Virus record (IMG/VR): IMGVR_UViG_3300030382_001470
Span: 1 to 35,820 of that record
DNA from: a virus
DNA: 35,820 nucleotides
Reading direction: 5' to 3' (one strand)
How positions within the stretch are numbered: position 1 is the stretch's first letter; each line of letters begins with the position of its first letter. The position numbers and the translations under genes were made by a program. The notes beneath the pieces were generated by a model, which saw only the letters and a program-made list of their open reading frames with translations, searched no databases and was not told the origin of the DNA. Shown piece after piece: positions 1 through 35,820 of the stretch.

Positions 1-107
1 TTACCACCTTCCTTATGAAGTGGCCCTGGTTGCATTTCTAATAATGCTGCACACATGGGGCATCTTCCCATTGATTCCTCCATCTGTTTTACTGTCATTG
101 TCTTCAT
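1..107 (-). CDS. small Cys-pair protein, partial (runs off the left edge)
   Basis: An open frame starts with ATG at 107-105 and stays open to the left edge, giving at least 35 residues. A strong ribosome binding site (AGGAGG, then a short A-rich spacer) precedes the ATG. The ATG overlaps the TGA stop of the upstream gene as ATGA, so translation is probably coupled. The visible N-terminus contains Gly-Arg-Cys-Pro-Met-Cys at residues 14-19, a CxxC pair like half of a small zinc ribbon. I do not recognise the family. The other Cys or His ligands, if any, would lie outside the window. Confidence 0.6.
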   Translation of the reverse strand, partial: MKTMTVKQMEESMGRCPMCAALLEMQPGPLHKEGG

Positions 108-352
108 TTTTCCTCCTGGATAAATTTTCTCTTCATTAGGATTGCAATATTTGCATATGCATCTCCTATTGCATCATCGTTTCTTATTTCATTAAGTTTT
201 ACCTCTGCTTCTAAGTCAGTTATTTGTTTCTTCATTGCTAACATTTCTGAACACAACTGATGTACTAAAATGTTAACTGTTCCTTCATGTCTTTCTCGGA
301 TTCCTTTAATGTTCTCCTGGTCGTTGAATCTTCCATTACTTTCTTCACCCAT
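104..352 (-). CDS. small hypothetical protein, predicted coiled coil
   Basis: 82 residues, not recognised. It starts at an ATG preceded by AAAAGGAGGATGA, a good ribosome binding site. The second half is rich in Leu, Lys and Glu with heptad-like spacing, so a helical coiled coil is likely. There is no signal peptide and no membrane segment. It is the second-to-last visible member of the leftward small-gene block and overlaps the next gene by ATGA. It could be an accessory or host-takeover protein, as is common in leftward or early phage blocks, but nothing in the sequence shows a function. Confidence 0.65.
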   Translation of the reverse strand: MGEESNGRFNDQENIKGIRERHEGTVNILVHQLCSEMLAMKKQITDLEAEVKLNEIRNDDAIGDAYANIAILMKRKFIQEEK

Positions 353-381
353 TCATCCTCCTTTTCTTTATGATTATTTGG

Positions 382-699
382 TTATCCTTCTTCATTTGGA
401 TCTCCTATTGTTAACTTCAGTAGTTTTTCATATTGTTTCCTAGATTCAGTACCATAGAGTTGAGTACAATCGTCTCTTTTACCTAAGATTAACAAGAAAT
501 TTGCTGTTTCCTCAGTTAACTTAACGAGTCTATCCATTCGTTTATTCTGCTCTACTGATATATTATATAGACTTCTGTATTGTTTGTTGAGATTTGCAAT
601 CATTTCAATTGTTACTTCATGTTTCGGAATAGGTCTTTCACGCCATGTTGTATGAACATGACAGCAAGTGCATTCTTCCTTTTTAACTGTCTTTCCCAT
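382..699 (-). CDS. small hypothetical protein with N-terminal Cys/His cluster
   Basis: 105 residues, not recognised. Residues 10-16 read C-T-C-C-H-V-H, a dense Cys/His cluster that could bind a metal. The rest is a helical, charged stretch with no membrane segment. The start is ATG preceded by GAAAGGAAACA, an acceptable ribosome binding site lying inside the 3' end of the upstream gene; the two genes overlap by 17 nt. A metal-binding role is only suggested by composition. Confidence 0.65.
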   Translation of the reverse strand: MGKTVKKEECTCCHVHTTWRERPIPKHEVTIEMIANLNKQYRSLYNISVEQNKRMDRLVKLTEETANFLLILGKRDDCTQLYGTESRKQYEKLLKLTIGDPNEEG

Positions 700-880
700 T
701 GTTTCCTTTCAAATATTCTAAGATGTTTTCTAAATCTTTTGCTTTCTTAAGTTTACGATCCATTAGACTATGTGCAATATTGAGTTCTAGTGACTCTATT
801 ACTAATGGAATTACATGATCCTTTTGTTTCTCCATGTTTTTGTTTTTCTTTATCGTTTCAAATTTAATAATTTTGACCAT
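683..880 (-). CDS. small hypothetical Lys-rich protein
   Basis: 65 residues, not recognised. The frame can be extended two codons to a GTG at 886, but I prefer ATG at 880 because GGAG lies at the normal distance from it and almost abuts the GTG. The protein is mostly helical and charged, with many Lys, Glu and Leu and no Cys. It is the first gene of the left sub-block, downstream of the terminator-like hairpin at 952-983. It therefore may have its own promoter between about 886 and 950, although I see no convincing -35/-10 pair there. Confidence 0.6.
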   Translation of the reverse strand: MVKIIKFETIKKNKNMEKQKDHVIPLVIESLELNIAHSLMDRKLKKAKDLENILEYLKGNNGKDS

Positions 881-951
881 ACTCACTCCATGAAAGGTTA
901 AAACTAAATTCGTGTTTGCTGTTCGCTAAACAGGCTCGTTTGTAAAATTAA

Positions 952-983
952 TGTGACTGGTTACTAATGCTTCGCCAGCCACA
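952..983 (-). terminator. hairpin with T-rich tail, likely terminator or attenuator of leftward transcripts
   Basis: Bases 952-960 and 975-983 pair as a 9-bp stem that is complete in the minus-strand transcript, with one G-U wobble, around a 14-nt loop. It is followed by ATTAATTTT on the minus strand. It begins just after the stop of the 27-codon gene, which fits an intrinsic terminator. A second small hairpin (CTGTT/AACAG, 919-933) follows. Another leftward gene lies downstream, so termination may be partial. Confidence 0.45.
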
Positions 984-994
984 TGTTTACTCGA

Positions 995-1078
995 CTACCA
1001 GTAATGATACATTAACAGATGCGAACCCACTAATGTCCATACTACAAGTATTGTCCATGCAAACTTATTTGCACTCAT
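995..1078 (-). CDS. 27-residue predicted single-pass membrane peptide
   Basis: A 27-codon frame starts with ATG at 1078-1076 and ends in TAG at 997-995. The start has TGGAGG at good spacing (AACTC) and overlaps the TGA of the upstream gene as ATGA, which suggests coupled translation. Residues about 7-24 are almost all hydrophobic (Trp, Ile, Leu, Val), so the product would be one membrane helix with a very short cytoplasmic end. Such peptides are often missed because of length. The function is unknown; small single-pass phage peptides can act as membrane effectors, but this is not shown here. Confidence 0.5.
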   Translation of the reverse strand: MSANKFAWTILVVWTLVGSHLLMYHYW

Positions 1079-1290
1079 GAGTTCCTCCAATGATTAACAA
1101 TTGGCATGAACGGAGAAGTGATTAGTCTCCATATGAAGTTTAATACCTTTGTAAATGCTCTTTTTACGAAGCTATTAATCTTACTTGGTGATGTCTTCAT
1201 TTTGCCAAGTACTCCACTTGCTTTTTCGGCTACTGGTGTTACTGTATCACCAATTGCTCTGTTTACATCTTCTATCGTTAAATCTTTCAT
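1075..1290 (-). CDS. small hypothetical protein with amphipathic C-terminal half
   Basis: 71 residues, not recognised. The start ATG is preceded by CGGAGATAAAC, a good ribosome binding site. The N-terminal half is polar and helical. The C-terminal half (about residues 40-68) is basic and aromatic with hydrophobic stretches, so it may lie on or partly in a membrane. It sits between a predicted membrane protein upstream (1293-1553) and the 27-residue membrane peptide downstream, so these three may form a small membrane-associated set. The + strand frame over the same bases is a shadow. Confidence 0.6.
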   Translation of the reverse strand: MKDLTIEDVNRAIGDTVTPVAEKASGVLGKMKTSPSKINSFVKRAFTKVLNFIWRLITSPFMPIVNHWRNS

Positions 1291-1292
1291 GT

Positions 1293-1553
1293 TTATCTCC
1301 GTTTGTTGTTATTAATTTTGTCAGCGTTAGCCTTAGTGAAATATCCAAAACCAAAGATGACTAACATTGCGATTATTGGCGTACAAATCCATAGCAGTAT
1401 TGCTAGAACTAAGCCATATTTGCCTTTATGTTTAAACAGGTGATCATCAACTTCCGAAGTCAAGCTCCTGTTCTGGTTCGAGGTCAAATTCCTCTGGATC
1501 TGACTCTTCCGACTCAAACCATGTGACTGATCCATCTTCGTTAAAATCGACAT
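1293..1553 (-). CDS. small membrane protein; N-terminus uncertain, probable frame disruption
   Basis: The open frame is 86 residues. The C-terminal part is convincing: a basic lead-in, a long hydrophobic segment at about residues 46-72, and a positively charged tail. The first 35 residues look like a shadow of the overlapping acidic frame at 1447-1557, which has a more natural sequence and better start. No good start codon lies where the natural sequence resumes; TTG at 1463 is possible but its GGAG is only one base away. Skipping one G at about 1454-1453 would join the acidic frame to this membrane segment. Either one base is extra, a +1 shift occurs, or two genes overlap. Confidence 0.5.
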   Translation of the reverse strand: MSILTKMDQSHGLSRKSQIQRNLTSNQNRSLTSEVDDHLFKHKGKYGLVLAILLWICTPIIAMLVIFGFGYFTKANADKINNNKRR

Positions 1554-1557
1554 ACAT
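1447..1557 (-). CDS. short acidic protein or N-terminal part of the adjacent membrane protein
   Basis: A 36-codon frame opens at ATG 1557-1555, with GAGAG six bases upstream (an in-frame ATG at 1563 is also possible), and ends with TGA at 1449-1447. The product is very acidic: roughly a third of the residues are Asp or Glu, with two aromatic positions near the middle. It overlaps the N-terminal half of the 1293-1553 frame in a different reading frame. Its composition is more protein-like than the competing frame. It may be a free peptide or the true N-terminus of the downstream membrane protein. Confidence 0.45.
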   Translation of the reverse strand: MYVDFNEDGSVTWFESEESDPEEFDLEPEQELDFGS

Positions 1558-1623
1558 ATTCATCTCTCGTTAGGGTTAACATGTTTAGTCTTGTTCGCTA
1601 AGGCATTTCATTGCCCTTGCGAA

Positions 1624-1652
1624 GGAGGCGCAGCCGACTGAGCTACGCCCCC
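1624..1652 (-). other. GC-rich hairpin, tRNA 5'-half-like on the minus strand
   Basis: GGAGGCG (1624-1630) faces CGCCCCC (1646-1652) with one mismatch, and AGC/GCT extends the stem inward. On the minus strand it reads GGGGGCGTAGCTCAGTCGG, closely like the acceptor and D-arm start of a tRNA, but no anticodon arm, T-arm or matching 3' acceptor strand follows. It lies just downstream of the 1673-2299 gene. There is no U-tract, so it is a poor intrinsic terminator; it may be an RNA-processing or stabilising hairpin, or a tRNA remnant. Confidence 0.35.
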
Positions 1653-1672
1653 TGTTGCTTGCAAGAATTATG

Positions 1673-2299
1673 TTATGCTACTTCTTGTACTTGCATACGC
1701 ATCTTCTTGCTCTCTGGATTTCTGACCAACAACTCCTCATGCTCTTCATGTGGAATCTGCTGAACATTTGTGCCAAAGGTAGCCATTGCTTTGCCACCCT
1801 TGTATTTGTCTTCAGGCTTGAACTTGTCAAGACTCTCGGAAGTATGGAAAATCTTGTGCGAAGTGCCAATGCCTTTACCAGGTACTGCATCTTTATTGTA
1901 ACCTGGATCTTTTGGATTACGACTAGCAACTGCAACATCTAGCCTGTGTTGAAGCTCAGCCTCAGTTTCAAGCACATCAATCTCCTGATAATGAGATACT
2001 CGACGCACATTGCGCTTGTATCCGTTTCTATCAGTAATTGAAACCATTTCGGATTTCCATTCCTCTACTAATTGTGCCATTTGTGCAATGGCGTTGAGTT
2101 CACGCAACTGCTCCAGTGCTTCTGGTACAGATGGTTGAACTACTTCATTCCGTTGGAATGTTACAGAACGTACGTTGGTGTACTTCTGTGTGCTAGCAAC
2201 CTTGTTGCCAAGTGCAGTCAATTGCGCTCGTAGTTTAGCGTTCTCGTCTACGAGTTGTGCCTTGTTAAGGCTTTTTGTGCTTGCGATATTAGTTTCCAT
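1673..2299 (-). CDS. hypothetical protein with N-terminal coiled coil
   Basis: 208 residues, not recognised, and the first gene of the leftward block. A longer start at 2311 exists, but GGAG lies correctly in front of the ATG at 2299-2297 and nothing precedes the earlier one. Residues about 10-35 have Leu/Ala heptads typical of a short coiled coil. A second helical, Glu/Leu-rich stretch follows at about 55-90. The C-terminal half is polar with Lys/Gly-rich turns and ends in a Lys/Met/Gln-rich segment. There is no signal peptide or membrane helix. Its better codon quality and longer length than its neighbours suggest a well-expressed product, but I cannot assign a role. Confidence 0.7.
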   Translation of the reverse strand: METNIASTKSLNKAQLVDENAKLRAQLTALGNKVASTQKYTNVRSVTFQRNEVVQPSVPEALEQLRELNAIAQMAQLVEEWKSEMVSITDRNGYKRNVRRVSHYQEIDVLETEAELQHRLDVAVASRNPKDPGYNKDAVPGKGIGTSHKIFHTSESLDKFKPEDKYKGGKAMATFGTNVQQIPHEEHEELLVRNPESKKMRMQVQEVA

Positions 2300-2877
2300 G
2301 ATGTTCTCCATATGGATGGTTAAACGAAATGTGGCACAACGGCTTTATTGCCGATGAACCATGTATTACAGCAACTAGACTCGAGCGAAGCGAGCAAACT
2401 GTCTGTATTACACTAGAAGTAAATTACAAGAGAAACCAGAGTAGCTTAGAAGGTTAATAGTAATGCATGTGTGGAAGCTATATTACTATATACTATATAT
2501 ATACTAGTATAATATATACTGGTGTTTATGTTTATATTAGTATATGCATTGTACTATCAGGTTTTAACTTTGTACTGGTATCTTACTTAACAGATTAGTG
2601 GTTCTATGTATCTCCTTCACATGTGGTCAACGCTTTGTTGCGCTGTGCTATGGAGACTAATGCCTTTGCCACATCAACGCTATAGACCCCCCCTGCCCCA
2701 CAAAACGTGTTATGCCTCCTATATGAATGTCCTCTCCCCCTAAATTGGGGTAAAACAAGTGTTAACCGATATAACAGAAAAATAAAAGATTTTACAAAAA
2801 ACTTGACATACTTAAAAATATTTGGAAGAATCTTAAATAGTTATAGTTTTTTACCTTTCTATAACTTTACACAAAAG
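2300..2877. other. divergent intergenic region with no gene
   Basis: No convincing gene lies here; a 67-codon + frame at 2707-2910 has poor composition and no ribosome binding site. What it holds: a CGGC/GCCG hairpin (2340-2353) in the leader of the leftward genes; a CTCG/CGAG hairpin with GCGAAGC (2380-2394); a long alternating AT tract (about 2480-2545); ATGTGG...CCACAT arms around 2620-2674; a run of seven C (2687-2693); a CCCC/GGGG hairpin (2737-2750); and a rightward promoter at 2803-2831. This is a plausible control region, and possibly near a packaging site because it abuts the small terminase gene. Confidence 0.5.
2803..2831 (+). promoter_or_regulatory. sigma70-like promoter for the rightward virion genes
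   Basis: TTGACA (2803-2808, a perfect -35) is followed after 17 bases by AAGAAT (2826-2831), a 4/6 match to TATAAT, in AT-rich DNA. It sits about 100 bases upstream of the small terminase gene, leaving a 5' leader that contains the stem-loop at 2878-2916. It would allow host RNA polymerase to start the rightward unit. Confidence 0.45.
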
Positions 2878-2916
2878 GTGCGGTTGGTAAGTCTCCTTCT
2901 CCTCTGCTGACCGCAC
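2878..2916 (+). promoter_or_regulatory. 12-bp leader stem-loop upstream of the small terminase gene
   Basis: GTGCGGTTGGTA (2878-2889) pairs with TGCTGACCGCAC (2905-2916): 12 base pairs, 9 of them Watson-Crick and 3 G-U, with a 15-nt loop. The loop contains CTCC twice, complementary to the GGAG ribosome binding site at 2925-2928. The stem arms resemble those of the larger stem-loop at 16651-16737. It may control translation start or mRNA processing of the late unit. Confidence 0.5.
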
Positions 2917-2933
2917 AATCCATTGGAGCGAAG

Positions 2934-3350
2934 ATGCCAGATAGCGAAGCCTTTATACAGACTTACGTTGAGACAGGGAACGTTTTAGCTTCTTTGAGTG
3001 AAGGAGGGTATAAGCCTAACAGATCCACAGGCTATGCATTAAAAAGAAAACACCAGGAAGAGATTGAGAAGCGGATGCAGGAACGGTTGAGACAGACTGG
3101 ACCTAAGGCATTGGCAGTAGTTGAGAATTTGATGGATAACGCAATGAGCGAGACTGTCAGGTTAGGGGCTGCAAAGGATATGCTTGACCGAGCAGGATAT
3201 AAGGCATATGATGAAAACTCGCTTGGGAAGAATATTGAGGAAATGAACGAACAGTTAATCGCACTTGTTGGCAAGGATGGTGCAAAGCTATTAGTACATT
3301 CATTGAGGACAAGGAAGCAGATAAGTGGACCCGAAATAACAGGAGAGTAA
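2934..3350 (+). CDS. terS: probable terminase small subunit
   Basis: 138 residues. The small terminase subunit binds the packaging start on concatemeric phage DNA and hands it to the large subunit. Residues about 5-40 look like a helix-turn-helix, including an E-x-G-N-V-x-x-S-L stretch. Residues about 50-90 contain the pattern A-L-x-V-V-x-x-L-M-D-N followed by V-R-L-x-A-A-K-D-M-L-D-R-A-G-Y-K, which is common in phage small terminase-like proteins. The start is ATG with GGAG seven bases upstream. It opens the rightward block, but the large subunit is 5.7 kb downstream, an unusual separation. The assignment rests on the motif pattern. Confidence 0.65.
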   Translation: MPDSEAFIQTYVETGNVLASLSEGGYKPNRSTGYALKRKHQEEIEKRMQERLRQTGPKALAVVENLMDNAMSETVRLGAAKDMLDRAGYKAYDENSLGKNIEEMNEQLIALVGKDGAKLLVHSLRTRKQISGPEITGE

Positions 3351-3351
3351 A

Positions 3352-3603
3352 ATGGCAGAATGGATAGGGTGGGGCAGATCAAGATTAAATACTGGCCCAA
3401 GCAAATATAAAGACACTAGGGAAGCATTTGGAATCCGACAACACAGAAAAGAAGCGAGAGAAGGTTGGAAACATGCTCAAGAGAAATTTGGGCGATACCA
3501 GATGAAAAAGAGGAAAGCTCAATCTCTAATAACAGGTGGAGGCAATAAGGCAGAAATCATACAGAACATGACTAACCTTGCAATCCCTAAAACGCTACAT
3601 TAA
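3352..3603 (+). CDS. small basic hypothetical protein
   Basis: 83 residues, not recognised. It begins one base after the small terminase stop, with GGAGAG upstream, so it belongs to the same transcript. The protein is rich in Arg, Lys and Gln with a Trp-rich N-terminus (residues 4-7) and a helical centre; no membrane segment. A basic protein at this place might bind DNA or assist packaging, but this is only context. Confidence 0.6.
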   Translation: MAEWIGWGRSRLNTGPSKYKDTREAFGIRQHRKEAREGWKHAQEKFGRYQMKKRKAQSLITGGGNKAEIIQNMTNLAIPKTLH

Positions 3604-3615
3604 CACAGAGGCAAG

Positions 3616-3828
3616 ATGAGGCAAAAGACGATAGCAGTTAATTTAATATCTGATAACGAATATGGTGAAGGTAGTATTGCAATTAAAGATAGATTTGCAA
3701 ATGACAATTACTTATTTAAGTTAGACTGTCTCCAGGACTGGATAGACTTGCTTGATCTTGAATATAGAAAGACTTGGAAGTTATATGGCAAAGAGCTTAA
3801 GAAGTTAATTAAGAAAGAGGGTAAGTAA
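3616..3828 (+). CDS. small hypothetical protein
   Basis: 70 residues, not recognised. The start ATG has GAGG four bases upstream. It carries an acidic, aromatic middle (around residues 30-50) with a D-C-L-x-D-W-I-D-L-L-D-L pattern, and a Lys-rich tail. It ends in TAATG, so its stop overlaps the start of the next gene, which suggests coupled translation. No function can be read from it. Confidence 0.55.
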   Translation: MRQKTIAVNLISDNEYGEGSIAIKDRFANDNYLFKLDCLQDWIDLLDLEYRKTWKLYGKELKKLIKKEGK

Positions 3829-4118
3829 TGCCTGGTAATCATCCTTACAAGACTGAAAAGAAACCATATGCACAGAACCCTCATGGTGGTCCATATGCAG
3901 GATCAATGTTAACAGATTTAAAGGAGTCACGTCAGTTAACACCTGAAGAAAAAAAAGAAAATGCCGACGTAGTGGAAGAATATGAACGGAAGAAGACTTT
4001 GTTAACAGGTTCAAGAGATCAAGACAATAAAGAAAAGAAAGAGTTAACAAAACAGAAACCCAAGAAGAAGAAACAGACAATTAGTAAAACTAAAAAAGTC
4101 CATACTGTCTATGTCTGA
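3828..4118 (+). CDS. small Lys-rich hypothetical protein
   Basis: 96 residues, not recognised. It starts at the TAATG junction with GAGG at normal distance. The N-terminus is Pro/His/Gly-rich and probably unstructured (residues 1-30). The remainder is a highly charged Lys/Glu helix ending in a Lys-rich tail. Such low-complexity charged proteins are typical of small packaging or head accessory proteins in phages, but here it stays unassigned. It overlaps the next gene by 8 nt. Confidence 0.55.
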   Translation: MPGNHPYKTEKKPYAQNPHGGPYAGSMLTDLKESRQLTPEEKKENADVVEEYERKKTLLTGSRDQDNKEKKELTKQKPKKKKQTISKTKKVHTVYV

Positions 4119-4383
4119 AGAAATTTCAATAGCCATGAACATTGATGGCTTTTACGATTTGTTACCAACAACAGGCTTTCATTCTCTGGATTCAAGTCAA
4201 AAGATTGATTCATTGATGGAAGTAGAAACATTAGAGATTGCAGAAAGGTTTCAAGAGCTTTGGAACAAAACGGATACAAAGAGTGGCGTTGATTTCTTGA
4301 TGCGGATACATGCAATGGAGTACCCTTTAAATTACAGGATTGAAGGTCCCCTACTAAAGAAATTTTTAAAGTCTTATGGCTAA
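4111..4383 (+). CDS. small acidic hypothetical protein
   Basis: 90 residues, not recognised. It overlaps its neighbours by 8 nt on each side, so the three frames are likely read from one message by coupled starts; a clear ribosome binding site is missing. The protein appears compact and helical, with an acidic centre (about residues 33-50) and a hydrophobic, basic end. No motif was found. The minus-strand frame over the same stretch is a shadow. Confidence 0.55.
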   Translation: MSEEISIAMNIDGFYDLLPTTGFHSLDSSQKIDSLMEVETLEIAERFQELWNKTDTKSGVDFLMRIHAMEYPLNYRIEGPLLKKFLKSYG

Positions 4384-7300
4384 GAAACGAAGAGGACAAA
4401 CCGAAAGGAATGTCGAAAAACGTTATATCGAAGTTGCAGGAGATTGGGAACTCAGCGATCACGATCTTGTTGAGAAGATCAAGGAGAATTTTCTCAATGT
4501 TGCAACAGCTAAAGAGAACCAGGGCAAAATCTGGATTACCAGAGGAACTGGTATGGGGAAAGATGGGAAGCTCTTTACTGAAGGATCTAAAAATCTACAA
4601 CATACAGGGGGTCGCAAGGACTTTGCTGGATATGTAGAATCAAGCAATAAAGTCAAAGCTGCACACCATAAATGGGTAGATAAAGGAAAAGTAACTAAAG
4701 AACCTCCTACAAACCTTGCACAGACAGAGAAGCTACATCTAATCAAACCTAGAACCTCTGTAGGCTCCATTATTTCCCATGCTGCTAGAGACTATAATAA
4801 ACAGATATACCAAAAGGCTTTATCAGAAGGGTTACCAGCTAAAGCTGCTGAAGCTCGTAAGAATGCACAGGGGATACGCATACTGGCTGTTACAACAGGG
4901 AAATTTTCTTCAGAAGGTAGGTCATGGCAGGAGAAGGTAGATCTAAGAGAAGCATATATTAAAGGCATTGGTGCAAAGCAAAAAGCATTCTTTACCCGAT
5001 CAGGTACACTTGAGTCGAAGCCAGAGCAGATGGCAAGAGAGATGTATGATAGAGTTGCTGCATATGTCAAGGAACAGGGCTTAGTTAAAAAAACCTCTCT
5101 TACCAAAACAAGGGATTTCTTCATTGATGCTGTAAATGCAAAGAAATTTAAGAATCCTGAGATGGCTAAAGAGTTTAAAGCTGGTGCAAGGCAGTTTTTA
5201 ATCAATAAAGAGCTTGACATACACTATAAAGGCGACTCTAGCAAACCTTACCTGACTAGAGATGCACTTGAAGCAATAAAAGGGTGGCATCCTGGCTCAC
5301 TAATTACCTCTGCTTCACAAACAATTCCAAATTATGCTCAATTACCTGGTCAAACAGAAACTACTTATACTGGTAATACCCTAGTAAATGCTGTAACAAG
5401 ACAAGAAGGCCCAGATCTGCCAGAAAATGTGAAATTAGGGAAAGGAGATCAAGCAGTTCATGTTGACAGGATGACAGAACGCTACCTTAGTTCCCATTTT
5501 GCTGAACAGTTAGATGAACAGGGTCAAGTAATTCAAAAATTTGAAAATCCCAATGTAGAAGAGAATGTTACCACATGGATGGATGAGTTAGGAGACGAAG
5601 CAGAAACCACAATGAAGAAAACCAAGACTTATTCTACTCGTGGGGGAACATGGAGTTGGGAGAGTCCTACTCAAGCAACAATATGGAAAGATTATCCAGG
5701 GCAGATATACTGGTCAGAGCAAGTTGATACTGGTCTTACACCTTCACAATGGGTAAATACCCTTGATGTTGCAGAAACACCTAAAACTGCGTTAACAACG
5801 AATCTTCTTGCTGCACAGCAACATGCATATGGTATGCAAAGTCCACATTCTGTTACTACAGATGCCCTTAAGGAATTTGTTAAGCCTAAAGCAGAATTTG
5901 ATGTTGTAAGTGGAGAGAAAATTGCTGCTGTTGCACCATCTGTTGATACTGACCAGCATTTGGATCGAACTAACTTGCTTATGCAGCAAGATATGGAAAA
6001 CATCTCTGATGTTGCAAAGCAGGGATTTAAACAAGGAGGTAAAACTCTGTTAACTGCATTTGACGCTGGTAAAGTAGGACAAAGTGTTGCAGAAGATAGT
6101 CCAATTAAACCAATAAGTGAAATACGCACTCAAGTGATGGAAATACCTGGTACATTGTCAGTTACTGCAGTTCCAGATCAATCAGAAGGTACATTCCAGC
6201 CTACATTTGAAGAACGACAACAAATGGCGAAATTCAAAGAGGATACTCAAGCTAATCGGGAAGCATGGGATAGACAAGTTGCTAGGAAAATTCAAGAATA
6301 TGAAGATAGAGGCAGAAAGCCATATGTGGCACCAAAACCAGTAAAAGGGCAGACTATTGCTCACTTGGGCAAAGGAGATAAGAAGTCAACGCTTATTAAC
6401 AGTCTTGCAGAGCTTGCTGCTAAACGTAAAGGTGGTGATATGTCCAACTACATGGGAGAAGGTGATCTAGGGATACCAGGAGCTACAACATCTAATACAG
6501 CACCTATTACTGAAGCAGATATTGCACCAACAGTCAGTAAAAAAGATGTTCAGAACCCACGTACAAAGATTGCGAATCTTTTAATTAATAGTCCTGATTC
6601 TGAAATGCCAGAAGACTATGGAAAATTCTTTAGGAGTCAAGCGGAAGCTATTGATCAAAGAGAATCTGCATCACCCCGAAAACCTTACATGCAGCAACGA
6701 CAAGAATTAATTGACTCGGGCGAAGTACCACCAGATTACTTCGATGAAAAATATATGGGTAAAAATGAAAGGGGTCAAACTGAAATTCAAAGATATGATC
6801 AGTCTCGTGCCTTAGAAAAGTGGAGATATGAAACTGGATTGACAGATTGGAGAGGCAATGTTATTAAAGGAACAGATTTTGGATTGAAAAAACCACCTGA
6901 AAAACCACCCGAAAGAAAAATACCTCAATTCAAATCTGGTGATGTAGTCAGATACACTAATAAAGAGGGTGAAAGTTACTCAATGACAGTTTCTAAAGGT
7001 GAACATATTCATGGTATTAATATAGTTTATCATAAAGCAGCTAAAGGTTGGGCTTCATCCGAAGTCAGTACTGGTAGAAGAATGTTTACTGGTGGTACAC
7101 GCAAAGATGTTATTGCAAAGACTCAAAAATTCTTATCTGATCCTAAAGAAGCAACTAATGCTCTTAAAGTCATTAAGGAGGTACGAGCAAAGAATGCTAA
7201 AGCTGGCATAGGCCCAGCTGCAGAAACTATTGAATTATTTAAGAGCCGTATAACAGGAGCATATGATACTAAAACAAATGTTCGGAAGAAAGCTGTAAAA

Positions 7301-7681
7301 ACACTTGTTAATAAATTACCAAATATAAAAGGATCATCGAAAGCCATTTTACCAGCACTAGGCATTGGTAGCTTATTAGTTGCACCAGCAATTGCCGAAG
7401 CAGCATTATGGGGTAGAAATCCAACTTGGTTTGACAGAGGTAAACAGTATTTAAGAGAATTTCTTGGCAATACAAAAGTTGCTAGTGGGATTGATGAAGA
7501 ACCAGGATATTTGAATACTTTAGGAATCTTTGGTGATTATGATCCTAAGAAACTACGAGAATTCGGTCGTAGGCGCAAATCTGGATTAACTGGTAAAGGG
7601 AACGCATCTATTATTAATCTTCTTAAACCTTCTACTCGGAATGATTTTGCTGATAGAGGAAGAAGAACTAGGAGGAATTGA
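4376..7681 (+). CDS. very large hypothetical protein between the two terminase genes
   Basis: 1101 residues, not recognised. The N-terminal 270 residues are mixed alpha/beta and basic. The middle (about 330-700) is polar, low in Cys, with Gln/Thr/Asp-rich linkers. A Pro-rich hinge (PPEKPPER) at about 842-849 precedes a compact stretch at about 852-900 starting with Gly-Asp-Val-Val-Arg-Tyr, reminiscent of an SH3-like beta barrel. One hydrophobic segment at about 987-1012 could be a membrane helix, and the tail is Arg-rich. Size and lack of enzymatic motifs fit a virion or ejected protein; a toxin or other effector is possible. The start overlaps the upstream stop by 8 nt and lacks a strong ribosome binding site. 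Confidence 0.75.
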   Translation: MAKKRRGQTERNVEKRYIEVAGDWELSDHDLVEKIKENFLNVATAKENQGKIWITRGTGMGKDGKLFTEGSKNLQHTGGRKDFAGYVESSNKVKAAHHKWVDKGKVTKEPPTNLAQTEKLHLIKPRTSVGSIISHAARDYNKQIYQKALSEGLPAKAAEARKNAQGIRILAVTTGKFSSEGRSWQEKVDLREAYIKGIGAKQKAFFTRSGTLESKPEQMAREMYDRVAAYVKEQGLVKKTSLTKTRDFFIDAVNAKKFKNPEMAKEFKAGARQFLINKELDIHYKGDSSKPYLTRDALEAIKGWHPGSLITSASQTIPNYAQLPGQTETTYTGNTLVNAVTRQEGPDLPENVKLGKGDQAVHVDRMTERYLSSHFAEQLDEQGQVIQKFENPNVEENVTTWMDELGDEAETTMKKTKTYSTRGGTWSWESPTQATIWKDYPGQIYWSEQVDTGLTPSQWVNTLDVAETPKTALTTNLLAAQQHAYGMQSPHSVTTDALKEFVKPKAEFDVVSGEKIAAVAPSVDTDQHLDRTNLLMQQDMENISDVAKQGFKQGGKTLLTAFDAGKVGQSVAEDSPIKPISEIRTQVMEIPGTLSVTAVPDQSEGTFQPTFEERQQMAKFKEDTQANREAWDRQVARKIQEYEDRGRKPYVAPKPVKGQTIAHLGKGDKKSTLINSLAELAAKRKGGDMSNYMGEGDLGIPGATTSNTAPITEADIAPTVSKKDVQNPRTKIANLLINSPDSEMPEDYGKFFRSQAEAIDQRESASPRKPYMQQRQELIDSGEVPPDYFDEKYMGKNERGQTEIQRYDQSRALEKWRYETGLTDWRGNVIKGTDFGLKKPPEKPPERKIPQFKSGDVVRYTNKEGESYSMTVSKGEHIHGINIVYHKAAKGWASSEVSTGRRMFTGGTRKDVIAKTQKFLSDPKEATNALKVIKEVRAKNAKAGIGPAAETIELFKSRITGAYDTKTNVRKKAVKTLVNKLPNIKGSSKAILPALGIGSLLVAPAIAEAALWGRNPTWFDRGKQYLREFLGNTKVASGIDEEPGYLNTLGIFGDYDPKKLREFGRRRKSGLTGKGNASIINLLKPSTRNDFADRGRRTRRN

Positions 7682-7682
7682 T

Positions 7683-9077
7683 ATGTCAAAACGAAAACAA
7701 AAAAAATTAGCAAGATTATTGGACCTTACCAGGCATAAGCCAGGTGATGAGAAAAAAGAAGGTCAGGTAGCTGCTGCATTTGTTCAAGAGGATCTGCTAC
7801 CACAAACTAAAACAGTAGTAAAGAAAGAGGAAGCACCTAATCTTGTCAAGCCAAATAAAAGAGTTACTAATAATGACCAGAAGACAATTCTAACTCGTGG
7901 ATCTACTGGAGAAGGTGCATTTAAGTCACGAGAAGAATTTTGGGGTGGATTTGATACACGATGGCGACAAAGTAGAGAATTAGTAGCTGCAAGAGATACT
8001 CCTGATCCTAAAATAAAAACAGAGAAAAAATGGGGTGGAGAATTAATTACAACGTTAGACTTAGATAATCCTCCAATTGATCAGATTAGTGGAAAACCAA
8101 TACCTGGTCGGTATGAAACTGATCACCCTGTTCCTCAATCTATAATAAAAAGAAGAACTACTCATCCAGTTGGAGCAAATAAATGGCCTAAATGGGTACT
8201 TGATAAACATGGTCCAAGCATTACCATGAAACAAGCACGGAATATTAAAAATGAAAGGCGTGTACTTCAAACTACTTCACCTGAAAGTAACCAGCTTAAA
8301 TCAAATAAGGGGTTAATGGATTATGACTCAGAATTTGGTTGGGGTAATAAGGATAACCCATTGAATTATAAGCCGAAAGTACAAGCACAAAGATATCATG
8401 ATGCTTTAAAGTATGCAGCGGAGGAGACTGGTAAGCACATGATGACTAGAGAAGAGGGCTATAAATATATTCAAATGACTGGTAAACAGCCTACAGTTCC
8501 AGGTTGGGATAATCCTGAATTCAGTCCTCCTGCATACTTTCCTCCTACAGTTGGCAAAGATGCACCAAAAGAACTTATATCTCGTTCTGCTTCTATCATA
8601 ACAAAACAAAAATTAGTTTCGACTGAGAGTAATGTATTAGAAGCATCAGATCAAAGTAGTACTAAGCCAAAGTCAACTAACCAGCCTAAAATAGCAGCTG
8701 CACCTTCAACTGCAAAATCTCTGGAAAATAAGTCTGACTATGAATATTCAGCAAAAAAGCAATGGCGCAGAAAAGTAGGTACTAAAACATGGGAGAAAGT
8801 TCCACCAGTTAAGAAAAAGACAGATATAAAGAAAACGACTACTGGTGAATATGAGTTCTCAAAAAAAGGACAATGGCGTAGAAAAATAGGAACAAAAAAT
8901 TGGGAAAAAGTACCCAAAAAAAATAAACCTGTATCTGCGTTAAAAAAAATGTTCCCTGGTATTAATGCACCTATACTTGTAAAAAATGATAAAGGAGTTC
9001 TAGTTACTGAACGAGTTAAAACGACAGAAGAGAATCGTAAAAAGAAAATAAAAATTGATGAAGAAGATATATGGTGA
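7683..9077 (+). CDS. hypothetical protein with possible HNH-like region and two C-terminal repeats
   Basis: 464 residues from the ATG at 7683, chosen because AGGAGG sits seven bases before it; the frame itself is open from 7641. Residues 147-148 are Asp-His followed by Pro-x-P-x-S, and about 55 residues later comes N-Q-L-K-S-N-K-G (203-210). This resembles the D-H ... N ... N/K layout of HNH nucleases, though the usual Cys or second His is not evident. The C-terminal part has two 22-residue repeats (353-374 and 390-411) with 17 identical positions, each with a Q-W-R-R-K core, followed by a Lys-rich tail. HNH proteins next to the large terminase assist packaging in some phages. The nuclease call is tentative. 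Confidence 0.6.
   Translation: MSKRKQKKLARLLDLTRHKPGDEKKEGQVAAAFVQEDLLPQTKTVVKKEEAPNLVKPNKRVTNNDQKTILTRGSTGEGAFKSREEFWGGFDTRWRQSRELVAARDTPDPKIKTEKKWGGELITTLDLDNPPIDQISGKPIPGRYETDHPVPQSIIKRRTTHPVGANKWPKWVLDKHGPSITMKQARNIKNERRVLQTTSPESNQLKSNKGLMDYDSEFGWGNKDNPLNYKPKVQAQRYHDALKYAAEETGKHMMTREEGYKYIQMTGKQPTVPGWDNPEFSPPAYFPPTVGKDAPKELISRSASIITKQKLVSTESNVLEASDQSSTKPKSTNQPKIAAAPSTAKSLENKSDYEYSAKKQWRRKVGTKTWEKVPPVKKKTDIKKTTTGEYEFSKKGQWRRKIGTKNWEKVPKKNKPVSALKKMFPGINAPILVKNDKGVLVTERVKTTEENRKKKIKIDEEDIW
8739..8915 (+). repeat. two in-frame copies of a 22-codon repeat
   Basis: Copies at 8739-8804 and 8850-8915 encode Y-E-[YF]-S ... Q-W-R-R-K-[VI]-G-T-K-x-W-E-K-V-P. They are 111 nt apart and share 17 of 22 residues. 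The Trp/Arg/Lys core suggests a small binding unit, perhaps for DNA or peptidoglycan. The DNA has drifted at third positions, so the duplication is not recent. Confidence 0.8.
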
Positions 9078-9080
9078 GAG

Positions 9081-10535
9081 TTGGATGTGAGTAACGCTGA
9101 ACGTGCTATATCAATTGCAGAAGCAATAGTTGAGGCAGAAGAAACTAATAAACTTCTTCAGTATGAGCCTTATGAATATCAAAAGAGATTTCATAATGCA
9201 AAAGACAATACTGGAAAGTTAGCTCGACAACGCCTTTTAATGGCAGCTAATAAGACAGGAAAGACATACTGCGGAGCCGTTGAACTTGCAATACATTTAA
9301 CAGGGATCTACCCAAACTGGTGGACAGGAGCTAGATTTAAAAGACCAGTTACAGTATGGGCTGCTGGCAACACTACAGGTAATACAAGAGATATAGTACA
9401 GGCAGAGCTATTAGGTGAACCAGGTGATCCTGAAGAATATGGTAAAGGTGCAATACCTAGAGAACTTATTGTAGGTACACCTTTAAGATTACCAGGTATC
9501 CCAAATGCTGTGCAAAGCCTAGTTGTTAAACATAAATCTGGAAAGAACTCAAAATTAATGTTTAAATCATATGAGCAGGGCAAACAGCAATGGATGGGTA
9601 AAGCAGTAGATGTTGTCTGGTTGGATGAGGAACCTCCACAGGATATATACTCTCAAGCACTTCGGGCATCTTTGAAGTCTGGTGGACTTGTGTATATGAC
9701 TTTTACTCCAGAAACAGGGATGACTCCAGTAGTTACTCAGTTTATGACAAAGCTAGGTAGCTCACAGGCATTGTTCTCTGCGACATGGGATGACGCACCT
9801 CATCTGAATGAGGATATCAAGGAAGAGATACTTCGAGCGTTGCCTCCACATGAACGTGAAATGCGTTCTAAGGGTGTCCCTGTTTTTGGTTCTGGATTAG
9901 TATTTCCTAATATGGAAGATCAGATCCGATGTGAGCCATTTGCTATACCAGAGTATTGGCCTCGTATCTGTGGTATAGATTTCGGTTGGGACCACCCTAC
10001 TGCTGCCGTGTGGCTTGCATGGGATCGTGATACTGATGTGGTATATGTTTATGATTGTTATCGTCAATCTTCTGCCACACCAGTTATACATGCTGCTGCA
10101 ATTAAAGAAAGGGGTGCATGGGTTCCTGTAGTATGGCCTCATGATGGGTCACAGCATGATAAAGGATCAGGTCAGTCTCTTGCAGATATATATAGAAAGC
10201 AGGGAATTAAGATGTTGGGAACACATTTTAAGAATCCTGGTGGTGATATTGCAATTGAACCTGGTATTATGGAAATTCTTCAAAGAATGGAAACTGGAAG
10301 ATTTAAAGTATTTAATTACTTGAATGACTGGTATGAAGAAGTTCGAATGTATCATCGTAAAGATGGTAAAATTGTCGCAAACATGGATGACTTAATGAGT
10401 GCAACCAGATATGCAACACAATCATTACAATTTGCTTCTTTAAACAAGGAGAGTAAAAAAAGAACTAGGAAAGCTATAGGATCTGGACCTGGTGAATGGA
10501 ATTACTTTCCAATTGAAAAACAAGTATATGCATAG
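9081..10535 (+). CDS. terL: terminase large subunit (ATPase-nuclease packaging motor)
   Basis: 484 residues. It drives DNA into the prohead at the portal and cuts the concatemer. The Walker A motif is A-A-N-K-T-G-K-T at 55-62. The Walker B motif is V-V-W-L-D-E-E at 178-184, with Asp182 and Glu183 as the metal and catalytic acids. The nuclease domain starts at C-G-I-D-F-G-W-D-H-P with Asp300, then Asp355 in W-P-H-D-G, and the final acids Asp436-Asp437 in M-D-D-L-M-S. It is shorter than T7 gp19 (586 aa). The frame opens with TTG at 9081; GTG at 9087 is an alternative with better GAGAG spacing. The start is therefore uncertain; the function is not. Confidence 0.95.
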   Translation: MDVSNAERAISIAEAIVEAEETNKLLQYEPYEYQKRFHNAKDNTGKLARQRLLMAANKTGKTYCGAVELAIHLTGIYPNWWTGARFKRPVTVWAAGNTTGNTRDIVQAELLGEPGDPEEYGKGAIPRELIVGTPLRLPGIPNAVQSLVVKHKSGKNSKLMFKSYEQGKQQWMGKAVDVVWLDEEPPQDIYSQALRASLKSGGLVYMTFTPETGMTPVVTQFMTKLGSSQALFSATWDDAPHLNEDIKEEILRALPPHEREMRSKGVPVFGSGLVFPNMEDQIRCEPFAIPEYWPRICGIDFGWDHPTAAVWLAWDRDTDVVYVYDCYRQSSATPVIHAAAIKERGAWVPVVWPHDGSQHDKGSGQSLADIYRKQGIKMLGTHFKNPGGDIAIEPGIMEILQRMETGRFKVFNYLNDWYEEVRMYHRKDGKIVANMDDLMSATRYATQSLQFASLNKESKKRTRKAIGSGPGEWNYFPIEKQVYA

Positions 10536-10543
10536 GAGATATT

Positions 10544-11149
10544 ATGAAATTTAGTCTTGGAGGCTCATCAGGTGATTGGTGGGGTAAATTTGCAAAGAAT
10601 TTTACTGATAGAGGAGGAGAAATCGGTAAATTTGGCAAAGGATTCACTACTAGCTTAAGCAATACTAGAGACTATCTTAGTGATCGAAGAACTGTTAGTG
10701 GAGATATTGGTGATATGTTATTTCATCAAAAGAATCCAACTGGTAGATTAAGTGGTGGACTTGACAGACTAAGCGAAAATACGATGGGATTGTCAAGACA
10801 ACTATCACCATTATGGGAAGGTGGCTTAACAAAACCAGGTGGTACATTTAAAGATGTATTTGGGAATGAAGAAGAAGGAGGTTTGTTGGCTATGTGGTCT
10901 GCCCGAGCAGGACATCATTTGTTTGGGAGAGATGTTTATGCTGATAAGGATGGTAGTTCTGGTTCTGGTGGAAGCGGAGCTACAGTCGATGATTCAGAAG
11001 ATCCAAGTTTAATCAATCAGGGTAATTGGACTGCAGCTGCTCAGATCGGAAAGATAGATAGGAGGAATCTTGCAGAAATAAAAGCTGGTGGATACCATGA
11101 TCGTGCAAAGACACAACGTGGTCGCCTTAATGTTAAAGATATATCATAA
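10544..11149 (+). CDS. Gly/Ser-rich hypothetical protein
   Basis: 201 residues, not recognised. It starts nine bases after the large terminase with AGGAG at good distance. The N-terminus has Gly/Trp-rich turns (residues 5-14) and repeated Gly-Lys-Phe units. A Ser/Gly linker lies near residue 140, and the tail is Arg/Lys/Gly-rich. It precedes another Gly-rich protein of similar style, and together they sit between large terminase and portal. A head or connector accessory role is plausible by position only. Confidence 0.7.
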   Translation: MKFSLGGSSGDWWGKFAKNFTDRGGEIGKFGKGFTTSLSNTRDYLSDRRTVSGDIGDMLFHQKNPTGRLSGGLDRLSENTMGLSRQLSPLWEGGLTKPGGTFKDVFGNEEEGGLLAMWSARAGHHLFGRDVYADKDGSSGSGGSGATVDDSEDPSLINQGNWTAAAQIGKIDRRNLAEIKAGGYHDRAKTQRGRLNVKDIS

Positions 11150-11169
11150 ACTTAGTATAAGGAGATAAT

Positions 11170-12201
11170 ATGGGACTATTTGGAAGTGGAGGAGGAACAT
11201 TAGGTTTAGGTGGTACAAAATATGATCCTACTACATATGGTGGTACTACTGGCGATATAACAGGAGGACTACAAGATGCTGGTGAAACAATAACAGAAGG
11301 AGCAAAAGGTTTTTGGGATGAGGCAGGGAATTGGGTAGCAAATCTCTATGATGATGCAGGGATTTTTATAGGAGAAATGGGGCAAGGTGACTGGACTGGA
11401 TGGACAGATCACGGCAAGATGGTTGCAGAAATGCAGGGTTTTGCAGATCCATCTCTAGTACCAGATTGGTTAAAAGATATGTGGGGTAAGGGGGAACAGG
11501 CATTTTATGAAGGAATGGATACAGGATCGGAGGTTTTAGGAGATAAACTTGGTGATGATCCAGTTGGAGACATAAAAGATGCTACAGGAGATGCCGAAGA
11601 TAAGATTAATGAAAATATTGCTGATATAAATGAGGATATTGAAACAGGTATTGATGAAAATACTGATACTCTCAATCAGATGGAAGACACAGTCAATAGT
11701 AATGTTGCAGATGCTAATGTAGCTCTCGACAATTTAAACGCTGTTGTTAATGATACAAGCACTATAATAAATCAAGGTCTTGATGCATCTATTAATACTA
11801 ACAATCCTAATGCTTTAATTACGAATCCTCAAGGCTGGTATGATTCAAATATTGAGGGGTTGCGACAAGGACCAGGTAAAGTTTGGTATGATTGGGCAAC
11901 AGGAAAAGATGAAGATGCCATCATAGATCATGCTGCAACAAATATAGGTAATCTATTTCTAGATTATGGTGAGGATTTAGGTAATATGTTTGGGGGCCTT
12001 ATAGATCATGCCTTTGATTGGAGTGATGATGGAGCAAGTGACGAATTAAGAAATAGAAAACGCCCGACTAATGCTGGAGATCCATTTGGTCTTGAAGGTA
12101 CATCACGAAGATTAGTTGAAACACAAGATACTTTCCAATCAAGACAGAATAGAAAGGCGCAAATAGCTCCTTCTATGATAAACAAGGGTAATTACGCATA
12201 G
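11170..12201 (+). CDS. Gly-rich, acidic hypothetical protein with central coiled coil
   Basis: 343 residues, not recognised. AAGGAG precedes the ATG. Residues 1-60 are Gly/Thr-rich like the start of the preceding protein. Residues about 145-200 form an acidic helical run with repeated Asn/Asp-Ile units typical of a trimeric coiled coil. The C-terminus is Arg/Gln-rich. The organisation, flexible Gly-rich head plus coiled coil, fits a virion appendage or internal protein. It lies directly upstream of the portal. Confidence 0.7.
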   Translation: MGLFGSGGGTLGLGGTKYDPTTYGGTTGDITGGLQDAGETITEGAKGFWDEAGNWVANLYDDAGIFIGEMGQGDWTGWTDHGKMVAEMQGFADPSLVPDWLKDMWGKGEQAFYEGMDTGSEVLGDKLGDDPVGDIKDATGDAEDKINENIADINEDIETGIDENTDTLNQMEDTVNSNVADANVALDNLNAVVNDTSTIINQGLDASINTNNPNALITNPQGWYDSNIEGLRQGPGKVWYDWATGKDEDAIIDHAATNIGNLFLDYGEDLGNMFGGLIDHAFDWSDDGASDELRNRKRPTNAGDPFGLEGTSRRLVETQDTFQSRQNRKAQIAPSMINKGNYA

Positions 12202-12209
12202 GTAAAATT

Positions 12210-13871
12210 ATGGCACAATATGGGGAGAAAGATCCTTTAGGTTCTAGGATTGACAAACACTACGAATATTTAAAAGGTAAGCGTACTACCTGGGAACGCC
12301 ATTGGCAGGAACTTGCCGAATATGTATTACCTCATAGATCAGACTTTACTTCAAAACGTTCACTAGGTGAAGAACGCTTAGAGATGGCATTTGAAGGTAC
12401 AGCAATGAGAGCATTAAAACGTTTTGCATCACAAATACATAATGTATTTACACCTATGGGTGCTGAATGGTTTAAACTTACAACTGGAGTTACAGAAGTT
12501 GATAAACAAAGAGATGTCCAACTATGGTTAGAAAATGCTACAAAAATTGTTAAACATCATATATCACGCCCATCCTCTAATTTCCACAGCGCAGTATATC
12601 AGTACTACCTCGAAGCGGGTGCTTTTGGGACTGGTATCATTTTTGTTGAAGATATTCCTGGTCTTGGTCCTCGTTACCGCAACTTCCCTCTTTCTGATTG
12701 TGTATTGGCTGCTGGAGGTGAAATGGAAATTGACACGATCTACAGACTCTACAAACAAACTGCAAAGGATTTAGTAAGTCGGTATCCTGCAGAGAGTCTT
12801 CCAGAAGATATACTTAAAAAAGGCTTTGGGGATAAGATGCTGGAAGATGAAGATGTAGTGCATTTAGTAACACCATCATGGACTTTAATGGAGTTCCTAC
12901 CTGAAAAATGGGAAAAACCATATGTTGCAATTACTTATTTAAAAGATAAGAAACATGTAATTCAGGTTGGTGGATATGATGAGATGCCATATATCTGTGC
13001 AAGATGGGAGAGATCAGATAGAGAAATTTATGGCAGAGGTCCAGCATGGGAAGTATTACCTGATATGCGTTTAATGAATGAAGTTGAGAAGGTATATCTA
13101 AAAGGTGTACAAAAAGCTATTGCACCTCCTATGTTTGTTCCAGATTCAGGACTCCTTGATCCACTTGATACAACACCTGATGCAATTAACTATTACAATG
13201 TAGGTATAGGTGGTAAAGATATGATATTTCCAGTACCCAATGCTGGTAAGGTTGAATATGCAATGGATTTAAGTGCTAAACTTACAGGCTCTATAAAAGA
13301 AGGATTTTTTCTTGATGTCCTGGAATTACCTGGTCCAACTGCACCAGATGGAGATGTAATGAGATTTTCTGCAACCGAAGTATCAGTCCGTATGAGACAG
13401 AGAATGCCTGTACTTGGGCCACTTTTAGCTCGTCAGGAGAATGAATTTCTTGATCCTCTTATCAGAAGAACAGTAAATATACTAATGCGATCAATGATGC
13501 TTGGTCCTTTACCGCCTGTATTAGAACAAATTGGCTACAGGATAGAATATTTGAATCCAATATCTATTTCATTGAGGAGTGGAGAAGTAAATTCAATGGT
13601 ACAATTATTTGAAATGATAATGCCTCTGGCACAAATAGATCAAACTATTCCAATGTATTTTGATACTCAAAAAATATTAAAGAATACAGCTGAAGTCCTG
13701 CAAGTACCTCCTTCTAACTTGAGATCAGAAGAAGAAGTACAGGAGATTATTAAGAGACAACAGCAACAACAGCAAATGCAGATGGAACAACAACAAGCAC
13801 AAGTGATGGCACAAGTAGATGAAAGTCAGGCTAATGCTGAAGCAAAAAGGTCACAAGCTAGGGCAGCATGA
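12210..13871 (+). CDS. portal (head-tail connector) protein, T7 gp8-like
   Basis: 553 residues, close to T7 gp8 (536). The portal is a dodecameric ring at one head vertex through which DNA enters and leaves and on which the tail is built. The N-terminal pattern W-x-x-H-W-Q-E-L-A-E-Y-V-L-P and then S-Q-I-H-N-V-F-T-P-M-G-A-E-W-F at about residues 28-92 is typical of this podovirus connector family. The C-terminal end (from about 514) is a Gln-rich coil, also usual. It overlaps the next gene as ATGA and is followed by scaffold and capsid genes. Confidence 0.93.
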   Translation: MAQYGEKDPLGSRIDKHYEYLKGKRTTWERHWQELAEYVLPHRSDFTSKRSLGEERLEMAFEGTAMRALKRFASQIHNVFTPMGAEWFKLTTGVTEVDKQRDVQLWLENATKIVKHHISRPSSNFHSAVYQYYLEAGAFGTGIIFVEDIPGLGPRYRNFPLSDCVLAAGGEMEIDTIYRLYKQTAKDLVSRYPAESLPEDILKKGFGDKMLEDEDVVHLVTPSWTLMEFLPEKWEKPYVAITYLKDKKHVIQVGGYDEMPYICARWERSDREIYGRGPAWEVLPDMRLMNEVEKVYLKGVQKAIAPPMFVPDSGLLDPLDTTPDAINYYNVGIGGKDMIFPVPNAGKVEYAMDLSAKLTGSIKEGFFLDVLELPGPTAPDGDVMRFSATEVSVRMRQRMPVLGPLLARQENEFLDPLIRRTVNILMRSMMLGPLPPVLEQIGYRIEYLNPISISLRSGEVNSMVQLFEMIMPLAQIDQTIPMYFDTQKILKNTAEVLQVPPSNLRSEEEVQEIIKRQQQQQQMQMEQQQAQVMAQVDESQANAEAKRSQARAA

Positions 13872-14137
13872 ACTTCCCTTTCGCTGAGAGGAAAATAGAA
13901 GCAGAATTATTTAGGAATGTATTTGGTAGTGAAGAAGGAAAAGAACTTCTTGCAATACTTGCTAAAAATTTTCATGTTTATAAGACAGTACAAACTCCTG
14001 ATCCTTATATCTCCGCCTATCAAGAAGGTCAAAGATCAGTTGTTATTAAAATGATGGAGATAATAAATACAGATCTGGATGCTGTAAAAAGGCGTATGGA
14101 TCAAATTGAAACTGAACGAATTAAAAGGAGACAATAA
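13868..14137 (+). CDS. Bbp19-like phage protein
   Basis: 89 residues. The stretch N-V-F-G-S-E-E-G-K-E-L-L at about 17-28, followed by D-P-Y-x-x-A-Y-x-E-G-Q-R-S-V at about 45-58, matches the conserved layout of the small Bbp19-type phage proteins, which usually lie among portal and capsid genes. Their biochemical role is not established to my knowledge; a head-assembly accessory is the usual guess. It is coupled to the portal gene (ATGA) and to the scaffold gene (TAATG). The C-terminus is a charged helix. Confidence 0.7.
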   Translation: MNFPFAERKIEAELFRNVFGSEEGKELLAILAKNFHVYKTVQTPDPYISAYQEGQRSVVIKMMEIINTDLDAVKRRMDQIETERIKRRQ

Positions 14138-14976
14138 TGGAAGAAATGACTACTGAAGCTACCCCTGATGAGTCAGGACAAGTTGCTTCTGGATCAGGTG
14201 TTGGGACACCCGAATCATCTCACTTTGATAGAATGCAATTCGATCCAACATCTTTGCCTGAAGGTTTAAGGAATGAACCTAGTCTTCAGACATTTACATC
14301 TGTAGATAACTTAGCTAAATCCTATGTTAATGCAGTTAAGAAAATTGGTGGAAACCCTGACCATCTTGTACAGTTACCACAAGAAGGAGAATCGAGGGAC
14401 AATTTCTACAACAAGATCGGTAGACCAGAAACACCAGAAGGTTACGATTTTGGTGAGGATGACGGTAGATTAGACTTTTATCGTAATGCAACTCACCAAC
14501 TCGGTCTTACTCAAGATCAAGCGGCAAATATGCTAAAGCTATATGCTTCTGTCGAAGAAGAGCAATCCAAAGCAGCTGACAAGCAAAATGCAGATTTTGC
14601 AGTTAACAGTCAGATCAATCTCAAAAGAGAATGGGGAACTAACTACGACAGTAATATTGATATGGCTCAACGTGCATTTGCACAATTTGCATCACCTGAA
14701 TTTAGTAAATTAATGGATGAAACTGGTTTAGGTAATCATCCTGAATTACTAAAAGCGTTCTCTAAAGTAGGACAAATGTTAGGTGATGACCAATTAGTAG
14801 TTGGATCTGGTATTGGAGGACAAGCACAAAGTCCACAAATGGCAAAGGAGGAGATTGAGAGTCTTTATCAAGATAAAGAATTCTCCAAGTCATATTTGGA
14901 CAAGACTGATGTCAACCATAAAGCAGCATCCAATAAAATGGATAAGTTGTTTAGAACAGCTTACCCTGGTAGATAA
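14137..14976 (+). CDS. scaffolding (capsid assembly) protein, T7 gp9-like
   Basis: 279 residues, near T7 gp9 (307). Scaffold proteins guide the coat into a prohead and then leave. The N-terminal third is acidic and Ser/Gly/Glu-rich. A P-E-G-Y-D-F-G segment near residue 105 and an L-K-R-E-W-G-T-N-Y-D segment near residue 166 are typical of podovirus scaffold proteins, as is the helical Gln/Ala-rich C-terminal half. It lies between portal and major capsid. GGAG sits seven bases before the start, inside the end of the previous gene. Confidence 0.87.
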   Translation: MEEMTTEATPDESGQVASGSGVGTPESSHFDRMQFDPTSLPEGLRNEPSLQTFTSVDNLAKSYVNAVKKIGGNPDHLVQLPQEGESRDNFYNKIGRPETPEGYDFGEDDGRLDFYRNATHQLGLTQDQAANMLKLYASVEEEQSKAADKQNADFAVNSQINLKREWGTNYDSNIDMAQRAFAQFASPEFSKLMDETGLGNHPELLKAFSKVGQMLGDDQLVVGSGIGGQAQSPQMAKEEIESLYQDKEFSKSYLDKTDVNHKAASNKMDKLFRTAYPGR

Positions 14977-15094
14977 ATTAAGCCAAATAAGAGATTTAGA
15001 AGAAGATAATCTAATGACCTTCCAATAAATTATCTGCGACCCATTTGGATAATCGCTAGGCTATTGAACCTTTTTTAACCTTATAGGAAACAAT

Positions 15095-16111
15095 ATGCCA
15101 ACATTTAGTGATATCGAAACCAGTTATGTCCAGCGCTATGCGCAGGATGTACAGCATATGTTGCAGCAGAAGACCACTAGATTAAGGAATCTTGTAAGCC
15201 AGAAACTTGATTGTTCTGGTATTGCAGAATTCATTGATCGCATTGGTGGTGTTACTGCCGAAAACAAAAATGCTCGTTTCGCAGATTCTCCTGTTCAAGC
15301 CATCGCTCATCAGCGCAGGAGAGTGACAGCACGACCTTACCATGCAGGGTTTTTTGTGGAAGGATTTGATCAGCGTCGTATGAATTACGATGTTTTTCAG
15401 CCTTATGCAGAAGCAACTAGTATGGCTATGGCTCGTAAAATGGATGAGATCATCGTTGATGCTGCTTTTGGTACTGCATATCAGTCTGAAAGTGGAGCAA
15501 TGGATGGAGCAACGCCTGTTTTATGGGATACTTCGAGTACCGAAACAACTCTCTCTGGTAAAACTATCGGAGATCAGTTTATTGGTGTTCAGTTTGCCTA
15601 TGGCTCATCACCCGCAGCTGAGACAAAAGGTATGTCAAACGCTGGAGGTGACTATACTCTGTCTGTTGACAAACTTCTTCGTGCAAGGAGAATTCTTGCT
15701 CAGAACGAAGCGGATCAATACGATGAGGGTGGGAATCCGTTATATGTATGTGTATGCTCACAAGCTCAGATTGAAGCTCTGCTTCATGCTCAAGCTATAC
15801 AGAGTATAGACTACAATAACATTCGTGCATTAGTGGAAGGTGAAACAAACTTCTTTGCAGGATTCCAATTCATCAAGTATGAGAGTCTTCCTACATTTAC
15901 ATCTGGAATGCAAAACAGTGATACAGGCGAAAAAGTTCTTGCCTTTCATCCTGCAGGGCTTTCCTTATGTGTGTGGATGGACCCAATTACTAAAATCGAA
16001 CCCCGAGCAGATAAAAGTTTTACTCCGTATGCATATTTTGAAATGGATATGGGTGCAACTAGAATCTGGGAGGAAATGGTTGTTCAAATTGATTGCCTCA
16101 AAATGTCCTAA
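15095..16111 (+). CDS. major capsid protein
   Basis: 338 residues, the length expected for a podovirus coat (T7 gp10A is about 345). It forms the icosahedral head. Support: position straight after the scaffold, a Gln-rich helical start, a mixed alpha/beta body with HK97-type composition, and an aromatic region R-P-Y-H-A-G-F-F-V-E-G-F at about 87-98. Codon choice and GC content are somewhat higher than in neighbouring genes, fitting strong expression. AGGAAACAAT precedes the ATG. The 118-nt gap before it holds two GATAATC copies and a T-run but no clear promoter. Confidence 0.9.
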   Translation: MPTFSDIETSYVQRYAQDVQHMLQQKTTRLRNLVSQKLDCSGIAEFIDRIGGVTAENKNARFADSPVQAIAHQRRRVTARPYHAGFFVEGFDQRRMNYDVFQPYAEATSMAMARKMDEIIVDAAFGTAYQSESGAMDGATPVLWDTSSTETTLSGKTIGDQFIGVQFAYGSSPAAETKGMSNAGGDYTLSVDKLLRARRILAQNEADQYDEGGNPLYVCVCSQAQIEALLHAQAIQSIDYNNIRALVEGETNFFAGFQFIKYESLPTFTSGMQNSDTGEKVLAFHPAGLSLCVWMDPITKIEPRADKSFTPYAYFEMDMGATRIWEEMVVQIDCLKMS

Positions 16112-16116
16112 TTATT

Positions 16117-16150
16117 AGGTTGAGTCCTTTCAGATGAACGCTTAACTTTT
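16117..16150 (+). terminator. weak intrinsic terminator after the capsid gene
   Basis: AGGTTGAG (16117-16124) pairs with CTTAACTT (16141-16148), 8 bp with two G-U, followed by a short T-run. In T7 a partial terminator (T-phi) sits directly after the capsid gene, so the place is suggestive. The loop carries TCCTTT, complementary to the AAGGA of the next ribosome binding site (from 16161). Confidence 0.35.
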
Positions 16151-16171
16151 AATTAATAATAAGGAGTTAAT

Positions 16172-16645
16172 ATGGCAAATGTATATGGAACCCTACAGAC
16201 TAATATAAATTCTGTACCTATGAAAATGGGCGATGCTCATTCAATGGGTGGCAGAATGCGTGTTTTGTCTGATTCCTATGTTATTCCTGCTGCTGGTTCA
16301 GTAGCCATAGGTGATGTACTCACCATTGGTGAACTTCCAAAAGGAGCAAGAGTATGGGAAGCTCATTTGGGTGTTAGTGCCTCTACAGGTACGGCAAAAT
16401 TAGAACTAGGTACAATAGTTACAACATCAGCTGGTGTTACTACTACTGACGTTGATGCACTTTTAGGTGATGTTGTTCACTCTTCCGACTTTAATCGTAG
16501 TATTCAAAGCGGACAGACAGCAACAACAGCTAGTGTAGTGCCATTGTCGTATCCTGACGGAGCAACTATTATAGTTACAAATAGTGTCGCAAAGTGGACA
16601 TCAGGCGTAACTATAACCTGTACGATTAAGTATACAATCGACTAA
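16172..16645 (+). CDS. head decoration-like structural protein
   Basis: 157 residues. The protein is beta-rich, with Thr/Val/Gly strands and almost no charge clusters. It contains I-G-D-V-L-T-I-G-E-L-P-K-G-A-R-V at about residues 49-64, a pattern seen in small phage structural proteins coded next to the coat gene. It most likely decorates the capsid or belongs to the head-tail joint. It is preceded by AAGGAG and followed by the strong stem-loop at 16651-16737. Assignment is by pattern and neighbours. Confidence 0.6.
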   Translation: MANVYGTLQTNINSVPMKMGDAHSMGGRMRVLSDSYVIPAAGSVAIGDVLTIGELPKGARVWEAHLGVSASTGTAKLELGTIVTTSAGVTTTDVDALLGDVVHSSDFNRSIQSGQTATTASVVPLSYPDGATIIVTNSVAKWTSGVTITCTIKYTID

Positions 16646-16650
16646 CCATA

Positions 16651-16737
16651 ATGCGGTTAATAGTATTTATTAGCTCTGCCCCATATTCTAGTACGGTCTA
16701 GGCGACGGATGGCATACAACGATGCTGTTAACCGCAT
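16651..16737 (+). promoter_or_regulatory. 17-bp intergenic RNA stem-loop upstream of tail tube A
   Basis: Bases 16651-16667 pair with 16721-16737 as 17 consecutive base pairs, 14 Watson-Crick and 3 G-U. The 53-nt loop can fold further: TGCC (16677-16680) with GGCA (16711-16714), and CTAG/CTAG around TACGGT (16688-16701). It fills most of the gap after the decoration-like gene and has no U-tract, so it is not an intrinsic terminator. An RNase III-type processing site or translation control element is more likely. Its arms share TGCGGTTnnTA and TGCTG...ACCGCA with the leader stem at 2878-2916. Confidence 0.65.
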
Positions 16738-16753
16738 AACATAAAAGGAAATT

Positions 16754-17386
16754 ATGAATAGAGTTAGTATTGCGAATTTAGCATTATCTAATCTTGGTGA
16801 AGGACCAATTCAGACTTTAACAGATGATAATGCCAGGGCAAGGATATGTAATGCAAGAATAGATGATGTAATTCGTACTATATTACGGATGCATGATTGG
16901 AACTCTGCAATGAAAAGAGTTGCATTGACTAAATCCAATGATCCTTTATTTGGATGGAACTCTACGTTCCAGTTACCAGCAGATTATATAAAAGTTATAG
17001 AAGTATGGCCTGTATCAAAATTCAGGGTACAAGGTGCTGAGATACTTTCAAATGAAGATACATTAAATTTATTGTATATCTATGAACCATCAGATATAAA
17101 CTCACTTGATGTCCTGCTTGCAGAAGCAATGGCACTTAAACTTGCAGTTGAGGTTTCAGAAACTCTAACTGGTAAAGACGGATTAAAAGACCGAATGATG
17201 CAAAAATTTATAATGGGGTTACAAGAAGCTAGGTCTGCTAATTCCAAAGATAAGACACCAGAACACAGGGAAGATTCTACATTCTGGAATGCTAGGCGTA
17301 GAGAAACTACACCAGTACATAGAACATTTAACTACCCAAAAACAGGTAACGCAGTAGCTAATAACTTTACACCTCCAGCGTCATAA
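16754..17386 (+). CDS. tail tubular protein A, T7 gp11-like
   Basis: 210 residues (T7 gp11 is 196). It forms the ring under the portal that joins head and tail. The start N-R-V-S-I-A-N-L-A-L-S-N-L-G-E-G at residues 2-17 and the W-x-x-A-x-K-R-V-A-L pattern at about 49-58 are family hallmarks, as is A-E-A-M-A-L-K-L-A-V near residue 125. AAGGAAATT precedes the ATG. The stop overlaps the next start as TAATG. Confidence 0.92.
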   Translation: MNRVSIANLALSNLGEGPIQTLTDDNARARICNARIDDVIRTILRMHDWNSAMKRVALTKSNDPLFGWNSTFQLPADYIKVIEVWPVSKFRVQGAEILSNEDTLNLLYIYEPSDINSLDVLLAEAMALKLAVEVSETLTGKDGLKDRMMQKFIMGLQEARSANSKDKTPEHREDSTFWNARRRETTPVHRTFNYPKTGNAVANNFTPPAS

Positions 17387-20300
17387 TGCCGACATTTGAG
17401 TTTCAGCAATCTAGGTTTACTGAAGGAGTACTCGCTAAAAGTCTTCATGGGCGTTCTCCTGAAGAGTTTTACTCTTATGGGGTAGATTCAGCCGAAAACA
17501 TGATTCCTTTGATTGAGGGTCCAATGGTGAAGCGACCAGGCACACTCTATGTAGCAGACGCGAAATCGACTCGCTCTAAGCTGATTCCTTTTTATAAAGG
17601 TGGGACTGAGGCTTATGTTATTGAAATAGGCTATGACGAAGATGCTACTGATGATACTTTTGATTGTACATTTAATGGAACAAATACTGTTACTGCATCA
17701 GCTATAAATGTAGCTAAAATAAGTATTGGTCAGCATTTATGGCAAAGTGAAGATGCAGATATGATGACAACATCTACAGCATATCCATCATCTGATACAA
17801 GTGCGACTGTTGTTTCAATAGATTCAACAACTGAATTTACAATTTCGGAAACTGCTATAGGTACTGGAACTAAAGAATGTACATTCAGCAATAAACCTTA
17901 TATCAGGATATTCTCCCAAGATAAACTACTGGAATTTGGAGGGGCTTCAACTGATCCATATATCATAAAATCACATAGATGGTTTACATATACACATCCA
18001 AGTGACTCTACAAAAAACATTGACGAAATAGCATCTTTATCTTGGACACAAAGTGGTGATGTGTTGTTCTTCACATGTCCTACTAGAAAACCATTCCTCT
18101 TAGTAAGAACAATTGATTCAACTGCCTCATTAGTTAGAGCAGAAGACAATTCAGTATGGACAGTAGCAGATTATGTCCAAGAAGACGGCCCTTATGAAAA
18201 TGTTAATGCTGATCCTGATAAGTCTTTCGTTGCACTAAATTCAGTTAATACTTCATTGGAAGTTGATGATGAAATAGCCTTTTGTCAGTTTGATGTTGTC
18301 AATAATGTAATTATACTTGCAAATCATGGTATGCAAGTTGGTCAAAAGATAAATTTACATTGTGCAACTGCTACAAGTAATACTCAGATTATAATAAAGG
18401 ATGGTACTGTTGATCCTGCTGATGGTGGTGATGTATGTTTAGGTGGTTACTATCCTGCTTATCATACTTCTAATTCTAATATTGGTACTTCTGCGACAGG
18501 AACACATGTTGCAAATAATTATTTTTATGTAGTATATGCAACCTCAGTTTCATTCCAAGTATCTGATAAACCAAATGGTGCTGCATTTGATATTGGATAC
18601 ATAAATAAAGATGCTGCTTCTACTCCTACACCTGGTAATCAGTTTACAGGTGAGATAATGGTTAACAGGAGAATTTACGAAAGAGAATCAGTTATTAGTG
18701 TAGATTCTAAATATAGATATGGTACAAATCCTGATACATGGGCTACAACTATTTCTGCTGGTCCATTATCTATTAGTTGTACTACTCAAAGTACTACTAC
18801 AGTATTAGTACCTGGATCTACAACAGGAATGCTAGTAGGACAAGTCGTATCTGGTGTAGGTATCCCTACTGGTGCAACAGTTGAATCAATCGTAACTAAT
18901 ACCTCTTTTGTTTTATCAAGTGCTGCTACTGCAAGTGCAACAGTAACATTATCCTTTGTTGGAAATGGATATGGAGGACATTATTTTACATCTGATGATA
19001 TAGGCAGATTAATTAGATTAAATCCTATTGCAGATACTACAACTAGAAGAGGTGGTATTAGATGGGCATGGGGTAATATTAAATCATTAACTAGCGAATC
19101 GAGAGTAACAGTTACATTATCGACAGACTTATCAGTATATGCAGATGATGGATACAATAGTACAACTGGTGCGGGTTCAAGTGAGTGGAGATTAGGCGCA
19201 TTTAATGGGTTTTGGGACTATACTAGTTTAACTTCAGGTATGGATGCATTTACTGGTAATGGATATCCAAGACAATCGCAGATATACCAACAAAGATTAG
19301 TATTTGCTGCAACATCATTTGAACCTTCTACAGTTTGGTTATCTCGATCAGGTAACTTCTATAATTTTGCACCAACTGAATTAGGTGTCCAGGATTCACC
19401 CTTAGTTTTGACATCAGGAGTAACAACAGAAGTTATTAGTGCAACCAATGGATTATATTTTACTATAGATTCTGACACTCTTGATGAAATACTTTGGCTG
19501 CTGGATTCTAAACGATTAGCACTTGGAACTTCTGCTGGTGTATATTTTTTATATGGTTCAGAAACAAATCTTACTGTAACTCCTACTAGATTTACCATTA
19601 ACAGAGAAACATCATATTCTGCAACAGATGTTGAACCTGTAATTGTATCAAATGTTATTATTTATCCCCAAAGAGGAGGTAGAGAAATACAGGAGCTAGA
19701 ATTCTCTGGTTCAGAAGATCAATGGTTACAAACTCGTATTTCAATGAAAGCCTATGATCTAATTTCTGAAAGTAATATAACTAAATTAGCATGGCAGGAA
19801 AGACCTAATCCTATTATTTGGATGATAATGGATAATGGGAAGGTATTGTCATTAAGTTATGATAGAGCAGTTAAATTCAAAGCATGGGCAGTACATACTA
19901 TTGGAGGAACTGATACTGTAGTTAATGATATAGCAATTATTCCTAAAAGTGATTTTGACCAGGTATGGTTTCAGGTTAGTAGAACTATTAATGGAAGTAC
20001 AAAACGTTATATTGAAAGATTAAGTAGATTCCCTTCAGAAAATGTTACTACACGAAACGAATTAGTATTCTTGGATTCTGCAAAGATACATACATCTTCT
20101 GATCAAGTAACTGGAACACCTTTAGTTAATGGAGCTAGTCAAACTGGAACTGCTCTTACTGTAGATGGAGCTACATCTGTTCCTGCTGTTGGTACAAGAT
20201 TTGTAATAATGAAAGCTGATGGTACAGCAAGTACAGATACAACAATTTATGAAATAGCAGCTTCTCCATCAAGTACAACAACCTCTTGGAAACTTAACCA

Positions 20301-20808
20301 GGCATTAGTATCTGCTCCTGCAGATAATGCAGTTATTGAGTTAAGATTAGAAGACTTGACAGTTGCACATTTGGAAGGAGAATCAGTAGGATTATGTACA
20401 AATGGGATGGAACATGCTAATAAAACAGTTGCTAGTAATATTCTTTCACTTGATCATCAATTAGCAACTACTGCAGTTTCTGGAATGTTTTATGATGCTT
20501 CAATGACAACTTTAAATCCACCAGCATTGGATAACCAGTATAATTGGAATAAAAGATTATTAACTTTAACAGCATTGATACAAGACAGTCTTGGAATCAG
20601 GCTTGAATATAATGAGTTAACAGAAGAATTATTGTTTAGATCAACTCAACAAAATACTGGTGAACCTATACCATTATTTTCAGGATTCAGAAAACAATCT
20701 TTATCAGGTATAGGCTGGACTGTACATAATGTAAAAATTAATAGTATTAGCCCATTACCTATGCAAATTAACGGATTATCTATTGAACTAGAGACAGGCG
20801 GACCATGA
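17386..20808 (+). CDS. tail tubular protein B (nozzle), T7 gp12-like, enlarged
   Basis: 1140 residues, longer than T7 gp12 (794). It builds the tail nozzle at the end of the tube. Family features: F-T-E-G-V-L at about 9-14, R-P-G-T-L-Y-V in the first 60 residues, and later W-L-S-R-S-G-N-F-Y-N-F and P-Q-R-G-G-R-E-I-Q-E-L near residues 650-770. The extra length comes from inserted beta-rich stretches at about 84-165, about 295-420 and about 469-530. The last is a Thr/Val/Gly module also seen in the tail fibre. The end overlaps the next gene as ATGA. Confidence 0.9.
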   Translation: MPTFEFQQSRFTEGVLAKSLHGRSPEEFYSYGVDSAENMIPLIEGPMVKRPGTLYVADAKSTRSKLIPFYKGGTEAYVIEIGYDEDATDDTFDCTFNGTNTVTASAINVAKISIGQHLWQSEDADMMTTSTAYPSSDTSATVVSIDSTTEFTISETAIGTGTKECTFSNKPYIRIFSQDKLLEFGGASTDPYIIKSHRWFTYTHPSDSTKNIDEIASLSWTQSGDVLFFTCPTRKPFLLVRTIDSTASLVRAEDNSVWTVADYVQEDGPYENVNADPDKSFVALNSVNTSLEVDDEIAFCQFDVVNNVIILANHGMQVGQKINLHCATATSNTQIIIKDGTVDPADGGDVCLGGYYPAYHTSNSNIGTSATGTHVANNYFYVVYATSVSFQVSDKPNGAAFDIGYINKDAASTPTPGNQFTGEIMVNRRIYERESVISVDSKYRYGTNPDTWATTISAGPLSISCTTQSTTTVLVPGSTTGMLVGQVVSGVGIPTGATVESIVTNTSFVLSSAATASATVTLSFVGNGYGGHYFTSDDIGRLIRLNPIADTTTRRGGIRWAWGNIKSLTSESRVTVTLSTDLSVYADDGYNSTTGAGSSEWRLGAFNGFWDYTSLTSGMDAFTGNGYPRQSQIYQQRLVFAATSFEPSTVWLSRSGNFYNFAPTELGVQDSPLVLTSGVTTEVISATNGLYFTIDSDTLDEILWLLDSKRLALGTSAGVYFLYGSETNLTVTPTRFTINRETSYSATDVEPVIVSNVIIYPQRGGREIQELEFSGSEDQWLQTRISMKAYDLISESNITKLAWQERPNPIIWMIMDNGKVLSLSYDRAVKFKAWAVHTIGGTDTVVNDIAIIPKSDFDQVWFQVSRTINGSTKRYIERLSRFPSENVTTRNELVFLDSAKIHTSSDQVTGTPLVNGASQTGTALTVDGATSVPAVGTRFVIMKADGTASTDTTIYEIAASPSSTTTSWKLNQALVSAPADNAVIELRLEDLTVAHLEGESVGLCTNGMEHANKTVASNILSLDHQLATTAVSGMFYDASMTTLNPPALDNQYNWNKRLLTLTALIQDSLGIRLEYNELTEELLFRSTQQNTGEPIPLFSGFRKQSLSGIGWTVHNVKINSISPLPMQINGLSIELETGGP

Positions 20809-21398
20809 GTTATGCAGCAGCAGGACTAGCAATTTTATCCATGTATCAAGGATATATGTCAGCGCAAGCGAATAAGAAAGGCTTGGGCATGAAAGCAGAT
20901 GAATATGATTTAACTGCTGATGAAGCTATTTTAACTCATCATTTTAATACTGATCAACGTAATAGAAGAACTACTTTATTAGCATATCAAACTATGCAAC
21001 AAGGAATGGATGAAGCTGGAGTTTTGGGGCTATCAGGTAAGAAAACTGTAGAAAATATGGTATCAGATATTGGTAGTAGCGGAGCGCAAATAGGTATAGG
21101 AACTACAAATGAAATAGTAATAAATCAACATCTGCAAAATGCAAATACACAATTGAAGGTGATGGAAGATACAGGACAAAAATTAGATAATATACGAGAA
21201 AATGCTATTGCAGTCAACCAAATGGAAGATCACAAAGTAAAAATGCGTGTAAGACAACTTAGACGAGCAGCAGCTACAACTAGATCAGGGGCAGATTCTG
21301 CATTCTTTGCTGGAATGGTAGGAGCATTTACAGCTGGAGGATCTACATATATGACTTCTGGTGGGAAATGGTCAACAGAAGAATTTAAATGGAGTTAA
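20805..21398 (+). CDS. internal virion protein, T7 gp14-like
   Basis: 197 residues, almost exactly the length of T7 gp14 (196). It has the expected make-up: a short hydrophobic N-terminus (residues 3-15), a long Gln/Asn/Ala-rich helical body, and a Gly-rich hydrophobic stretch near residue 165-182. In T7 this protein is ejected first and forms a channel in the outer membrane. Position right after tail tube B and the size support the call; direct sequence motifs are weak. Confidence 0.75.
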   Translation: MSYAAAGLAILSMYQGYMSAQANKKGLGMKADEYDLTADEAILTHHFNTDQRNRRTTLLAYQTMQQGMDEAGVLGLSGKKTVENMVSDIGSSGAQIGIGTTNEIVINQHLQNANTQLKVMEDTGQKLDNIRENAIAVNQMEDHKVKMRVRQLRRAAATTRSGADSAFFAGMVGAFTAGGSTYMTSGGKWSTEEFKWS

Positions 21399-21401
21399 TA
21401 G

Positions 21402-24014
21402 ATGGCTGAGTTACAAACATCTTCATATGCAAGCAAAGCAAAACCATCTCAAGTTTTAGATGTTAAGGCAGTTCAACGAACTACAAAAGATCCCTATGAA
21501 GGAGCAGGGGATACAGCATTCGCTGAAGGGAAAGTATGGGATGCTTTACAAGGATTTACACATGAAGTCCTAGCAAAAGCAGCTTTTCAAATTAATGATC
21601 AGGCAGATCAGGCTGCAGCTGATGATTTTGTAGATGATATTAGAGCGAAGTTTATACAGAATGAAAAATATATTGAAAATGAATTAAGTAAACTTCCATC
21701 ATCAGAAATTAAACCTGATCAAGTATTTAGTGATTTTGAAAAGGGTAATAAAGAAGGATTTGGATATGATAATCCAGAGGAAATGGAGGGTTACGAGAAA
21801 TTAGCTTATAAATATCAGAAACAAGTAAAAGATCAATATCGTGCAGCAAAAGAAGAAACTTCACAAGCAATAATTAGTAAAATGGGACAGTTGTCATCAG
21901 AACATACGATGAGACGACTAAATAAACAGTCTCTTGAAAGTCAAACAGAAATACAAGAAATATTAAATAATAAAGAAAATATTATTGTTACTGTAGAACC
22001 GAAAGATTATGTAAAAGCCTGGAGTAAGCATAAAAACAGTAGAGGTGGAACTAATGATAATAGTTATGAAAATTATATGAAATACGAGTTATCTCAAGGA
22101 AGACTAGGTAATTTAAGAGGACAATTAACAACAGAGGCTAAACCAGAGGATATAGGAGTAGAAGGTGGATTAACTGATACTGCTAAAAGACGTATAGATC
22201 AAATTCTAAATCGGTTTTCAGATAGGGCATTTGATGCTCTTTCAAGAGAAGTTATTACTATGAAGGATGTAGAGGATATGCATAATACATTAATGGGTGG
22301 TGTTCTCAAACAGCATTTTTTAGCTCAGAATCGTGTTGATCCTCATACTGCAATTAAGAAAGCTGAAAAGGGTGATTACAGATATAAAAAGGATTTTACA
22401 GGCTATAGTGGTGAAGGTGAGCAAGTAGATTATATTCTTGATCCTGATTTTACATATGGATATATAGAAAAATACCATGTCAAGATGTCAAAGCCTCCAA
22501 CAGCTGATCCATATGCAATACGTTCAATCCAAGAAAGGATATTTGAAGCTGCTGTTCAAAAGAAACCATTGTCAAGTGACCAAGTGATTTATGATGCACA
22601 GAATCATCCTGGAATGAAAGGAGATCCAAATGCTATAACTCAGTTAGCTTCTTTGGCACACAAATTAAATATTAAAGAGACAGAAGCAGCAGCTGCTAAA
22701 GATGAAGCAGATATTATAAGAAGTATAGGAAGTGAGATTGAAAGTAATCCTGACAATATAGATAAATATTTTATTGAACAAGCTGATGGTACTTGGAAAC
22801 TGAAGCACCCTGAAGACTTAGCAAAGATGATTCCTGATTTAGTAACAGAAAGTCGGAAACTAGAATGGGTATATGGAGATGGTGGATATGAATGGAGAGC
22901 AGATCCAGAGCCAAAAATTACTAAGGGGATACATAGAAAGGGTGTAAGGCTTTTAGAAGATACAGATTTTGCTAATATTATAACAAAATATAGTACTGCT
23001 CAAAGAAAAATTATATCAGATAACTATATTGGTGCGCAGATTAATAGAGTTACACTATCTGAAAAAGGAGCTAGAAATTTTCTTGAGGAGTGGACACATC
23101 CTGATTTTCCAGGTCAATTGGATCGTGAAACAATTGAAAGAAAATTTAATGATCAAAATAGTTACGAAGGACAAATGTTAGCAGTAACATATAGAACACC
23201 TGCAGAAGCACAAGCTGAATTACAAAAAGTAATAAAGGCTGCAAATAAAACATTGAAAAATAAACCAATTAATAAAAGGTGGCTTGCAGGAACTGGTCCA
23301 AACATGAAGGGATTTTGGAATGCATTAAAAGAAAAGCATACAATTGATATAACACATATGAAAAATATTTCTGCAAATGTAAATCCTGCTGATATGGATA
23401 AAGTAACTATAGACTATAATCCTTTGGCTATATTAGAAAATGAAATGAAAGAAAAAAATAACGGAGTAGGATTTAATGATCAACAACTTGAATATTTGGA
23501 TTTTTATAATACAGCACAAGAGAAATTACAAAATATACAATCAGATTTATTAATACATAATTTCAATGAGATAGAAGCATATATTGTTGAGTTAAAAGGT
23601 GTTGCTAAAAATCCTAGTCAGTCAGTTAAATACTTTATGAATGGTGAATTAGCAACTTTAATAGAAGTACAATTATCATTACGCAAAAAAGTATTATCAG
23701 ATCCAACTACAGCATCGGAAGCAATATATTCAGAAATGAGTCAAGGAACTTACTGGATAGATGAATTTCCTTTGTTGGATACTCCAGAAGATAAGAGGGA
23801 GTGGAAGAGAGCGCAATTGATTGCTGAAAGGTTAATGGTTCCTGTCGAAATTGCAGATGGATCTATTCCTACAGGTGGTATAACGAATGCAACAGCACCT
23901 CCAGGGTCAGCAAGAAAATCTCAAGCACAGCTTATAGAAGAAGTAGAAAAAGCACAATCTAATGTAGATAGTAGAATGCATATGCAATTTAATCATCACC
24001 GAGAATCAGAATGA
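21402..24014 (+). CDS. internal virion protein, T7 gp15-like
   Basis: 870 residues (T7 gp15 is 747). The protein is almost entirely helical and polar, rich in Glu, Lys, Gln and Asn, without a membrane segment or enzyme motif. In T7-type particles gp15 forms the periplasmic part of the ejected tunnel. The assignment comes from place in the order (after the gp14-like gene and before the gp16-like genes), size and composition. GGAG lies before the start, and the end overlaps the next frame as ATGA. Confidence 0.65.
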   Translation: MAELQTSSYASKAKPSQVLDVKAVQRTTKDPYEGAGDTAFAEGKVWDALQGFTHEVLAKAAFQINDQADQAAADDFVDDIRAKFIQNEKYIENELSKLPSSEIKPDQVFSDFEKGNKEGFGYDNPEEMEGYEKLAYKYQKQVKDQYRAAKEETSQAIISKMGQLSSEHTMRRLNKQSLESQTEIQEILNNKENIIVTVEPKDYVKAWSKHKNSRGGTNDNSYENYMKYELSQGRLGNLRGQLTTEAKPEDIGVEGGLTDTAKRRIDQILNRFSDRAFDALSREVITMKDVEDMHNTLMGGVLKQHFLAQNRVDPHTAIKKAEKGDYRYKKDFTGYSGEGEQVDYILDPDFTYGYIEKYHVKMSKPPTADPYAIRSIQERIFEAAVQKKPLSSDQVIYDAQNHPGMKGDPNAITQLASLAHKLNIKETEAAAAKDEADIIRSIGSEIESNPDNIDKYFIEQADGTWKLKHPEDLAKMIPDLVTESRKLEWVYGDGGYEWRADPEPKITKGIHRKGVRLLEDTDFANIITKYSTAQRKIISDNYIGAQINRVTLSEKGARNFLEEWTHPDFPGQLDRETIERKFNDQNSYEGQMLAVTYRTPAEAQAELQKVIKAANKTLKNKPINKRWLAGTGPNMKGFWNALKEKHTIDITHMKNISANVNPADMDKVTIDYNPLAILENEMKEKNNGVGFNDQQLEYLDFYNTAQEKLQNIQSDLLIHNFNEIEAYIVELKGVAKNPSQSVKYFMNGELATLIEVQLSLRKKVLSDPTTASEAIYSEMSQGTYWIDEFPLLDTPEDKREWKRAQLIAERLMVPVEIADGSIPTGGITNATAPPGSARKSQAQLIEEVEKAQSNVDSRMHMQFNHHRESE

Positions 24015-25645
24015 GTGATTTACAGGATAGTAAATTAAGTATATTAAAAGCTAGTATGCAGGATTATCATCGTAAAGCATTAGAACGATCTGTTACTAAA
24101 GATGGTTTGCTTGATCCCATTAAATTTCAGGATAAGATAATGGATCTTGTCCATGATGAAAATAGAGAGAATCCTGAATATGAAAGAGGAGGATATTTTT
24201 TATTACCTGATGCATTTGAAAGTAATGCAAATAATGATGCTCGATTACGGATGTTAATGTTAGGTGGTGAAGGAACAAAAGGTACTGTAACTGTTCCTGA
24301 TGCAAAAGAAGATAATGCATTTACGAGAACTGTTGATCAAAAAATTAATCTTGCGATGGAAAACAGTTATCCCACTATATTTAGAGTATATGGTACTCAG
24401 CGTGGAAATGACATGATTGATCAATCAAAGAAATTTTTAAGATATGCTGTATCACAGATAGGTTATACAGGTATGAACCAGTTTAATAAAGCTCTTGAAG
24501 GAGCAACTAAACTATTATGGGGTGGCTATCATTTACAAAAGAATGGTGGATACAGTAATCCTAATGGAATAGGAACAGTATATAAAAAGTCTAAATTAAA
24601 GCAATATGGACTTCTCGATAATATGGATGCTCTTGAAACTAATCAATTTAATACCTGGTATAGAGCCTTTAATGTTCATGGTAAGAAATTAAGATTTTTT
24701 CTTGATCCTGACTTTGTAGGAAGGAATCCTACACTCAATTCATCTACTGTAAGTGCAGTTGTTGATGGAATAATGAAAAATGAGGGGAATATATGGATGG
24801 CAACAATAAATGATCTTACGCATGGTGGATATAGAAATGTATTGGTGGGGCAAAGAGGACCAGCTGGTGCAGATAGAGAAGACGCAATGCATTATATGCA
24901 TTTTAGTGATTTTCAAAGTAATCCGAATGTACAGGTTTTAGCAAATTTGTATGAACAACCTGAAGATCCAAATGCTGAGTGGAAACCATTGAATATATCA
25001 GAAGATGAACAAATGCTTGCATTAGCAGAACCTGAAGCATATAAGCATTTAAATGCCCATATGGACCCATGGGATCAATGGAGTTTCATGTTTAACCAGA
25101 CAAAGAAAGTTGTAAGTATGTTTGGTATTAAAAATCCCTGGCCTATCTCATTACTTCCATATATACCGAGTTCAAATTTCTGGTCTAATACAAAGTTAAT
25201 GATGGAAGACATGGGTCTAATGACACCTGGTTATGATATGAGCAGGAAACGAGTTAAACATTACATAGAAAAATTTGGTCCTGGTTCAGAATTATATGGA
25301 TCAGAAGAACAACAGGGGCTTGCAACTAATCTTTTAGGTTTTGGACATGATTTTAGTAATCCTAAACAAGTTGAAATGGATTTAGTATGGATACCTATTT
25401 GGGATATGATTAAAGAATGGGAAGGAAGACAACGTAGAGAAGGGAAAATGGATGAAGCTCCTGATGCTATTGTTGCATCTTTATTTGAACAAAGGAGACG
25501 CGAAATGTTTAGTGGAAGAGTAGGTACTAAAGAGAAAAGAGTATTTTCAGTTTATGATGCAGTAGAGTTTCGAGGCGGTCAAACACCTCACGAGCAATTT
25601 CCATCAACATATTTTCATTATAATCCACCACCAGGCGAATTTTAA
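24011..25645 (+). CDS. putative internal/ejected virion protein, unrecognised
   Basis: 544 residues, not recognised. It begins inside the stop of the gp15-like gene and ends with TAATG against the next, so it belongs to the ejection cassette. It is globular in look, rich in Asn, Met, Tyr, Trp and Phe, with a Trp/Pro-rich middle (about residues 350-400). I looked for the Glu and Ser/Gly motifs of a lytic transglycosylase, which opens T7 gp16, and did not find them. It may be an additional virion protein specific to this lineage, or it may replace the N-terminal part of gp16. Confidence 0.6.
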   Translation: MSDLQDSKLSILKASMQDYHRKALERSVTKDGLLDPIKFQDKIMDLVHDENRENPEYERGGYFLLPDAFESNANNDARLRMLMLGGEGTKGTVTVPDAKEDNAFTRTVDQKINLAMENSYPTIFRVYGTQRGNDMIDQSKKFLRYAVSQIGYTGMNQFNKALEGATKLLWGGYHLQKNGGYSNPNGIGTVYKKSKLKQYGLLDNMDALETNQFNTWYRAFNVHGKKLRFFLDPDFVGRNPTLNSSTVSAVVDGIMKNEGNIWMATINDLTHGGYRNVLVGQRGPAGADREDAMHYMHFSDFQSNPNVQVLANLYEQPEDPNAEWKPLNISEDEQMLALAEPEAYKHLNAHMDPWDQWSFMFNQTKKVVSMFGIKNPWPISLLPYIPSSNFWSNTKLMMEDMGLMTPGYDMSRKRVKHYIEKFGPGSELYGSEEQQGLATNLLGFGHDFSNPKQVEMDLVWIPIWDMIKEWEGRQRREGKMDEAPDAIVASLFEQRRREMFSGRVGTKEKRVFSVYDAVEFRGGQTPHEQFPSTYFHYNPPPGEF

Positions 25646-26703
25646 TGTATTTTTGGGAAGAAGACTATTTAAATTACGGAGATAAAAGACTTGAAGATGC
25701 TATTGGTAGATGGCGACCAGGAGCATTTGAGACATTTAAATCCGCAGCAGAAGAATCATTTCTTCAATATAATACTTTAGGTTATTTAGGTGCAGGATTA
25801 GCAGCATGGACTGCTCCAAACCAGACACCTATTGAAGAAGATTCTTGGAATGAAGAACATTTATCTTTTAGACCAGGAATTAATTATCAGGAAGATATGA
25901 CTGAAGGTGAAGCTCTAGTACTTGCAACTCAATGGGATCAAAAAACAAGATTACAGAATATTCGTAAAAATGTAGATTTCTGGAGTTTACCTAATCTTGC
26001 TGGAACAATGCTTGGAGCATTACCTGATCCAGTTAACTTAGCAGGATTTGGAGGATTTGTTGGAAGAATGGGAACAGTATCTAAAATAGCTAAAACAATG
26101 CCAGTAGTTAAATACACAGCACCAGTACTACAGGGAGCTTCAGATACAGCATTAGCAGAATCTTTATTCCAATTTACAAGAGCTACATATGAACATACTC
26201 ATGGAGGGGACTTAGATCAATTCTCAATATTTGGAGAGATTGCATTAGCAACAGCATTTGGTGGTATATTTGGGACACTACCAATGGCATGGCAAATTGC
26301 TAAAAAGATACCTCCTGCTATGCATTTTACTTATTTAGATGAAGCAATGCATAGAATAGGAAGACAACAAAAATCTAATGATACCTTTGGAGATGTAGGA
26401 ATACATGCAGATGATATTGATGTTGATGCAGAAACTGCACTTGGTAGGAATTCTGACAGACAAGCAGATACAGAATTAGAAGGACAATTAGCAGATGTTG
26501 ATGAAGCTGGTGCTGAAATATATGATTTTGAAAGGTATGAATTTGATGAAGTTCCTGAAGTTGAAGGAAAAGGAATCTTAGGTCAAGCAGCTGATGACAT
26601 ACATACTACGTTAACACATCCTAAAGAAACAAAGAGAAATATTGCAGAAAAATTAGTGGAATGTGTAAGATTCTTTGGTCGTGCTGGTAAGAAAGGTATT
26701 TAA
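25645..26703 (+). CDS. internal virion protein, gp16-like N-terminal portion
   Basis: 352 residues. Features seen: an F-x-x-A-A-E-E-S-F-L-Q-Y-N-T-L-G start at about 31-45; L-P-D-P-V-N-L-A-G-F-G-G at about 128-139; and hydrophobic Ala/Gly-rich helices at about 120-220 (A-T-A-F-G-G-I-F-G near 208-216). This layout is typical of large podovirus ejection proteins (T7 gp16 type), in which the hydrophobic part inserts in the inner membrane. The frame stops at TAATG and the next gene looks like the continuation, so the usual protein appears split here. Confidence 0.65.
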   Translation: MYFWEEDYLNYGDKRLEDAIGRWRPGAFETFKSAAEESFLQYNTLGYLGAGLAAWTAPNQTPIEEDSWNEEHLSFRPGINYQEDMTEGEALVLATQWDQKTRLQNIRKNVDFWSLPNLAGTMLGALPDPVNLAGFGGFVGRMGTVSKIAKTMPVVKYTAPVLQGASDTALAESLFQFTRATYEHTHGGDLDQFSIFGEIALATAFGGIFGTLPMAWQIAKKIPPAMHFTYLDEAMHRIGRQQKSNDTFGDVGIHADDIDVDAETALGRNSDRQADTELEGQLADVDEAGAEIYDFERYEFDEVPEVEGKGILGQAADDIHTTLTHPKETKRNIAEKLVECVRFFGRAGKKGI

Positions 26704-29132
26704 TGGCTACATGTAAACAAGATGCTATAAAAGGTGGACTCGACGAGTTAACAGTTGATAAACTCATGGAGGATGTTGAAATATCTGATAAAAGTGCAAA
26801 AGAATTAGTAGAGGATCTAGTTAATGAACAAGTGGAAGCAGGATTCCAGGAAAAATCAAATGCAGTTAATATAGGTCGTGGAAGAAGATTTATTGATAAT
26901 GCACGTAATACTGCAGAAAAATTAAAAAGACCCTATAAGAAATTTTGGAAGTTTTTCTTTGATGATAAGAATTCTGTTGGAGTTAGAGTTACAACACGAA
27001 TACAAAGGAGGTTAGCTGATATAGCAGCTGAAACCAATATAGGGATACATGACTTTTTCAAATTAATAGAAGGACATATAGTTGAAAGAGTTAATGACAG
27101 AAGATTTAGAGATGCATTTATTAGTGAGATGATGTCTGAAGGTGATACTATGATATCAGGTAATAAAATTGCATTCCAAGTTGCATCAGCAGTTAAAAGA
27201 CAGCAAGCGACTCAGTTAGCAGAATCAAGAAAATATGGATCTGGACTATATATGAAGAAGGGATGGGTAACATCTCAATGGCATGATCCAATTAAAATTA
27301 AGAATGTAACAGTAGATAAATGGGTAGATGACATTATTAGTCATATTGATGTTGCTGCAACTAAAAAGAATATTAGATTAGCACATCCAGAAAGAAGTAA
27401 TATTCCTGCAAATAAATGGGATACAAGAGAATACTTAAAAAATGTTTATGAACAAATAATTGATCCTAAATTAAATGGTCAAGGTGTATTACTAGAAAAT
27501 GTTAAGAAAATGAGGATTCTTGAATTTAAGGATTCAAATCATTTATTAAAGTATAATGATAAATATGGACATGACAACTTAGCACATGCAATATTTCAAA
27601 ACATGGATGCTATGGATCATTACCTGGAAATAGGTATGGTAATGGGTTATGGACATAAACAACGTAAAATGAATACAACCTTCATGGAAGGAGGTCCAAG
27701 ATCACACATAGAAATTTTTGACCCCATTGCAGATTTAAGAGCATTATGGAATGACCTTAGATCACAAAATAAGCTATCAGGAAGGGAATGGAGGAGTCTT
27801 AATGCAGGATTAAAAGAATTGGTAGGAGATCATTCTTTAGCTGGTAATCCTAAAATATCTCAGTTAACAACAGCTTTTATAGCTCAACAAGCAATGTCAA
27901 AGTTGGGTAAAGCAGTTTTCCAGGCAACAGCAGATTTAGGTAGTGCAGGAATATTATTACATCATCAAGGTATTAGACCAGATAAAGGTTATTATGGAAT
28001 GATTAAGAATATGGTTAGGATGGCTACTGATCAACTACATCCTATGGAGAAAAAGTTAGTGCATATGGCATTAGGAACAGGAATGGATGGAATGATAGGA
28101 CAAAATTATAGTAGATTTGTTGGTAAATGGGGTGGAAAGGCAGGACAGTTATCGAAATTAGCTAACCATTATTTCTGGATGAATGGCTTAATCGGATGGA
28201 CAAATGCTTCAAGAACAGCATTTTCTATTATGTCATCTAATCAAATAGCTAATTCATTGAATTCTTCATGGAAATCATTAGGTAAAAACCAACGAAATAA
28301 TATGATTCGTTATGGTCTTACAGAAAATGATTGGACACAATTGCAAAAAATTGGTAGTTTTAATGCAAGAGAATGGAACCCAAATGCAAGTACATTAGAA
28401 AATTATATTACTCGTGATTGGATTTTAGAACAAGGAGGGAGTGCTTCATTAGCTAATAAAATAGATAATTTCTTTATCCAGGAATCTCGTTCTGCCGTTC
28501 CAGAGGCTAAGATTGGTGATCGTATTATAATGTATGGGAACCATGATCCAGGTAGTACTTTTGATGTAATTAGAAAATTAGCTGGTATGTTTCGTACATA
28601 TCAGTTACAACAAGTAAGGACATTATATCCACGAGTCTATGAATTAGGATTACCAGCAATAGTTCATGCTCTCCCAATTGTAGGTGTTGGTTATGCGTCA
28701 GTATTATTTAAGAATCTTGTAGCAGGAAAAGAACCACCAGAATTTGATGATCCAGACTTATTCATTGATGTAATGGTAAGAAGTGGATTTGCACCATTAG
28801 TTGGTGATTATCTTGCAGGAGAATATGGTAGATATAACCATACATGGGATGAAGCAATTGGAGGTGCAGCTTATAGTCAGTTTAAAGAATGGGGTGAATT
28901 ATGGATTGGGTTAACAGACGGAAGTAAAAATGCATCTGATGCATGGAAAAGTTTAAGATATAATACTCCTTTTGCAAATCTGTTTTATACAGAAGCAGCT
29001 TTAAATTATGGATTACATTATGCAATGATGGAGAGTCTAAATCCTGGTTATTTATATCGTATAGAAGCACAAGCAGAAGGAAGAGGTTCGCCATTTCTTT
29101 ATGAACCAAGTAATTTATACGGAGGATATTAA
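26703..29132 (+). CDS. internal virion protein, gp16-like C-terminal portion
   Basis: 809 residues. It begins at the TAATG of the preceding gene with AAAGG as ribosome binding site. The protein is helical. The segment R-Y-G-L-T-E-N-D-W-T-Q-L-Q-K at about 538-551 is typical of the second half of large podovirus ejection proteins, which form the inner-membrane end of the DNA tunnel. A hydrophobic stretch (L-P-A-I-V-H-A-L-P-I-V-G-V-G-Y) lies at about 650-665. Together with the previous gene it would add up to about 1160 residues, near T7 gp16 (1318), but without a transglycosylase head. Confidence 0.65.
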   Translation: MATCKQDAIKGGLDELTVDKLMEDVEISDKSAKELVEDLVNEQVEAGFQEKSNAVNIGRGRRFIDNARNTAEKLKRPYKKFWKFFFDDKNSVGVRVTTRIQRRLADIAAETNIGIHDFFKLIEGHIVERVNDRRFRDAFISEMMSEGDTMISGNKIAFQVASAVKRQQATQLAESRKYGSGLYMKKGWVTSQWHDPIKIKNVTVDKWVDDIISHIDVAATKKNIRLAHPERSNIPANKWDTREYLKNVYEQIIDPKLNGQGVLLENVKKMRILEFKDSNHLLKYNDKYGHDNLAHAIFQNMDAMDHYLEIGMVMGYGHKQRKMNTTFMEGGPRSHIEIFDPIADLRALWNDLRSQNKLSGREWRSLNAGLKELVGDHSLAGNPKISQLTTAFIAQQAMSKLGKAVFQATADLGSAGILLHHQGIRPDKGYYGMIKNMVRMATDQLHPMEKKLVHMALGTGMDGMIGQNYSRFVGKWGGKAGQLSKLANHYFWMNGLIGWTNASRTAFSIMSSNQIANSLNSSWKSLGKNQRNNMIRYGLTENDWTQLQKIGSFNAREWNPNASTLENYITRDWILEQGGSASLANKIDNFFIQESRSAVPEAKIGDRIIMYGNHDPGSTFDVIRKLAGMFRTYQLQQVRTLYPRVYELGLPAIVHALPIVGVGYASVLFKNLVAGKEPPEFDDPDLFIDVMVRSGFAPLVGDYLAGEYGRYNHTWDEAIGGAAYSQFKEWGELWIGLTDGSKNASDAWKSLRYNTPFANLFYTEAALNYGLHYAMMESLNPGYLYRIEAQAEGRGSPFLYEPSNLYGGY

Positions 29133-31474
29133 TGTTAACTTCTACAGTAAATATTTATGAAGTAACTGGCAGTAGTGCTACTGAATATACATTTAATTAC
29201 CCAATTCATAAATCTACTGATCTTACAGTATATGTATCTGCTGTCGTAGTACCAGCAAGTGGTGGTACAAATCCACATACTATAACTGTTGCTGCAAACA
29301 AACAATCTGCAGTAGTTGCTTTTACTTCTGCTCCAGGTGCAGTTCCATTAAAATTTGAAAGGACAGTTGCATATACACAAGAAACTGATCTTGCCAATAA
29401 TTCCCTCTTTGATGCAGAATCCTTAGAAACTTCCCTAGACAATATAGTGATGCAGACTCAGCAAGCAGGAAGACTTACTGATGCTTCATTTGGTTTTGAT
29501 CCTAGTATTGCAACAAATGATTATGATAGTACAGTTGCAGTTGCTACCACATTAAATAAGACAAAAACACAACGTGCAAGTAAAGCATTAGCATTTGATG
29601 CTGATGGTGATCTTACTGTATCTGTAGAAGATATTGATGCTCAAATTGCTGCTACGGCTAGTTCCGCAACTGCTGCTGCTGGATCTGCAACTGCTGCAGC
29701 GGGTTCTGCAACTGCTGCTGCTAATGATTTAGCTGAATTTCAGGGAATATACAGAGGTTCTTCAACTTCTACACCAGGTTCTCCAACAGATGGAGACTTA
29801 TGGTTTGATACAAATACTGGTGTAAATGTAATGAAAGCATATAACTCTGATACATCAGCATGGGAACAACTAACACCTTCTTCAAGTAATCAAACTGCTA
29901 TTAATGCTGCTGTTGCAGACCAAGCAGATATTGGTGTTGTAGCTGGTCTTGATACTGAAATTGGTCTGTTAGGTGCTTTAAATACAGAAATTGGATTAAT
30001 CGGTACTTCAGGAATGGCACACGGAAGTACTGGAGACATTAAATTAGTTGCTGATATAGCTGCTAATGTAACTAAAGTAGCGGACATTGATGCCAATGTA
30101 ACTAAAGTAGCAGATATAGATAGTGATGTATCTGATGTTGCTGATATTGATTCCAATGTAACTACTGTAGCAGGGAAAGATGCCGAGATAGGAAGGATCG
30201 GTACAAGTGCTATGGCAGCAAGTATAGCCTTGATTGGTACAGATGCTTATGCTCATGCATCTACAGGCGATATAAAACTGGTTGCAGATATTGCTGCAAA
30301 CGTGACTAAGGTTGCAGATATTGATTCTAATGTTTCTATAGTTGCAGGATTAGGAAGTAGTGGAGCTGATGTAACTACAGTCGCAGGAAAAGCAACAGAA
30401 ATTGGTCGTTTAGGAACAGCTGCTGCTGTTGCAGATATGGCATTATTAGGTGAGACAGCTGTAATTACTGATATGGATTTGTTAGGTGCTTCTGGTGTAA
30501 TTGATGACATGGAAACATGTGCAGATGCAATTAGTGCCATAAATGGAGCTTCAGCAAATGCTACTACTGCATCTAATGCTGCTACTGCTGCTACTGCTTC
30601 AGAAGTTGCTGCCAGGGCAAGTGCTGCTGCTGTATCACAAACATTTGATAACTTTGCAGATGTTTATCTTGGTTCAATGGCAGATGGTGCAACTGCTGAT
30701 TCAGGAACCTTAACTGGTGCATCATGGGCAAAGGATTCATCTTCAATTGCATTTACAGGAACTACAGGAACTATAAGTTTAGGTCAGGAATTGACATCTA
30801 CAGGTTCAGGTTATCCAGTAGGTGCAAATATTATAGGAAGTTCAGTAAGTACACCCCTAACTATTTCAAATCCTTTTACTTCTGCTGGTAGTGGTACTCT
30901 TACATTTGTTGGATCAGGTGTTTATGGAGCTTATCATGTAAGCAAAGATGGACCAAGTACAGATAATGATGGAGATGCACTTGCTACAGGTATGTTGTAT
31001 TTCAATACTTCTGATAACGAGATGCGGATATATGATGGTGGAAACTGGATCGCTGCTTCTGCTGCTGGTTCTAATAGTTTTCTACATTATAAGTATGTTG
31101 CTTCAGGAAGTCAGACATCTTTTACTGGATCAGATGCAAATGGTTCAACATTAAGTTATACAGTAAATAATATCATTGTATTTCTTAATGGTGTAAGATT
31201 AGATACAACCGATTATACTGCAACAAATGGAACATCAATTGTTCTTGATGATGGAGCAGCAGCATCAGATGAATTAGTAATTATTTCTCTGAAGAGTTTT
31301 ACCGCTGCAGATATGGTTCCTGCTACTGCTGGAGGAACATTTGGAGGAGCAGTAACTCATACTGGTCTTTTAACAGCCAATGGTGGCATTGAAACAGACA
31401 TTAATTCAAAAGTAGTTCAAAAAGGAGCATTTATGCAATCAAGTACACATCAAGCACTTACATTAGGATATTAG
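29132..31474 (+). CDS. tail fibre protein with T7 gp17-like N-terminus
   Basis: 780 residues. Residues 1-130 match the T7 fibre attachment domain: Y-T-F-N-Y-P-I, then K-F-E-R-T-V and Q-E-T-D-L-A-N-N-S-L-F-D-A-E. An Ala-rich repeat (S-A-T-A-A-A-G, about 179-197) and a G-D-L-W-F-D-T-N-T-G module near 220 follow. A coiled shaft of Val-Ala-Asp-Ile repeats spans about 300-450. A Thr/Gly-rich beta module at about 546-600 resembles one in tail tube B. The C-terminal region holds a V-F-L-N-G-V-R-L-D-T-T-D-Y-T motif near 688. GGAGG precedes the start. It anchors to the tail and likely carries further fibre proteins at its tip. Confidence 0.87.
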   Translation: MLTSTVNIYEVTGSSATEYTFNYPIHKSTDLTVYVSAVVVPASGGTNPHTITVAANKQSAVVAFTSAPGAVPLKFERTVAYTQETDLANNSLFDAESLETSLDNIVMQTQQAGRLTDASFGFDPSIATNDYDSTVAVATTLNKTKTQRASKALAFDADGDLTVSVEDIDAQIAATASSATAAAGSATAAAGSATAAANDLAEFQGIYRGSSTSTPGSPTDGDLWFDTNTGVNVMKAYNSDTSAWEQLTPSSSNQTAINAAVADQADIGVVAGLDTEIGLLGALNTEIGLIGTSGMAHGSTGDIKLVADIAANVTKVADIDANVTKVADIDSDVSDVADIDSNVTTVAGKDAEIGRIGTSAMAASIALIGTDAYAHASTGDIKLVADIAANVTKVADIDSNVSIVAGLGSSGADVTTVAGKATEIGRLGTAAAVADMALLGETAVITDMDLLGASGVIDDMETCADAISAINGASANATTASNAATAATASEVAARASAAAVSQTFDNFADVYLGSMADGATADSGTLTGASWAKDSSSIAFTGTTGTISLGQELTSTGSGYPVGANIIGSSVSTPLTISNPFTSAGSGTLTFVGSGVYGAYHVSKDGPSTDNDGDALATGMLYFNTSDNEMRIYDGGNWIAASAAGSNSFLHYKYVASGSQTSFTGSDANGSTLSYTVNNIIVFLNGVRLDTTDYTATNGTSIVLDDGAAASDELVIISLKSFTAADMVPATAGGTFGGAVTHTGLLTANGGIETDINSKVVQKGAFMQSSTHQALTLGY
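30049..30340 (+). repeat. tandem repeats in the tail-fibre shaft
   Basis: Units of about 30 nt encode variants of N-V-T-K-V-A-D-I-D, with near-identical copies around 30067-30126 and further diverged copies up to about 30340. A second set encodes A-E-I-G-R-I-G-T. They form the coiled-coil shaft of a trimeric fibre and are prone to expansion or loss. Confidence 0.75.
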
Positions 31475-31483
31475 GAGGTAACT

Positions 31484-31873
31484 ATGGCTATACCAAGTGG
31501 CGGAGGATCGGAAGTCCTAAGAACAGGGATACAAAAAGTTGTTTCAACAACTTGGCTAGATATTATTAGTGTTATAAACACTCATATATATACAGTTCTT
31601 TCAATAACTTTCTGTGAACAAGATGGAGTTGATACACATAAAGCTAATATAAGACTATATGATGGGAGTGCAGGTTATGAAATTTTAGCAACTGAACAAG
31701 TCCCGAAGAGAGGAACATTTGTTTGGAATGATAAATTAGTATTAAATGGGTCAGACTTGAATACTGAAACGAGTGGAACAAACAACTGGAAATTACAGGT
31801 CAAAAATACTGCTGCTGCTAATTCAGCAGGATTAATGGTTATGTGTAGTTACATAGACCAAGACTGGACATAG
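31484..31873 (+). CDS. small fibre-associated protein
   Basis: 129 residues, not firmly recognised. TAGGAGG precedes the start. The sequence is beta-rich with little charge and a conserved-looking W-K-L-Q-V-K-N-T-A near residue 102. Its place straight after the fibre gene and before other tip-like genes suggests a fibre-tip or receptor-binding role. No enzymatic motif was seen. Confidence 0.6.
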   Translation: MAIPSGGGSEVLRTGIQKVVSTTWLDIISVINTHIYTVLSITFCEQDGVDTHKANIRLYDGSAGYEILATEQVPKRGTFVWNDKLVLNGSDLNTETSGTNNWKLQVKNTAAANSAGLMVMCSYIDQDWT

Positions 31874-31882
31874 GAGAATGAT

Positions 31883-32329
31883 ATGAGTGGAGTTGTTGGA
31901 GGAGCAGGAAGTAAGTCAGGTGTTATCGGAAAGACTGAAATTGATGTTGAAAATGGAACTTGGACACCAGCACCTAATAGTGGCAGTTTTTCTAGTTTTA
32001 GTGCTGAATATAGTAGAATTGGAAGAATAGTACAGATTAGATGTTATTGTAACTGTGCCTCATCTTTTAATATGTCATGGTTTACTGGTCTACCATTTAC
32101 TGTGGCTACTGGACAGCATACTTTTTTTGCGATTGGTTACGAATATGGTTCTCATTCAGGTAGTAATTTTAATAATGATAATTGTACTGGTTGGGCATAC
32201 GCAACAGGAGCATCAGACAAAATAACTACTGGTTCTTGGGGATGGAATACAGGATGGGGAGGTCATGTTGTTTGTGCAAGTAATACAGTTTTTATGTGTT
32301 CAGGTGTTTATTCTACAGATGAACCATAA
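31883..32329 (+). CDS. fibre-tip-like protein
   Basis: 148 residues. The start S-G-V-V-G-G-A-G-S-K-S-G-V-I-G and the later V-E-N-G-T-W-T-P with Y-S-R-I-G-R-I-V-Q-I-R are patterns I associate with C-terminal tail-fibre domains that bind the host surface. The second half is rich in Trp, Tyr, Asn, Ser and Gly, usual for a receptor-contact surface. GGAG precedes the ATG. It probably is an independently coded receptor-binding domain. Confidence 0.65.
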   Translation: MSGVVGGAGSKSGVIGKTEIDVENGTWTPAPNSGSFSSFSAEYSRIGRIVQIRCYCNCASSFNMSWFTGLPFTVATGQHTFFAIGYEYGSHSGSNFNNDNCTGWAYATGASDKITTGSWGWNTGWGGHVVCASNTVFMCSGVYSTDEP

Positions 32330-32337
32330 GGAGTAAA

Positions 32338-32559
32338 ATGAAATTAAACAAAATAGAAGTAGTAACAGAATATAAACATCTTCAGATTCGGGAGATTACA
32401 GACTCAGGTAGATACCATAGGAGAGTGCTTACATCAGATTTGGATGTATCTGGAGAAGTTCAGGAAATTCAGGACAAAGCAGAAGCAGAGTGGACTGATG
32501 AAGTAAAGGATAAATGGGCAACCTTTCAAGCAGAACAAGAAGCTAAACTAAAGGAGTAA
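32338..32559 (+). CDS. small charged hypothetical protein in the fibre cassette
   Basis: 73 residues, not recognised by function. AAGGAG precedes the ATG. The N-terminal half is beta-like and charged (about 1-40). The C-terminal half is an acidic helix ending in a Glu/Lys-rich tail. Proteins of this shape recur between fibre genes in phages and may be fibre chaperones or stabilisers, but this is inference from context. Confidence 0.6.
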   Translation: MKLNKIEVVTEYKHLQIREITDSGRYHRRVLTSDLDVSGEVQEIQDKAEAEWTDEVKDKWATFQAEQEAKLKE

Positions 32560-32562
32560 CAC

Positions 32563-33321
32563 ATGAGCACAAGCAGAGCAAGACACATAGCAAACAGAAC
32601 AATAGCAAGTACTGCTCTACCAAAGGCTGGTGGAACAATGACAGGTAACATCGTAATGAGTGATGATACATCAATAGGGATAGCTGATGATGCAGAAAGA
32701 ATAGAGTTTGATGGTGCTGGTGATATATCTGTATTGGGTGCTAATTTAGGTATAAATACTGATGCTCCATTACAAGGATTACATATGAATGGGAAAAATA
32801 TAGCAATCTCAGAAGGTGAGGAGATAATGTGGATTGATTCTGGAGGAAATAAATCAGGCAGAATTTACACAGACTCAAGTGATGTTATGCACTTTTCCAA
32901 TACTTCTAATTCACATGATCGTTTCCAAATTGATGCTTCAGGGAATTTGATTCATGGAAGTAATGCAGCTTACAAAATGGGTTATTGGTATGTATTCCAT
33001 ACTTCATCAGGTAATAGTAATAGTGGTATTACTACTGGATTATCAGGTCACCGATGTTGGGCAACATTTACAAGTGGAGGTAATAAACGTGCAGATGTAG
33101 TTATGTGGAATGGGCGTTTAAATCCAGGTTCTTGGACTGGACAGGGATTTGTTATAGGACATACTACACCAGTATTATTTTCTGGAAGTCATACTGTTTC
33201 AGACGCAAATAATACTTATTATATTTCTGTTAGTGGAGGTGTTAACCAATTATCTTTTGGAAGAAATTCAGGTGGGACAAATTGGGATTTACACCTTAAA
33301 GCCTTTATCAATAGTAATTAA
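32563..33321 (+). CDS. tail fibre-like protein with short attachment motif
   Basis: 252 residues. L-P-K-A-G-G-T-M-T-G-N-I at about 20-31 is a motif frequent in phage fibre shafts. I-G-I-A-D-D-A-E-R-I-E-F-D and I-S-E-G-E-E-I-M-W-I-D-S-G stretches, typical of triple-beta fibre modules, follow. The last 120 residues are a Ser/Gly/Asn/Trp-rich globular domain, probably receptor-binding. AAAGGAG lies before the ATG. It is a second adhesin next to the main fibre. Confidence 0.7.
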   Translation: MSTSRARHIANRTIASTALPKAGGTMTGNIVMSDDTSIGIADDAERIEFDGAGDISVLGANLGINTDAPLQGLHMNGKNIAISEGEEIMWIDSGGNKSGRIYTDSSDVMHFSNTSNSHDRFQIDASGNLIHGSNAAYKMGYWYVFHTSSGNSNSGITTGLSGHRCWATFTSGGNKRADVVMWNGRLNPGSWTGQGFVIGHTTPVLFSGSHTVSDANNTYYISVSGGVNQLSFGRNSGGTNWDLHLKAFINSN

Positions 33322-33330
33322 AAGTAAATT

Positions 33331-33699
33331 ATGAAATACAATTATTTAAATACATTAGAGACTTCTTATCCTAGTCTTAAATGGAGACTTATTAATACAA
33401 ATGGAGAAACTCCAGATTTTGATAAGGAAGAAAATATAAATACTTGTTTTGTATTAGATGAAATAATTTATCCAGACTGTTTTGAGGCAGTAGAAGGAAC
33501 ATTGCCTTCAAAATCTGAAATGGATACTGAAGTAAAACGTCTACAGGATGAATTTGATAATCAGGCATATGCAAGGACAAGAGAGCCACTTTATCCTAAA
33601 ATTGGAGACCAGTTAGATGACCTTTACCATAAAGGGGCATTTTCTACTGAGATGGCTAATAAAATTAAGAAAGTTAAAGATGACAATCCGAAACCATGA
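33331..33699 (+). CDS. fibre-associated protein with IGDQLDxLYHKG-type C-terminal domain
   Basis: 122 residues. The C-terminal 45 residues read R-x-P-x-Y-P-x-I-G-D-Q-L-D-D-L-Y-H-K-G and A-N-K-I-K-K-V-K-D, a widespread short phage domain found in tail-fibre-associated (XkdW-like) proteins. The N-terminal half is acidic with three Cys. It probably assists fibre assembly. There is no good ribosome binding site, so translation may depend on the upstream gene. Confidence 0.65.
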   Translation: MKYNYLNTLETSYPSLKWRLINTNGETPDFDKEENINTCFVLDEIIYPDCFEAVEGTLPSKSEMDTEVKRLQDEFDNQAYARTREPLYPKIGDQLDDLYHKGAFSTEMANKIKKVKDDNPKP

Positions 33700-33704
33700 A
33701 ATGA

Positions 33705-34022
33705 ATGAAAAAGCAAGTAAACCACTCATTACTTGGTGGAGCAGGGAGTCCGCTTGAAAACAGGAAACTTCTTAACTTTTGGGCCAGATTCGTCATTTCA
33801 ATTGCCAACGCATTTACGTTCCTGGTTCTACTTTACTTATTGTTCTATGCGGATGTTAAAGAAACGAGTCGTGATCTGGTTAATATCCTTATGGGAGCAT
33901 ATGTTGCAGTCCTTGCAAAGTCTACCGATTACTGGTTTCGTGAGAAGAAGGATCATGAACATGAAGAGGAAATGGAATCAAGTAAGGCAAAATATAAGTT
34001 AAAGAAAGGAGAGAGTATATGA
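33705..34022 (+). CDS. holin-like membrane protein
   Basis: 105 residues. A strong hydrophobic helix lies at about 27-49 and a weaker one at about 58-75, followed by a highly charged tail, which is the layout of a class II holin. It would form holes in the inner membrane at lysis time so that the endolysin can pass. It heads the lysis region. The N-terminal 16 residues are uncertain: a frame starting at 33701 gives a more natural start and would join after one skipped G near 33745. The ribosome binding site is weak. Confidence 0.65.
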   Translation: MKKQVNHSLLGGAGSPLENRKLLNFWARFVISIANAFTFLVLLYLLFYADVKETSRDLVNILMGAYVAVLAKSTDYWFREKKDHEHEEEMESSKAKYKLKKGESI

Positions 34023-34249
34023 GTTTTGTACAGAAATTCAAAGATTTCTTTTTTAAACCTGATTTAGATGATCACTTTATTATAGAGAAATGGAAGAAAG
34101 AAACCGATGAAGCAGATAGATTAAAGGAGTTGCATCGTCAGTCTCGTAAACAGGAAAACAAACCAAAGAAGAGTTTGACAGTAGAAGATTTTGAACGTGC
34201 AAAGCAATCTAAAAAACAAAAGAATAAAACTCTCAGTTCAAACTTCTAA
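34019..34249 (+). CDS. small charged hypothetical protein in the lysis region
   Basis: 76 residues, not recognised. It overlaps the holin-like gene by 4 nt and the next gene by TAATG. The N-terminus has an aromatic patch (F-F-F near residue 10); the rest is Lys/Glu/Gln-rich and probably helical or disordered. No membrane segment is predicted. It may be a cytoplasmic partner of the lysis proteins, but this rests only on position. Confidence 0.55.
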   Translation: MSFVQKFKDFFFKPDLDDHFIIEKWKKETDEADRLKELHRQSRKQENKPKKSLTVEDFERAKQSKKQKNKTLSSNF

Positions 34250-34503
34250 TGGCTAATGGATCAATACAAGCGGTAACTGAACACACGCTTGTAAAAACAT
34301 TTACTCCTCTTGTTGTTGCTGGTTTAATGGGCATTGTTGGATGGTTATTTGCAACAGTCATGGATGTAGAGAAACTGGCTAGAGACAACAAATTGCATAT
34401 AGAGCATCTTCATATGGCAGAAGAGAATTTTGAAGTCCAAATGAAAGAAGTAGAAGCAACATTAACAGATTTAAGAATTAATGTAGGTAGACTTGCACAT
34501 TAA
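34249..34503 (+). CDS. candidate inner-membrane spanin (membrane helix plus coiled coil)
   Basis: 84 residues. One hydrophobic helix at about 19-38 is followed by a helical, heptad-like stretch to the C-terminus (about 40-80). This N-in, single-helix, periplasmic coiled-coil layout is that of an i-spanin (Rz type), which joins an outer-membrane lipoprotein to fuse the two membranes at lysis. The next gene, 4 nt downstream, encodes a lipoprotein. A small holin-like role is the alternative. The sequence itself does not match a spanin family that I recognise. Confidence 0.5.
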   Translation: MANGSIQAVTEHTLVKTFTPLVVAGLMGIVGWLFATVMDVEKLARDNKLHIEHLHMAEENFEVQMKEVEATLTDLRINVGRLAH

Positions 34504-34507
34504 ACTT

Positions 34508-34651
34508 ATGATAATTGCATTTTTATTGATTGGATGCTCAACTAAGTCTGAATCACCAGGAGTTGGATACTGGAAAGATACCTATCCAAGTAACATGTCT
34601 GAATGGCAATGTATAGAGCCATTTACACCACACAGAAATAAGGAGTGTTAG
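34508..34651 (+). CDS. 47-residue lipoprotein, candidate outer-membrane spanin (Rz1-like)
   Basis: A 47-codon frame from ATG at 34508 to TAG at 34649-34651. Residues 2-9 are hydrophobic and lead into L-I-G-C at 7-10, a lipobox with Cys10 as the lipidation site. The signal part lacks the usual basic residues, so it is very short. The mature peptide is about 38 residues with Ser, Pro, Trp and two more Cys (35 and 47). It starts four bases after the preceding stop, without a good ribosome binding site, and ends flush with the next start. With the neighbour it fits an o-spanin/i-spanin pair. Confidence 0.5.
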   Translation: MIIAFLLIGCSTKSESPGVGYWKDTYPSNMSEWQCIEPFTPHRNKEC

Positions 34652-34975
34652 ATGGGAGATAAAACAACAATACTTACTATGCCTCCTAAAAAAAGCAGAT
34701 CGTTGCATGGGCAAATAAGACATCTCCAAAATGATGGAAGGATGTTCTCTCGTAAAAAAACTAATTTTATACATAAAGCTCGTAATATACAATATAGAGA
34801 GCAACAAGCTAAAGATGCTGGTTTAACAGAACATGAAATGGGTAAAATACATGGAGACGACTTTAGAAAAGATAAACCACTAATCAACAAATTTAATTTT
34901 GGAGCGTGGCCTTACCCAAAAGGAGTTACACAGAATAGAAAACGTTCATGGGTATCGAAATTTCTTCACGACTAA
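34652..34975 (+). CDS. small basic hypothetical protein
   Basis: 107 residues, not recognised. AAGGAG lies upstream, inside the end of the lipoprotein frame. It is strongly basic, with many Lys, Arg, His and Gln, and no membrane segment. A nucleic-acid-binding role is possible by charge. The identical-looking leader ATAAGGAGTGTTA also precedes the next gene. Confidence 0.6.
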   Translation: MGDKTTILTMPPKKSRSLHGQIRHLQNDGRMFSRKKTNFIHKARNIQYREQQAKDAGLTEHEMGKIHGDDFRKDKPLINKFNFGAWPYPKGVTQNRKRSWVSKFLHD

Positions 34976-34988
34976 TAAGGAGTGTTAA

Positions 34989-35282
34989 ATGAAAAGACCA
35001 ATTTATAGGAAATTTTCAGATATGAAACCTCTACCGATGCAAGTTCATTTAGATATTAATAGTGATGATAGGAGTTATGTTGATATTGAAACTAGAGAAG
35101 GGTATGAGGATTACTTTGTTGAATTGGATAGAATTAAAGATGATTCTGAAATATTGCATTGGGTTAATCATTTATGCGGTAAAAACTGGATGACACCAGG
35201 TAAAATTCAAGATTTTATTAATACAATGCAAGGATATAATAAAACTCTTAGAGAAAGTAAGGAGGTAGAATGCCTTTCCTAA
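34989..35282 (+). CDS. small acidic hypothetical protein
   Basis: 97 residues, not recognised. The ATG follows TAATAAGGAGTGTTAA, a strong ribosome binding site almost identical to that of the previous gene. It is acidic, rich in Asp, Glu and Tyr, with a Trp/His segment near residue 57-62. Its 3' end overlaps the next small frame by 13 nt. Confidence 0.6.
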   Translation: MKRPIYRKFSDMKPLPMQVHLDINSDDRSYVDIETREGYEDYFVELDRIKDDSEILHWVNHLCGKNWMTPGKIQDFINTMQGYNKTLRESKEVECLS

Positions 35283-35449
35283 TTGCAGGAGTAGTTAAAA
35301 GCATGGCTTTTAGTATGCTGGGAAATAGTAAAGTGATTGAAAAGGTGATCATTTTGCTTTTGGAGACTTTAGCAAAAAAGACTGACTCTGATGTAGACGA
35401 TAAATTAGTAAAACTGCTAAAGGAATCTTTAGATAAGTCGAACAAGTAG
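35270..35449 (+). CDS. 59-residue hypothetical protein, amphipathic
   Basis: A 59-codon frame from ATG at 35270 (GGAGG at 35261-35265, five bases before it) to TAG at 35447-35449. The N-terminal half is hydrophobic (residues 3-8 and 22-34), the C-terminal half is charged with Lys/Asp/Glu. It may sit at the membrane, possibly as a lysis accessory, because it precedes the endolysin. The minus-strand frame over it is a shadow. Confidence 0.6.
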   Translation: MPFLIAGVVKSMAFSMLGNSKVIEKVIILLLETLAKKTDSDVDDKLVKLLKESLDKSNK

Positions 35450-35460
35450 TTCGATTAATT

Positions 35461-35502
35461 TAACCCATGTGGGTTGGAAATAGACGACAATTCAATGGGT
35501 TA
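35461..35502 (+). promoter_or_regulatory. alternative hairpins in the endolysin leader
   Basis: TAACCCA (35461-35467) can pair with TGGGTT at 35470-35475, next to it, or with TGGGTTA at 35496-35502. The two pairings exclude each other. The stretch is followed by AGGAGG (35509-35514) and the endolysin start. A switch-like leader is possible; no U-tract is seen. Confidence 0.35.
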
Positions 35503-35520
35503 GTAATAGGAGGATTAGCT

Positions 35521-35820
35521 ATGATGCTAACTAAGAACTTTTCTAGTGCAGAAATGATGTGCAGCTGTGGCTGCGGAGAAGATGCAATGGACCCAGACTT
35601 CATGTCTATATTGCAGAATATAAGGGAGGATATGAATAGACCTTTAAGGATTAGTAGCGGAGTACGCTGTGCGAAGAGGAATTCTGAGGTTAGTTCAACA
35701 GGAAGTAATGGACCGCACGTACCTAGAATTAATGGTACAATGGCAAGCGATATTCTGATCGCTGGCGCAGATGCACTTAGGCTTGTGGATATTGCGAGGA
35801 AACATGGTATTAGTGGAGTT
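35521..35820 (+). CDS. M15-family peptidase, probable endolysin (partial, cut by right edge)
   Basis: The first 100 codons are visible. AGGAGG lies seven bases upstream of the ATG-ATG start. The protein fits the M15 (D-Ala-D-Ala carboxypeptidase / L-Ala-D-Glu peptidase) family: a Cys-rich start (C-S-C-G-C-G at 14-19), I-S-S-G-V-R-C at 44-50, the metal site N-G-P-H at 63-66 with His66, and A-S-D at 75-77 with Asp77. The second His and the catalytic Glu should follow beyond the edge. It would cleave peptidoglycan cross-bridges and release progeny together with the holin and spanin candidates. An alternative is a virion-bound lytic enzyme. Confidence 0.82.
   Translation, partial: MMLTKNFSSAEMMCSCGCGEDAMDPDFMSILQNIREDMNRPLRISSGVRCAKRNSEVSSTGSNGPHVPRINGTMASDILIAGADALRLVDIARKHGISGV

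Follow-up and report, generated by a model that had tools for sequence, protein, structure and literature searches.

A hairpin between the capsid and tail genes

The DNA analyzed here, referred to as the window, is a virus record of 35,820 bases from IMG/VR and belongs to a sea-water phage that carries a hairpin at 16651-16737. From position 2934 on, the plus strand of the window encodes the small terminase, the large terminase, the portal, the capsid and the tail proteins. Judged by the portal and tail tube A, the nearest named relatives are pelagiphages and other podoviruses with about 29-37% protein identity, and a DNA search with the window returned no match among GenBank phages. Two open reading frames between the terminase subunits (4376-7681 and 7641-9077, encoding 1101 and 478 aa, respectively) had no match in Pfam or PHROG at the cut-offs used, and a tRNA search of the window found none. 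An AT-rich region with several overlapping inverted repeats is located between divergent gene blocks at 2452-2552, and its fold was no better than that of shuffled sequences (z = -0.33).

The gene for the major capsid protein (15095-16111, plus strand; PHROG 3437) is followed on the same strand by an open reading frame of the capsid module encoding 157 aa (16172-16645), which shows a weak match to a PHROG virion structural protein (E = 3e-4), and by the gp11-like gene for tail tube A (16754-17386; PHROG 394 tail protein). The 108-nt gap between the latter two (16646-16753) contains no gene, in agreement with the preliminary description of this DNA, and is filled by the hairpin. The 17 consecutive base pairs described earlier between the 5' arm (16651-16667) and the 3' arm (16721-16737) on the plus strand are indeed present if G-U pairs are allowed; they enclose an interior of 53 nt (16668-16720) that is exchangeable between relatives. 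The outer part of the 5' arm, up to a TAG at 16661-16663, is the stem common to the relatives, while no T-run follows the 3' arm in the window. Just 3' of the hairpin, the plus-strand motif AAAGGA (16744-16749), read from the sequence, is the likely ribosome binding site of tail tube A, and a similar purine stretch is also present in the relatives.

The hairpin was assessed by comparing its predicted fold with shuffled sequences. RNAfold gave a free energy of -31.9 kcal/mol (z = -3.6), which was matched by none of 200 shuffles. Among the five listed plus-strand intergenic gaps of at least 20 nt, only the one containing the hairpin folds significantly (z = -3.35), the others having z values of -0.73 to +0.53. 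A script scan of the window for GC-holding stems of at least 10 bp located mostly outside open reading frames of at least 80 aa identified only 16651-16737 and a second site at 2878-2916. The stem had previously been considered far beyond chance, which was overstated: among 60 dinucleotide-shuffled versions of the window, 11 contained a run of 17 or more pairs, with 13 such runs in total, and another 17-pair run is found within a gene at 24196-24274. The case for the hairpin rests on comparative evidence and not on the length of its stem. Likewise, the large loop had been said to fold again, but the 53-nt interior folds no better than its own shuffles (z = 0.11).

The hairpin in related phages

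To obtain related sequences, a protein search with tail tube A was performed, which yielded 19 contigs, 18 of them including the upstream region (L019, in which this region is missing, was left out). A DNA pattern for a simple hairpin retrieved 14 contigs, of which four were new (L055-L058) and carry a simple hairpin directly 5' of tail tube A; three of these four were recovered by an alignment search as L068, L071 and L079. A hairpin precedes tail tube A in 23 of 23 contigs, that is, in the window and each of the 22 related contigs from IMG/VR that include the region. These 23 contigs represent 12 distinct stems and include near-copies (L011 and L012 are identical in gp11, and L013/L079 and L004/L058 are alike at the hairpin). 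L017 was counted as two hairpins, one of which was missed by the script and read by eye. The distance from the hairpin to the start of tail tube A is 14-19 nt in the rows listed.

Three types of hairpin were distinguished. Type A (15 rows) has a stem of 10-12 pairs and a short loop, and this loop is a GNRA tetraloop in 14 of the 15 rows, which points to an element acting at the RNA level. Type B (L008, L010, L015, L018 and the second hairpin of L017) consists of the type A outer stem around an insert of approximately 60 nt, while in type C (the window, L001, L006 and the first hairpin of L017, the one read by eye) 48-61 nt are enclosed by a different outer stem. The type B interior of L008 folds better than its shuffles (z = -2.6); fold values for L001, L006 and L010 were left out because the borders of these hairpins are approximate. 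The type B interior appears almost unaltered at separate places in the gp11 tree. Three changes are needed on this tree to account for type B, compared with an average of 3.7 for shuffled labels, and the tree and an exchange of loops are only consistent with each other.

We next asked whether the stem itself is maintained. Among 11 distinct rows, which we chose to represent the stems, standard pairs occupy 95.9% of 121 cells of the outer stem, a pairing level biased towards structure by the fact that the arms were hand-picked from hairpins and joined by a spacer. Six of the 11 pairs are changed on both sides, and these double changes are free of that bias. The covariation score was 0.661 versus 0.290 and was reached by none of 500 shuffles, and when the partner arm was slid as a control, pairing fell to 31-61%. 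Both compensatory changes (six of 11 pairs) and a hairpin at this place in relatives (23 of 23 contigs), on which the preliminary description had staked its proposal of an RNA-level element ahead of tail tube A, were thus found, and the proposal survived this test. The hairpin at the capsid/tail border is a real RNA stem under selection.

Close relatives of the window revealed an exchange of hairpins. Compared with the window, L010 shows 96.4% identity over 11710-16267 and 94.5% over 16744-22399; between 16268 and the end of the hairpin, the hairpin and the greater part of the 157-aa gene are divergent, with an identical patch of 31 nt at 16622-16652 within this section. The 96 nt immediately upstream of the hairpin are 99% identical between G017 and the window, yet the hairpin of G017 is of type A. 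L017 and L018 hardly differ in the capsid gene or in tail tube A, but L017 has a different allele of the 157-aa gene, accompanied by a type C hairpin that precedes the type B one, the two standing in tandem and meeting at a CATAA junction. These three comparisons demonstrate that hairpins have been swapped both with and without the upstream 157-aa gene. The site is a gene border at which exchanges can be traced closely. In the largely open-access literature on stem-loop cassettes and terminator hairpins in mosaic phages, we found no account of a loop exchange at this position.

The 157-aa gene (16172-16645) is highly polymorphic between otherwise near-identical contigs (L010, L017) and conserved in its last codons; the product of this capsid-module gene resembles a decoration protein that is swapped between phages. 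The type C hairpin of L017 (4809-4896) contains TAGCTATGCCCC, a 12-nt stretch that also occurs in the 3' arm region of the L008 type B hairpin (located before 3441); the type C copy in the window shares only 6 nt. This stretch of L017 is possibly a relic of type B.

Position and putative function of the hairpin

The arrangement resembles that of phage T7, in which gene 10B ends at 24162, the terminator TΦ lies at 24210 and gene 11 starts at 24228; in the window, the upstream gene ends at 16645, the hairpin at 16737, and tail tube A starts at 16754. Both are strong hairpins that directly follow the capsid module, with a distance of 17 nt to tail tube A. However, TΦ has a U-run, while the window hairpin has none and carries a loop of 53 nt. 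T7 also encodes its own RNA polymerase, whereas no match to the profile of T7-type RNA polymerases (PF00940) was found for the window phage, control genomes being equally unmatched.

Fourteen named phages were examined, and 12 of them have a hairpin at the capsid-to-tail junction, the exceptions being Vibrio phage QH and the Manatee Spring record. A clear T-run was seen in T7, HTVC010P, Vibrio 1.182, MD07 and MD-2021a, while five of the 12 hairpins have none (HTVC024P, HTVC100P, HTVC203P, Skadi-4 and Lederberg). The hairpins of Vibrio 1.182 (z = -2.75) and MD07 (z = -1.74) are weaker relative to shuffles, perhaps because these gaps consist mostly of hairpin. In the HTVC010P-type pelagiphages (HTVC010P, HTVC024P, HTVC100P, HTVC203P, Skadi-4, Lederberg, HTVC028P and Baldr), the hairpin is located between the capsid gene, or a small ORF following it, and the tail genes. 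As mentioned for HTVC010P, some of these hairpins have a T-run and others lack it; their sequences are unlike that of the window, and one small ORF often separates the hairpin from tail tube A. Four pelagiphages (L087, 1537-1586; L089, 1539-1586; L096, 7101-7150; L097, 1337-1386) have in common a hairpin without a T-run in which a GAGA tetraloop and an internal loop rich in purines, GCGAGAGTGGAA, are retained although the stems vary.

Terminator-like features differ between the hairpin types. In 18 of 20 type A and B rows, at least four of the eight bases that follow the final G/C of the stem are T, the T-run being absent in the type A rows L003 and L005, and the type A hairpin of L002 fits the terminator consensus, including a GC-rich stem with a short loop. 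The window hairpin has two T in these eight bases, and the three measured type C rows have two to three, none of them showing a T-run. Accordingly, the window hairpin did not match the terminator consensus, having neither a short loop (53 nt) nor a U-run directly 3' of the stem. Intrinsic terminators do not usually have so large a loop, and a terminator function of the type C hairpin in the window is putative. No promoter match was found at 16646-16753 and nothing convincing just before the tail genes; one match at chance level (16544-16572) is located inside a gene. Termination at the hairpin would therefore have to be partial.

We consider it probable, at roughly 60%, that the hairpin is an attenuator in the position of TΦ or a 3' boundary hairpin of the capsid module whose loops can be exchanged; brakes on gene expression of this kind are known, and the hairpin is probably an unusual variety. 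Since no phage polymerase was recognized, the late operon is presumably transcribed by the host RNA polymerase. The hairpin would then form 5 nt past the stop codon of the last capsid-module gene and, as we infer, lower the level of tail mRNA relative to capsid mRNA. Types A and B may cause partial termination or pausing wherever the stem is followed by a U-run, while in the type C hairpin of the window, which has no U-run, shielding of the upstream capsid mRNA from 3' exonucleases would be more likely. The loop would be dispensable for this action, and its exchange between phages would proceed by recombination at short conserved patches on both sides.

The hairpin bears on how phages without a recognized RNA polymerase produce much capsid protein and little tail protein. 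This question arises because no polymerase was recognized here and because the related pelagiphage Skadi-1 is reported to encode no RNA polymerase and to have no terminator that could be found (PMC10504331). The natural variants, which differ in loop and U-run, represent ready constructs for distinguishing termination from mRNA protection.

Alternatively, the hairpin could be a processing or stability signal only, which is cut by an RNase such as RNase III or blocks 3' exonucleases and causes no termination in any type. The stem is indeed kept without a T-run in type C, in L003 and L005, and in the five named pelagiphages, but the type A stems of only 10-12 pairs are short for RNase III, and a T-run maintained in 18 of 20 type A and B rows would be unneeded for processing alone. 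Terminator hairpins have been reported to raise the abundance of upstream mRNA (PMC11696848), which is in line with a stabilizing role. Overall, we regard processing or stability as the sole function as unlikely. Similarly doubtful is an interchangeable RNA cassette in which the conserved outer stem sets the capsid-to-tail ratio and swapped loops, namely the GNRA cap, the folded type B insert or the type C insert, retune this ratio or serve to escape or recruit a host factor.

It is less likely still that the hairpin is a structured regulatory RNA whose loop insert adjusts tail expression by binding another RNA or a factor from the phage or its host. Although the better-than-shuffled fold of the L008 type B interior and its near identity in separate parts of the gp11 tree would fit such a role, the interior in the window folds at chance level and most relatives have a loop of 4 nt. 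Moreover, Rfam gave no match over the curated cut-off for the window and matches at chance level only for the three hairpin types at loose thresholds, and the window hairpin has no antisense match of at least 11 nt within the window.

We consider it very unlikely that the hairpin and its conserved flanks serve mainly as a border for gene exchange. Small stem-loops at module borders, termed promoter/stem-loop cassettes (PeSL), are reportedly found in T4-type phages, where Arbiol et al. are said to have proposed in 2010 that they mediate shuffling. The window hairpin resembles them in being a small stem-loop at a module border, and the divergence of L010 from 16268 through the hairpin, interrupted only by the 31-nt patch, as well as the tandem hairpins of L017 at the CATAA junction, would suit such a linker. 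However, PeSL cassettes reportedly include an early promoter, while none was found in the window gap and the hairpin is fixed in one place; in addition, a linker explains neither the compensatory changes nor the T-runs, and selection on the RNA stem is needed. A chance stem, which the 17-pair runs in 11 of 60 shuffled windows might suggest, is practically negligible given a hairpin with compensatory changes in 23 of 23 contigs.

The hairpin ahead of the small terminase gene

The second site, a plus-strand hairpin with CTCC in its loop (2878-2916), is located in the leader of the small terminase gene, and a plus-strand consensus match to a sigma-70-like promoter (TTGACA-17-AAGAAT) lies ahead of this leader at 2803-2831. 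A CTTGACA promoter-like box was found in 10 of 10 small-terminase leaders and a hairpin before the start codon in nine of them (none was seen in L025). All nine hairpins have CTCC in the loop despite quite different stems, and the leader hairpin is a conserved element of its own.

The preliminary description regarded the hairpins at 16651-16737 and 2878-2916 as one regulatory signal used twice. The letters common to their arms are as quoted there, and the arm match in the window comprises 7 nt (P = 0.008 against shuffled arms, for a match chosen post hoc). However, the arms share only 2-5 nt in the three other genomes holding both sites (G001-G003), and the CTCC loop stands against GNRA or insert loops at gp11, so that the idea of a single signal could not be upheld. 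G003 has a near-copy of the gp11 hairpin of the window but a different terminase hairpin. Kinship of the two hairpins thus appears weak. A 9-nt match between the terminase arm of L027 and the gp11 arm of L006 (P = 0.01) was also found, which would be compatible with a common ancestry of the two within one subgroup.

We considered whether the CTCC loop pairs specifically with the ribosome binding site of the small terminase gene, but rejected this, as the score for own pairs in eight leaders (the near-copy L024 being dropped) was 101 compared with a permutation mean of 97.4 (P = 0.27). In most of the leaders compared (window, 2838-2933; L024 and L026-L032), the CTCC hairpin is preceded by an upstream hairpin with an ACCTTT-like loop motif.
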